Of a stretch of DNA of 64,000 nucleotides, positions 1-64,000 are shown in pieces. The position numbers and the translations under genes were made by a program. The notes below the pieces were generated by a model. It searched no databases, had not been told where the DNA came from, and saw only the letters and a list, made by a program, of their open reading frames with translations. Every line of letters begins with the position of its first letter. Within the stretch, counting starts at the first letter, position 1. This DNA comes from Bremia lactucae (Eukaryota; Oomycota; Peronosporomycetes; Peronosporales; Peronosporaceae). Location of the stretch: positions 7,631,567-7,695,566 of the forward strand of contig NC_090615.1 of NCBI RefSeq assembly GCF_004359215.1, written 5' to 3'.

Positions 1-1
1 A

Positions 2-834
2 AATAATGAACGCTTTAGAGTGGGTGAAAAGGTACTATTAAGTACTGCTACCCTACCTAAAAATGCGATCTCTGTACTACCTGGAGGTACTACGAGGTTG
101 TTTCCGCGTTTCATTGGGCCCTTTACGGTGGTGGAAGAGGCTAGAGACCTAAATTATAAGCTCACCCTTCCCCCGTATATGAAGACGCACCCCGTATTTT
201 ACGTGGGTCGTCGGAAACAGTATGTAGACCCAAATGAGGTCACAAATCCACATCTGGCTAAGGAGACCGATGGTGACGCCGACTGTGAGTCGAGCGTCAT
301 TCGGGTGAGGGGGGCGGTGAAGGCGAAAAGCTATCGGACCGACTCCTCACACCACGAACAGGACTTGGAGAGCGAGGGACATCACGCGAGTAACGCGGAT
401 CCCTCAGCATTATTCTTTCCAAGAGGTCTAAGCGAGTCTTCAGGCGTTCATAACCCTGACGAGCCTTCGCTCGGAGATCAAAAAGATCCGAGGTTAGGCG
501 CGAGACTTGACCCTCGAGATCCGCAATACGTAGTTCAGCAGCGCTTAACGCCTGTGACTGAACGGACGAAGGTAAGGCAGCCGCGATTATTTGGGTGAGA
601 TCGCCATTTCTATCTGGCGCCGCCTGCACTAATGGATGCGGGTGGGAATCAACGCTTCCTGTTGAAAGATTGCTTGCCCACCGCTCCGTGAGGCAAGGGC
701 TTCAGATCCTCGTCCACTGGAAAAGTTACCTGAAGAGTTTTGACTCTTGGGAACCGATCGATACCCTACGTATTGATGTGTGCGGCTTGGTGACTGCCTA
801 TGAAAAGGAGCACCAGCTGAGGCCTCTTCGCTAG
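2..834 (+). pseudogene. Pol C terminus: integrase C-terminal domain, long linker, chromodomain
   Basis: The frame is open from base 2 (the window cuts the gene) to a stop at 598. It opens with the integrase C-terminal fold typical of Ty3/gypsy Pol (GEKVLLST, RFIGPF, THPVFYVGR). A linker of about 120 residues rich in Asp, Glu and Ser follows. The chromodomain is in another frame (595-834), recognisable by LVHWKSY and FDSWEPI and ending LRPLR before the stop, so a frameshift near 590-600 separates the two. The copy at 21178-21918 keeps the frames joined over the same point. The linker is where the antisense coiled coil lies. In active chromoviruses this part helps target integration; here it is not functional. 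Confidence 0.85.
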
Positions 835-1757
835 TCTCATATGGACTAGCAGAGGTACGTTGTGAGAAGAAACAAGGGGTACAGTACCGTCCATGATTTC
901 TTCCACACGCAAGCGGGCGAAATTAATTCGCTTCGACCGCTGTTTCATCGCATCGGAATGCGGATGAATGCGGCGCAGGAATTCCGCCTCGTATTGGCCG
1001 GGCGTTTCATTTGAACGCAACACGACCGGGATTGGGAAAATACGCCCAAGCGATTTTCCCTGAGCCCTCCATGATTTAAAGACGCCATAATAATATCTGC
1101 GTCTACAAGAGCGCGCTTCAGGAGCGACGCTCTTGGCCCGTTTAAACAAGGCCATTTATATGGAGGGGGCATCTTTGGAATGCCACCCGTCACATAGCCA
1201 CGTTCAAAACGACTGGCTTGTGACACCGACTGAGCACGTTCACGTGTCGTCGGTGGAGCTTTAGGCTTCGAATGCTCTATGTGAGAACCTTTATGAATTA
1301 TGGTCTGAGCATAAGGCGTTGTGGTTAAACCCAACGGAGAAGCGGCTGCGCCTTTATGGGCAGCGCTCTTATTATCTGTCGCTGCGCTATCCAGCGTAGA
1401 CGACGAGACAGCATTCGTAAACGTTGCTGTCTCCATGTTGTGAGCCATGAGAGAATTTATGATGGGCAATAATGCGCCATCATCAACCCTCATGAGCTCG
1501 TTGTCCGCATCACTACTATGAGGTGACAGCAACGGTGTCGAATCATTGTAGTCAACAATGAGCGACGGATCAACATCCTCACTGTTTAAGTGGGATGAAT
1601 CCTTTAGCCCCGGTAACGCGACAGCAGCAGTAGCTGTCGGCGTTTCGACTAAGGCATTGGACGCGGCCGGCGAATTAACGCGGCGCGTGCGCTTAGTGCG
1701 AGGTTTAGTGGGCGTCTTCGCAGACAACCCACCAACATGGCCCCTTTAAGATGGCAT
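297..1757 (-). pseudogene. Antisense ORF of family-A gypsy (coiled coil plus Ser/Pro/Arg tail), copy 1
   Basis: This frame runs opposite to Pol, from 124 bp inside the 3' LTR back into the integrase-chromodomain linker. The presumed start at 1757 (MP) is followed by a TAA in this copy; the frame is then open to 945 (basic stretch TKRTRR, then Thr/Ala-rich and acidic stretches). It continues in the second frame (1155-766, with YEAEFLRRIHPHSD and INFARLRVEEIMDG). The last part (629-297) has heptad hydrophobics in AELRIADLEGQVSRLT and a Ser/Pro-rich end (SPSPVRG, SPSPPPSPE). The same protein is seen at 20632-21698 and in part at 41090-41194 and 46005-47260. Function is unknown; the basic N terminus may be a nuclear signal. 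Frameshifts and nonsense codons make this copy a pseudogene. Confidence 0.65.
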
Positions 1758-1880
1758 CTTTGGCGCCGTGTAGGTCGCTAGAGGGATTGAGTGAACTAGC
1801 GGCGCGTAAAGCTGCCCGCAGTTCCTCGCTCCTCTTTGACGAATTTAAAAATGTAAATTCGTTCTTTAAGGGGGGGATGG

Positions 1881-2340
1881 TGTAACGGGCTAAAGTTGCC
1901 CTAATGTTACACAGTTCCCGATAAGTACACTTGGTGTACTTAATGGGATGGTCAATCACTAAATTAAAGTAATAAGACCCAACACTCGGGTGTGGTTCAC
2001 AATTTATAAACACCCTTGTGTACGTGATGCACATGGATGCATTCAAATTAGGAGGGATGACGCCCAGCGTCATCCGTGATGACGGCTAGCGTCATCCGTT
2101 ACGCGAGGTATCTAGAAAGATACGCTCGCAATACATAATAAGTGTTATCTATAGAGATGACATTTTGATTGGTAAAAATAGGTATTTACATTTAATACGA
2201 TTAAATAAATCAGTCTGAAAACTACTTTCTACTTGGTAAGTGCGCACGAGGAGCCGGATTACCGCTCCCGTGACGACACTTAACCAGAGTACTTAAGGCG
2301 TTGGGTGAGGTCGCTAACGCGCCCATCGCAACTACCTCAC
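1881..2340 (+). repeat. 3' LTR of family A, truncated
   Basis: The LTR starts TGTAACGGGCTAAAG directly after a purine-rich tract. It holds an inverted repeat AAGTACAC..GTGTACTT and two stem-loop motifs of the form GATGACGC..GCGTCATC around 2056-2100. It matches 41327-41879 up to CTACCTCAC and stops there, so about 90 bp of the 3' end is missing. Confidence 0.85.
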
Positions 2341-4483
2341 CTTTATCGAAAACCGAGGCTCCAGAGCCGATTATGCTACGATAAAATTATAGTTGATTGG
2401 CCGGCGAAGAACCAAAAAGACTCGCGTAAGTGACTTGGCCTTTCTTACTACTTGAATACGTGCAACAACAAAAAAACGCTGATATGGACCATCCATATCT
2501 AATCTCAAAAAGAAAATATGCGGACTAGTGCTGGACTAGCACCGAGAACGACGCTTTGAAGCAGCAAAGGAGAGTCGCCTACATGCTCCAATTCTACTCT
2601 GCACCGTCCTGATCGGTCACCTGCGACGCATCGATCTGACCTTAATTCGCTACTTTTAGGAAATCGGTTTAGCCACATATTCGATACCCGTGTGTTTGTT
2701 GTTATTAATTAAAAACTACAGAATATTAACAGCATAAACTATTTCCATCAATAAATTCTTCTAGTGAACTGGAATAACAACACATCTTAATTATCACCTC
2801 TGTATTGATGAGAGTAGTGTAATTAAAATTACTTTTTGACAACTCATATTGAGTAGCTCTTTTTGCAAGCCTTTACAGCTACAATAGCTCGAACGGACTG
2901 AGGCAGCGCACTTTTAGCAACATATTTTCTGAAGACGCGAAAGTGTTATTTCGTTTGAGCAGCGGCAGCCAACAGCTGCAGAAAAGAGCTACCTAGCTCA
3001 TGACAAAGCGCTTCATGGTATGAAGAATGCTCTTGTCAATTTAAGTATTACCAAGCGATTTGTGGAACCACGCGTGATCACGTGTAGTTCCGCATAAGAC
3101 TACCGCGAGCGATCTCAACGAGGACCACTTGACGAGTGCTCGTGCCGGAGAGCGTTTGACAGTAAACAATAATTCACTGTCGTTATAAATCACGCATGTG
3201 AAGGAGGCTTAAGAGGAGGAGGTCTGCGTGTTTATTGCAAGTCTTGCAACAGCTGCCGCTACAATTGAGTAACGTGGAGATTTAAACATTTATTCCTGAC
3301 GTCCTTCTCAAGAACATCACCACCATTGAGAGCAGGTTCGAACCTCAATTTTTGAAGTCTAATTCCAATCATTGATATCAGCATCATGTACAGACTGTCA
3401 ACCAGTAAGCCGCTAGCAAGCAATCTTCTTCGTCGATATATCAGCTCAATTCATTCTGTTGCTCATTAGCCAAAACAGATGAAGCTGCAACGCGGCAAAG
3501 TCGAAATGTTAGCAGCTTAACCAATATACCAAATATAAAAGCCGCGTTAATACTGAAGAGTTTTGGAGTGAAGCTTAATTTTAGAAATTAAGGTGTCGGT
3601 GAACCTTACTTCAGCTGTGGCGAAGCAAATGGAAAGATGCTTGAGTCATCTACCCAGATAAAGCACCCGTCGACTAATAAGCTACTTACCTACGTACCTT
3701 TATAAGTCGCAACAGTAGCTAGATGAATGAAATTGGACACGATACGAGATTTAAAAGCGGGGAGAGAATAACAAACCAAATGACAACTCAAATCACAACC
3801 ATATGGGTTTATTGAAGATAGGCTTGTCTGTTTATAGAACAAATAAAATTCACCTTTACTCGTTTGCGAGTTTAATGTAAACAAACTTTGATCTCCTGCA
3901 TTTAAGAGAACTTGTATACTCTTTGCGTTCTATAGCAAAGGGTCTATTTTCTTAACTTTACGGACGCCTTCATGCTTATCAAGGCATCAATTCAGAGGTC
4001 GATAGGGTGGCACCAAAGCCTGCAATATTTTATATTTTTGGAGTCGAAGAATACTCTGATGTCTGGGTTTGCGAGACTGAAAGCACAAGCATGCCAACAC
4101 ATTGTGGTCTCATAGCCAGACATTAAAACAGTGCTTTTGGCCTTGAACCCGTAGTTAAAGCGAAATTGCTGGAAAAAAACACTTTATCATTGCAACAACA
4201 CCAGTAAGCCTAACTATTGAAGAAGCTTCCGTAACTAGCAATCGATAATATCCGAAACAAGCAGAAGGGGGATGCGATCAGTGTCTCATAGCCTGAGCTT
4301 TGATTAAAACAAGTTTTTTGTAGCCTTATGCGTACAAGATACGGAATCTCAAATCGGCTGTCACACCCATGTTCACCGAGAATATTGCAACGTTAGCCTT
4401 CAACATTCTCGCACTTAAGGTATTTAGTACGCGTGGATTTCTTTTAAAATTCGCGATCGTGATGTTTCATGAGAAGGAATTTG
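2341..4483. other. AT-rich intergenic DNA, no gene recognised
   Basis: Only short frames without recognisable motifs occur on either strand. I see no tRNA, rRNA or recognisable transposon protein. Old repeat relics are possible. Confidence 0.5.
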
Positions 4484-4736
4484 TGTAGCGGGGTGTATCG
4501 TTACATGAAATTAACACTTAAAGGTTGTTAATTAATATATTATCTAAAAGGTAGATAATATTTGGAGGATATTACTTTAAATAGTAATGTCCTGAATTCT
4601 TATCCATAAATAGGTATAGACCATTATGTCTATTTATTCCGCAGACTAATCAGCTGTAGAAGTAATCAAAGAGAGTTACAAGATAAGATAGATAAGAATT
4701 CATTTACATGTTTAGTATTAGTTTATAGTTAAGTCA
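4484..4736 (+). repeat. Probable LTR of another retroelement family, cut by a gap
   Basis: The stretch starts TGTAGCGGGGTGTATCG, resembling the TGTAAYGGG ends of the LTRs in this window. It is AT-rich with a TATA-like element (CATAAATAGG) and an inverted repeat ATCTAAAAGGTAGAT. The right end is lost in the gap at 4737. It lies about 130 bp upstream of the RAD23 start plus whatever the gap hides. Confidence 0.4.
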
Positions 4737-4836
4737 NNNNNNNNNNNNNNNNNNNNNNNNNNNNNNNNNNNNNNNNNNNNNNNNNNNNNNNNNNNNNNNN
4801 NNNNNNNNNNNNNNNNNNNNNNNNNNNNNNNNNNNN
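4737..4836. other. Assembly gap (100 N)
   Basis: Exactly 100 N, the usual placeholder for a gap of unknown size. The RAD23 promoter is largely hidden here. Confidence 0.99.
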
Positions 4837-4867
4837 CAAAATCTTCTCCCCCACAGAGAAAGAGACC

Positions 4868-6353
4868 ATGAAGCTCACAGTTAAGACGCTGCAGGGCGTT
4901 TCCTTCCCGTTGGACGCGGAACCGACGAACTCAGTACGATTGTTTTCCTTTCTTATCTCCTATGCAACCCTTCGCTCTCCAAAGAGGCCTTCGGCTGTCG
5001 AAGCGATCGTTACAAGAAAAGCTCATGTAGTGACCGGTACTTGATGTGCAGGTTTCGGCGGTAAAGCAAAAGATTGAAGAATTGCAAAAGTTTCCTGTCG
5101 CCCAGCAGAAGCTCATACATGCGGGTAAAGTTCTCAGAGATGATAGCACGCTGGCCGAGTACAATGTTAAAGATAATGACTTCTTGGTCGTTATGGTCAC
5201 CAAGCCGAAAGCTCCAAAGCCTACGACCATCTCTGCCTCAACAATAGATTCTTCGTCTGCTATTTCATTCGCAAGCACATCCTCTGCCAGTATGGCTCCT
5301 CCCACGGCCGCTGTAGCTTCTTCAATTACCCCGAATACGTCGTCGGCGTCAAGCAGCTCTTCAGCAACCGCTCCGGCCGTTTCAACTCCGTCTGCAGCTC
5401 CAGCCACAACTGCCGCAAGCTCCATATCGCGCGAAAGTAGTGAAATTGTGACTGACGAACACATGAGTGCCTCTGTACAACAGCTGATGGACATGGGCTT
5501 CCCAGAGGACCAAGTGCGTGGCGCGTTACGCGCGGCATTCAACAATCCGGAACGTGCTGTCGAGTACTTAATGACGGGAATTCCAGCACAGGCAGCAGTA
5601 CGCCCGCAGACAGCTGCTCCGTCCGCAGGACTAGGTGCTAGTGGCGAGGATACGACCAACACTCTTGAAGCGCTGCGTAATCATCCGCAGTTTGACGCAC
5701 TACGTCAGCTCGTACAGTCTAATCCAGCGGCGTTACCGGCTGTGCTTCAGCAGATCGGCACGCAGAGCCCCGAACTGTTGCGCTTAATCCACCAAAACCA
5801 AGATCGCTTTGTGCAAATGTTGAACGAGCCCATTAGTAGTCGTGAGACTGGAGCATTGCCTAGTAGTGGCGCGGGCGCGGCTCCATTTGAGTTTGGCATG
5901 GGTAATGGGGGTGCCATGCCTACTCCCCAACAGATACAGCAACTGGTAGATTCGCTTTCACCGGAGCAGCAGACCCAGATGGCGGCTCAAATGGGAATGA
6001 CTCCCGATCAGCTTCGTGGTCTTTCACAGATGCTTAGCAATTTGCCACCTGAAGCAATGGAGCAGATGATGGCATCAATGGGTGGTAGTAGCGGACTTGA
6101 AGGACTTGGTGGAGGGACCGGTGCTGGTTCTGGAAGCCATCGCATCATGCTGACTGAAGAGGAAGCGGCTGCTGTTGACCGATTGTGCGAGATGGGTTTC
6201 GAGCGCACGGATGTTATTCAGGCGTACCTAGCGTGCGACAAGAACGAGGCATTGGCGGCTAATTTTCTTATGGATAGTGGAGACAACTTTGGCGGAATGG
6301 CCACTAGTGATACAGGGGGTCAGGGTGACGACAACGATGACATTTACGGATAA
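4868..6353 (+). CDS. RAD23: RAD23 UV-excision repair / proteasome shuttle protein
   Basis: RAD23 carries polyubiquitinated substrates to the 26S proteasome and, bound to XPC/Rad4, supports nucleotide excision repair in the nucleus. The gene has two exons: 4868-4933 and 5052-6353, with a GT-AG intron of 118 bp; joined they give about 455 residues, close to family size. Exon 1 starts [10 protein letters not shown] and carries the first strands of the ubiquitin-like domain (residues 1-73, ending FLVVMVTK). A Ser/Ala/Thr-rich linker follows, then UBA1 ([20 protein letters not shown], about 150-190), the XPC-binding/STI1 segment ([14 protein letters not shown], about 225-275) and the C-terminal UBA2 ([20 protein letters not shown]). 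UBL-UBA-STI1-UBA is the RAD23 order; ubiquilin lacks the middle UBA. A Met/Gln-rich stretch lies between the STI1 segment and UBA2. The start is fixed by UBL homology; a frame opening at 5046 with GTG is only the second exon. Confidence 0.93.
4934..5051 (+). other. Spliceosomal intron of RAD23
   Basis: The donor GTACGA follows TCA (Ser22) and the acceptor TGTGCAG precedes GTTTCGGCG. Removing 118 bp joins the UBL halves in phase 0. This is the only intron I could place with confidence in the window's host genes. Confidence 0.85.
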
Positions 6354-6671
6354 CTAGCAAACACGTGAGAAAGTGAGGCTATCTAGATGCGATATTTTTC
6401 ATTGCCGTGAAGTTTATATAATGTGTTGTTCTCGCTCATGCCAGATACAAATTCTCAGTCTCACACAAAATAATGATAGCGATGCAGAAAATCCGTTTCC
6501 TGCACAAGGGTATGATGTGCCGCATCTTGTAGCAATTGAAGTTAAATACTACACAAGGCAAAATTTGGTTTCGGTCTAAATAGGTATTGTTCTAAGCACT
6601 GCGCAGGAAAAGAGAGGAAAAATTCTTGCTACTCGTAACTTTTTCCTTTGTGTGGAAAGAAGACTAGCATT
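6354..6671. other. RAD23 3' flank
   Basis: Short AT-rich stretch between the RAD23 stop and the first retroelement relic. No gene is supported; it probably contains the RAD23 3' UTR. Confidence 0.45.
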
Positions 6672-6831
6672 GAAACGGGCTAAAGTTGTCCTATGTTGCA
6701 CAAACCCAATAAGTACACTTGATGCATGGTCAATTACTTCACGTGAAGTTCACATGGTGTGGTGCATAGAGCAATCCATACTTGTGTATGTGATGCACAA
6801 ACGTGTATTCACATTGAAAGGGATGATGGCA
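6672..6831 (+). repeat. Degenerate fragment of family-A LTR
   Basis: It matches the family-A LTR with many differences: CGGGCTAAAGTTGTCC at the start, then GATGGTCAAT-like and TGTGTATGTGATGCAC motifs. It abuts the family-B LTR. Confidence 0.6.
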
Positions 6832-7121
6832 TGTAAGACAGGGTCACACAGCAACTCACAGAGGAAGTTCTAAACTGTTATATATTGAGATCTTTAAGCA
6901 GTCTAACTACAGTAATAAATAAGGCTACTAAATGCTTTAATTTAGTAGTACTAAATATCAATACTCCGTACTTGAGGTGCGGACACGTGTCATTCGTACC
7001 TAGCTGAGTCACAATGGTAACCTAGCTATATTCCCTGATGTGCTGATACACACCCCGACTATCTGACATATTCACAATATCCTTAGTATGTCAGTACACG
7101 GTCACATGTGTCCCCGTTACA
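6832..7121 (-). repeat. 3' LTR of family B
   Basis: In element orientation it starts TGTAACGGGG after the purine tract at 7122-7145 and ends near CCCTGTC. Copies are at 44627-44904 and 50903-51192. Length is about 290 bp. Confidence 0.8.
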
Positions 7122-7191
7122 CCCTCCCACACCCAAATAGGAAACACCATTTGCTGGGAGGGACAACCCGAAGGAAAGTGACACAACGAGT

Positions 7192-8846
7192 ATGCCACGC
7201 TGGCACCCACACCGCAGAACCACCGCAGCGACCACAATGACGACCGACCCCAAGACGCTTCCAGGGCACTCGCAAACCACGACGCCATCGACTGATACAG
7301 TTACCACAACGACAGACGTCACGACGCCCACCGGGCACGCCGAAGAAACATCACTTGAGTCGTCAAACACCGTGCGTGATGACCCACTGGATACTACGAC
7401 ATCATCTCCACGAGAAGCAGCTCACCAGGACGCAAACAACTCTGATGCGAAAGATCGTGAGCGGAACAACCTGCTCAGCAAGCTGCGTCGCATAGCTTCA
7501 CGCAACGCGCTGCTCAAACATCACCCGAATAAGAAAGTCTGACCCACCACCGCCATCCCCGATATTCACCGACGTTCCCCATGCCCCACTTGAAACGATC
7601 ACTGTCGACACGCCTTAATCCAGAATCGAAACCACCTGCTGCGAGTATACCGCGTGACGGCGTCTCCATGACACCCACAAGCTCGAGCCATACCGGCGAA
7701 CAAGCACCCCTACTGTGTCCATCGGACCCCCAAGGAGACCACAAGTGCCGTCGTGACACTTGCGTCCGACGAACGAGAGAACAGCTGCTTGCAGTGGAGG
7801 TTTGGCCCGTGGCCGACTACGCGGAATGCCTCCAATGGTGCCGAGAGCGAGGAAGACATGTGGAGCAGGTCGACGAATGCCCACTCGTCTTTGAAGATGT
7901 CACTGACGTTGGCCGACAGGCGTACGAAGATCAATTCCGCCAGTGACTCACCGCCATGGGATATCCCATCCCCGAATTTCTCAATTCGTCGCATCGGCTC
8001 GACTGGTTGGCGCTTCGACGTCTTCGATTTCACATGGTCAATGCGGTTGCTGATCGGCGGTGGGATATCTATCGACGTGTCGACCGAGACAGTCCCAATC
8101 CGACGCTCATCCTCCAAGAAGTCATTATCAAAATCCAGAAGGAATAACACCGCACGACATCGACCCGAAAAGCCTTCTAGGCCCGGTTAGCGCGGACCGA
8201 TTGAGTGACAACGCTTACAAGCGCTCATGAGGTCCGCGCAGTCTCCACGAGGCGTCCTTCGGCTCCCACGTATTATGAGTCTTCGGGTAACCAAGCCACT
8301 TGACCCAGAACTACCATCCCGCCTTACGGCGATGTCTGCCAAACTTTTCCGCATGGAAAGTATTGCTCCCCGTCGTGACCAAACAAGGGTTGAGGACAAA
8401 ACCCCCCTGAAGGACAAATCATACCACTATTGTTCTTCGCGTTCGTCTGGGGAGTTACGACCCCTTCAGGACCATGATCATGCGGATGAGCGTCGTGTGA
8501 AACATTGTGAGGAATCGTAGAGCCGTCAACTCCATCGGTTGGAAAAGCTTGCAACTCAGCTCGACGACCGGATCGGGTATTTGACTGCGACGTTGAACAA
8601 GACTTTAATGACCATCAGCGTTGGCTGGCTTCGTTGATTGACCGGGTGGAGATCCTTGAGCGCTACCTTGCGAGCTCAAGGCATGCTCCTGCACCTCCCT
8701 CGCGCCAGTATGCGCACCCCTTGGGTCATTCGTCGTACCCTTCGGGACCACCTGCGAACGCTTCATGGACGACCGGTCATTCACCAAGTGAGGAGTCTGC
8801 TGCGCCCTCGGCTGATGGCCTTCGTCAAATGATGGGACAACTGTGA
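7192..8846 (+). pseudogene. Antisense ORF of family-B gypsy
   Basis: The frame starts MPRWHPHRR 70 bp from the 3' LTR and runs opposite to Pol. Piece 1 (7192-7542) is Thr-rich with a basic end (LLSKLRRIASRNALLKHH). Piece 2 (7581-7946, continuing 7956-8147 past a single TGA) contains QAYEDQFRQ, WLALRRLRFHMV and a CxxW-rich part. This recalls the family-A segment with YEAEFLRRI followed by FARLRVEEIM. Piece 3 (about 8440-8846, two frames) has a coiled coil (HRLEKLATQLDDRIGYLTA, then SLIDRVEILERYL) and a Ser/Pro/His-rich tail. It overlaps the antisense strand of the chromodomain (about 8225-8335) and the integrase linker. Frameshifts and stops make it non-functional here; the role is unknown. 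Confidence 0.55.
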
Positions 8847-10045
8847 CATCTGTTTCAGACCGGTCCGCCGGATCAAGGTAGGCATTGAGCATCCCAACAT
8901 AGAATGTCGGGTGCGTTGCCATAGCCGATGGCAAGTTCAAGGTGTAGGCATTGTGTGCACTTAATTGACCTTTAACGGTCCCACGAAACGCGGACGAAGC
9001 TTCGTACTCCCGACCGCTGATACCGAGTGCATAGGTAGGTTCTTAGCATTAAGTGGCGCCAAATCACCAATCTTACACACTTGAGTATTCCGACGACCAT
9101 GACTATCACTGTTTTTATTTTGAAGGTCTTGAGCAGCAGCCATGGCGTCCCTGACACGTAGCCTGATGGCTTCATTAACTTCAATAAACGTCAGCAAATT
9201 GCGTTTGACCGACAGTCGAGCTCCTTTAAGGCCTCTCTGGTCATCGGCGACAGCCTCATTCCTATCCACATAAGAAGCCACTGGCAACGATAGGGATTAC
9301 GCCGATGCCACAACCCATTCACATAGAACGGGGAAATCCCTGTCGACGAATGCACCGCGTTATTCATCTTGAATTCCACTTGCGCTAACTGTGCACTCCA
9401 TTGGAATGGCTCATCCACGCAAACAATGCGAAGCACATTCTCCAAAACAAGGTTGACCCGTTCGGTCTGACGGTCCGTCTGTGGATGATCCGCCGTCGAC
9501 ATATCCAGTCGAGTCCCCATTGGCCGAAAAAGATGTTGCCAAAAGACAGACACAAACCGAGGATCTCGATCACTCACGAAAGACTTCGGAAGTCCATGAT
9601 GTCAAAACACAATGTCGATGAACAGCTTCGCCGCCTGCGACGCTGCAATGCTTCGGCGAACCGCCACTAGTCGCACCATCTTGCTGAGGTGACACACACA
9701 TGCCTTTATGCCCATATGGCCATGCCTATCCACCGGAAGGTCGAAGATGAAGTCCATGCTCACTGACCGCCAACAGTCCGCTGGGACCGGCAAACTCTGC
9801 AGCGGCGCTGCCGAAGACGGCAGAGGCTTCACTCGTCGACAAGTCTCGCTCGTCTTGACATACGACCGAACCCACTTGTTCATGTGGGGCCAGCAGAAGT
9901 CACGTGCCACAGACGTGTACGTCTTTTTGCGCCCCAAATGTCCACTACTCGGCGTATCATGTGTCTCATAGAGGATTTGGTGACGTAAGTCTTCGTCGTT
10001 AAGGACGACCACGCGTATTGGATCCCCCGGATTTACACTGTACAA
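8225..10045 (-). pseudogene. Family-B integrase and chromodomain
   Basis: Minus-strand frames give the H2C2/spacer part (HDTPSSGHLGRKKTY, then SETCRRVKPLPSS, 10045-9602) and the catalytic core with SMDFIFDLP, SDRDPRF and HPQTDRQTERVN (D,D,E residues, 9577-9191). The C-terminal part follows (THPTFYVGMLNAYLDP, 8940-8605). The chromodomain is at about 8335-8225 (WVKWLGYPKTHNTWEP). Several frameshifts break the chain. Confidence 0.8.
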
Positions 10046-10230
10046 AAAGAGTCGATCGGACAGACTTTACCGATTGAGATGTGCCTGCTGGCGCTTCGTC
10101 AACTTGACGGCTTCCGAAGAGGCGCTCAACGCCTCGTCGGCCCCTTTAAAATCCGGGTCTTTAACATACGCCTTGCGTATAAGCTCGAACACTGACATTT
10201 TTAAGGTGCAAAACATGTGTCAATTAGTAA

Positions 10231-11640
10231 TCAGGACGTCTCGACAGGGCGTTCGCTAGCACATTCTGCTTTCCTGGCTTGTAAGCCACTAAGCCACCGT
10301 AAAAATGTATTCCGCAAAGAATGACAACCATCGCGCCCTACGTTGTGACAAATGGGGCGACTGAGTCGCCGTCTCAACGACGCATGGTATGTACAGACGA
10401 CAAAGGTCTTGCTGTCCAGCAGGTGAGCCCGAAACTTAACAAGAGCGTACTTCATTGCGAGAAGTTCCTTGTTGTGCACTGCATAATTCTTCTCAGCGGT
10501 CTTAAAATACCGCGATTGAAACGAAATTTCTTGTTTATTACCATTGGCATCCAGCTGCAACAGAGCACAGCCAACGCTAAAGCCTGATGCATCACACACC
10601 ACACTAAAATGGACGATTTCGTCCGGCAACTCTAATATTGGTGCCGACTGTAGGCCCAACTTAATCGCTTCAAAAGCTTGTTGAGCTTCCTCAGTCCACG
10701 ACCAGACCACGTCGTTCTTCAGCAAGTTGGTCAATGGCCTGGCCATCTTTGCGTAATTCTTACTGTACTTGTGCTAATTGTTTGCGAGACCCACCCACTT
10801 GTGTAAATCCTTCTGGGATGGCGGCCTTGGCCATTATGCAATTGCACGAATCTTGTCTGTATCCGCACGGATCCCACCCTTTCTAATGAAACATCTTAAT
10901 AGGAGAATCTCTTCCGCCCCAAAAAAGGCACTTGTTGATGTTCGCAAAAAGGAATTTGCGCATACACGTCAACACCCTCGAAGGTGCTCGATATGCACCT
11001 GAACATCCGTTTTACCCCCTTCAGTCTTGCTGTGAACGAATATAATGTCGAAATACGTCTGCGCGAAGTACTGCATCGGCCGAAAAAAAAGAGTTGCGTA
11101 ACCAGCCTATTAAACGTAGCTAGAGCGTCGGAAAGCCCATGGGGCATGACACCATTCCCACAACACCCAACTGGGAGTACTCACTGCTGTCAGAGGAACA
11201 TCTAATTTCCTCATCAGCATGAATAAAGCGCCATTTCCCATTGGGTTTACTCACACAAAATGTCGGCGACGAGTGTGGCGACTTAAGCTCTCGGACTAGG
11301 CCTGCTGCGTGCTTTATTGCAAATAATGCGTCAATAGCGTTCACTTGCTCCTTGGGTAATGACCATTGGCGCGTCATGCAGTACTTTATATCCGACTCCA
11401 GATCAAACTCGTGGCGTACACCCCGATCCGGAGGTAACACCGAGGGGGTATTCCAACCACTTCTCATCCGCAAACTCCTTCAACAGAGGCTAAAATGGAT
11501 CTCTTGGATCTTTCACGATGGCCGAGCCATACCTCTTCTAACGATGAGCCTTGCTCTCCTCGTCAAACACCTCCAGGTTCATGATCGAAGAGGTATTTAG
11601 CTCCACAGACGTCGCTTCCCGACGCATGAGGACCACATCT
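10231..11640 (-). pseudogene. Family-B reverse transcriptase and RNase H
   Basis: The RT N-terminal part (PPDRGVRHEFDLES, SPHSSPTFCVSKPNGKWRF) lies at 11473-11120 and the palm/fingers remnant (MPHGLSDALATFNRLV) at 11147-10896. The thumb and RNase H (VVCDASGFSVGCALLQ, NKELLAMKYALVKFR) are at 10746-10231. Upstream to 11640 a short stretch with MNLEVFDEE may be the end of the protease-RT linker. The RT catalytic YxDD region is frameshifted. Confidence 0.8.
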
Positions 11641-12189
11641 TCTATCTAACACTCCTTGAGGTCCGCTAGGAATTCCCTTTGGGATATCTCCTCAAGAACG
11701 TCCACCGCAATCCCATCCATGTCATGTCGATCCGCGACTATGATTTCCAATCCAGGAGCGATGGCTAATCGCTCATCCACAAAGTGTTGAGCCTCGCTCA
11801 CGCTTTAGCATCAAACTCGCGTATGACACCGCAGAGGAGTCAGTCATAGGACGTAGTTGATAATAACGGAACAACGCTATCGTCTAGGAGCAAAGACCTT
11901 TCTTGCCGTGACTCCGTACTGACACCTTTCGGTGTCGTGACCACTGCTAAACTGGCAGGGGTGACGAGGGCAAGTTTCTGCCGTAGACATGATACCCTCA
12001 CAGGTCATCGTCATTTCGCCAAAAAATCGTCCCTCTTTCGTAATTACACCTAGCGTCACTAAGACTCGGTCTGTGCACAAACGAGATTGGCGACCGAGGA
12101 TGGCGCAGTCCGTTTATATAAAACGGTATCTCGCCCGTACTGGCGTGGACACTGTTATTGATAGCGAACTCCACAAAGGGTAATTCTTC

Positions 12190-14430
12190 GCTCTACTTCT
12201 AAGATTTCGCTGCCGTGCACAACACATCCGCCACGCCCTGATTGGACCGTTTCGTTTGGCCATTGGTCTCGGAATGATCGGCTGACAGCTTGTGGAGCTT
12301 GCTACCGAGCAGCTGAAACACATGACACCAAAAAACTGACGTAAATTGTGGATCCCGGTCCGATACTATGGACTCGGACATCTTGTGCAGTCGATGCACG
12401 TGATCCAGGAGCAAGACGTTTGCCTCCTTTTGTGAGACCGTGATGCTACATGGTCATAAGTGCACTTTTTTGCTCAGTCTGTCTTCAGAGATGACGAGCC
12501 CCGTCCGAGACTTGTGGCAGCCGGCATGCCAAACATAAAATCCAGACTAACTGACTTCCCATAATCCGTTAGACTGAGCAGCGGCTTCAAAGGCGCACTG
12601 CTGGACGGTGCGGGATTTATGCGCTGACCCTGTTCGCAAGAGCGAATTAATTGGCCACCCACCGATATAGGTGTGGCCACCAAAATTTCTTTGACACTCG
12701 TAAGAACGTCTTTCCACGGCCCAATTGTCCACTCGGTGGTCTATCATGGAGCTCGTTAGGTAACTTCAGCATGCGATCTGGACATAGATTGTCAAGGGAT
12801 CACAAGGTGACAGCTGATGCCATAACACGGCATCACTGTAGCTAAACCGAATAAACTTAGCTTCAGGTGCGACGGCAGGGAGACCTTTTTTACAGCAACG
12901 CGATCCAACAGCATGCAATAATGTTTCTCCTGACTGTAGTTCTCCTTTGTTTCGGAGACCAACGAAGCCGTCACGTGGTAGACCTTCATGGCTACCAACG
13001 TTGACGACTCAGTTTGTGCCTTAGCACGAGACACTTTCGTGGTGTCTTGCCTCGAAGTATGGTTCTGCGCGATAACGCATCAGCCAAGACATTCGACTTA
13101 TTCGGCTTGTATTCAACTTTAAAATTAAATACAGAGAAGAATATAAGCTATCATTCCATTCTAGGCGAGAGGTGCGGTATTTATTGTGGTCCGCAGTAAT
13201 GCCCGTCATCCGTATATAAACATATGATGCGGTGCCTAACAGATTTACTCGAAACTTTATAAGAGCAAACTTGATTGAAAGTAGCTCCTTGTCACGCACA
13301 TAGGTAATTCAGTTCCGCGGCTTTTAAAAGCCTGGGCTGATAAGAGATGCACAGTCAACGCAGTCGTCATCCTTCTGCATGAGCGCGCTGCCGATTGCAA
13401 AATTGCTTGTATCACATAGGACGCCAAAGGCTAATCAGTGTCTGGCAATGCCAACACCGGTGCCTCAACAAGAGATTCCTTCATTGATGTAAATGCATCT
13501 ACTTGTTGTTTGACCATTTTGCATCCTTTTAAGGAGGTCAGACAAGGGCTTAGTTCGATCAGCGTAAGTCTTGCTGTACTTAGCAAGTAATTAGCGAGCT
13601 ATAGGAATTGGCGTAAATTATTCACGTGTCGTGGGATTTGCCATTTCTTTACCTTGTTTGGGTCTGCTCGTACACCATATATACCTACGATGCAGCCCAG
13701 CGCAGGTACCTCGGGGGCCCCAATGACACACTTTTGCAAGTTGATGTACAATTGGGCGTCCTTTAAAGTCTGCAACACAGCGTCCAAATGACGCTTGTGC
13801 GACTCTATTTCGCTTAGCCCGTCCTCGACCCTACTATGCACGAATGCATCGTCAAAGTAATGTGGCGCGTAGGCACGGGTCTGGCGCATCACGTTTGCCA
13901 CCACTCGGTTGAATGTCGCCGGAGCGTTTTATAACCCTTGGGGCGCCACTCCCAAAGCATACCGCTTGCGGTGCTTACAGCCTTTTTGGCTACATCGGAC
14001 TCTCTCATGAGTACCTGATAGTAGCCATTATTCAAATCCAACGCGGAAAAGATACTTGACTTTCCAGAGGAGCTTAACAAGACATCTTTCCGCGGAATTG
14101 GCGTTTGCGCTGGTATAGTGGCCGTCTTCAGCTTATTGTAAGCGTGAACCACGCGCCATCCATCTGTAAGGTTACGCACACAGAAGGTCAGACTGCGGTG
14201 AGGCCACTCTATCACGTACATGACCCGCCTTGGCTCGCTTGTAAAAGAATTCATTGATATAATCGACTTATTCCTTCGGCAACGGTCATTGCCTAATCAC
14301 ACGGCACTTGGTGCCAGGCTCCAAATTAATTTCGTACCTGATGCCCCTATCCCGGTAGGTGGCTCGGCACTTCTACTGAAAACACATCACGGTGTTTCCA
14401 CAGGATTTCCGACAACGGGTTGTATATCAA
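12190..14430 (-). pseudogene. Family-A Pol fragment: RT, RNase H, integrase
   Basis: RT motifs are HSRVEDGLSEIESHKRHLDA and DAQLYINLQKCVIGAPEV (13904-13599) plus SIFSALDLNNGYYQV (14254-13889). RNase H is marked by RDKELLSIKFALIKFR (13299). Integrase shows SVSLDFMFGMP (12683-12474) and SDRDPQFTSVF with DHSETNGQTKRSN (12414-12199). The D-D-E order is visible but interrupted by frameshifts. Confidence 0.75.
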
Positions 14431-14565
14431 GGCATTCCAGCCTTGAGCAGCGAATTGTTTATTTTTGTCTGTCTCTAAGACGCTCTCGTTCATTGTAGAC
14501 GAAGAGCAAGCATCCGATGTTTTACATTCTTGGGCAATACCTTCAGAGAGGTGAACTGACCTTTT

Positions 14566-14655
14566 CTAATTATTATAATCAAAAGCCTAAACCTAACTAA
14601 ATTAAAATAGAATCCGGCCACCAGATTTATACCTGGTGGTTGCCACATATGTTAC
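14566..14655 (-). repeat. Fragment of family-D LTR
   Basis: CCTAACTAAATTAAAATAG followed by CCAGATTTATACCTGG matches the middle of the D LTR (42130-42195). It interrupts the family-A protease-RT linker. Confidence 0.6.
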
Positions 14656-15029
14656 CAAGTTCTGTTCTGGAACTGATGCGACCACCTCTTCGACCTTATC
14701 TACCTTAAGTTTGGACAGGAACAGATCCTCAAGTTTGGGCAAGATTAGATCCCACGACATCTTTCGGTGGCATATTATTCCTTGCAGATCTCAAGACGTG
14801 CTAGAGCACCTCAACTGAGAATGCCTCCGCCATTCCGTCTTCGACGCCTTGGAAACCTCGTTCGAAGACCTGTCGTCTTTAGCCGGGACTTATCCAAAGG
14901 TAATTCGTTTTGACGTGCCTTTGATCATCCGTTTTTGTCGGGTCCTCGTTTTCTAAATCACCACGATCTTTGATTAGGAAGTGGGTGCCGCTGCTCTCAC
15001 GGTTGACGTACCGCTTCCAAACGCAGCAA

Positions 15030-15093
15030 GCGCTAGCCCCCCCTAGCGCCTGGTCTTGCGACGCTAGGCCCCCCTATCGCCTGGTCTTGCGAC
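15030..15093. repeat. 30-bp tandem duplication
   Basis: A unit containing CGCCTGGTCTTGCGACGCT occurs twice in direct succession, inside the family-A protease-RT linker. Confidence 0.7.
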
Positions 15094-16126
15094 GCTTGAC
15101 TTCCTGTCAGCTCGCTATCAACTACCACAGGCCCTCGGCTCTATGCAAGACTATTTAAATTAAACCTGCCAGTCGCAGCTAGACAGCGAATAGACGGTAG
15201 GCGATAAGTCGTAATACATGTTTTAATTAGTTAATTAACTTAATTCAGAAGATTGCAATTCGTAGGAATTTGATTTAATTAATATAGTTTATTTTTACCC
15301 TCTCTGAACAACTATTTTTCAAATCCAACAAACGACGCAGAGAAAATTCCGCCTCCACTGTGCTCAACAATACTCCGGATTGTTTCTTGCGCAACCACAT
15401 GACGACGGCTCAATCCATAGTGAGCACACTCCCGGAACGGACTTGCGGTCCGACTTATCGGCAGCAAAATCAGGATCGCTCCTACATTCGATCCGAACAT
15501 CCTCGGACGTCGGCTCAAAACCGTTTAGCTGTAAACTAGAATTCGTTCGACATCTTGAAGAACCTCACGATTCGCTTCGCTGTCTTCCAATCTTTCGTCT
15601 TTGGCTTGTACGTCTGTCTCGTGGTCTTGTGCACAGCAAAACAAATGTCGGGTCACGTGCTTCTTGCGATTTATAGCAGACTTCAAACCCGAGACTGAAA
15701 CTACTCCACACTTGGCTTACCCTTCGCACCTTTGGCAGGAAGGTAGTCTAAATTGTCTTCATCTTCCGCGTTTCGATTGGGATCCGTACCCCGTTCGCTG
15801 ACTCCAGTCCGAACTATATTTGGATTAGGAGCATGATTAAGGTATGGCGTTGTGTCGTTCAGACCAATTCCCAGCCTTAGAAACTCCCAAGTGTTTGATG
15901 GACAATGAACTCATCTCCACAAAAACTCATCCATAGCGTTCTTCTCGGTGCCAGTATCCACCAAGTTATCGACGTAGACACCCATCACTGTGCACGTACC
16001 GCCTTTGTACTTGTAATACAGGTACATGTATGTGATGCATTGCTGGAATCCCACCTTGGCGCAGCTTATAACCAAGTAATTTGCTCCATAGTCGTCCAGC
16101 CTGCTTCCGGCCGTGAAGTGACTTCT

Positions 16127-16540
16127 TCAACAAGAAGGCCATTTAACTTGGGATTTTCGCTCGGAAAGCCTTGAGCTACTGTTCTTTTTAAAAAAATTCG
16201 GCACCTTGAAATAGATGTCCAGGTATTCCTCCTTTTCTGCCGTGATATACGCATTCGGTACATCACCATATCGAGCCGGTACGTTCCATCGCCTGGGGAG
16301 CACCAAAATCAAATTCACCGTACCCAAATCCATGACAGCGGCAAACGTAAGCGTATGATCCACACTGAACACTTGTTCGTTTTCACAGACAACCAGACAA
16401 GATTTGTATCGTTCGATGTCCCCATTCGAATCTGTCTTGGTCTTGTAGACCCACCTGTTTTGCAGGACATGCGCACCTTCAGGTGATACCACAATTGTCC
16501 AAACGTCGTTAGACTTCAAGGTGTCCAATTCTTCAGTCAT
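16127..16540 (-). pseudogene. Copia reverse transcriptase N-terminal fragment
   Basis: Starts MTEELDTLKSNDVWTIV, the usual beginning of the copia RT (RVT_2) domain, with RWVYKTKTDSNG. It ends after KVPNFFK because of frameshifts; the catalytic part continues in other frames to about 15900. Confidence 0.75.
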
Positions 16541-17282
16541 GGCATTCGCCCACTATTCACAGTGTTTACTTATGATGGCTTCACCATAGTGATTCGGAGT
16601 TTGCATGATCACTGCGTTTACAAACATAATGTTGTACAACAAAACCTTCATTCGAAGGCTCTCTAGGCTGTTGTGTATTGTACCATGTAATTATCTAGTC
16701 CATTCGGACTTTCGGCCAGTAGGCATCATCCGTTGACGAATCTCGCAAGTACGTATGTACTTGCGCGCGAATTTATACTTGCAATACCAGTAGAAGCCGT
16801 CACCTACGGTGAGGCACGTCCACGATGCCGACTTACTGGCGCCTCGTGACACTCAAACCTGTTGCGAGCTTTTTTTTTCGTCACCCGTTTCTTGACACTT
16901 GAGAAAACTTGAACGTCCGGTTGACCAGCTTTGGGCATCTCCTTCTGATGGTTGAATTTTTCCAGGTAAGACTTGAGCTGCCCATTTTGTTCATCCAACA
17001 GTGTTTCGATGTTTCGAACATTTTATGTCACCACAACCACCTTATCCTTGGGGATGTACACTTTGTACCCCTTCGTCTCGTCACTCTTGCCAATTATTAA
17101 GGCCGCCTTCCCGCGCTATCGAAGTGATTTTTTTCTTGCATTGACATGCACCGTGCATGCAATACCGAACACCACGATACGATGTCGTTCAGAATAGGCA
17201 CCTTCTTCGTCAAAAATTCCATAGGAGGCACTCTTTAAGGGCTCGACTTGGTTCTGCTCCGGTTAAGAATGTAAGTCGCGTG

Positions 17283-17725
17283 CTACCCCCAGCAATATAG
17301 AGGTAGATTCGAAACGAATTCCATGCTTCGTACCATGTTCATGATTGTTTGATGCATACTTTTAGCCTTTCCATCACTGGCTTGATTTCTGGCTTCACTT
17401 ACGTGACGTGAGACCCCTGTCGCTTTGCAAAACACGTCCAGTGTCTTGTTTTCGGCACCTCCGTCCGTGCGAAGCACGTGGATTCTGTTATTGAACTCTC
17501 GTTCAAAGCTCACGCGGACTACAATATCTTTGGATTTTGCCAACAACACGCGACAGTGTTTGATCGGTGGTCAATCAAGTTGACCAGGTAGCGGTGCCCA
17601 AACGATCCCTTGGGGCTATCGGACCTTTGAGGTCGGAGCATATCACCCCGCCTTCGTTGAGAGCTGGAGACCTTGTTACCGGGTCCCATCACTGCAATAA
17701 ATAACATCGTTTTCGCAGTCGACAT
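17283..17725 (-). pseudogene. Copia integrase fragment
   Basis: Two overlapping frames carry the first catalytic stretch (NLIDHRSNTVACC), the second Asp in LRTDGGAEN and the Glu region in DGKAKSMHQT, where NGKAERMHRT is usual. A frameshift lies near 17530. Confidence 0.7.
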
Positions 17726-18539
17726 CTATAACAGTCGTACCTCCAAAACCAGAGGTCAACACACGCCTCCCTCCTCGATATCCAAGTACGCATATTCAAG
17801 TCTCGAGCTTACTTTACGAATTGATATTACGCTCGAGGTTCATGGCGTACTAAATATCGAGAAGTCAGATGGGTTTACGACTCCAAGTGCGCAGCAACCT
17901 CAATGTTGACATTTCCTTGTTCGGTAATTCGCAGCACACCTCCATCAGTGGCTGCCGTCAAACACTTATTTTTGACGATCCGTTGGGTCTTTCAGCAGAT
18001 TGAGGTCATTGACCAGGTACCTGCTGGACCACTGTGGAAGATCCAATGGTTGTCTTGTAGTCTTCACCATTGCCAATTGCGAATGTCAAGCTTGCCCTTG
18101 AAAAAAATCAATAGGGGGTGCGTTGATTTGATGCGTCCAGTTTTTCCGCGTGTAACACGAACGTTGATCACCTTTGCTGAACATTGTCTTTACCTTGACC
18201 TTGGCCTTATCCTTCGACTTCTTTCTTGGCTCGAAAGTGTTGACCACGTCGCACCCAAGATGCTTTGAATGGTTGTCAACTTCCGTCGTCAGTGCGAATT
18301 GTGCCAGCTCCTTAGCTTGGCGTAAGCAAAGTACAATACGATGGCGAAAGGCGTTTAAAGCATCTTTTTATACTCTCAAGCTCCGCCGTGACAGTTTGTC
18401 GCAACTACTGTCGGGGCAAAATCTGGTCGCTTGATGCGACATATAAAACAGACAAGTAAGAGCCGCGCTGACTGAAGGCGTGCATGACATATATCTTACG
18501 CGTCTTTGCTTCCAGGTACAATCTCCCATTGCTACATAT

Positions 18540-19810
18540 TGTTGGTGTTACCACTACACACCAGACTTTAACGTTGGCATACTGTTTTCTGCGCGGAGAA
18601 ACAGAGGTTGGCTACCACTGAGCGATTAAAAAACTTTGTAATGCGCTCCAACAGTGCAATACCGCCACCAGTACTCCTGTCTTTGTTAGAGACATCTCAT
18701 GGGGGCGCTTGCACAGATTTTTCCTGCTAGCAAAGTGCTTCTGTGTAGATGGCACATTAAAAAAAACATCTTTGCAAAGCAAAAGGCCTCATTCACAAAC
18801 GAGGCCTTCGAAATGTTTACTCGTGTGTGGAGATCGATAATAAGTGCTCCGACAGAGCAGGACTACTACAGACAAGCCAGCTTTCTGGAGCAGTTGATCA
18901 CGGTGCACGTCTGGCATTATCTGTCAACGACGTGGCTGTGAAAGGTCAGTACGATTATTGACTCTTTGATATTTTATTGCCTACTTATACATGTCTTACT
19001 TTCAGATTTGTTGCTGCCTGGTTGCGGAATGTGAGGCATTATGGTCACGTAAATACGGCATGGGTGGAGAGTGCGCACGCGGCACTAAAGACTTGGATTG
19101 CTATGTCAACAGATAGATTTCGGCAACAATATCTTTAAGGCGTGTCTTATTTTTGCTTTGACGCAGAAGATCTCTTGACAGTGGACACAGCAATTAAACT
19201 CGCTTGTGCCGATGAAGTGACAAAATTTAAATAGCAACAGGCCAGGGAGTGTGGGCACGTGAACCTTTGCATGGGCCCCATGTGTCTAGCTGTGACAGGC
19301 AAGATTTCGGTTGACGCTTTGCGTCACGCAGGGTCGCAGTTTAACAACGCGATGGCGATACCATTTGCCAGAGTCTTTTCGCTTCAACAATAGGTATCAC
19401 GTGTGTGCACGAGTTCCAAGGACGCACTCAATCACTACTAGTCAGCGACTTTGATCGGCAATGGTGGTTGGAGGCACCGGTACCGGCACCCGCTGTAATT
19501 CCAGTTGCTCCGGGCCCTGCACCAGTTGAAGTCGAGCTTCGTAGGCTGCAGGTGGTATACCATGCTGAGCGACAATAACTTGATGGTATCCGAGTATTAC
19601 GTAACCTTCCAGTGATCGGGGAGATTTTGCGCATACGTGGACGAGGTTGGCCAAGCTGATCAACCCAGCGCTTGCCATCTGCCTTTGAACATGTAAAAAC
19701 TGCTTCAGCAGAGGCGGGACCAGGACGCAAGTGCAGTGTGTGCAAGAAGACAGGACATAACGCCCAAGCCTGTCGACAGCGCGCAGATATACCCTCCTCC
19801 ACACAGTAGT
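18540..19810 (+). pseudogene. MULE (Mutator-like) transposase remnant
   Basis: The pieces follow the order of MULE transposases. FNVAYCFLRGETEVGYHWA comes first (about 18570-18640), then ALAQIFPASKVLLCRWHIKK (from 18699), the helical region with HYGHVNTAWVESAHAALK (about 19030-19095), and a C-terminal zinc knuckle CSVCKKTGHNAQAC (about 19735-19780). Frameshifts separate them. No terminal inverted repeats were found by eye. Confidence 0.7.
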
Positions 19811-19969
19811 ATACTCCATCATATAGTCTATATATTTTTGCAGTTATGGCAACATTGCCCGTTTAGATTTATGCTGTCGTTTTCTGCTGTTGACATAGTG
19901 CGGTGGTGGCGGTAGTGATGCCGCTAAAAGAGTTTGTGGCGTAGTTTTAGTTAAAAAATTGAACTAATG

Positions 19970-20501
19970 TGTAGACGGGCACGCCGTAATGCGGTCACGC
20001 CCTACTTAGACATACACCCTAGCACAGCGAGGAAGCGGTATAACCAGCTTCTCTTGCGTGCATTGAGGTAGTTGTGGTGGGCGCGTTAGCGGCCTCACCC
20101 AACGCACTAAGTACTTAAGTTGTGTGTCGTCACGGGAGCGGTAATCCGGCTCGTCGTGCGCACTTACCAAGCAGGAAGTAAGTTTTAGACTGATTTATAT
20201 TTAATCGCAACAAATATAACTACCTGTTTTTACCAATCAAAATGTCATCTCTATAGATAACACTTAATATGTATTGCGAGCGTATTTTTCTAGATAGCTC
20301 GCGTAACGGATGACGCTAGCCGTCATCCCTCCTAACGTGATGCACCTATGTGCATCACATACACAAGGGTTGGTCACAAATGTGCACCACACCCGAGTGC
20401 TTGGTCTAATTAATTTATTTAAGTAATTGACCATCCCTTTAAGAACACCAAGTGTGCTTAACGGGGACTGCGTAACATTAGGGCAACATTAGCCCGTTAC
20501 A
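19970..20501 (-). repeat. 3' LTR of family A copy 2
   Basis: In element orientation it begins TGTAACGGGCTAATGTTGCC after a purine tract (complement of 20502-20517) and ends in CTACA at 19970. Length is 532 bp. Confidence 0.85.
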
Positions 20502-20631
20502 CCATCCCCCCTTAAAGATTGGATTTACACTTTAAATTCGTCAAAGAGGAGCGAGGAACTGCGAGCAGCTTTTCGCGCCGCTAGTATCTCAATCACTCTA
20601 ATGAACTGTGTTTTTATACACGGCGCCAAAG

Positions 20632-21698
20632 ATGCCACCTAAAAGGGGCCACGTTGGTGGGTCGTCTGCGAGACGCCCACTCAACCTAAAACTAAGCGCA
20701 CGCGCCGCGTTAATTCGCCGGCCGCGTCTAATGCCTTAGTTTACACGCCGACAGCTACTGCTGCTGTCGCGTCAACAGGGCTAAAGGATCTATCTACTTC
20801 AACAGTTGGGATATTGATCCGTCGCTCATTGTCGGCTACAATGAGTCGACACCGTTGCCGTCACCTCATAGTAGTGATGCTGACAACGAGCACATGAGGA
20901 ACGATGATGGCGCATTATTGCCCATCCAAACTTCTCTCATGGATACGAAGCAAAATTCCTGCGCCGCATTCATCCGCATTCGGATGCATGGAGCTGCGGT
21001 CGCAACGAATTAAATTCGCCCGCTTGCGTGTGAAAGAAATCATGGGCGGTACTGTTGTCCCTGTTACTTCTTTCAACGCTTCTTCTGCTAGTCTATTTGA
21101 GACTAGCGAAGAGGCCTCAGCTGGTCCTTCTTTTCATAGGCAGCCACCAAGCCGGGCACATCAATACGTAGGGGATCGATTGGTTCCCAAGAGTCAAAAG
21201 TCTTCGGGTAACCTTTTCATTGGACGAGGATCTGATTCCTTTGCCTCACGGAGCAGAGGGCAAGCAACCTTCCAACAAGGAGGCGTTGATTCCCACCCGC
21301 ATCCATCCGTGCAGGCGGCGTCCGATAGGAGTGGCGATCTCGCCCACCTACTCGCGGCTGTCTTACCATTGTCCGTTCAGTCACAAACGTTAAGCGCTGC
21401 TGAGCAACGCATTGCAGATCTCGAGAGTCAAGTCTCGCGACTGACCTTGGATCTTGTTGATGTCCGAGCGAAGGCTCGTCAGGGTTATGAACGCCTGAAG
21501 ACTCGCTTGGACCTCTTTGAAAGGATAATGCTGAGGGATCCGCGTTACTCGCGTGATGTCCCTCGCTCTCCAAGTCCTGTTCGTGGTGGGAGGCATCGGC
21601 CCGATAGATTTTCGCCTTCACCGTCCCCCTCACCCGAACGACGCTCGACTCGCAGTCGGCGTTACCATCGGTCTCCATTGACGGATGGGGATATGTGA
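20632..21698 (+). pseudogene. Antisense ORF of family-A gypsy, copy 2
   Basis: The start MPPKRGHVGG lies 131 bp from the LTR in the same GGCGCCAAAGATGCC context as in other copies. The frame then suffers two single-base losses and an internal deletion of roughly 0.5 kb relative to copy 1. From about 20960 to 21698 it is continuous: IKFARLRVKEIMGG, a Ser/Arg-rich stretch, the coiled coil AEQRIADLESQVSRLT with GYERLKTRLDLFERIM, and a tail with SPSPVRGGRHRPDR and SPSPSPSPERRSTRSRR. This tail resembles RS domains. It lies antisense to the Pol linker at 21217-21660. Confidence 0.65.
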
Positions 21699-23740
21699 CC
21701 TCATTTGGGTCTACATACCGTTTCAGACGACCCACGTAAAATACGGGGTGCGTTATCATATACGGGGGAAGGGTGAGCCTATAATTTAGGTCTCCAACCT
21801 CTTCAACCACCGTAAAGGGCCTAATGAAACGCGGCAACAACTTCGTAGTACCTCCAGGTAGTACAGAAATTGCATTTTTAGGTAGGGTAGCAGTACTAAA
21901 TAGTACTTTTTCACCCACTCTAAAGCGTATATTATTTTTGCGACCATTTCGATCCGCATATTATTTTTGCTTGTCCTGTGCGCTTGCCATTGCGTCACGG
22001 ACTTTACGTGTGATGGCTAATCGCTCATCCACAAAGCGTTGAGCCTCGCTCACGCTTTTAGCATCAAACTCGCCTATGATACCGCCAAGAGGTCGGTCAT
22101 AAGGCGTAGTTTTATTGACCACTGCTAAACTGGCAGGGTCACTAGGGCAAGTTTCTGTCTTTGAGATGATACCCTCATGGGTCATCGTCATATTGACGAA
22201 ACTATGTCCCTCTTTCGCACCGAGCATAGTGAGGGGCCCTCCCCCACTAAGACTCGGGCTGCGCACAAACGAGACTGGCGTCCGAGGATGGCGCAGTCCG
22301 TTAATATAAAACGGTGTCTCACCCGTACTGGCGTGGACACTGTTATTTATAGCGAACTCCACAAAGGGCAATTGCTTGCTCCACTCTTTGGGAGTTGCTA
22401 TAGTGCGTAAGACATCCGCCACGACCCGATTGGCACGTTCTGTTTGGCCATCGGTCTGGGGATGATCTGCGGTCGACATGTGGAGCTTGCTACCNNNNNN
22501 NNNNNNNNNNNNNNNNNNNNNNNNNNNNNNNNNNNNNNNNNNNNNNNNNNNNNNNNNNNNNNNNNNNNNNNNNNNNNNNNNNNNNNNNNNNNNNNNNNNN
22601 NNNNNNNNNNNNNNNNNNNNNNNNNNNNNNNNNNNNNNNNNNNNNNNNNNNNNNNNNNNNNNNNNNNNNNNNNNNNNNNNNNNNNNNNNNNNNNNNNNNN
22701 NNNNNNNNNNNNNNNNNNNNNNNNNNNNNNNNNNNNNNNNNNNNNNNNNNNNNNNNNNNNNNNNNNNNNNNNNNNNNNNNNNNNNNNNNNNNNNNNNNNN
22801 NNNNNNNNNNNNNNNNNNNNNNNNNNNNNNNNNNNNNNNNNNNNNNNNNNNNNNNNNNNNNNNNNNNNNNNNNNNNNNNNNNNNNNNNNNNNNNNNNNNN
22901 NNNNNNNNNNNNNNNNNNNNNNNNNNNNNNNNNNNNNNNNNNNNNNNNNNNNNNNNNNNNNNNNNNNNNNNNNNNNNNNNNNNNNNNNNNNNNNNNNNNN
23001 NNNNNNNNNNNNNNNNNNNNNNNNNNNNNNNNNNNNNNNNNNNNNNNNNNNNNNNNNNNNNNNNNNNNNNNNNNNNNNNNNNNNNNNNATGCCAAATATA
23101 AAGTCCAGACTTACTGACTTCCAACAGTCCGTTGGAATTGGTAGCAGCTTTAGTGGCGCACTGCTGGATGGTGCAGGCTTAACGCGCTGACACTGTTCGC
23201 AAGAGCAAAATAGTTGGCTACCCATCATTATAGGTGTGGCCACCAAAATTCCTCTGACACTCGTAAGAATGTCTTTTCACGGCCCAGATACCCACAAGAT
23301 GGCGCATCATGGAGCTCGTGAAGAATCATCAGCTTGAGATCTGTGTGATGAGGCATATATATTCTCAAGGGATCACAAGGTGACAGCTGATGCCATAACA
23401 GGCCATCGCTGTAGCTAAAGCGATTTAGCTTAGCTTTCAGGTGCGACGGAAGGGATACCTTTCGTCCACCGAAGTGATCCAACGGCAGGCGATAATGGTC
23501 GTCCTGACTGTAGCTCTCTTTTATCTCCGAGGCCGATGAGCTCGTCACGTATGCCTTCATGGCTGCCAACGTGGACGGCTCAAATTGTGCTTTAGCACTA
23601 GACACACTTTCCTGGTCTCTAACCTCGAAGTCTGGTCTTCGCGATAAAGCGTCAGCCAAGACATTCGACTTACTCGGCCTATATTCAACTATGAATTTTT
23701 TTTTTTTAAATTCAGAGAAGAATGTGAGCCATCTTGCCGT
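21178..23740 (-). pseudogene. Family-A integrase, linker and chromodomain
   Basis: The chain runs from RNase H through DALSRRPDFEV and the H2C2-type spacer (SCGYLGREKTF, SCEQCQRVKPAPSS). The core is lost in the gap apart from its ends (SLDFIFG; ADHPQTDGQTERAN). It continues through NNSVHASTGETPFYINGL and the C-terminal domain (GEKVLFST, THPVFYVGRLKRY) to the chromodomain after a stop at 21217 (FDSWEPI). Linker and chromodomain are joined in frame here, unlike copy 1. Confidence 0.85.
22495..23088. other. Assembly gap (594 N)
   Basis: Run of N inside the integrase core. Open frames spanning it are artefacts of unknown bases. Confidence 0.99.
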
Positions 23741-23818
23741 TCTAGGCGAGAGGTGCGGTGAGTTTATTGCGCTCCGCAGTGATGCGTGATCCGTATAAAT
23801 TACAAATGGTTCGAAGCC

Positions 23819-24003
23819 AGCTGTCGGGGTTCGGGTAGGAAGTAGAACTGTTGATGCTACTAAGTGACATCAAGTAGATATAGTTTCTTATTATTCTTTG
23901 TTGTTGCAGATTTTGTTGCAGTATTTGCGTTCCCGGAAATTTTGTTTGTTTTTTGCAATTTTTTATAGCATTATCTGTGTTGAATTTCTTATGCGTAGGG
24001 TTT
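23819..24003. repeat. 185-bp sequence duplicated at 26208-26392
   Basis: Begins AGCTGTCGGGGTTCGGG and ends GCGTAGGGTTT, with one mismatch to the other copy. It interrupts family-A RNase H (between FEPFVIYTDHASLR and KELL-like sequence) and is followed by a single N. Confidence 0.9.
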
Positions 24004-24009
24004 NTTGAC

Positions 24010-25670
24010 AAGAGCATACTTTATTGAAAGTAGTTCTTTGTCATATACGGGTAATTCAGTTCCGCGGCTTTTAAAAGCCGGGACTGATAAGAGATGACGC
24101 GGTCAACGCCGTCGTCATCCCTTCTGCATGAGCGCGCTGCCGATTGCAAAGTTACTTGCATCGTAGACGACGCTAAAGGGCTTATCCTCGTCTGGTAATG
24201 CCAAGACCGGTCTACAAGAGATTGCTTCACTGATGTGAACGCATCATCTTCTTCTCGTAACCAAACCCATTCTGCGTCCTATTTAGGGGGTCAGATACTG
24301 GTATAGTTTGCTCAGCATAATTCTTGCTATATTTATGCAAGTAATTAGCGAGCCCTAGGAATTGGCGCAAATCCTTCGCATTCCATTGGATTGGCCATTC
24401 CTTTACTGATCTACCTTGTCTGCGCTGCTCGTACAATGTGTATCTACGATGCAACCCAGCACAGGTATCTCAGGGACCCCTATGACGCACCTTTGAAGTT
24501 GACGTACAATTGGGCGTCCTTCAGAGTCTGCAACACAGCGTCTAAATGACGCTTGAGGACTGTATTGCGCTCAGCCCGTCCTGGCCCTACTATGCTCGAA
24601 TACATCGTCAAAGTAATGGGACGCGTAGGCACGGAGCTGACGCATCACGTTAGCCACCACTCGGTTGAATGTCGCTAGTGCGTTTTTCAACCCTTGGGGC
24701 ATCACAAGCCACTCCCAAAGCATACCGCTTGGGGTGCTTACAGCTGTTTTGGCTACATCGGACTCTCTCATGGGTACCTAATAGTAGCCATCCTTCTAAA
24801 TCCAACGCGGAAGAGATAGTTGACTTTCCCATGGAGTTCAGCAAGACATATTTCCGCGGGATTGGCGTTTGCGCCGGTATGGTCGCCGTGTTCAGCTTAT
24901 TGTAAGCATGAACCACGCGCCATTTACCTGTGGCTTTACGCACACAATCGGTCGGGCTGCAGTGAGGCAATTTGCTCTCACGCACATGTCCCGCCTTCGC
25001 TCGCTTGTCGAAGAACTCATCGATATAATCGACTTGTTCTTTCGGCAACGGCCATTGCCTGGTCACACAATACTTGGTACCAGGTTCGAGGTCTATCTCG
25101 TGCACGATGCCCCTATCTGCTGGTAGGCGGCTCGGCACTTCTTCTGGGAACATATCGCGATGTTTCCACAGAACCTCAAAGAACGGACTGTCTCTCAAGG
25201 TATCCCAGCCTTGAGCATCGAACCACTTCTTTTTGTCCGTTTCTAGGATGCTCTCGTCCATTGTGGACGACGAGCAACAGTCCACCAAGTTTTCTTCTGG
25301 AACTGGCGCAACTATTTCGTGCTATACGATCGGTCGCCTCTTCTCGCTTGCCATCTTGGCAAAGCGACTCAAACATCGCCGGTCTCTTTCTTAGAGCCGC
25401 GAGTTTCACAAAAATTTGCGATGCACCCGAATCCGCCAGGAGGGTCATCACCTGGTCACCAGCAGGGTTGAGGTCCGAAATTTTGAGACCTCAGGGATTA
25501 TACTACCCATTTGCTCGATAACTCTTAACTTAGGGGTCGCTTCAGAGTCCGTGTCAGTAGGGCATCCCGCCCCTACTGCGCTCGTGCATTTCCCGACCCC
25601 TCAGTGGTCGATGCAGAACTCATGCGTCTCGCACGCTGGTTCTTGCCACCGCCCTTTGGGAAGGGAGTCC
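24010..25670 (-). pseudogene. Family-A protease, reverse transcriptase and RNase H start
   Basis: The protease has the retropepsin motif LADSGASQIFVKLAAL (25451-25176). The RT runs 25288-24227: EIDLEPGTKYCVTRQWPLPK, AYNKLNTATIPAQTPIPRK, a YFDDVFEHS catalytic motif near 24600 and QFLGLANYLHKYSKNYAEQ. RNase H starts with SRLLKAAELNYP. Frameshifts split it into at least four frames. Confidence 0.85.
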
Positions 25671-26155
25671 TCATGCTGAGCGTCTTTGCCCCAGCAGGGA
25701 CCCTGGCATAGCAGCGAGCATCATATGGCCGCGCTTGCCGCATTTGTAACAGACAACGTCTGCATTGCCCAACTCCATGGGAGTGGCATCTGACCTCTCG
25801 GCCGACGGCTTATACCAAGCTCTCGCCAAGGCACCGTTGTAGGATTGCTCCTCAACCAAGGCAATTTTGATCGCCTCTTCTCGTAATATTTCAGGGAAAG
25901 TATGGATTATATCCATCAAAGACGACACCTTTCTGAAAAGGGCCTGTCGCGATGGGCCATGCCGTAGTCCGTTCATAAACGTGGGCACCTTAATGTGCTC
26001 CGGAATCGGACCTACGGTAATGGACGCTGACAACGAGCGCATCTCTTGCACATACTCTTGCAGAGATCGCTTTGCCTGTCGCGCTCCAAAAAAGCGCGCC
26101 TGAAGCAACACTTCGTTGTTCGCCGATCGCCGATGTAGGGAACGCCTTCTTGTAC
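25671..26155 (-). pseudogene. Family-A Gag C-terminal part with zinc knuckle
   Basis: Contains LLQARFFGARQAKRSLQEY and VPTFMNGLRHGPSRQALF, the capsid region shared with 39040-39230. It ends with the zinc knuckle CYKCGKRGHMM, whose last Cys is lost by a frameshift. The N-terminal half of Gag is missing. Confidence 0.8.
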
Positions 26156-26207
26156 GGATGACGCTAGGCGTCATCCCTCCTAATGTGAGTTCAGCATTCT
26201 TTCGGAA

Positions 26208-26392
26208 AGCTGTCGGGGTTCGGGTAGAAAGTAGAACTGTTGATGCTACTAAGTGACATCAAGTAGATATAGTTTCTTATTATTCTTTGTTGTTGCAGAT
26301 TTTGTTGCAGTATTTGCGTTCCCGGAAATTTTGTTTGTTTTTTGCAATTTTTTATAGCATTATCTGTGTTGAATTTCTTATGCGTAGGGTTT
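26208..26392. repeat. 185-bp sequence duplicated at 23819-24003
   Basis: 184 of 185 bases agree with the copy inside the family-A element. This copy lies between the end of that element and the 3' side of the D2HGDH gene. Confidence 0.9.
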
Positions 26393-26471
26393 CTTTAAAG
26401 CGCGTCTGTGAGTCAGGAGTAATTTAAATGTCCCATACTACAATAACAAGCACAGTAATTGAGATATTTGT

Positions 26472-28001
26472 TTACCAAGTACTTGTCTGCTCACTTGAAG
26501 GTAGAATTTTAAACGGATTAAGAATTCCATTTGGGTCCATCATCTCTTTCATTTGCCTCATAAGCTGTATCGACTCGTCGGACTTGGAAAGGTGGAGGAA
26601 CGATGGCTTGTGCATGCCTATACCATGCTCCGAACTAATGCTTCCTCGATATTTGGACGTCCACTCGAAGACGTATGGTTCTAGTGCGTTAAAAACCTTT
26701 TCGTCGTATTCAAGAGTAGAAATATTCAAATGTAGATTGCAGTCGCCCAGATGACCAAAGCCGACCACCTCAGCGCCGAAAGGAGCTAACTTCTTGCGAA
26801 CGTCTTCGACAATCGTATAGTACTTGTCAATAGGCAGCGAAATGTCGTACTTATACACGTACCCACGAGAACTAAGAGACATTGAAATATCTTCACGTAG
26901 CATGAAGAGCTTCTTCACCTGGGCCTCATCTTGAGCAACCGTACCATCAGTTACAATGCCAGAGCCCATGACATCCTCCAAATACGCCTCCAGCTTCTCC
27001 ATGTCATGGTCACTGTTGCTACCTGACGTCTCTATTAGCACATAGAATGGGCTTGGACTCGCAAGCGGATCCGTTATCCAGTCTTGCTGAGTCAATATCA
27101 TGTCGATAGACTGACGATCCATAAACTCAACAGCTGATAAGATCTCACCCAACTTCTTTTTTGCCTCAACAAATGCCTTTTGGCAAGATAGGAAATCGTT
27201 GCAAGCAAGAAAGGCGACATTCCTTGAAGACGATCGCGGGGGCGTCAAAATTGACACCTTCGTCACTACACCTAGTGTGCCCTCCGATCCGATAAACAAT
27301 TGCTTTAGGTCGTACCCCGTGTTGTCTTTACGCATGGTACTAAGGCAGTCAATAACAGTACCATCCGCAAGTACAGCCTCGATACCGAGCACCGTACCGT
27401 GGAGGGATCCATACCTGAGTAGACGGAGCCCGCCAGCGTTTGTTGCGATATTTCCACCAATTTGACATGTACCTTTCGCACCGAGGTCCAGCGGCATCAT
27501 GTAGCCGTGCTTGGCCACGTAATTGTCTAAATTCTCCAAAACGCAGCCAGCCTCACAGACCAAAATTCCCGAGACGTCATCGAATGAAATCACTTTGTTC
27601 ATTGAGCTCATAGATAGCACAATCTCGTCGAATACTGGCACACTGCCGCCTACAAGACCCGTGTTGCCTCCTTGCGGCACAACAGGTATATTGCGGTCGT
27701 TGCAGTAATTAAGAATGGACGAGACATGCTCCAATGTCTTCGGTTTGAGTACCATCTGGTGGTTGCTCTGAGCCTTATATTTCTTAAGCCAGTCAATCGT
27801 GAAAGCTTCTGTGTCATCGGCGTCAGTAAGTACGCTCTCGGGGTTAAGAAGCTGCTGGAAATAGGCCTTATCGTGATCGTTCCAGGAAGCCAGCGCATTT
27901 TTACGGGCAGAAATAGAAAAGGCGCGCGTAGCAGCAGTATGATGAATGCTGGAGATGGCGCTACACTGGCTGCGAGCAGTACGCAGGAGCCGGGGTAGCA
28001 T
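26472..28001 (-). CDS. D2HGDH: D-2-hydroxyglutarate dehydrogenase, mitochondrial
   Basis: FAD-dependent oxidation of D-2-hydroxyglutarate to 2-oxoglutarate in mitochondria, passing electrons to the ETF system in known homologues. The 509-residue frame has a basic, Ser-rich N terminus (MLPRLLRTARSQCSAISS) like a mitochondrial presequence. The FAD-binding PCMH domain is at about 90-270, with PQGGNTGLVGGSVP, NIATNAGGLRLLRYG and FIGSEGTLGVVT. The FAD-linked oxidase C-terminal domain carries the ligand-binding GFGHLGDCNLHLNI and SSEHGIGMHKP. Length and motif order match D2HGDH and the closely related D-lactate dehydrogenase family. I prefer D2HGDH from the overall layout, but substrate cannot be proven from sequence. 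It is divergent to the zinc-finger gene at 28114 with 112 bp between the starts. Confidence 0.9.
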   Translation of the reverse strand: MLPRLLRTARSQCSAISSIHHTAATRAFSISARKNALASWNDHDKAYFQQLLNPESVLTDADDTEAFTIDWLKKYKAQSNHQMVLKPKTLEHVSSILNYCNDRNIPVVPQGGNTGLVGGSVPVFDEIVLSMSSMNKVISFDDVSGILVCEAGCVLENLDNYVAKHGYMMPLDLGAKGTCQIGGNIATNAGGLRLLRYGSLHGTVLGIEAVLADGTVIDCLSTMRKDNTGYDLKQLFIGSEGTLGVVTKVSILTPPRSSSRNVAFLACNDFLSCQKAFVEAKKKLGEILSAVEFMDRQSIDMILTQQDWITDPLASPSPFYVLIETSGSNSDHDMEKLEAYLEDVMGSGIVTDGTVAQDEAQVKKLFMLREDISMSLSSRGYVYKYDISLPIDKYYTIVEDVRKKLAPFGAEVVGFGHLGDCNLHLNISTLEYDEKVFNALEPYVFEWTSKYRGSISSEHGIGMHKPSFLHLSKSDESIQLMRQMKEMMDPNGILNPFKILPSSEQTSTW

Positions 28002-28076
28002 TCGGGAACGATTTTATAAACTGTTGCTAGAAGGTTGCATGTGGTGTGTATACAGCGCTCTGGACGAAGTGGCCAA

Positions 28077-28103
28077 CCAATTTTGCATTAAACGTAAAAT
28101 TGG
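28077..28103. promoter_or_regulatory. CCAAT-box inverted repeat in a divergent promoter
   Basis: CCAATTTT, an 11-base spacer, then AAAATTGG: a perfect 8-bp dyad placing a CCAAT box on each strand. It lies between the starts of D2HGDH (28001, minus) and the REI1-like gene (28114, plus). A shared regulatory role is inferred. Confidence 0.35.
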
Positions 28104-28113
28104 CATCTCCAGC

Positions 28114-29433
28114 ATGTTGACGTGCACAGCTTGCCGCCTAAGTTTCGTGTCGCATTTGGAGCAGAAGGGCCACTTTCGCATGGACTGGCATCGCTATAAT
28201 CTGAAGCGTAAGGTAGTGGAGCTTCCGCCTATCTCTATGGAGCAGTTTGATTACCGTATGCTCCAGTTGCGTGAGGAGAAGGAGGCACTGGTTGCCAATG
28301 ACCCGAAGCAAAAGCAACGAATTCGCATTGAGGAAATTAGAAAAGCAGGTTCGAAAACGCTGCTTAAATGCGGGCCCTGCAACAAAACCTTTACGACCAC
28401 AAACGCACATGAGAATCACCTGGCGTCCAAGAAGCACATGACGAATGCCAAGAAAAGCCCTGAGATCCTCGAGGCGGTGGTGACTGTGGAGAAAAAAGTG
28501 GACATTCTTTTTTTGAGTGGTTCTATTGCACTGAAAGCGCAGACCAGCGAAACCGGGAAGGTGACAGAAGAAGAGCTGTCAAAGGAGATAGAGGAGTACA
28601 AGAAGCAAGTGCCACTCGAGAAAGAGGATTGCATCTTCTGCACACACCATGCGGCAGACTTTCACGCATGCTTATCGCATATGTTAAAGGTCCACGGCTT
28701 CTTCATTCCGGACGTGGAATTTCTGGTGGACTTACAGGGTTTGATTAGCTATTTAGCTGAGAAGGTAAAGGTCGGCTTCTATTGTTTGTACTGCAATGGC
28801 AAAGGAAAGTCTTTCAGATGTTACCAGGATGTTCAAAAGCACATGGCATCGCTTTCTCACTGCAAGCTGCGCTATGAGACCGAGAATTTGGACGAGCTAC
28901 TTACATTTTACGACTTTTCAAACCAGTATAAGAACATAAAGGATGCTTCTACTGACGAAATAGTCGAGTGGGAGACAGACAGCGAGGCTAGTATTGACAG
29001 TAACGAAGATGTAGTTGAGGAGGAAGTAGTTGAGCAGAACGAGAACCTGGTGGGCGAGAACGCTGTCAGCGTGTCTGAGACCGGTGAGCTGGTGCTCGCG
29101 AGCGGCCGCCGCCTTGGCCGTCGTGAATTTCGTCGCTACTACAGACAGCACTTTCGTCAGGATGAGACGCGAGTGTCAGTGCTCGCTGCCCATAAAGAAA
29201 ATCTTCTTCTAGCGTACCATACAGCAGGCGTCGACCCCCGCGCTGGTAGCACGGCGCTGTCAACGGCATTTGTTGCCAGGTTTTTACAGAACCGCAACAA
29301 CATTTCCGGCGGCATGTCAATAATCGAGGCAAAGCGCAAGAACTTTTGGCATGAAAAAAATCGTTCTCGCCTGGATAACCGCAGTCATAAACTGCAAAAT
29401 AATCCGAATCGTAGAGCTATGGTGACGGTCTAG
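28114..29433 (+). CDS. ZNF622: REI1/ZNF622-family C2H2 zinc-finger protein (60S biogenesis)
   Basis: Members of this family act in the cytoplasm in late 60S maturation, helping to recycle the shuttling factor Arx1 and working with the tRNA-like export/quality-control machinery. The protein is about 439 residues. It starts with a U1-like finger (MLTCTACRLSFVSHLEQKGH, then FRMDWHRYNLKRK) and has a second finger with CGPCNKTFTTTNAHENHLAS. The conserved core has CIFCTHHAADFHACLSHM, HGFFIPDVEFLVDLQGLISY and FYCLYCNGKGKSFRCYQDV. An acidic stretch and the basic C-terminal signature (RRLGRREFRRYYRQHFR) follow. I chose 28114 because the first finger begins there; the frame stays open upstream into the D2HGDH start region, which is unlikely to be coding. 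Confidence 0.9.
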   Translation: MLTCTACRLSFVSHLEQKGHFRMDWHRYNLKRKVVELPPISMEQFDYRMLQLREEKEALVANDPKQKQRIRIEEIRKAGSKTLLKCGPCNKTFTTTNAHENHLASKKHMTNAKKSPEILEAVVTVEKKVDILFLSGSIALKAQTSETGKVTEEELSKEIEEYKKQVPLEKEDCIFCTHHAADFHACLSHMLKVHGFFIPDVEFLVDLQGLISYLAEKVKVGFYCLYCNGKGKSFRCYQDVQKHMASLSHCKLRYETENLDELLTFYDFSNQYKNIKDASTDEIVEWETDSEASIDSNEDVVEEEVVEQNENLVGENAVSVSETGELVLASGRRLGRREFRRYYRQHFRQDETRVSVLAAHKENLLLAYHTAGVDPRAGSTALSTAFVARFLQNRNNISGGMSIIEAKRKNFWHEKNRSRLDNRSHKLQNNPNRRAMVTV

Positions 29434-29712
29434 ATTGAGGTAGCAAACGAATGTGCGAATTTCTAATAAATCGACCTCGAGGCATGTGGAATATGCCATT
29501 TGCATATTGTATCCATCTCATTAGGGCTTTGCGATGGGTACGTGTTCCCTGTCCATCAATTTTTTGCTCGCATGCAATGCATACCTCTTCTCGTTGAAAT
29601 GAGTCTTACGGGTCGTGGTGTTGGACGTTATCTCGATCCTTTGATAAATTATACGGTAGACCTCATCAACGATATCTTCTTAACCTATTTGCAAGGGCGA
29701 CTCGGATAAATT
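29434..29712. other. Intergenic, 3' flank of the zinc-finger gene
   Basis: No motif-bearing frame is seen; it presumably holds the 3' UTR of the upstream gene. Confidence 0.4.
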
Positions 29713-29728
29713 GCTCAATCTCCCTTTC
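29713..29728 (+). promoter_or_regulatory. Oomycete-type core promoter (Inr/FPR-like)
   Basis: GCTCAATCTCCCTTTC fits 13 of 16 positions of the oomycete start-site consensus GCTCATTYYNCAWTTT. It sits 14 nt before the ATG of the small secreted-protein frame, a normal place for oomycete genes with short leaders. Confidence 0.45.
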
Positions 29729-29741
29729 TGCTGCTGACACA

Positions 29742-29993
29742 ATGATGGGAGTCAAAATCATTGCGTTTGCTAGCATTGCGGTTCACATCTCGCTCGCTAT
29801 CACCTTGACATCCGTTGCTTCAAAACGAAACAGTCCACGTCGCCAATCTTTCTTCATTAAGAATCATAGCCTTCACATCAGGCTTGCCTTCGGATCTATT
29901 GGCAGCAGGTCTAATCGCCCATCGATGTTGATAAGGCCCTTCTTCCTTCGTCAGAAAGTGCCTATGCAAATTAGACTTTTTAGAAGCCAGTGA
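29742..29993 (+). CDS. Small basic candidate secreted protein (83 aa)
   Basis: I do not recognise a family. The N terminus (MMGVKIIAFASIAVHIS, then LAITLTSVAS) has the charged start, hydrophobic core and small residues of a signal peptide, with likely cleavage before KRNSPRRQ at about residue 27. The remaining 57 residues are strongly basic (many Arg, few acidic), without cysteines. No RXLR motif is in the usual window, so it is not a standard RXLR effector. A core-promoter match lies just upstream, which raises the chance that this is a gene. It could instead be a chance frame in the 1.2-kb intergenic space. Confidence 0.45.
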   Translation: MMGVKIIAFASIAVHISLAITLTSVASKRNSPRRQSFFIKNHSLHIRLAFGSIGSRSNRPSMLIRPFFLRQKVPMQIRLFRSQ

Positions 29994-30607
29994 CAAGGAT
30001 GTGACAACTTTTCAGTCCCTGCAAGACTGCCATGAATGAAAGACTTGGCACGAGAGCTCTATAGTAGCCGTCTAAAATCATAGGAGAACAATATTTAATA
30101 TGCGTTGTACCGTTAAGCTGCCAAGCTAAGCCCTCTGCCGTGAAAGATATGAGTAACTATAAACAAGTTTCAGCGATGAATGCTGCCACTAGGCCAGCAG
30201 TGCTGTCTAAGTATCGGCTACCTGAATTTTCCTCCAGAGAATGATGTCATCTCTCTCGGATCTGAGCTAACCATATGGTAAGCCTCAAACATACGTGCCC
30301 GGCCATCCAACGTACATAGCCGTCTAAAACGGTTCTCTCAATAATTATATCAAGTAAAAATTATATCCATCGCCCTCGTCGTCGGTCGCGGTATGTCGTT
30401 TGTGTGAGTCCGGGTTGCCGTCCCAAGATCGATCGCCGGCAGTACAGCACTGGCCTATAAGCCATCTCTTAATTTAGCGACGGAGTCAAAGTACGGCAGC
30501 GTACCCATCTCCCCAAAAGTGTGAGTGAGTGTCGTCGACCGACGGAGAGAAACCCTGCGCTTTGTACCGTGGACAAGAAGAACCAGACTTCACGTTCTTG
30601 TCTCACG
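29994..30607. other. Intergenic region upstream of MO25
   Basis: No supported gene. The last part carries the MO25 5' flank; an in-frame ATG at 30521 exists but precedes a stretch unlike MO25 proteins. Confidence 0.4.
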
Positions 30608-31912
30608 ATGAATCGGGTCAATACTTTCTTCTGGTCGCGTCTGAACCCCACGGGCGAACTTGTGCGCTCCGTGGATGTGCTGCTGCGTGAGTTGGTGCCG
30701 GATGCCAAACTTGACGCAGCATTTCATAACCTTAGCATCGCCGCAAGCCCGGTAGTAGCACTACCCGCATGCAAGCCTGACGGCGAAGAAGTCGACTCAG
30801 TCGCAGACGGCGCCACCAACACGTGCGACACCGTGTATGAGGACGCCTTACCGCCTGAGGACGAGTCGAGTGACGAGGAGTCGGCTACTGAGAAGACAGT
30901 CCCTGGTGAGCTTGAGCGCAAGTGGGCTAAGATCCGCGCCGTCTTTCATGACTGGGATGAGGAACAAGGCGAACGCGCGAAAAAGATGGATGACTTGGCC
31001 GACCTTCTACTGCGTTATCGAATTTTGGAAAAGGTGTTGATGCCTAAAGTGCTGGGTCAGCTGACGTTTGAAACCCGCAAGTACGTGGGCACTGTATTTC
31101 GCGCAATGACGGTTCACAACCTGCGAGGCTTTATTGAACTCATTGGTGAGCGACCAGATATTATGCGCTGGCTGGTGGAAGGATATAAGAGCAATGAAAC
31201 GGCCCTGATCTGTGGCTCGATGCTGCGCGACTGCTTTGAGCATCAGAAGCTTACTTTAATCTTCATGAAGGAGCTCACTTTCGAATTTGAGTTTTTATTT
31301 AAAGTTACTATGGAGAATAGCAATTTCGACATTTCTGCGGACGCGCTGATTAACATCTCACGCCTCCTTACAGTGCACAAAAAAGCAAGCGTTCAGGTTC
31401 TCGACGAATCATTTGACCGTGTTTTTGGTCAATTGAACAATTTATTGACGTCGCCAAATTACGCAACAAGGAGACAGACGCTGCAGCTCCTGTCAGAGCT
31501 ACTGCTAGACCCGATTAACTTTGCTATCATGCAAAGGTACGTGTCGTCTCGCAGCAACCTAAAGCAGATTATGCTGCTTCTGCGCGAGCCGAGCGAGGCA
31601 TTGCGCATGGATGCATTTCACGTGTTTAAGATCTTTGTGGCCAACCCAAACAAGTCGTTGGAGGTGAAGCAGCTTTTGGTGCGCAATCGCGACAAGCTCC
31701 TGGCGTTTGTAAGCGATTTCGGTAAGGCCGAGTCCGGCCGCGACTTTCTTCAAGAAAGGTCGTTGCTATTGTTTGCACTCGAGCGGATGACTGAAAAGGC
31801 CCAGGTGCTGGAGAAGACGCAGGACCAAGCTAGGCGGAAATCGACTTTGACAAGTGTCGAGCGAACGCCGCTTTCGGGGCCTTTGTCCGGAATGTGTGTG
31901 GATCAAAAGTAG
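30608..31912 (+). CDS. CAB39: MO25/CAB39 family scaffold protein
   Basis: MO25 is an armadillo-like helical scaffold that activates STE20-type kinases (with LKB1-STRAD in animals; in polarity and cytokinesis pathways in fungi). The protein is 434 residues from ATG 30608 (MNRVNTFFWSRLNPTGELVR), longer than the usual 330-340. The family core is clear: ALICGSMLRDCFEHQKLTLI, FDISADALINISRLLTVHK, NYATRRQTLQLLSELLLDP, ALRMDAFHVFKIFVANP and LLVRNRDKLLAF. The extra length is an acidic insertion at about residues 55-105 (ALPPEDESSDEESATEK). An upstream in-frame ATG at 30521 would add 29 residues without family similarity, so it was not used. Confidence 0.92.
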   Translation: MNRVNTFFWSRLNPTGELVRSVDVLLRELVPDAKLDAAFHNLSIAASPVVALPACKPDGEEVDSVADGATNTCDTVYEDALPPEDESSDEESATEKTVPGELERKWAKIRAVFHDWDEEQGERAKKMDDLADLLLRYRILEKVLMPKVLGQLTFETRKYVGTVFRAMTVHNLRGFIELIGERPDIMRWLVEGYKSNETALICGSMLRDCFEHQKLTLIFMKELTFEFEFLFKVTMENSNFDISADALINISRLLTVHKKASVQVLDESFDRVFGQLNNLLTSPNYATRRQTLQLLSELLLDPINFAIMQRYVSSRSNLKQIMLLLREPSEALRMDAFHVFKIFVANPNKSLEVKQLLVRNRDKLLAFVSDFGKAESGRDFLQERSLLLFALERMTEKAQVLEKTQDQARRKSTLTSVERTPLSGPLSGMCVDQK

Positions 31913-32093
31913 AAAGTTGACGGCTTGCCGTCAAAGCAATTACTGCATGATAGTATTTAAGGTATAAGGGAAAGATGCCAAAGGCGCGTCAAGTTAAGGG
32001 CGCCCGCCATACATTTTAGAGCTGCAATGGTATCGCAAAAGGGTCTATCCAATGTTATAATCGGAATCGTAAACTTCGGACTCATCATTTGAC

Positions 32094-32297
32094 ATGTCGC
32101 CCAAAAGTACAATTGTGTTTGAAAGGCAGCCGAGTTGCGACATTTTTAATAACCAGCATAATACCGCAGCACAGTACCGTACCCCGAATTGTGGGTTAGA
32201 GCTTCTGCTTTTCCCACAGTCTGTCGTGCTGTCGGAGTCTGAGGACGAGGTCCGCAAAGTCGATTCGCGCGCTTGGCTGCTACTCGGCTGCGCATAG
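32094..32297 (+). other. Upstream frame before the PX gene (uORF or 5' exon)
   Basis: A 67-codon frame starts MSPKSTIVFERQPSCDIF and includes an acidic SESEDEVRK stretch. It ends 33 bp before the PX start. It might be an upstream ORF or a first exon, but I could not find a splice that joins it in phase. The remaining 31913-32329 shows nothing else. Confidence 0.25.
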
Positions 32298-32329
32298 TTA
32301 CGGTCAACATTTACATCGTTGTTGGCAAC

Positions 32330-33214
32330 ATGTTTGATGAAGACTCCATCTCTGTTGCGATTACGGCCTCAAAGGAGTTTGAGAGCAGCGACATGATTGG
32401 GAACTTTGAAGGAGGTGGTAAGGGACATCGATATACCATGTACACGGTCTTCGTGCGCAACGTTTCTACAGGAGGAAAGTGTGTCGTGCGAAGGCGTTAT
32501 TCGGACTTCTTTAAGTTGCGCAAAGAGCTTATGGAGCTCGTGTCCTGGGGCCACTGTGGCTTTTGCGAGCAGTATGAGCAGCAAATTGCCGGCTATCCTT
32601 TTCCGCGTCGACGATTGCTGCGCTCTAGTCGCGCAGCCGTCGTAAAGGAGCGAATGGATAGTCTCGGCTTATTTTTAAGGCACATGCTACTTTGTATTAT
32701 GGCGCGCAGCTTTGAGAACTGCTCCCAGGCTTGCGAGAACATAGAAAATTGCATCATGAAGTCATTTTTACAAATGGAGCAAACTGAAATTATTTTTCCG
32801 GCCATGACTTCCAAGCAGCGCCCAATTGAAATTATTCATGCCATGGAAGAGAAGCGACATCAGCAGATCAAGGCCGCAGGGTTTCGCACTACGGTTCTAG
32901 CAAACATTACACATCTAGACCATAGCAACCAGACTGAATTGCCTCGCGACCAGCGCTATGTCAGTACAGACACTTGCCATCTTTGTCTTCGGAAATGGAC
33001 GAACTGCTATTGTAATAGCGACCAAGACCGCATTTATCCTGTAAACGTCGGCAGAGCCAGCAACCATTGCGATAGTCCTACGCGCGAACGCCCCAGCGTG
33101 TCTGTAGCTGAAAGTGGCCCCAGCCGATGCAGCCAATGCGATAACAACTGGAACCACTGCAATTGCTGTCAACAAGTGTCTCCGACAATCTCATCAGCAT
33201 GTACGGATCGCTGA
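32330..33214 (+). CDS. PX-domain protein with duplicated Cys-rich C-terminal motif
   Basis: The PX domain (about residues 25-125) should bind phosphoinositides on endomembranes. The tokens are MYTVFVRNVSTGGKCVVRRR, the signature RRYSDFFKLRKEL and YPFPRRRLLRSS (the Pro-rich loop and basic lipid-binding segment), followed by LGLFLRHML. The central helical region has ENCSQACENIENCIMKSF. The tail contains two similar motifs, CHLCLRKWTNCYC (32975-33013) and CSQCDNNWNHCNC (33128-33166), both fitting C-x2-C-x3-W-x2-C-x-C, which look metal-binding. The protein is 294 residues from ATG 32330; the open frame extends upstream without an ATG, so a 5' exon cannot be excluded. The partner domain is unknown to me. 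Confidence 0.8.
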   Translation: MFDEDSISVAITASKEFESSDMIGNFEGGGKGHRYTMYTVFVRNVSTGGKCVVRRRYSDFFKLRKELMELVSWGHCGFCEQYEQQIAGYPFPRRRLLRSSRAAVVKERMDSLGLFLRHMLLCIMARSFENCSQACENIENCIMKSFLQMEQTEIIFPAMTSKQRPIEIIHAMEEKRHQQIKAAGFRTTVLANITHLDHSNQTELPRDQRYVSTDTCHLCLRKWTNCYCNSDQDRIYPVNVGRASNHCDSPTRERPSVSVAESGPSRCSQCDNNWNHCNCCQQVSPTISSACTDR

Positions 33215-33309
33215 TCGTCGTCTAATTATTTCAGGTTCAATACTATAAAAAAGTGGAATTGATTTTTTTTATTTTAATTTTACTTTGATACATTTGAGAG
33301 CTGATTAGT

Positions 33310-34881
33310 ATGAGTGGGCGTAGGTCTGCTGTTACATGGCTTGACTGGAATGAGTGGCAGAATGTGCACACGAGTTTATTCTGTAGGGACGTATTTGAAC
33401 AGCAGCGTGCGATTTCCCGTGTGGCTGCGTGGCGCAGTCGGGCGCAACTCCCTGTGGCCATCAATGCCACAGCACAACTGGTAGAACTACAGCTGCATGC
33501 TTCGATGGCGCAACATCATCACCATGCAGTGGGTGTAAGCTCTCGCTCGCATATGGAGTTGTCGCTTTTGTACTCAAATGCTATTGTGCGCTGCGTAAAT
33601 GGACTTGTGGATGGATCGCAGAAGGGCGCGTACGCTTTGGCCGTTAGTACGTTAGCGCAACGAATTGGTATTCCACTTTGGGTCGTAGACCTGCGCCACG
33701 AGTCCACGCACAATCAATTGCCATCGCTCCCAGTACTTCGCTTTGCTGCTCGCCATTTGCTAGCGTGGCTTCGTGTCAACTACTGGACAGCTCAGGAAAG
33801 CTTACTTTCAGGGCAGGTGCATCTCGTGGCACATTGGCTGTTTCAACAGCTTCCGCATCTGACGAAAATTTTGAACAAAAAAATGGGCCCAGCACAGGAA
33901 CTTATCGCGCCAATGCTTGATGCTGAAAAGTTGCGCAATATCGTGATACCGCTGCTTGTAGGCGGAGAGCAGTACTGCGTCCGTATCGCTTCAATTGGAT
34001 TGCTGTTCCTAAGAGCTCAAACACCGCAAAAAGTGCATCGTAGCGACCAGATTTTTCAGAAAGAAGTGTTTATTACTTTAATTTTGCAATTACAGCCGAT
34101 ATGGAGGAGCTTCAGTGCCTCTTTACTTGCTGCATTAGGCCAAAAGGTATTTAAAGCGATCTGTCCGCCACAATCTAGTGAAGAAGACGGTAAAGTTGCA
34201 CGAGAAAATGAGCACACGAATTCTTTTCAACAGATTGAAGTGGATGGTGCGCTGCATTGGATTAAATTTATGGTAAGTAGCGAATATCGTGAAAGAATTA
34301 AGCTTCAGATTGCCCCAATTGAAGACATTTGTCAATGCGGGGCTGAAATGCTTGCTCTTGCAGAGAATTTCAAAGCTGACGATATTGCAAAGTATGACAA
34401 ATGCCTGCTGGACCGCGTAATGACCGTGCTAAGATCAAGTAAAGGCATCAGAAACCACGTAATGGTTGCCACTAAAGCTTCGATTTCTATCGCAAGCCAA
34501 ATCGAGAAATGGACAAAGTTAGCTGCTTGGGGGGAGTGTCCCATCGGGCTAAGACACGGTTATGCGAGCTACGATCAATTTGGCAAGCGCCAATTGCGTG
34601 AATTTATACCTGATGATGACATATTGATGTCAGATAGCACGACATTTGTGGAAACTGATGATGAATTGGAGGAAGGTTTAAGCATTGTCGACCCTAATGA
34701 CGCAGAGATTGCGATAGATGCCTTGATGGAGGAGTGGGATAAGGCGTACGATAGTGAGATTCAGCACATCCTCGATTTGCAGGCTACGATCGCTCGCGAC
34801 GGGCATCGACAAGGCATTAGCGAGACAGTTCTTCCAAAGCAGGAACTTCAGCGCATTCAGAAGGAGATTGAAATCTGGTAG
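33310..34881 (+). CDS. LAS1: LAS1 family pre-rRNA endoribonuclease
   Basis: LAS1 is the HEPN nuclease that, with the Grc3/NOL9 kinase, cuts ITS2 of pre-rRNA in the nucleus during 60S formation. The 523-residue frame matches the Las1 N-terminal domain: AAWRSRAQLPVAINATAQLV, LLYSNAIVRCVNGLVDGSQK, IGIPLWVVDLRHESTH and LPSLPVLRFAARHLLAWLRV. The catalytic HEPN motif RHESTH is at residues 129-134 with Arg and His intact. The rest is helical and poorly conserved; the C terminus is acidic (FVETDDELEEGLSIVDPND). The start at 33310 lies 95 bp after the PX stop on the same strand. It converges with HslU, with 122 bp between the stops. Confidence 0.85.
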   Translation: MSGRRSAVTWLDWNEWQNVHTSLFCRDVFEQQRAISRVAAWRSRAQLPVAINATAQLVELQLHASMAQHHHHAVGVSSRSHMELSLLYSNAIVRCVNGLVDGSQKGAYALAVSTLAQRIGIPLWVVDLRHESTHNQLPSLPVLRFAARHLLAWLRVNYWTAQESLLSGQVHLVAHWLFQQLPHLTKILNKKMGPAQELIAPMLDAEKLRNIVIPLLVGGEQYCVRIASIGLLFLRAQTPQKVHRSDQIFQKEVFITLILQLQPIWRSFSASLLAALGQKVFKAICPPQSSEEDGKVARENEHTNSFQQIEVDGALHWIKFMVSSEYRERIKLQIAPIEDICQCGAEMLALAENFKADDIAKYDKCLLDRVMTVLRSSKGIRNHVMVATKASISIASQIEKWTKLAAWGECPIGLRHGYASYDQFGKRQLREFIPDDDILMSDSTTFVETDDELEEGLSIVDPNDAEIAIDALMEEWDKAYDSEIQHILDLQATIARDGHRQGISETVLPKQELQRIQKEIEIW

Positions 34882-35003
34882 ATTGACAGGCATAACATAA
34901 AAACAAATTAAGGTAGCACCACGGTGGCTTTGACACATGTTTCATCATTCCACCAAGCAGTCAAAACGAGGCTTCCGAATCTAAATTGGGACGCTTCGTT
35001 AGG

Positions 35004-36527
35004 CTACAAAATAAATTTGGAGAGATCAGTCGTCTTCATGAGATTATCGACACGCTCAAGCACAAAGTCTTTCGTGATTGTGACAGATGAGCCTGGGGCC
35101 ATTTCGGAACTGTCAAAGCTAATTTCCTCGACCACCTTCTCTACCACAGCATGCAGACGCCGAGCGCCAATGTTCTCGACCGTCTGATTGATTTCAGCAG
35201 CAACACGGGCAATTTCGCGCACAGCGTCATCCGTGAAGTTTAAAGTAACACCTTCCGTCAGAATGAGCTCAGTTTGCTGTTTAATGAGGTTCGTTACAGG
35301 CTCTGTCAGTATACGGTGCAAGTCTTCCTCGGTCAGCCCCTTGAGCTCAACACGAATCGGCAGACGACCCTGCAGTTCAGCTAGTAGATCCGATGGCTTT
35401 GATGAATGAAAAGCGCCCGAACAAATGAACAAAATATGGTCGGTATTAACATTGCCGTGCTTTGTAGAGATGACGCTGCCTTCAATCAAAGGCAAAAGAT
35501 CCCGCTGCACACCTTCGCTGCTTGGATCAGACGACCGACGCAAGTCTCCGCTGGAGCAGATTTTATCGATCTCATCGATAAACACAATTCCATTCTCTTC
35601 CGTTTCCTGAATCGCCTCTCGCACGACATCTGTCATGTCAATAGCATTCTCCATCTCTAACTCCTCAAAAGCTCCGCGTGACTCCGCAATGGTCATGCGT
35701 TTGCGCTCCAACTTTTTCTCACCAAAAGCTCGACCAAATACTTCCATGGGAACACCCTTGCCTTCGCCACCAACAATCGTAATAGGCTGACCGCTAAAGT
35801 TCCTAGACGCAGGGACGTCGAATTCAATGATACGGTCTTCAAGCTCTCCAGTGCGCAACAGACGCTCGAACGTGGCACGCGAGCGCTCAGCAACATTAGC
35901 TCCTGTCAGCACATCCAAAATTCGGCTCTCGACAAGGTGCTGAACTTGTTTTCGTAGTCGCTCTTTCCGATATTTTTTTACCATGTTAATAGCGTTTTCC
36001 ACGAGGTCCCGGATGATTTGGTCTACGTCGCGGCCGTGGAAGCCCACCTCAGTAAACTTTGTAGCCTCTACCTTGACAAACGGGGCCTCCGACAACTTCG
36101 CTAAACGACGAGCGATTTCAGTCTTACCACAGCCGGTAGGTCCGATCATCAAAATATTCTTTGGACTCACTTCCTGGCGCAGTGCGTCCGAGATCTTCTG
36201 GCGACGCCAGCGGTTGCGTAGCGCAATGGCAACAGCGCGCTTGGCGTCAGCCTGCCCCACAATGTACTTGTTTAGCTGCTCTACAACCTCGCGTGGCTTT
36301 AATTTGCGTCCCATATCATTCACCTCACATGTGGCTTCCTCTAATATTGGCATGGACACAATGGTGTCCTCCTCCAAAGCCTTTGGCGCAACCGTGGACA
36401 TCGCGCGCAGCGACTGCGCAGGCCGTACTAGAGCACCTTGAGAGTGTGCAGCTGCATACGGGAATTTCGGCTGCTGTACATGACGCCAAAGGCCATTGCG
36501 CGCCTGTAATTGCATGGCGCGACGCAT
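35004..36527 (-). CDS. hslU: HslU (ClpY) ATPase subunit, mitochondrial
   Basis: HslU is the AAA+ unfoldase of the HslUV protease; in eukaryotes that kept it, it works in mitochondria with HslV. The protein is 507 residues from ATG 36527 (MRRAMQLQARNG), with about 45 residues of basic presequence-like leader before the bacterial-type core (LKPREVVEQLNKYIVGQADA). Walker A is GPTGCGKTE (129-137), Walker B IVFIDEIDKI, the second-region HGNVNTDHILFICSGAF and sensor/Arg finger ELQGRLPIRVEL. The C terminus ends LSKFIL, like the HslV-docking tail. The pore loop reads GFHG where bacterial HslU has GYVG. The frame is open for 18 codons upstream but without an ATG. HslV is not in the window. Confidence 0.95.
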   Translation of the reverse strand: MRRAMQLQARNGLWRHVQQPKFPYAAAHSQGALVRPAQSLRAMSTVAPKALEEDTIVSMPILEEATCEVNDMGRKLKPREVVEQLNKYIVGQADAKRAVAIALRNRWRRQKISDALRQEVSPKNILMIGPTGCGKTEIARRLAKLSEAPFVKVEATKFTEVGFHGRDVDQIIRDLVENAINMVKKYRKERLRKQVQHLVESRILDVLTGANVAERSRATFERLLRTGELEDRIIEFDVPASRNFSGQPITIVGGEGKGVPMEVFGRAFGEKKLERKRMTIAESRGAFEELEMENAIDMTDVVREAIQETEENGIVFIDEIDKICSSGDLRRSSDPSSEGVQRDLLPLIEGSVISTKHGNVNTDHILFICSGAFHSSKPSDLLAELQGRLPIRVELKGLTEEDLHRILTEPVTNLIKQQTELILTEGVTLNFTDDAVREIARVAAEINQTVENIGARRLHAVVEKVVEEISFDSSEMAPGSSVTITKDFVLERVDNLMKTTDLSKFIL

Positions 36528-36591
36528 TCTTTTTACTGATGTCACCCTCTTCTGCAATAGAATGCATGTATAAAACACCAACCTATGCTTG

Positions 36592-36607
36592 AAATTTAAT
36601 AAAGAGC
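36592..36607 (-). promoter_or_regulatory. Inr-like core promoter of HslU
   Basis: GCTCTTTATTAAATTT on the minus strand fits about 13 of 16 positions of the oomycete start-site consensus and lies 65 bp before the HslU ATG. By-eye match only. Confidence 0.3.
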
Positions 36608-36639
36608 GCCATTCCGGTGCGCCTACCCTTCTTTCATTG

Positions 36640-36800
36640 TGTAACGGGCTAAAGTTGCCCTTATGTTACACAGTCCCCGGTAAGTACACTTGGTGTTCCT
36701 AAAGGGATGGTCAATTACTTAAATAAATTAATTGGACCAAGCACTTGGGTGTGGTGCACATTTGTGACCAACCCTTGTGTATGTGATGCACATAGGTGCA
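36640..36800 (+). repeat. Family-A LTR fragment
   Basis: Starts TGTAACGGGCTAAAG, includes TTGTGTATGTGATGCACATA, then diverges. It lies close upstream of HslU (minus) and is followed by an E-type LTR. Confidence 0.75.
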
Positions 36801-36822
36801 CGCAACGTTCAAAAACGTCAAC

Positions 36823-37006
36823 TGTAACGGGGCACTTTCACTAGTACTGATCAGTACTCGTTAACCTTACACTAATTACAGCGTAGGTTAGGTGCCTCAA
36901 AACTTCACGTACACAAGGGTTAGAGGAAGGTTTCTAAGTAGGTAAGGGTCTTTAGCTACCAACGGTGATTCAAAGGATTAGAATTAGGGAGAAGTAAAAC
37001 TGTGTT
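36823..37006 (+). repeat. LTR of family E (partial)
   Basis: Starts TGTAACGGGGCAC and carries a short inverted repeat ACTAGTACTGATCAGTAC. Related sequence is at 37561-37630 and, reversed, at about 44930-45111. Confidence 0.55.
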
Positions 37007-37054
37007 AATATTGTAGCGGAGCTACCTCGTTCAGGAAGACTTTCAGACTCAAAG

Positions 37055-37560
37055 TGTAACGGGCTAAAGTTGCCCTAATGTTACACAGTCCCCGTTAAGT
37101 ACACTTAGTGTACTTAAGGGGATGGTCAACTACTAAATTATAGTAATTAGACCTAACACTGGGATGTGGTTCACATTTGTAACCAACCCTTGTGTATTTG
37201 ATGCACATGGGTGCATTCACATTAGGAGGGATGACGCCTAGCGTCATCCGTTATGCGAGGTTTCTAGAAAGATACGCTCGCAATACAAATTAAGTGTTAT
37301 CTATAGAAATGACATTTTGAGTGGTAAAAACAGGTATTTATATTTAATACGATTAAATATAAATCAGTCTGAAATGTACTTCCTACTTGGTAAGTGCGCA
37401 CGAGGAGTCGGATTACCGCTCTTGTGACGACACTTAACCAGAGTACTCAGTGCGTTGTGTGAGGTCGCTAACGCGCCCACCACAACTACCTCACTGCACG
37501 CAAGAAAAGCTGGTAAACCGCTTCCTCACTGTGCTAGGATGTGTGTCTAAACAGAGCGTG
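37055..37560 (+). repeat. Family-A LTR (outer 5' LTR), cut by an E-type LTR
   Basis: Matches the 41327 LTR from TGTAACGGGC to CAGAGCGTG, then switches at 37561 to TGTAACGGGGCACTGCG, an E-type LTR start that runs into the gap. Confidence 0.8.
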
Positions 37561-37845
37561 TGTAACGGGGCACTGCGACTTGTACTGTTTCAGTACAAGT
37601 CCACTTCACACTGCTTCAGATGTGAGTGGTNNNNNNNNNNNNNNNNNNNNNNNNNNNNNNNNNNNNNNNNNNNNNNNNNNNNNNNNNNNNNNNNNNNNNN
37701 NNNNNNNNNNNNNNNNNNNNNNNNNNNNNNGAATCAAATAGTCATGTCCGACAGCATTTGTTAGGTCTTAAAAACTCACCACCCGTCAATTTAAAGCGAC
37801 TGGCTTGATAAAAACGAAAAAAAAACCTTTGCCACTAAGGCCTCT
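37561..37845. other. E-type LTR start, assembly gap and short unassigned flank
   Basis: 37561-37630 is E-type LTR with an inverted repeat CTTGTACTG..CAGTACAAG. 37631-37730 is 100 N. 37731-37845 resembles nothing I recognise. Confidence 0.5.
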
Positions 37846-38388
37846 AGTAACGGGCTTAAGTTGCTTTAATGTTACCCAGTCCCCGTTAAGCACACCAAGT
37901 GTGCTTAAGGGGATGGTAAAATACTTAAATAAAGTAATTCGACCCACCACCTGGGTGTGGTTCACATTGTGAACCACTCTTGTGTATGTGATGCACATAG
38001 GTGCATTCACATAGGAGGGATGACGCCTTATATCATCCGTGATGACGGCTAGCGTCATCCGTTACGCGAAGTATCTTGAAAAATACGCTCGCAATACATA
38101 TTGGTGTTATCGACAGAGATGACATTTTTTGATTAACAAAAATAGGTTTTATATCATTAATACGATTCAACATTAATCAGTCTGAAAACTACTTCCTGCC
38201 TGATAAGTGCGCACGAGGAGCCGGATTTCCGCTCCCGTGACGACACTTTACTCGAGTACTTAGTGCGTCAGGTGAGGTCGCTAAGGCGCCCACCACTGCA
38301 CGCAAGAGAAGAGGTCTAATCGCTTCCTCGCTGTGCTAGGGTGTGTGCTTAAGTAGAGCGTGGCCGCATTAAGACGTGCCGGCCTACA
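37846..38388 (+). repeat. 5' LTR of family A copy 4
   Basis: Begins with a mutated terminus (AGTAACGGGC) and ends GGCCTACA. It has the GATGAC stem-loops near 38020-38060. The primer-binding site follows after two bases. Confidence 0.85.
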
Positions 38389-38390
38389 CT

Positions 38391-38408
38391 TGGTAGCACT
38401 TGAAATCC
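38391..38408 (+). promoter_or_regulatory. Primer-binding site, family A
   Basis: TGGTAGCACTTG lies two bases after the LTR, complementary to a tRNA 3' end CAAGTGCTACCA. The same start recurs in family B (44613-44624, minus) and, mutated, in family D (about 61090-61110, minus). The U72-A73 end it implies is that of eukaryotic initiator tRNA-Met; this assignment is inferred. Confidence 0.6.
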
Positions 38409-38443
38409 TTCCCACGACCTGCATCTCTGCGTGTGTAGGTAGG

Positions 38444-39532
38444 GATGAGCCTCAATATCGATTGCGCTCGTTTCCCCCACCTCTTCGAACACCATCGGGA
38501 GGCGGCAGGGCACTTGACGCAGGGACTTGGTGAACAAGCCCTGGTCAGGCTCCTGGGTAGTTCTCCTGAGCAACTTGTTGCTCAGTTGGAGCAGTTTAAG
38601 GCATTCGTGCTCGGACGCGGAGATCCGCGTCCGCGGCACAGAGCCATGCTGCGGCGGGGTCACTTAGACTCAGGATGAGCTGAAGCGTGAGCAGGCTTGG
38701 AGCAAGGCTCTTAACAGGACTGTTGAGATGCTCTCTGTGCGGCCGTATCATCCGAGGCCCATTCGGATAGACCCACCCAAGTTCGATGGAACTGCAGCGC
38801 ACACGATTGTCTACTGGCTGATAGCCGTGAATCAATGTGGTGTCGCGCAGCTCATCAAGAATGACAGCCTGATGGTGTCGTACGCCATGTCGCATCGTCG
38901 TGTTAGGCCTCAGAGTGGGCTTACTCGGCGCTTATGGCGGACGTTAAGGCGTTTCCTAAATGGACGACCTTCAAAACAAAGATTCGCGCCATGTACCAGC
39001 CGCCGAACAACGAAGTGTTGCTTCAGGCGCGCTTCTTTGGAGCGCGATAGGCGAAGCGATCTCTGCAAAATTATGCACAAGACATGGGCTCGCTGTCGGC
39101 GTCCATTACTGTAGGTTCGATTCCGGAGCACATTAAGGTGCCCACATTTATGAACGGACTACGGCATGGCCCATCTCGACAAGCCCTTTTCCGAAAGGTG
39201 CCGTCGACGATGGAAGAGGCAATCCAAATTGCCTTTGTTCGGAGCAATCTAACAATAGTGCCTCGGCGACAGCTTGGTATAAGCCGTCGGCCGAGAGGTT
39301 AGATGCCACTCCCATGGAGTTAGGCAATGCAGACGTTGTCTGCTATAAATGCGGCAAGCGCGGCCATATAATGGCTCGCTGCTATGCCAGGGTCCCTGTT
39401 GGGGCGAAGTTGCCCAGCAAGAGGACTCCCTACCCAAATCCCTACCCAAAGGGCGATGGCACGAACCAGCGTGAGAGACGCATGAGTTCTGCATCAACCA
39501 CTGAGGGGGTCGGGAATGCGGGAGCGCAGTAG
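38444..39532 (+). pseudogene. Family-A Gag
   Basis: Pieces in order: MSLNIDCARFPHLFEHHREA (38445), the capsid part with IRIDPPKFDGTAAHTIVYW (38728), KTKIRAMYQPPNNEVLLQAR and SASITVGSIPEHIKVPTFMN (39084), and the zinc knuckle CYKCGKRGHIMARC (about 39340-39382). Frameshifts lie near 38660, 38900 and 39300. Gag is therefore a normal sense gene upstream of pol, which shows that the antisense frame is additional. Confidence 0.85.
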
Positions 39533-39599
39533 GGTCGAAATACCCAACTGACGCGGTCCTTACTTCAGAGTTGTGGAACGAATGGGTAGCATAGTCCTT

Positions 39600-40583
39600 G
39601 AGGTCTCGAAATTTCGGACCTCAACCCTGCTGGTCTATAGCGCTCAAGTAACAGGCTACGACCAGGTGATGACCCTACTAGTGGATTCGGGTGCATCATG
39701 AAATTTGTGAAACTCGCGGCTCTAAGAAAGAGACCGGCGATGTTTGTGTCGCTTTGTCAGGATGGAAAGCGAGAAGTGGCGACCGTTCGTTTAGCGAACG
39801 GTGCGCTCGTTAAGTCCGAAGAATTCAGGTAGAACGCGCCTTCAGCTTTTGTAACTTCTCTTGTAAAGAGAAGTTCACTGTGGTAGGTATGGAGAGTCCG
39901 TATGACATCATCCTAGGCATGCCATGGTTGGCAAAACACCAACAATGGATAGACTGGCGTACACGCACAGTTGCGAACTCTACCGGAAAGGATGTGCTCC
40001 TGCGAGAGGCGTATGCAACTAATGTCTTGTCGAACACAGTTGAGGGTGCATTGACGGGGTGTCAAATGTCACCAATTTCTACCCAGCTCGTGGAGACTGG
40101 GGTAGTGAAAAGGGCAATGACAAGTAGTCATGTGTCCCATAGTCTTGGACAAAATCGAGATCCTGTGGCAGTAGACGGCGAGCTGACAGGAAGTCATGCG
40201 TCGCATAAACCGGCACAGTGCCTAGAGCCTGGCGCAGTTGGAAGGGGTGCGTTAACCAGAAGAACAACGGCACCCACTTCCCGGTCAAAGGTCGTGGTGA
40301 CTCGAAGAACGGGTACCCGACAGATTAGGACGATCAAAGGCACGAGTCTAAACGAGTGACCTTTGGATCAGTCTCTAAAAAAGAGGATGGGCCTTTGAAC
40401 GAGGTGTTCGAGGCCGTCAAAGACGAAATTGCGGAGGCATCCTCAGTTGAAGTGCTCCGGCAAGTCTTTAAATCTGCCGAGGAGATAGTAAATCTCCCGG
40501 AGACGTCGTGGGATCTGTTTCTTGCCGAGTTAAAGGAAGGAAAGATCCACGAAATTGTCGCGCCAGTTCCAGAAGAGAACTAG
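39600..40583 (+). pseudogene. Family-A protease and repeated protease-RT linker
   Basis: The retropepsin motif LLVDSGAS is followed by a stop in place of the next codon (39670-39702). The flap/C-terminal part DIILGMPWLAKHQQWIDW lies at 39880-39960. The linker to 40359 has two similar units of about 22 residues, SHVSHSLGQNRDPVAVDGEL and SHASHKPAQCLEPGAVGRG. A further frame 40356-40583 is acidic and Lys-rich. Confidence 0.75.
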
Positions 40584-40599
40584 GGCCGAGGGCGGGCTG

Positions 40600-41070
40600 A
40601 GCGGAAAAGAGTCGCACAAGCGTCATTTAGACGCTGTGTTGCAGACTTTGAAGGACGCCCAATTGTACGTCAACTTGCAAAAGTGCGTCATAGAGGTCCC
40701 TGAGATACCTGTGCTGGGTTGCATCGTAGGTACACATGGTGTACGAGCAGACCCAGACAAGGTAAAATCAGTAAAGGAATGGCCAATCCCACGGCATGTG
40801 AAGGATTTGCGCCAATTCCTAGGGCTCGCTAATTACTTGCATAAGTATAGCAAGAATTATGCTGAGCAAACTAAACCAATATCTGATCTTTTTAAAAAGG
40901 ACACAAAATGGGTTTGGTCAAAAGAACAAGAAGATGCGTTCACCTTAGTGAAGCAGTCTCTTGTAGTGGCACCGATCTAGGCATTGCCAGACGCGAAAAA
41001 GCCCTTTAGCGTCGTCTGCGATGCAAGTAATTTTGCAATCGGCAGTGCGCTCATGCAGAGGATGACGACG
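40600..41070 (+). pseudogene. Family-A RT C-terminal half
   Basis: ESHKRHLDAVLQTLKDAQLY, VLGCIVGTHGVRADPDKV and LRQFLGLANYLHKYSKNYAE, then EEDAFTLVKQSL-like sequence to a stop at 40980 and the first RNase H residues (VVCDASNFAIGSALMQ) to about 41065. The RT N-terminal half, including the first catalytic motif, is deleted. Confidence 0.8.
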
Positions 41071-41089
41071 GCGCTGACGTTAAAACTAA

Positions 41090-41194
41090 GGCATTAGACA
41101 CGGCCGGCGAATTAAAGCGGCGCGTGCCTTTAGTTTTAGGTTGCGTGGGCGTCTTCGCAGACGACCCACCAACGTGGCCCCTTTTAGGTGGCAT
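41090..41194 (-). pseudogene. N-terminal fragment of the family-A antisense ORF
   Basis: Starts MPPKRGHVGGSSAKTPT at 41194, 133 bp from the 3' LTR, with the conserved GGCGCCAAAG before the ATG, and continues open through TKGTRRFNSPAVSNAL. It is cut off by the internal deletion. It shows the original start codon without the nonsense or indels seen in other copies. Confidence 0.6.
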
Positions 41195-41326
41195 CTTTGG
41201 CGCCGTGTATGGAAATACAGTTCATTAGAGTGATTGAGTGAACTAGCGGCGCGTAAAGGTGCTCGCAGTTCTTCTCTCCTCTTTGACGAATTGAGAAATG
41301 TAAATTCGTTTTTAAAGGGGGAATGG

Positions 41327-41879
41327 TGTAACGGGCTAAAGTTGCCCTAATGTTACACAGTCATCGTTAAGTACACTTGGTGTACTTAGGGGGATGGTCA
41401 ATTAATAAATTATAGTAATTAGACCCAACACTCGGTTGTGATTCACATTTGTGACCAACCCTTGTGTATGTGATGCACATAGGTGCATTCACATTAGGAG
41501 GGATGACGCCTAGCGTCATCCATGATGACAGCTAGCGTCATCCGTTACGCGAGGTATCTAAAAAGATACGCTCGCAATACATATTAAGTGTTATCTGTAG
41601 AGATGACACTTTGATTAATAAAAATAGGTATTTATTTTAATATTATTAAATATAAATCAGTCTGAAAACTTCTTCCTACTGGATAAGTGCGCACGAGAAG
41701 CCGGATTACCGCTCCCGTGACGACACTTAACCAGAGTACTTAGTGCGTTGGGTGAGGTCGCTAACGCGCCCACCACAACTACCTCACTGCACGCGAGAGA
41801 AGCTGGTAAACCGCCTCCTCGCTGTGCTAGCGGGTGTGTCTGAGCAGAGCGTGGCCGCAGTACGACGTGCCCGCCTACA
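41327..41879 (+). repeat. 3' LTR of family A copy 4 (reference LTR, 553 bp)
   Basis: Runs from TGTAACGGGC to GCCTACA. It contains AAGTACACTTGGTGTACTT, two GATGAC..GTCATC stem-loops (41505-41545) and an AT-rich TATA-like region near 41630. The purine tract AAAGGGGGAATGG precedes it. Confidence 0.88.
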
Positions 41880-42316
41880 CAGAGAGTCACTTAGTTCTAT
41901 TGAACTAATGGGTTTTACAATTCAGGGAGTCGTACAAGCTATCAAAGCTTAAGAAATCCTAGTTTCATGGCTTCAGGGGTTCGTAGAACCAAGTGGCAAC
42001 TAGTGCCCAAGAGGATATACCTTAGAAAGGCTTATATCTCTTACAGGTCAATGCGCAAGCCTTAGGAAGGCAGTTATTGCTTTAAGATCAAAAGGGGAAC
42101 TGCACTTTATTTAATTATTTAAATCGAAAACCTTATCCTAGCTAATTTAAAATAGATTTTATCCACCAGATTTATATCTGGCGGCGACCACATTTGTTAC
42201 CCATACTAAATGGGATTTAAGTAACTGACTAATTTTAAATTAGATAAAAGGGTAGTTTTCCCATAAAGTAAATGTACCACAACAACGGTTCTCCCACCGA
42301 AGTGTGCCCCATTACA

Positions 42317-42606
42317 AATACATTTAGTTTCTTACGTAACGATCTTCTATCTACTACTGAACTTATTATATTTATATCTAACTAAGAATGGCGCTTTCTT
42401 GCGCACCGCACAATCGTGTCTTGAAACGATCGGCGGGTTCGATTTAGACATAAATCAACCAGTCAATACAGCTAATGTTTAATATCATCTATAATACCAA
42501 ATTTGGTATTATTGGAACTATTTAAGTCAAAATTAATGCAGATAATAATTTGTTCTTGTTTGTTTATTTCCTTTTATAGGAAACAATTAGTATTATTCCT
42601 TTTATA
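42317..42606. other. Unassigned AT-rich DNA
   Basis: No reading frame or repeat family recognised. Confidence 0.4.
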
Positions 42607-42698
42607 GGAAATAATATTTATGTAATGGGACACCTCGCTGCATCAACAGCGTTAGGGCAATCTTCGCAAACGTGTCCCGTTACATAAATATTATTTGC
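42607..42698. repeat. 27-bp inverted repeat, 38-bp spacer
   Basis: Arms 42607-42633 and 42672-42698 match at 25 of 27 positions and each contains an LTR-like end (TGTAATGGGACAC and its complement). It may be a tiny foldback element or two fused LTR tips. Confidence 0.75.
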
Positions 42699-42787
42699 TA
42701 ATAGAGGAATTAGGAAGGAGAATAAAATAGACACACCACCCTTTACGCGTCGTCTAACGACTGCGATCCCCAGTGAAGGAGTGGACT

Positions 42788-43130
42788 CATTTTCTTCACG
42801 CGTCGCTTAACGACAGCGTCTTCCTGAACGGTACTTGCCACAGCATTACCGCTTGTGAAACCCCCACGGTTACGTCTTTTGGCAAAGGAGAAAACTCATC
42901 TTCTTCACTAACGTGTCGGCAAGCGGCATCGCCTTCTTGAGAAATAGAGACCGCAGCTCTTTCCTGTGTGCAACCGCCCACGGTTACGGCTTCCGATGAA
43001 AGAAGAAAGACGACTCATTCATTTGCGCGTCGCACAGCGACAGCGACTTCCGGAGCGGTAGTGACCACAGCGCTACTGCTTGCGCAACCACCCTCGATCG
43101 CGACTTCCGTTGTGGAGGGTGACCCAGCCT
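42788..43130 (-). repeat. Three diverged ~115-bp tandem units in the family-B protease-RT linker
   Basis: Units begin near 42788, 42898 and 43017; each has a CGCGTCG-type start and a CCACGGTTACG or similar middle. On the minus strand unit 1 and unit 3 read QAVMLWQVPFRKTLSLSDA and AVVALWSLPLRKSLSLCDA. Confidence 0.6.
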
Positions 43131-43149
43131 CAACACCTACTAAGGCCCC

Positions 43150-44576
43150 AGTCGATACTTAACGGCCTTCTTCATGCACCACCTCCGCCGAACCGGTAAA
43201 GAGACGTACCGAGCATGAAATGCGAATTCCGTGCATAAAACCACCGCGTGACGAGGAGGGGAAATTACCCACTTCGGCTCGTTCCACGAGGGATTTGTTA
43301 TTAGCACCCACGGTGCGACTTTGCCTTCAATAGCCTTGGCCTTCAACGATTAATTCTTCTCCATAGTGGCCTTAGTCGCGAAGTTATATGAAGCGCACGA
43401 GTCAATCAAGACCGTCATGGGATTCTCGTACACCTTCACCTTAGCGGTGATTATTACCAAGTTTGACCGCACTGCGGTCACAGACAAACACAACATTGTT
43501 GTTCCCGGGACTTGTTCTCGGGAAGAGGAGGAGGCAACCTTCCTCCTTATTTAAGAGCGAGTGACCTCCCACTAGGACGTCCCGCGCCTACTGGGAGACT
43601 GCGTTTCACGACTTTACGACGCTCACTGCGTTCAGAGTTTGCTTTGTCAAAGCAGGCTTGCCATGGACTACCTTCCATGGGTTCTCGGAGCAGTTTCTGT
43701 GATTATACCCAAGCGCATTACACCCGAAACAGCGGCTACCGGCCCTCGAATTTCCCCAGCGCGGACGCGCCCGTTCGGCCGATGATATCTCCATGAAGGT
43801 GGGACCTTCGGGGGGTTCTTTCAACCCAACGTGGCCCTGGGCCAATCTCGAGCAGTGGTCTTCCAGCAAAGCTATGTGCATAAACTTGTTGAACGTAGTC
43901 GCTTGGCGGCGAAAGACTTGAGTGCAAACAGGACCGACTCTGACACCGTCCATGAACACCGTGACCTTTACTTCTTCCGACAACGGAGCCCTGGCCGTGG
44001 CGGCCTCTTAGTTTTGGAACTCCATGACGTAGTCCTGTAAGGACCGGTTTCCTTGCTTGCTCCGCAAGACCAACGACCGGGCCACGTTGGCGATCAGAAA
44101 CATCGTTCGCATCTCCTGAGCCCCCAGGTTCGAAAGGGCAAAGGCCACTTGAGACCTCGCGTCGCGAATCTGGCCTGCGCACAGCGCAATCTCGATCTCT
44201 TGAATCCAGAAAACCAAGCTATCCGCTTTCTTCCCGTCGAACGTGGAAACGCGGATCTTACAGGCTTCGACATATCTCGACACGGTGTATACGACGCCAG
44301 CGTCGAAGAGGCGCCCTGTGCTTTAGATCTCACTGACGTATGTGCGGCATCTTGCGCCGCCGTACTCACGTGAGCAATGAGAGAGGACTCGTAGCGCCCG
44401 AAGCACTCAACTCTAGCCATTTGCTGGTCGGCAGGCAGGGAAGGGAACCCGACAGAAGTTTCTCCGCTTGTCAGACTGACCATCCTCTTAAGCGTTGCCC
44501 AATGGGCATCGGAAAGGTGAGGATAGTCCTGCCTGAGAGGCATATAGTCTTCAGGATCATCCATCCTGAGTGTCAT
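43150..44576 (-). pseudogene. Family-B Gag and protease
   Basis: Gag: MTLRMDDPEDYMPLRQDYPH and the acidic/Ser N-terminal part (44576), KIRVSTFDGKKADSLVFWIQ (44283), VTVFMDGVRVGPVCTQVFRR (43983) and a zinc knuckle CFGCNALGYNHRNC near 43735-43690. The protease has NPMTVLIDSCASYNFATKA (about 43430-43370), with Cys in place of the Gly of D[ST]G. Frameshifts break the chain. Confidence 0.8.
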
Positions 44577-44612
44577 CCAGATTGTTTCAATCCTTGGCCG
44601 CGTGATTGACTA

Positions 44613-44624
44613 CAAGTGCTACCA
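44613..44624 (-). promoter_or_regulatory. Primer-binding site, family B
   Basis: TGGTAGCACTTG on the minus strand, two bases inside the LTR, identical to the family-A site. Confidence 0.65.
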
Positions 44625-44626
44625 GG

Positions 44627-44904
44627 TGTGACAGGGTCTCCCAACAACTCACAGAGAAAGTTCAAAACAGCAATATTTTGAGATCTTTTAGCAGTCTAAC
44701 TTCAGTAAGAAATTGGGCTACTAAATGATACTAATTTAGTACTACTGAATATCAATACTCCGTACTTGAGGTGTCGACACGTGCCATTCGTACCTATCTG
44801 AGTCACAACGGTAACCCAGCTACAATCCCTGATGTCCTGACTATATGACATACTCACAATATCCTTAGTGTGTCAGTACACCGGTCACATGATACCCCGT
44901 TACA
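44627..44904 (-). repeat. 5' LTR of family B copy 2
   Basis: In element orientation it runs from TGTAACGGGGTATCATG to CCCTGTCACA; 278 bp. Confidence 0.8.
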
Positions 44905-44929
44905 CGAAGGAACTTAATTATTTATTACA

Positions 44930-45111
44930 ATATACTTTTCCGCTATACTAAGCGTGCTAACTATTGGCCTGTAGTCGCTAAGAATTCTTAGCAATTAAAA
45001 CCTTCCTCTGCTGGTCGTGTACGTGAGGTATTCGAAGGCACCTCACGTTCGCTGTTATCAGTGCAGGTCGGCTAGTACTGAAGCAGTACTAGCGAAACGT
45101 GCCCATTGTAA
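44930..45111 (-). repeat. Reversed family-E LTR fragment
   Basis: The complement of 45070-45111 has GGGCACGTTTCGCTAGTACTG and the inverted repeat of the E LTR; AGAGGAAGGTTT also matches 36930-36945. The rest to about 45500 holds no gene I recognise. Confidence 0.45.
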
Positions 45112-46004
45112 ATTTCTTCACTGACTTAATATATCAATCTAAGTATGTATTGCTCACCGCCCGCTCTTGCGTCTAGCTGCGATGGGCAGGATTGATTTAA
45201 ACTTAAATCAACCAATAGAGAGAAATGTCGCATTGCTACTAAAATATTACAGTGTAAGGTAATATTGGAAATGATAAGTCAAATAATTAAAAGATGGGTC
45301 AGTCTTCACCCAGGAGGACGCAGTCCTGGGCGACGAGCACGTGGCAATGATGGGTTTACTTTTTCACAGGAATTCCCAGCTGTTGGACAGCGCGTTCAAG
45401 ACGGTGAGACTGGCTCAGTTGCCGCACAGGAAGGCGTAGGAGCACGGCGATACGCACAAGATGGGGCTGGTTCAGCACACGAAAAGTCTGTGACGCGATG
45501 GCAAGCGCATAGGACAATCAAAATCAATATGCGGTCAATCAAACAATGAGCGTGTTAGACTGGTAAAAAAAGAACTATTAAGTACTGCTACTTTACCTAA
45601 AATGCAGTTTCTATACTCGATGAAATTACTGCCGCGCTTCATCGGGCCTTTTACGTCGAGGAGGTTCGAGACCCAAAGTATAGGCTCACCCTCCCGCCGT
45701 ATATGATGACGCACCCCGTCTTTCACGTGAGCCGACTGAAATGGCATGTTGATCCAGATGAGATCACATATCCCCATCCGTCTAAGAAGACCTATGATGA
45801 CGCCGACCGTGGGTCGAGCGTCGATCAGGTAGGGGTGACGAGGAAGGTGAACAACTTCCCGCCACCACAATTTCTTCCACCATGATATGGACTTGGAGAG
45901 CGAGGGATGTCGCGCTGGAAACGCGGATCGCTCAGCATCAGCTTTTTCAAATGGTCCAGCCGAAGTTTCGGCCTTCTGTAACCCTGGTATCCTTCGAGCG
46001 CACA

Positions 46005-47260
46005 TCAAGGCGATCCGAAGTCAGTCGTGAAAATTGACTTTCGAGATAGCCGTTCCATCGCTGAGCAGCGCTTAGCGCCTGTGATTGAACGGAAGCAAAA
46101 TCGGCTCCCGTGAGTAGGTAGGCGAAACGCCGCTCCTATCGGGCGCCGCCTGCATTGCTTGAAGCTGCTGTGACCCAACGCTTTCTTGTGGAAGGTTGCT
46201 TGTTCGCCGCTCCGATAAACATAAGCTTCAGATCTTCCTCCAATGGAGGAAATAACCGAAGAGTTTCGACTTTTGGGAACCGGTGACGTTGTGTGCGTCG
46301 ACGTGCTGGGACTGCTGCCTGCCAATGGCTACGCAACCTACCGACCCTCGTTAATCGCCCCCACACCAGTTGGGGCCGCTCCGGTGGCTCCAAATGGACT
46401 AGCCGGAGTAGCGCGATGGGAAGACGCAGGGGGTACAGTACCGCCCATGATTTCTCTCATATGCAGGGAGCGAAGTTGATTCGCTGCGACCGTTGTTTGG
46501 CCACATTGCTATGTGGCTGAAACCGGCACAGGAATATTGCTTCGTATTGGTCGGTTGTTTCATTAAACGCAATACGACCTGGTCGGGGAAACACGGCCAA
46601 TGATATTTTCTCAGCCTTTCATGAATTGAAGACATAATAATAGTTAGGCGCGTCTATGAAAGTGCACTCTAGGAGCGACGCACTATTCCATCCGAACGAG
46701 ACCATTCAGATATAGATGGCATCGGTGGTATGCTACCAATCCCATAGCCTCGTTCAATATGGTTTAATTGTGACACCAACTGGAGACGTTCACGTGCTTC
46801 TCTGCGTCAATCTCCTGTTGTGGATAATGGTCTGAGCGACAGATGATGTGGTTCTACCTAACTGAGAAGCTACTGCACTTTTATGGGCAGTGCTCTCATG
46901 AATGGCCGCAGCGCTGACGATGCTGACGACGAGACAATTGCCTTCGTAACGTTAGGCGTCTCTATATTGGAAGCAATGGGTGAATTTCGAATGAGCATTA
47001 TAGCGCCATCACCCTACCCCACACATTGAAGTCAACAATGAGCGACGGATCTGCATCCTTACTGTGCAAGTCGGATGGGTCGTTAAGTCCAAATAACAGC
47101 GCGACAGCAGCAGCAGCGGTAGCTGTTGGCGTCGTTACTGAGGTACTAGGCGACGATGGCGTTTTATTGTTGCGCGTGCGTTTTAGGTTGTGCGTCTTCG
47201 CAGACAATCCATCAGCTTTGCCTTTCTAGGGGGCATGTCAAGCACAATGTGATGTACCCC
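46005..47260 (-). pseudogene. Antisense ORF of A' gypsy, degraded
   Basis: Begins MPPRKAK near 47237, then (after a shift) SAKTHNLKRTRNN and ADPSLIVDFN match the other copies. The coiled-coil region survives only as DNA similarity (VQSQALSAA, then SQFSRLTS) with indels. It supports an old origin of the frame. Confidence 0.5.
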
Positions 47261-47398
47261 GAGTAGGTGCACGCACTGGTCGCTGAATGAGTGGTTGAAT
47301 GGACTAAAGCGGCGCGACGTATGCGACTCGCTGTCCCTTTTTTACTCTCGTTGACGATTTTACAAAATGTAAATTTCGTTCTTAACGAGGGGGGGGGG

Positions 47399-47903
47399 TG
47401 TAACGGGGTAGCTACTTTTGTTACATCCCCGTTAAGTACCCTTAACGGGAAGGTCTATTACATCATGTAAAGTAACTTGACCTGCCACTCAGATGAGGTT
47501 CACGAAATGACCCACCCTTCGGTTTGTGATGTTCATCGGTACATTTACGTTGAAACGGATGACGTCTAGCGTCATCTGCGAGCAGAGGTATTCGGAACAA
47601 TACGCTTGCCAATTAGAGATGCACCTCTACAGAGATGGCATCTATTCATTCGGTAAAAGTTTTATATTAATTATATTAAATATATATCAGTATTGTAACT
47701 ACTTCCTAAATAACAAATGCGCACTTAAAGACAAGTTTTACCTTTCATGGCGACACTTGTTCTAGGGTACAAGCTGGTTGTGTGAGGTCGCTTCAGGCAC
47801 CAACTACATCACTGCACGTGAAGAACACGGTCAAACCGTTTTCTCGCTGTACAAGAAGGTATGTGCTTGTACTGCGAGACCAATTTTCAAGCGGCCACCC
47901 ACA
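47399..47903 (+). repeat. 3' LTR of family A'
   Basis: About 505 bp; it follows a run of ten G. Similar in layout to the A LTR but with many changes and small losses. Confidence 0.75.
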
Positions 47904-47913
47904 CCATCAGTCT

Positions 47914-50260
47914 CTAGAGCGGATGCTCTGGACCGTTCCGGTATAATTCGCAACCGAGAGAAGCCGCGTATTGGTAGTACGAGTGGAGACATCCGAGGTA
48001 AGACCTGGGATGCGTGCGCATCGTACACGGCAGCTCAATCGTGTATGTCCGTGCAATAACGAAACGGGCCAAAATACTTCGGCTGGAATTATTACCTAAG
48101 CATAGTGGCACGTTGTTACTGCCCACATTCGTCACTACATTTTTTGGGTAGATTTACCGTAGTCATTAGGATTAAATGTATACTTTTACATACAAGAATG
48201 TTTGCTCTTCCATTTTGTTCAGCTTTCCGTTGCTGTCGACCACCGCATCAGCGATGGATGTCTGCACGAAGAGGACCACTGCTTCTCGAGCCAGCCGATA
48301 TTCTCTTCCTGACTCGTTTTATTTTTAATTTTATATGCGCCACTCTTCTTTCAGTATGATCTTTATTGCTTTCACTGGTACTACAACTGCTGATGCTTAA
48401 TATGTCAGCATCGTCATTATCAAACTCAGCAATAATTCTTTGCTAGTACTGAGTTTGTCTTCTTCGATGCTGATTAAACCAACAGAGGTTTCTTTCACAT
48501 TAACTGGTGAGTCAAAGTCGTAGGAGCGAAACCCAGATCGGTTTATGCTAGAGGCAAGTTCCCACCCCTTGAACTAGAGTTACTCTCACAAGGTGGGTGT
48601 ATATGGCGTAAGCTATTCACGATGAACAGTGTATCCTCTGTTGATGCATGCATCGAATTATTGATGGCAAATTCTACCATCGGGAAGAGCTCACTCTAAC
48701 TCGTGAACAAGTGGACGTATCCTTAACGTGTCTCTTCCTGGACACGATTTGCAAATTCTGCCTGACTATCTATCACAGGATGGTCAGAAGTTGACATTTC
48801 CAACCGTGTTCCATGTGATTTGAACACGGATTGCCAAAACTTTGCCGTGAACCAGGGATCTCGATTCGAAACCAGTTAACGGGGTTGCCCATGGAGTTGA
48901 AATATCGTGTCGATTAAAAATCGATCTCAGCCTTTAATTGTGATCGATTTCGGGACTGCAACAAGATGTACAATTTTGCTGAAACGATCAGCAAACACAA
49001 CGATACCATATTATTAGGATCTTCTTCGGGAAATCCGAAGACGAAGTCTATAGATACGGACTGCCAACACTCTGCCGAAACAGGTAGGGGTGACACCGGA
49101 GCACGGGATTAGGTCTCAGCCGTTCACAAACCTCGCAAGCATGTATGTACTTGCGTACGAATGTATACTGGCGAGGCCAGAAGAAGTCGCGACTTACTGT
49201 GAGATAAATGTTCTCACGTTACGATGCCACTCATATATAATGTGTACACGTAAGTCCTTATTAGTTGAATCGATATGCCGCCATCAAGGGCTTTATAATA
49301 CAGCAACACATAGCGTGTTGTGTAATGATCTATTAATGATCGATACAATCTCGACAATTCTTTCAAAAGATTGTTGTGACGGCTTTTTGTCGTGTTCCAT
49401 CAAACCTTTACAAGTGTTATCTTGTTGATAGGCTCTCCTTACGTCGTCAACGTTACTTGACGACGGCACACTTATTGTTGCAATAGTGGGCTTATCCTCA
49501 CTGTTGATTTGGGCAGGCGGCTCAAAATCAGGCCGGCGCGAAAGGGAACCATTGACGACGTTAAATCGTCCTAATTGGTATTTCACAGTGTAATCATACT
49601 TCTCGAAGAAAGACAACCGTTGCACCATCCTTTGCAAAAAGTGTAGACTATTTACGTGCGTGTGTAAAGACGCATGGTCCGTAAAAACTATAAACTGTCT
49701 GTCTCCCCAGAAAAAAACGGTACACTCATCCAGTGCATAGACGACGCACTCTACGCCGTCTGTGTCGTACTGCATTAACGCACAGCCGACTGCAAAATCG
49801 CTGGCGTCATAGACAACATGGAATGGTCTGATTTGGTCAGCATTCGCCAATGTTGGCGATTGAATCAAATTTTGCTTGACACCCTTTTCTAGGAACGCTG
49901 ACAATCGGCGCTTCATGGGCCATATAAAATATATTTTTTCTTAAAACAGCAAGAAACATGTGCTGCATTTTGGCATAGTTGCGCGAGTATACGTCTCTAA
50001 CCCGAGGAGCTTACAAAATCCCTTTAAATCGAATGGCAAAGACCAGTCGGTGTCCGCCTTGATCTTTATAAGATCAGGGCGTAGACCGTGTTTACCCATC
50101 CAAGAAGTGAAATTTCTACTTCAACTTCCGACTTTTCGTCCATGGCTCGACTATGAACAAAAACGTCATCAAAATAACTCGGTGCGAATTTTCGCACCGG
50201 GCTCAACAGATTGGTTACACATCTACTAAATGTAGCAGGGATATTACTTAGCCACTTGAT
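47914..50260 (-). pseudogene. Old gypsy element G: integrase, RNase H, RT fragments
   Basis: Integrase C terminus: ARTYTIELPCTMRTHPRSYL (48135-47914). Core start: CWQSVSIDFVFGFPEEDPNN (49096-48914). RNase H: VVYDASDFAVGCALMQYDTD and FTDHASLHTHVN (49916-49293). The RT palm has SYFDDVFVHSRAMD (about 50200-50150). The 48136-48900 stretch is integrase too decayed to translate cleanly. It differs from A, B and D in sequence. Confidence 0.7.
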
Positions 50261-50384
50261 CTAATAGCGCCTCCGAAGTTAATTTGACAGATAATTCAAT
50301 TGCCAACGCTAGAACCGATACGGTTCTTTCTTGATCTAAGTAGCGACAAAGGCAAGCAGATTTGCGTTCTTGTCACAGATGACG

Positions 50385-50811
50385 GCCTTAGGATATAGGC
50401 ACCCGACACGAAATCGACGTGATATCAGATTCAAAAATACTGCGTCTTGAAGCAGTGGCTTCTGCCTCGTGAACAAGTATTAGATTTGAGAAGTTCTTTG
50501 CCGATTTCTTTGCAGCGGGCCATGTTACGTAGTCAACCTCTCCACATAGCTCTTTACCTTCTGTGAGCAAAAGCCTCAGTGGCGGATAGTGCATGCATTT
50601 AATAAGTTGCATGCTGCAACGATACCGGCCCAAACGCCGATACCGAGAAAGGACGTATAATTGATGGCTAGTCAAAGAGTACCATCTTTTCGTCCATAGA
50701 TCTGATGACCGATTTTTTGTATCCTTATACGTAAACAGAATATTTCTGTTCACCGCAGTGAGCAGCCCAAACGGTATGCTTTGGGAGTGGCTAGTGATGC
50801 CTCACGGTAAA
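50385..50811 (+). pseudogene. Gypsy RT fragment in inverted orientation
   Basis: The plus strand reads GTRHEIDVISDSK, AAGHVT, QWRIVHAFNKLHAATIPAQT and SSPNGMLWEWLVMPHG-like RT motifs with stops. The neighbouring RT at 50150-50260 is on the minus strand, so an inversion breakpoint lies at about 50263-50385. Confidence 0.65.
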
Positions 50812-50902
50812 AAACCTACACTTGATTAGTTGTTTACTATACATGTACTATCTCAGTTTTTATGCCATAACTTGTTTTCTAGAGGTTCCTGGGGACTTGT
50901 GC

Positions 50903-51192
50903 TCTGACAGGGTCACACAGCAACTCACAGAGGAAGACCTAAACTATTATATATTTAGATCTATTAGCAGTCTGACTTCAGTAATAAATCGGGCTACTAA
51001 TTGCTACTAATTTTGTACTACTGAATATCAAGACTCCGTACTTGAGGAGCCGACATAAGAAATTCGTACCTAGATGAGTCATAACGGTGACCCAGCTATA
51101 TTCCCTGATGTAGTGACACACATCCCGACTGTATGTCATAGTCAAGATATCCTTAGTGTGTCAGTACAGCAGTCACATGTGACCCCGTTACA
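50903..51192 (-). repeat. Solo LTR of family B
   Basis: Matches 6832-7121 throughout (CTGACAGGGTCACACAG to CCCCGTTACA). No internal sequence is adjacent on either side. Confidence 0.75.
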
Positions 51193-52980
51193 TATTCCCC
51201 TATTATCTAAAGGACTTATTCCCTTAAGTTCTATGATACTAATTCCCTTATTTCTTAAGAAGTATTATCCCAACTGCTTCGAGTTGTAGCTGCACAATCA
51301 CAGCGAGTTCTCTACGATCGATTCTTAAGTCGATCTTAAATTTTCGCACTGTCTACTATAGACAGGCGTTTAAAATTACTCAAGATTTTGCTTTCCAAGT
51401 AAGCATCCTTGTTCTAACCCCACCCGAGTTATTCGAATGGTGGGCTTTCGACGCTCCATGTGCTTGTACACAGCCGTCGAAATTAAACTCCAAACTTGAA
51501 CGGGTCGTCACATTGAGGTCTTGTGCAGTCGTGCTTACAATCGCATTACATGTGAGGCTATCGCACTCACTCGCAGGACATCCATACGCTTGTCGACGCT
51601 TCAAGATGTTTATCAGATGGCCTTTAATGAAGGAAAGGTAGGCATCGTCATGGCTCGATGCTGCCAATTAATGCATGGCTCGTAATTTCTGAGCCATGGT
51701 AAACAAGATAACATCAAACTTGTCATCCAAATCCAGTACGATGAAATTATCATTGTACTGTTTACCTTCTAACGTCGTTGGATACCAACTACACGTTTCT
51801 TAACTGTTACAGATGCGCTGCGCCTGTTGCTAGACGCACTGTCATCATCGTAAGAGGTATATCGCGCCCAATGAATTTAAGCCTGCGATTCTCTAGCGAT
51901 TTGCGTCAGTACAATTGTTCGACGCCCCACAATAGACTAGAAACTCAAGCGGCATATATTTGCCACTATAACACTTCCAGATGATGCTGTTAATCACATC
52001 AACTATGGCAGTTACACACAATGTTTGTGTGAGAGAAGCAACTTTCGTCAAAAAATTTGCAGATTCTTTTTGCGTTGATGGATCAGTAGGAACCCCGCAT
52101 TTACTGACCCCGATCGTTTTTTTACGATCCGCCTAGCCGTTTCGGTTTGGTAAGGGCGTGGGATAGCGGGAGGTTAATCGTATCACTCAGCATTTTCTAG
52201 GCACTGGGCGTGGAACACTACACTTATTGGCTTAGTGTTATGTCTTTTGACAACGATTGCATTTTTGCATCGTTTGTAACTTAAAAAGCGAGATTTTCGC
52301 TTCCAAAGAGACGGAGGTCAAACTTCTTGCCGTCTCTTTGGACGACAAGCATCATAGTGGACGAAAGCCTGTTCCAAAAAAAAACTCCTCATGTTCCGCT
52401 ACAGAGATCACTACATTTATCGTCTCTAATGCAAGTTGGAACTGGTGGGTCTTGACGGGATCGTCCGTAAGAACCCTATAGAACACAGTGACCTGTGTTT
52501 GTTCATTAATTGGATGGATCCCGATACAATGTACTGAGTATCGCGTATGTTAGGCATAAGTGTGAATGTCACGCTTGACCAGTTTCAAATCTAGGAGCTC
52601 TGCTCGAGCCCTGAGTTCGGCATGTGGCGGCTCAAACGTTTGTCTGAGCTGCCTTATACGAACCAAATGCATATGGATTCAGCGAACAACATGCCGACGC
52701 GCCCACGGCCGAACTCATTCCCTTAACGGCTTTCCATTGGAGGTCATGAACCTCCACGAGTTGCGTGGAAGCCTTCGTGACGGTCGTGCTAGCCCCCTTC
52801 TTCTTCATCCAAAATATATACGTTGGATAATACGTACGTCGTCGTTGAATGGACCACGGAGTGCGACCAGGTTTAACGGGGCAGCTTTCGCTACAACTGC
52901 ATTGATATCAGTGAAGGTGAGGCGCCTCGTTGGGACCAAGTCAATTATCAAAAAAACTCTGTTCTTTTATTTATCATAGT
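51193..52980 (-). pseudogene. Degraded gypsy Gag and protease region (element G)
   Basis: The minus strand holds a retropepsin-like stretch FIVLDLDDKFDVILFTMAQK (about 51765-51680). A zinc-knuckle relic, CNRCQK with H and C in register but two stops, lies at about 52260-52208. The rest is decayed Gag; 52300-52980 has no frame I can name. Confidence 0.45.
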
Positions 52981-53479
52981 TGGCCAGATTTTCTCTATTA
53001 AAGTACCTCTAGAGCCATGACCAATCACATTCTTATAGTTTTATTAACGTTACAGCTTCAACGGGTTGTAGACAAAGTAAAACCTATTTTTGCAAAATTT
53101 GGCATGCCAATTTTGAGAGAAAAGAGTAACAAACCATACGATTAGCATGTCAGAGGTTCTGATGTAATTCAATATATACTACTGCAAAGTAGCTGCTGAT
53201 TAGTCGTTTCTTCTTTGCTTATGTTTGCTGCCTTACTTTGTCCTGCATCTTCCACAACTGTTCAACAGAAACAGGTTCATGTTCTCTTGTTGTATCATGA
53301 ACAGCTGAATATTTTGGCGCCACAATTTCACATCTGTGCGTTAAAATTTTGGCAGCGACTTCCTGTCATCATCGTCATCATTTTATCACATGGCTGGCGG
53401 AACCGCTCGATATTTGCATCATCTGTTGGTAGTGCAATGAGGCCTTCATTTTTACCAGAGTGGTTCTGCAACTTCGTAA
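52981..53479. other. Unassigned, possibly start of the pogo-like remnant
   Basis: A frame at 53215-53544 reads through without known motifs, except its end, which joins the transposase relic. Confidence 0.35.
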
Positions 53480-54025
53480 TGTCTATTGGTTTCGCTGTGG
53501 GTAATTGGCAAATCCTTGAACCCTCGCAGCTTCAAAAACCTTAACCGAGAAATGTGGGCTGCATATGATGCCAACGACAAAGCGACGATGACGCTTAGTG
53601 TTTTCGGACTTTGTATGAAGGCGTCAAGTCAGTAGATCAAGATACGCAAGGTATTCTCATCTTAGACAACCGCCCTGCGCCTATCTAGTTATAAATTTTG
53701 CTGAGCACAACATAACGTTGAGGAACACTTCACTCCTTTGCCTCCCGCCAAATGCAACCTCAAAAATCCATCCATGTGATCAAGCTATAATCCGAGCTTT
53801 TAAGGCCTACTACTGGCGTCCATTCAATTCTTTGCTCCTTAATGACTTTGCAAAAAACATTGATAAGCCTGGGAGAATCACAGTGCTAGAGGTAATCCGA
53901 CTGGCAATTCAAGCTTGAGCATCTGACGTCTGGCCAGAAACAATAAAAATTGCTTCCTCCACTGCAAGAGCTTCCAGCTTGCAAACGCAGAAAAGGCCTG
54001 TCTCGTTAATGTTGTAAATGTCTTT
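53480..54025 (+). pseudogene. Pogo/Tigger-type DDE transposase fragment
   Basis: NLNREMWAAYDAND, ILILDNRPAPIYLVINFAEH (second catalytic Asp in LDN) and LLCLPPNATSKIHPCDQAII with RAFKAYYWRPFN follow the C-terminal half of CENP-B/pogo transposases. Several shifts. It is cut on the right by the family-D element. Confidence 0.7.
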
Positions 54026-54028
54026 ACG

Positions 54029-54515
54029 TATAGCGGAGCAACCTCGCTGCTAAAGTCGGAGGAAGATTTTCAGACTCAAAGAGTCACTTAGTTATATTGA
54101 ACTAATGGGTTTAACAACTCAGGGAGTCGTACAAGCTAATAAAGCTTAAGGAATCCAAGTTCAAGGGATTCAGGGGTTCGTAGAACCAAGTTGCAACTAG
54201 TGCCCAAAAGGATATACCTTACAAAGGCTTCTATCTCGTACAGATCAATGCGCAAGCCTTAGAAAGGCACTTAAACGCTTTAAGATCAAAAGGGGAACTG
54301 CACTTTATTTAATAATTTAATCTAAAAACTTTACCCTAACTAATTTAAAATAAAATTTGGCCGCCAGAATAATATCTGGCGGCTACCACATTTGTTACCC
54401 ATAGTAAATGGGATTTAAATAATTAACTATTTTAAAAATTAGATAAAAGGGTATTTTACCCATAAAGTAAATGTACCACAACAATGGTTCTCCAACCGAT
54501 GTGTGCCCCATTACA
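54029..54515 (-). repeat. 3' LTR of family D
   Basis: In element orientation it runs from TGTAATGGGGCACACATCGG to GCTCCGCTATA. By eye it is over 90% like the 5' LTR, so the insertion is old but not ancient. Confidence 0.88.
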
Positions 54516-54659
54516 CCCTCCCCCCATCAGACTGTTGACACGGAGTGATAACATTTGCATCATTTTCTCTTTGAGGTTGGAACCTAAACAGCTAACCGTT
54601 CGGTTGTGTTTTTCTTTCCTTTGTCACAGACTCTTAGCACCTTCCTCGGCGATGAGGGA

Positions 54660-55941
54660 ATGGTTGACTTTGAAAGTCACTCTCCATTACAGGAGGAAGA
54701 GAAAGAGCGTCATTCTCTCACGCCTTCTCCTCGGGATGAACGTCGGCGGGCCCCTAATCCGTTCCCAGAACGTGGTACTGCTGATGTCTTAACTGCATTG
54801 AGCAGGACTCGGGACCCTGAGTCCAATATCATTACGAATGCGCTCGATGAAGAGCAAGAGCAGATAGTCCACATAGAGGAAAAAGCTCGTCGTCGAACTG
54901 CCGAGATAGCGAAAGCTCAAGCTCATTAGTGAATATAGATTCATTCCGCTTAGTTCGGACGAGCGTCTCAAAGAGATAGCGGGTCACAGCTTGGGCACCT
55001 GGATCTCCGGTGACTCGGCGAGGACGCCGGAGGAGATCGCTGCCCGCGACGCTCTTCATGAGAAATATCTTACGTCAAAGGCAATGACTCGAAGCCAGTA
55101 TCTGACGCGTTTACGTGATCAAGCCCGTGGAGCTTCGGTGACCTCTATGAGGGAAATTCCGATTGTTTCTTTTCCAAACGAACAAGGAGTGAAAACGAAG
55201 TCTCATTTGAGAACTGGGTCCACCAGGCCCCCCGACTTCGTAATAATAGGAATATCAGAGAGTCTGCGGATAGAGGTGATGTTCGTTTTGGAACGGAAGC
55301 TTCGCTTCGATTTTGCTAAGCTAAAGGCCAAAGGCCAGTTACGTTCGGCATTTATGACACAAAACAAAGAAAGCCCCAGCCGATATTTCAGTGCTTCGGT
55401 TGACCGTACAACCATGGATCGAAGCCTCTTTAAGGCTATAGATCCACCTACTCCCACGTTTAGTGGTGGGAAGCGTCTTTTGACGCGAGTTGACCCTGAG
55501 CTTGGCGCTCGAAAACGTCAACGGCGTACGGGCAATCTTGCCGAAGAGGTACCTAGAACTCCCAAGAATTTTCAGAAGAGGGGTGCCCTAGCCACTTCAC
55601 CAGGTACTGGTATTGACCCTTGCGACGACGTCGCTTTAAAAGTTTCTCCACATGAAACTGAAGGTTCACCCGCACATCAAGCAGCGCGTGAGGGGGCCGA
55701 AATTTCGGCGGAAGCATTTGACGCTCTACGACACGAGGTGCAACTTCTTCGTGAGATCCCTGCTCGGGTTGAGAGCTCTTTTGAGGCGGTTCGTGACCAT
55801 CTTTTAACGCTGGAGCGTCAGCAGCCTCGTACAGAGGGCCAGCTGGACATCCTGGTGAGGATGCAACAATCTGCGGCACGACTGCCTATCTCGGCGCAAG
55901 CGCCTTCAAGTCCACGTGAGAAGGGTACCGATATTGCTTAA
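54660..55941 (+). pseudogene. Antisense ORF of family-D gypsy (~427 codons, one frameshift)
   Basis: The best-kept antisense frame in the window. It starts MVDFESHSPLQEEEKER 145 bp from the 3' LTR, is open to 54929, shifts once near 54915 and is open again to 55941. Content: acidic and Pro-rich start, a charged helix (EEKARRRTAEIA), a Lys/Arg-rich middle (LGARKRQRRTGNL) and a C-terminal coiled coil (FDALRHEVQLLREI, RDHLLTLERQ, GQLDILVRMQQ). The end lies opposite the integrase-chromodomain linker and chromodomain of Pol (55553-55879). I recognise no family. The single shift suggests recent loss or a sequencing error. Confidence 0.6.
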
Positions 55942-57060
55942 GCAACCCAACGTAGAACGCTGGGTGTGTACGGAGTTTGCTAGGAAGGTTAAGCGTATAA
56001 GCTAGACCCTTCTTGGCCACGACCGTAAATGGTTCAATAACACTTGGTTTCCGCGGTCTTCAAGACTAAATTGCGCCCATTTTTAGTCTTGAAGACCGTG
56101 GAAACCAAGTTGGTATGTAGATTTTTAGCGTTTAGTAAAAGTCGGTCTCCGACCATATAAGAATTTATATAGCTTCTGCCTTTGGCATCTGCTTGTTCTT
56201 TTTGTTTGTCTTGGCTATCGTCCATCGTATCCCTTACATGTCTTAAGACACTAAATCGCGTCGCGAGAAATTCGCTTACTTCTTTCCGATTGGAAACAGG
56301 GCTGATATCAGCAAGCCTATCGACTCATTCTCCCCCACCACGCCCTGAACCACGCAGTGATATCGTTAATGGAACGCGTGGGTGGGTGAGACCGTTGACA
56401 TAGAACAGAGTATAGCCTGTAGAGGCATGTACAACGTTAATTAACGCACACTCCACCACTGGGACCATTTAGCTTCAGCGCTTTGGTGTCTGAGCACACA
56501 CGCTGCGTAAAACGTCCTCAATGACGCGATCGTCACGTTCAATTCGACCATCGGTCTGCGGATGGTCCGCAGTGGACATATCCAATCTGGTGCCAAGCAC
56601 TCGGAAAATTGATTTCCAGAATTTACCCGTGAAACGGGGGTCACGATCAGAGACAATTGTCACTGGTAAACCATGTTGTCGAAACACGCGATCAATAAAC
56701 AGCCTTGCTATAACATCACCATCAATGGAATTCACCACGGCCGCTAAGTGAGTTATTTTGCTCAATCGGTCAAAAAAGACCACTATGCCGGGGTTACCGG
56801 CTGAATCTTTCGGTAGAGCAAAAACAAAATCCATAGTAATGAACTCCCAGCAACCTATGGGGACGGAAGGCTCGCCAGTGGCGCAGCAGCATGCGCCGAG
56901 GGGTTAACCCGTAGGCAAGTTTCGCATGTGCGAACATATGTGCTGACCCATTGATATAGTTTGGGCCACCAATAAATCTGGCTTACAGAGCCGTAGGTCT
57001 TTTCTCTACCGAGATGACCACCAAGGACAGTATCGTGTGCCTCATAGAGGATTCGTTACT
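55553..57060 (-). pseudogene. Family-D integrase, linker and chromodomain
   Basis: Core: MDFVFALPKDSAGNPGIVVF, SDRDPRFTGKFWKSIF and DHPQTDGRIERDDRV (D-D-E; 56834-56475). The zinc/H2C2 part precedes it (about 57060-56880). The C-terminal domain is broken at 56042-56110 by a foldback that leads to a stop. The chromodomain (VEKLLKRRRRKGQYQYLVKW, then LGHPSSENSWEF) ends near 55553. The linker before it is about 70 residues of low complexity. Confidence 0.85.
56042..56110. repeat. 29-bp near-perfect foldback in the integrase gene
   Basis: Arms 56042-56070 and 56082-56110 differ at one position, with an 11-base loop. One arm encodes the normal VFKTK stretch; the other is its reversed copy, replacing the RFIGPF region. 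Confidence 0.9.
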
Positions 57061-58640
57061 TTAAATCCTCATCACGAGGAACAACGATACGCGGAGGGTC
57101 CGCGATGTCTGTGTAATAAAGCAAAAGGTCGTTATCGATAGAAACTCGATGTAACTTGCACGCCAACGTGCCGGCAATTTAATATCTGAATCACAGTTCT
57201 GTAGAGCTCGTAGCAGAGCTACACACTGTTCATCCTTGGCGTAAGCCGAACGGATTAATTCAGGAATAGGTGACATTATAGTCGTTAAATGAGAAAGCTC
57301 ATAATCCGGCCTGCGTGATAACGCATCGGCCAAAGCATTCTGCTTGCCGGGTTTATACTTCACCTCGGAATTGTATTCCGCAAAAAAAGATAGTAATCGG
57401 GCCATTCTCTGTGAGAGGTTGGGCGACTTATTCGCCGTGCGTAATGACGCGTGATCTGTATAAATCACAAACGGCTTAGAGCCGAGCAGATGAACTCTGA
57501 ATTTGACGAGAGCATTTTTCATAGCAAGTAACTCTTTGTCATGAACTGGATAGTTCTTTCCGCAGCTTTAAGCTGTCTAGGCTCGAACGCAAAAACATGT
57601 TCATGACCATCAACATCTGTTTGTAACAGAGCAGTGCCAATGGTAAAATCTGATGCGTCACAGACGACACTTAAAGGCCAAGATGATTTTTTGGAAGTGC
57701 CAGAATCGGGGCATGGACAAGACCATCCTTAACTGCTCGAAAAGCATTATTTTTGGTGCTTGTCCAGCACCATTCTGTATCCTTTTGATTAGATAACGGC
57801 CTAGCCATATCCGCGTAATTTCTGCTATATGTGTGTAAATAATTGGCGAGACCCAACCACTTACGCAAATCCTTTTGGTTTTTAGGAACCGACCAATCTA
57901 CTATGGCTTTTACCTTGCAGGATCCGCTCTAAGGCTTCGCTTCTTGATGAAGCACCCTAAGAAAGGAATTGCTTTTGCGCCAAAAATGCATTTAAATGCA
58001 TTGGCATACAATTCATTTGTGCGCATTCACTCGAGCACTGCTCGCGAATGGTCTAAATGGTTTTTTACTTCCGACCGACCCTGCTCCACATGACTATGGA
58101 CAAAAATGTCATCAACATATGTTTGTGCATAACCTCGATGAGGGCGGAACAGTTGCGTCACTGGACGATTTAATGTTGTTGGGGCGCTGGAAAACCCTTG
58201 TGGCATAATCAACCACTCCCATAGCATACCGCTTCTTGCATGAGCAGTTAATAATACCATCGACTAAGTCGAGTACATTGTACATCCCACCATATTGTTC
58301 TGAAGAACATCCTTTCTGGGAATGGGAGTTTATGCTGGTAAAGTGGCAGCATTAAGCTTATTATAAGCATGTAAAATGCGTCATTTACCATTTCGCTTTT
58401 TGACACAAAATGTCAATGTCGAATTAGTAGATTTCCTCTCTCGTGCCATTCCCGCCTCGTGCTTAGCACGGAAGAAATCGTCAATGACGTCACACTGCTC
58501 CCTTGGTAAGGCCATTTTCGTGTGACACAGTATTGGGTTCCCGAAACCATGTCAATTTCATGACGAACACCTCTTTCCGGAGGTAAAACAGATGGTGGAT
58601 TATTACATACCACATCTTGGAATTCTTTAATCAAGGAATA
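57061..58640 (-). pseudogene. Family-D reverse transcriptase and RNase H
   Basis: RT: PPERGVRHEIDMVSGTQYCV (58634), SGMLWEWLIMPQGFSSAPTT and the catalytic YVDDIFVHSHVEQG (58260-58027), and KWLGLANYLHTYSRNYADMA (57868-57671). RNase H: ALVKFRVHLLGSKPFVIYTD and ADALSRRPDYELSH (57522-57061). The YVDD motif is intact; frameshifts lie near 58270, 57880 and 57640. Confidence 0.88.
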
Positions 58641-58959
58641 AAAGGGATCCGTAGAAAATTTAAGGATTGATGACCTATTTTGCGCATTAAGTGCAGCTTT
58701 TGTGTCATCCAGGACAGCTTCGTCTAGAAGTCACGATGAGTTTAACTCAATTGTTAGTCGAATGACTACCATTTCAGATAAGTCGCCAGCTTTTAAGGCT
58801 CGACCGCACTCATCAATAGACATTTCGTCTAGCTCTAAAAGAGCATGTAACGAAGGGATTGCCGCAAGGCTAACTTCTTTCTCAATGTAACCGGTTACAC
58901 CATTTACAAGCGTTTGTCATTGCTCACTCATACCACTTTGTGAGGGTATACACGCTTTG

Positions 58960-59935
58960 TGTCCATCCTGTCATGGAATGAAGACAATACACCTCTTAGA
59001 GGTCGGATTATTCACGTTACCGGATTTTCCAGCCTGTATTGGTTCTATACAAGACATGGTGTCTAATTCGAATTCCGACAAGGAGTTAGGTAACTCAACT
59101 TTCTTATCCTCACGTGCATTAGAAGGGTTTGACCCAAAATGCCCTGGCAAACCGCCAATAGCGTCACTATTTACATGCCACCTCGGCCGACCACACTCGG
59201 TGGACTTAGACATGCCAATCCACGTATCTCAGGGATATTGCACCCTTGATGTCCTGACGAACCGGCAAGAGTATCACTACTGACACTCAGTATGATACCA
59301 CCTCGGCCGACAATACTCGGTGGACTTAGACGTGCCACTCCACGTATCTTAGCGATACTGCACCCTTGATGATTCGGCCTTAGGCCAACAATGCTTTCAG
59401 CATTCAGTGAATCGTTATTACAACGAGTGTCACTCGACGGAGCACGTGCCGTTCTACTTATTTCTGTTGAGTCGGGCTTAGAATTAAAGTTTTTAACATT
59501 TGAGTTTATTAACTCAGACATGCCAATGTCTAATACACTGACAGACAATGATCCGCGCCAATAGCGCTTTTGTGGCCGAGCAAAGGTGGGTTCATGACTC
59601 TCCAAAACTTTGCTAAGAACATTGCGCGTGGCGCCTAAGGTCTTAGACCTCCAATCGATCCATGGCTCATGGTGTTCTAACCAGACAATACCAATGATGA
59701 GATCATATCTCGAATCCAAATCAAGGACGAGACAGCGTTCCATACTATCAAAGTCCAGAAACTTTATACCTAAGCTCAATGGAACTTTGGGAACAGTGAC
59801 ACGAGTCCCATTTGCTAAGCAAACAGTGATTGTATCACCTTCATGCGCTTCAAGCGCCTCAACGTATTGTTGACTTTCTTTAAGGTAAAGGCGTCGAGCA
59901 TAATTGCAAGACGCTCCTAAGTCAACCACAGCTTA
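58960..59935 (-). pseudogene. Family-D protease and repeated linker
   Basis: MVDLGASCNYARRLYLKE (59929) is the active-site loop, with Leu in place of Thr/Ser in D[ST]G. It continues with VLDLDSRYDLIIGIVWLEHH and PWIDWRSKTLG. The linker holds 40-residue tandem units (IRGVARLSPPSIVGRGG and IRGLACLSPPSVVGRGG). Confidence 0.8.
59178..59417 (-). repeat. 120-bp tandem repeat in the family-D protease-RT linker
   Basis: CCACCTCGGCCGACCACACT at 59178 and CCACCTCGGCCGACAATACT at 59298 start two units with a period of exactly 120 bp (40 codons). A third unit is partly recognisable at its lower end. Confidence 0.85.
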
Positions 59936-60119
59936 TCAAAGCCTTTTACAGTCGCTTGAGCGAATAGCAAGCCAGGCTTGTACCTTCGCCCCGTGCCATT
60001 AAAAACCGAGCTAATTGAGGCTAGATTCGGTTTATTCTCACCTCCTAGAAGTTTTAACAGAACCTAGGTCTTCCACAGTAGGTGCGGGGCGCAGCTCTTT
60101 CGAGCTTTACGCGGATTTC

Positions 60120-61051
60120 GAAGAGGGCAGGCCGGACGTAAATGTCTCGTGCTTCCGCACATATAACATCTACGGATGGTCTTATGCTGTTCCGCAGCTT
60201 GAAGAGTCTCTTCTCCTTCCTCAACGAGGCTTAAATCCATGGGTTCCGCCTTTTTAGACGGAACCCATGTGCTCTATAAGCTTGTTCGGTAAACAGGCGT
60301 GCTAACGCGAGCAGACTTAAAGTCGAACTCGGCGCGTAGCTCTATCGCAACTGCCTCTTCGAAAGTAGCAGGATGAGACCGGAATAATTTCGTCCGGGCA
60401 ACGCTCTCATCGAGACCCCCCATAACGATGGTTACTACAATTGCTTCTTGCACGGGGTCTTGATGCATAGATGCAACGAAAGTTCTCACCTCCTGTACAA
60501 AGTCCTCTAGGCTTCTTATACCCTGTCGAGTCGCTAGGAGCGGTGCTCCCATGCGAAAGACTGATCAGGCGGTGCAAACATGCTGGTCATCTATTGTTCC
60601 AGCGAATCCCATGAGGGAAAAGCGTCGTTTTTGGACGTACTGCACGATAGTGCCCACTCCATGGCTCTACCTCCAAGTTTGGAAATGGCCATAGCCTTCT
60701 TTTGCTGTTCTGTTAAGAATAAGGCGAATCAATGGACATTTCCATCTACTTAATCCAAAAAGGGAGATTTTCTCCCTCTTTTCCCTTAAATGGCTTCACA
60801 TTCACAGTTAGCGGGCGAGCCCTCGGCTCTGAATCAGGTACAGAGATGTACCGGGTTGGCAAAGATGCCGCTAAGTGGTCCTGTACCTGACCGATCAGGG
60901 AGGCTTCGTATCGCATGAAGGCTTCAAGCCTTTCAGGCAGAAGCTTTGGTCCCTGAGAGATAATAAATTCCACGTGTTCAAGCCCAAGTAAGGTTTTGGG
61001 CTTATCATAAGCGGCGCGTTGCGCTTCTGACAGTTCTGGAACCTCTTCCAT
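60120..61051 (-). pseudogene. Family-D Gag
   Basis: Starts [18 protein letters not shown] (61051), then [20 protein letters not shown], a shifted middle with ISKLGGRAMEWAL, GIRSLEDFVQEVRTFVASMH (60552-60274), and a zinc knuckle CYMCGSTRHLRPAC (about 60169-60129). Same order as the Gag of families A and B. Frameshifts near 60745 and 60270. Confidence 0.83.
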
Positions 61052-61089
61052 TTTTGTGAGTGTTTAGTCTTGTAAAGACTCAGGTGAAG

Positions 61090-61110
61090 ATTGACTACGA
61101 GTGCTAATAG
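61090..61110 (-). promoter_or_regulatory. Primer-binding site, family D (mutated)
   Basis: TATTAGCACTCGTAGTCAAT on the minus strand just inside the 5' LTR; it differs from the A/B site TGGTAGCACTTGTAGTC at a few positions. Confidence 0.5.
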
Positions 61111-61111
61111 G

Positions 61112-61596
61112 TGGAGCGGAGCTACCTCGCTCCTAAAGTCAGAGGAAGATTTTCAGACTCAGAGAGTCACTTGTTCAGTTGAACTAATGGGTTTAGCAAC
61201 TCAGGGAGTCGTACAAGCTATTAAAGCTTAAGAAATCCTAGTTCAAGGGATTCAGGGGTTCGTAAAACCAAGTGGCAACTAGTGTCCAAGAGTATATACC
61301 TTCGAAAGGCTTCTATCTCATACAGATCAATGCGCAAGCCTTAGAAAGGCACTTCACGCTTTAAGATCATTAGGGGAACTGCACTTTATTTAATTATTTA
61401 AATCTAAAAAACTTACCCTAGCCAATTTTAAATAGATTTTGGGCGCCAGAATTATATCTGGCGGCGACCAGATTTGTTACCCGTGTTAAATGGGAATTAA
61501 GTAACTAACTATTTTAAAAACTAGATAAAAGGGTATTTTACCCATAAAGTAAATGTACCACAACAACAGTTCTCCAACGATGTGTGCCCCATTCCA
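61112..61596 (-). repeat. 5' LTR of family D
   Basis: 485 bp, partner of 54029-54515; ends CCATTCCA instead of CCATTACA in genome orientation. Confidence 0.85.
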
Positions 61597-62175
61597 TTGA
61601 GCTTATACGCACACAAACTCTGAGGTATTCTTGGGGGTGCTACCTCAATTGCCTCCATATCCGCCGAAACACTTTCGCCGTGTCGTCTGCGCGACTGAAT
61701 GTTGTGGTGCTGGTGAAATCTTGTAAGCCACCCATTTGAAAACCGCGGAAAGCCCTCTCTAGGCTAAAGCTGCCTTGATATTTGATCAGATCACCTGACA
61801 TGAAAGCCTCATTCAGCAGCGTAAAGGTTTAAAATTGCAGAGTTGTTCTTAAAGATACTGATGTACTCTTCCATCGCTTTAAACCATGCAAACAGTGCAT
61901 CATCAAGGCGAAGATATATCATTCGCGATGGGATTCAATATGATGCTGTTTATTGTCTGACGCAATGTCCAAATCCAGCAGCTTTGCACGATTTTTAAAT
62001 GTGTTTCAAATATTTTCACGCGTAACCTTTGAATTGTGTGTATTTCGACCCATTTCACATGTTGGCTGAGATTTTGAAGTATTTTCACGGCGATGCTCAC
62101 AAATTGCGTGACGGATACGATCAGTGAGCGTTTGGCGCGATGATCTGTCGCAATATCTCCATTACGGCGGGACAT
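61597..62175 (-). pseudogene. Possible N-terminal half of a pogo/CENP-B-type transposase
   Basis: Starts MSRRNGDIATDHRAKRSL, then (shifted) DRIRHAICEHRRENTSKSQ and ALFAWFKAMEEYISIFKNN, which fit the two helix-turn-helix parts of pogo/CENP-B proteins. GSFSLERAFRGFQMGGLQDF follows without a known motif. Opposite in strand to the DDE fragment at 53480-54025, so not simply the same copy. Confidence 0.4.
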
Positions 62176-62211
62176 AATTTCGCCTAGTGTCGTAAACTTA
62201 AGAATATTTAT

Positions 62212-62401
62212 TGTAGGCGGCCACGTCGTAATAGGGCCACGCTATACTTAGACACACACCCAAGCACAGCGAGGAAGCGGTTTAACCAGCTTCTCTTGCG
62301 CGCGTGAGGTAGTTGTGGGCGCGTTAGCAACCTCACCCAACGCTTTAAGTACTTTGGTTAAGTGTCGTCACGGGAGCGGTGATCCGGCTCCTCGTGCGCA
62401 C
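62212..62401 (-). repeat. Family-A LTR fragment (3' third)
   Basis: Begins TGTAGGCGGCCACG and includes AAGCGGTTTAACCAGCTTCT and CACGGGAGCGG, then joins family-D RNase H abruptly at 62402. Confidence 0.8.
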
Positions 62402-62880
62402 ATATCAACGGCTTAGAGACTAGCAAATAAACTCTGAATTTGACAAGCGCATACTTAATTGCGAGAAATTCTTTGTCATGAACTGGGTTGTTCTTTTCCG
62501 CAGCTTTAAGCTGTCTAGCCTCGACCGCAACATCACGTATGCGCCCATCATCATCTGTTTGTAACAGAGCACTGCCAATGACAAAATCCGATGCGTCACT
62601 GACGACACTGAAAGGCCAATTTGTATTTGGCAGTGCCAGAATCGGGGCATAGATAAGACTATCCTTAATTGCTTGGAAAGCATTATGCTCTGTGCTAGTC
62701 CAGCACCATTCGTATTTTTCGAAGAAGATTCGACAATGGCCTAGCCATATCAGCGTAATTTTTGCTATATTTGTGAAAATAATTGGCGAGACCCAACCAC
62801 TTACGCAAATCCTTTTGGTTCTTAGGAACCGGCCAATCAAGTATGACTTTTACCACAGCGGGATCCGCTCTCCGTGTCAT
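62402..62880 (-). pseudogene. Family-D RT/RNase H fragment
   Basis: ALPNTNWPFSVVSDASDFVI, DKEFLAIKYALVKFR and KWLGLANYFHKYSKNYADMA closely resemble 57500-57870. Bounded by a family-A LTR on the left and family-A pol on the other strand on the right. Confidence 0.82.
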
Positions 62881-62919
62881 CTCTTATCAATCCCGGCTTT
62901 TAAAATCCGCGCTCACATT

Positions 62920-64000
62920 TCTTCTCTGAATTTAATTTCAAAGTTGAATATAAGCCGGGTAAGTCGAATGTCTTGGCTGACGCTTTATCGCGCAGACCAG
63001 ACTTCGAGGTTAGAGACCAGGAAACTGTGTCTAGTGCGAAAGCACAATTTCAGCCGTCAACGTTGGCAGCCATGAAGGTATACCACGTGACGAGCTCATT
63101 GGCCTCAGAGATAAGAGGGAGCTACAGTTAGGACGACCACTGTCGCATGCTGTTGAATCACTTCGGTGGACGAAAGGTTTCCCTTCCGTCGCACCTGAAA
63201 GCTAAGCTAAATCGCCTTAGCTACAGCAATGACCTGTTATGGCATCAGTGTCAACTTGTGATCCCTTGAGAATCGATGTGCCTCATGACACAGATCTCAA
63301 GCTGATGATCCTTCACCGGCTCCATGACGCGCCATCTAGTGGGCATCTGGGCGTGAAAAGACATTCTTACGAGTGTCAGAGGAATTTTGGTGGCCACATC
63401 TATATAGATGGGTGGCCAACTATATTCGCTCTTGCGAACAGCGTCAGCGCATTAAGCCTGCACCGTCCAGTAGTGCGCTCCTGAAGCCGTTACCGATTCC
63501 AACGGATTGTTGGAAGTCAGTAAGTCTGGACTTTATGTTTGGCATGCCGCCCGATTATAAGAATCGAACGGGGCTCGTCGTCTTTGTAGACAGACTGAGC
63601 AAAATGGTGCATTTAGCACCATGTAAGTCATCGATCACAGTTAAGGAGGCAGCTCTCTTGTTCCTGGATCATGTTTACCGACTACACGGGATGCCCAAGT
63701 CCATAGTATCGGACCGGGATCCACGCTTTACGTCTGGGTTTTGGCGGCATGTGTTCGAGCTGCTAGGTAGCAAGCTCCACATGTCGACAGCATATCATCC
63801 CCAGACCGATGGCCAAACAGAACGTGCCAATCGGGTCGTGGCGGATGTCTTACGCACGATAGCAACTCTCAAAGAGTGGAGTAAGCAATTGCCCTTTGTG
63901 AAGTTCGCTATAAATAACAGTGTTTACGCCAGTACGGGTGAGACACCGTTTTATATTAACGGACTGCGCCATCCTCGGACGCCAGTCTCATTTGTGCGCA
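62920..64000 (+). pseudogene. Family-A RNase H end and integrase, running off the window
   Basis: NVLADALSRRPDFEVRDQET (62960-63030), then the spacer and H2C2 region (HDAPSSGHLG, RSCEQRQRIKPAPSSS). From about 63355 to the window end one frame is open with the core: SVSLDFMFGMPPDYKNRTGL, SIVSDRDPRFTSGFWRHVF, HPQTDGQTERANRV and STGETPFYINGLRHPR. All three catalytic acidic residues are present. Frameshifts lie before 63355; the continuation is outside. Confidence 0.85.

Follow-up and report, generated by a model that had tools for sequence, protein, structure and literature searches.

A probable antisense accessory gene, conserved in other downy mildews, faces the 3′ end of pol in a Bremia lactucae Ty3/gypsy element with a chromodomain

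A chromodomain-bearing Ty3/gypsy element of Bremia lactucae has an antisense frame of ~490 codons on the strand complementary to the 3′ end of its pol gene, and the locus raises the question whether this frame is a gene of the element and, if so, what its product might do. The window analysed here is a stretch of 64,000 nucleotides (contig NC_090615.1, positions 7,631,567 to 7,695,566), and the coordinates of its relevant features are collected in the table. The original prediction, made from the letters of the window, described a composite antisense frame of about 450 codons opposite Pol at 297-1757 and the same protein in three further copies. Both claims were confirmed. In copy 1, the ATG at 1757-1755 on the reverse strand is soon followed by an in-frame stop; an open piece then extends over 1745-945, a frameshifted piece over 1155-766 contains YEAEFLRRI, and a tail piece over 701-297 contains the coiled coil and the SPSPVRG motif. 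Copy 2, read on the forward strand, has kept the N-terminus and lost ~170 codons; its C-terminal part is open for 266 codons, beginning with ~21 codons in another register. Copy 3 retains only the first ~36 codons, and the copy of the older subfamily is heavily broken.

Table. Parts of the element and of the antisense frame in the window (positions within the 64,000 nucleotides)
Feature	Position	Strand	Remarks
Sense pol, 3′ end (copy 1)	2..834	+	integrase SH3-like domain in the 2-598 frame; stop at 832-834
Chromodomain after frameshift (copy 1)	562-834	+	Pfam Chromo, 7.8e-9
Putative antisense accessory ORF, broken (copy 1)	297..1757	-	start 1757, end about 297
Antisense-only part, no open sense frame opposite (copy 1)	835..1757	-	codons 1-307 of the unbroken frame
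Antisense part overlapping pol, i.e. chromodomain and linker after SH3 (copy 1)	297..831	-	coiled coil, Ser/Pro/Arg tail
Purine-rich tract before 3′ LTR (copy 1)	1866..1880	+	read from sequence
3′ LTR, starts TGTAAC (copy 1)	1881..2406	+	right end approximate
Antisense ORF, internal deletion (copy 2)	20643..21698	+	
Pol 3′ end, opposite the antisense ORF (copy 2)	21217..21960	-	
Pol, RNase H end with integrase zinc-binding domain directly after (copy 2)	23231..23869	-	PF17917 (below cut-off), PF17921
Sense gag (copy 2)	25674..26258	-	Retrotrans_gag; CCHC knuckle just below cut-off
5′ LTR, internally deleted element (copy 3)	37847..38389	+	
Antisense ORF, first ~36 codons only (copy 3)	41087..41194	-	
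3′ LTR (copy 3)	41328..41880	+	
Antisense ORF, older related subfamily	46005..47260	-	heavily broken; 73% identical

The element itself has the order LTR-gag-PR-RT-RNaseH-IN-chromodomain-LTR. In copy 1 the end of pol also matches SH3_Tf2-1 in Pfam (3e-12), and in 55 of 60 aligned copies pol is closed by a TAG at this same site. Beyond the pol stop follow ~1 kb without an open sense frame, the purine tract and the 3′ LTR. Copy 2 preserves a sense gag and a single RNase H leading into integrase, so that the usual genes are present and the antisense frame is an addition to them. By the chromodomain (PF00385) at the C-terminus of its integrase, the element may be labelled a chromovirus. At copy 2, a 188-base stretch occurs twice, at 23819-24006 and 26208-26395, 2.4 kb apart and with 99% identity. 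The surroundings are mixed: a RAD23-like protein with ubiquitin, UBA and XPC-binding domains is encoded at 5046-6350, a few kb from the end of the element, and an island of host-like genes lies amid element debris at 26475-36581. The genes of this island encode a FAD-linked oxidase, a divergent C2H2 zinc finger, Mo25, PX, Las1 and a ClpX/HslU-like AAA protein; the ORFs of the oxidase and the zinc finger overlap by 56 bp at their starts.

The full extent of the antisense frame is seen in L027, an unbroken copy elsewhere in the genome, where it has 491 codons. Codons 1-307 lie outside pol, whereas the last 184 (codons 308-491) face the chromodomain together with the linker that joins it to the SH3-like domain. 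From a start codon ~124 bp inward of the 3′ LTR, the frame crosses the pol-LTR interval and terminates within the last part of pol. The part without sense overlap (835..1757 on the reverse strand of copy 1) encodes a basic N-terminus (MPPKRG...KRTRR), an acidic middle with the stretch DPSLIVDYNESTP, and a conserved central domain with the motif PIPVVL..NET..YE; the part opposite pol ends in a basic, SR-like RSPSP tail. The coiled coil is predicted as a helix over residues 366-435, with pLDDT 84-96 over residues 381-430 and a poor model elsewhere (mean 50). The central piece was modelled separately as three short helices (pLDDT 71-89 over its residues 11-70, mean 64.7, pTM 0.37). Sequence searches of Pfam, PHROGs, NCBIfam and PDB gave weak matches only, mostly in the coiled coil, and fold searches gave no match at E 0.001 or better. 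Neither PF04195 (TRP28) nor a bZIP family appeared among the Pfam matches at E up to 1 when 10 homologues were scanned, with filters that drop most matches above E 0.1. As counted on the columns of L027, the aligned copies change their open pol register relative to that copy at ~3028-3165 of its locus, on passing from the overlap into the pol stretch past the antisense stop.

At least 144 matching places occur in this genome, and 60 copies of the family, here called family A, were aligned; all 60 were retrieved with the ORF region itself, and 40 of them span leader, ORF and pol end. Few of them are intact: at least 450 stop-free antisense codons are found in 5 of the 60 and at least 300 in 13. 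The depletion of stops that the original prediction had expected in the antisense frame is nevertheless pronounced across the copies. In the antisense-only part (codons 1-307), after removal of rows with less than 80% codon coverage, which left 56 of the 60 copies, stops occur at 0.44 per 100 codons in the antisense frame, while each of the remaining five frames has between 3.95 and 8.29. The route by which copies were retrieved does not cause this depletion, as those found by DNA (0.37, n=30) and those found by protein (0.51, n=26) agree. In the part overlapping pol two frames are open, the antisense frame with 0.52 stops and pol with 0.67, and the others have 3.66-6.11. In 5000 first-order Markov sequences modelled on the antisense-only part (922 bases), no open run in any of six frames exceeded 245 codons, compared with 307 in this part of L027 and 491 overall; because L027 was picked for being open, the stop density over copies is the fairer figure. 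A comparison of the longest open runs strand against strand was rejected as unfair, since pol accounts for no more than ~275 codons in the 1.9 kb alignment. The ancestral member of the family had this antisense frame open.

Insertions and deletions give weak support to antisense coding. The 152-base leader has five indels common to at least three copies, all of them frame-shifting; the 1473-base ORF has two, of which one shifts the frame and the other is of 3 bases, and the 272 pol bases beyond it have two that shift the frame. Indels so widely shared probably predate insertion. Of the ORF indels common to exactly two copies, six are frame-shifting and two are of 3 bases. Two groups of equal-scoring places were observed besides. 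One consists of eight dispersed copies (L076 and seven further places), and the one copy read has stops in both the antisense ORF and the pol end; a dead element of this group may have multiplied recently, via duplication or with help from others. The group was considered as evidence that the gene is dispensable and set aside as indecisive, the pol end of the copy read having a stop too. The other group consists of six copies of a divergent subfamily (L075 and five further places), of which the one copy read has both antisense ORF and pol end broken.

Whether selection has acted on the encoded protein was addressed at two depths. Among the 60 family-A copies, which are ~91% identical to one another (median), singletons and shared sites give no codon-position signal, and neither does the stretch that is pol only. 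The differences look as if they arose after insertion, by neutral decay, and the within-family test is uninformative because the copies form a star of decayed insertions. The second depth was divergence between subfamilies. One relative gave p 0.12, and five relatives (C and L075-L078) showed a third-position excess of shared changes in the antisense-only part (p 0.016). The main test used 12 relatives of 73-76% identity, namely the window copy plus 11 chosen from the 39 other places scored; L076 entered the five-relative test only and was later excluded as too close. In the antisense-only part, changes in one relative only have an N/S ratio of 1.09 relative to the singleton baseline, whereas those common to at least two of the 12 relatives have 0.62 (p 0.0014; codon-bootstrap 95%, 0.47-0.80) and those common to at least three have 0.54 (p 0.0005; 0.41-0.72). 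The reduction holds without CpG sites and for transitions; transversions alone go in the same direction against family-A baselines, 0.76-0.81, without significance (p about 0.3). Neutral hits at coinciding sites make up some of the shared changes, so that the real constraint may exceed what was measured.

Smaller portions of the frame and the neighbouring frames were scored in the same way. Codons 1-150 alone give 0.61-0.66 (p 0.06), and in the pol overlap the antisense frame gives 0.66-0.78 (p 0.09-0.22) and pol 0.80 (p 0.27). The mirror sense frame is equally low, at 0.60, yet contains 16 stops in L027; it scores low because its third positions coincide with those of the antisense frame. A value of 0.12 for pol beyond the antisense stop had been taken as a positive control and was withdrawn, as it mixes two registers and comes from 3 of the 12 relatives; in the right register the shared changes there are three synonymous and no nonsynonymous. 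Between subfamilies the antisense frame evolves as protein-coding sequence does.

The frame is also conserved in other downy mildews, as judged from predicted proteins. Protein searches returned 7, at least 20 and at least 24 relatives, and 13 of the 24 matches listed are named as Peronospora effusa or P. farinosa. Full-length homologues have 480-488 residues (P0008 of P. effusa, from a cluster of 19, P0013, P0017, likewise from a cluster of 19, and P0019), and P0016 reaches 559 residues by an upstream extension. P0013, P0016, P0017 and P0019 are 45-62% identical to P0008 over 87-100% of its length. The homologues start with MPPKRG (MPLKRG in P0008), and the central domain, coiled coil and tail are likewise kept. 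Over residues 201-300, which have no sense overlap, they are 55-88% identical to L027, a conservation at least as high as that of the overlap part. Two records reach beyond the protein: the P. farinosa protein P0009 extends into sequence that matches pol, read in reverse, upstream of the chromodomain (63% over 60 residues), and the start of P0016 lies in the leader (73% over 40 residues). The arrangement, not just the protein, is thus common to the hosts. P0007 gave no match when compared against pol, and no relatives were found among encoding loci in viral and prokaryote collections.

That the frame is open by chance or as a mirror of coding on the other strand is extremely unlikely; such an effect is possible in principle for the part overlapping pol, but of the 491 codons 307 are past the end of pol, in a region whose sense frames are all closed (11-19 stops in each of them in L027), and the Markov controls do not reach this length. 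Hardly more credit can be given to the view that the antisense RNA alone matters, through double-stranded RNA and self-silencing, with the open frame incidental. This possibility is named in the review of plant elements (PMC7264820), but a role of the RNA would neither keep one frame free of stops or lower N/S in it, nor preserve a protein of ~480 residues across hosts. The frame might instead be what is left of a gene or element that was taken up in reverse orientation, formerly coding elsewhere and now passively carried, as 55 of the 60 family copies lack 450 open codons and the copy read is broken in each of the two equal-scoring, probably young, groups. This is improbable too, given that constraint is still seen in relatives 24-27% apart, that the Peronospora homologues hold the same position relative to pol, and that no other family is among the matches listed in the protein searches.

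A further alternative accepts the gene and disputes its function: the product could be an assembly (gag-like) or silencing-suppressor factor and not a nuclear regulator. The coiled coil and basic tail would suit assembly and nucleic-acid binding equally well, but a gag with a zinc knuckle (the knuckle just below cut-off) is already encoded by the element in sense, and this role is considered unlikely, if less so than the readings without a functional gene. The original prediction, which placed an accessory gene in antisense between pol and 3′ LTR, draws support from stop depletion specific to one antisense frame, from purifying selection seen in the shared changes and from homologues of the same length. 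That the frame is a protein-coding gene can be held with high confidence.

Granted the gene, a role as nuclear regulator has roughly even chances or slightly better, and the complete explanation, an antisense accessory gene whose product is a nuclear oligomeric factor, is favoured with some reserve, confidence in it being lowered slightly by the thin pol control and the indel counts. Transcription of the gene would start at a promoter within the 3′ LTR or adjacent to it. The oomycete Inr motif had one match in three LTR regions. The product of ~480-490 residues, with its basic N-terminus, small helical domain, long coiled coil and SR-like tail, would then enter the nucleus and perhaps self-associate into oligomers, which is a guess. 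There it could serve as an element-encoded accessory factor tuning sense transcription or the nuclear steps of integration. This proposal draws on the proximity to the 3′ LTR, the basic ends and the coiled coil, on the nuclear location of the Grande product and on the predicted DNA-binding of TRP28.

Antisense accessory genes as such are a known kind of gene. They have been reported, with unknown function, for LTR retrotransposons of flowering plants and of a fungus (PMC7264820, PMC11963269). The plant elements with such a frame (aORF-3R) include Grande with gene23, RIRE2, Retand with ORF4 (TRP28, PF04195) and PvRetro13; for their proteins DNA-binding or coiled-coil (Smc) features are reported, TRP28 being predicted to bind DNA and the Grande product being described as nuclear (PMC7264820, PMC11963269). 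The Bremia element shares with them an antisense gene between pol and the 3′ LTR that is common to several species, here to the host of the window, P. effusa, P. farinosa and further records; for Grande, RIRE2 and PvRetro13 the likeness is one of published description, not of sequence. Retand is described as a non-chromovirus with a pol-LTR interval of 2.9-6.6 kb (PMC7264820, PMC11963269). In contrast, the Bremia element has a chromodomain, which speaks against membership in Retand; its pol-LTR interval measures ~1 kb, and ~184 codons of its antisense gene lie opposite pol. Judged by the Pfam matches of the 10 homologues scanned, which do not include PF04195, the antisense protein is not of the Retand type. 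Outside plants, the LTR element Boty of Botrytis cinerea and Sclerotinia is described with an antisense ORF before the 3′ LTR (PMC7264820); Boty is fungal, and it too is likened here by description and not by sequence. The arrangement of the Bremia element therefore belongs to a kind known from plants and Boty (PMC7264820), and is distinct in the absence of PF04195, in its host group, in its chromodomain and in the overlap with pol.

Among oomycete elements, Chronos is a Ty3/gypsy element with integrase, chromodomain and two RNase H domains (PMC5348765). Like it, the Bremia element has a chromodomain after integrase, but it differs in having no second (archaeal-type) RNase H, RNase H leading directly into integrase as read in one copy (23231-23869 and 24024-24278). 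The word 'antisense' is absent from the main text on Chronos (PMC5348765). No antisense retrotransposon ORF of an oomycete occurs in the titles or abstract openings found by a literature search, outside which most subscription papers lay. Among retroviruses, HTLV-1 carries the antisense gene HBZ near its 3′ LTR, with a coiled coil and basic stretches in its product. By its position and predicted features the Bremia antisense gene resembles HBZ in all three respects and differs from it in that its homologues match no bZIP family in the Pfam scan described above. HBZ is mentioned in one of the plant papers (PMC11963269).

Several consequences follow for the downy mildews and for their elements. 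The 13 listed proteins of P. effusa and P. farinosa, now 'unnamed protein product', could be re-labelled as retrotransposon antisense proteins and excluded from host gene counts. With at least 144 places in one genome and homologues elsewhere, the family offers a compact system for the study of antisense-gene function. An antisense protein conserved among downy mildews without TRP28 suggests that the arrangement arises repeatedly and benefits the element. A bolder reading, tentative and rather less likely to be right than wrong, is that a chromodomain element of a stramenopile independently invented a regulatory gene in antisense that draws its transcription from the 3′ LTR, with its frame locked to the code of the chromodomain. 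If that were true, the chromodomain targeting module and the antisense regulator would constrain each other, and LTR retrotransposons would have converged repeatedly on a retrovirus-like antisense switch.
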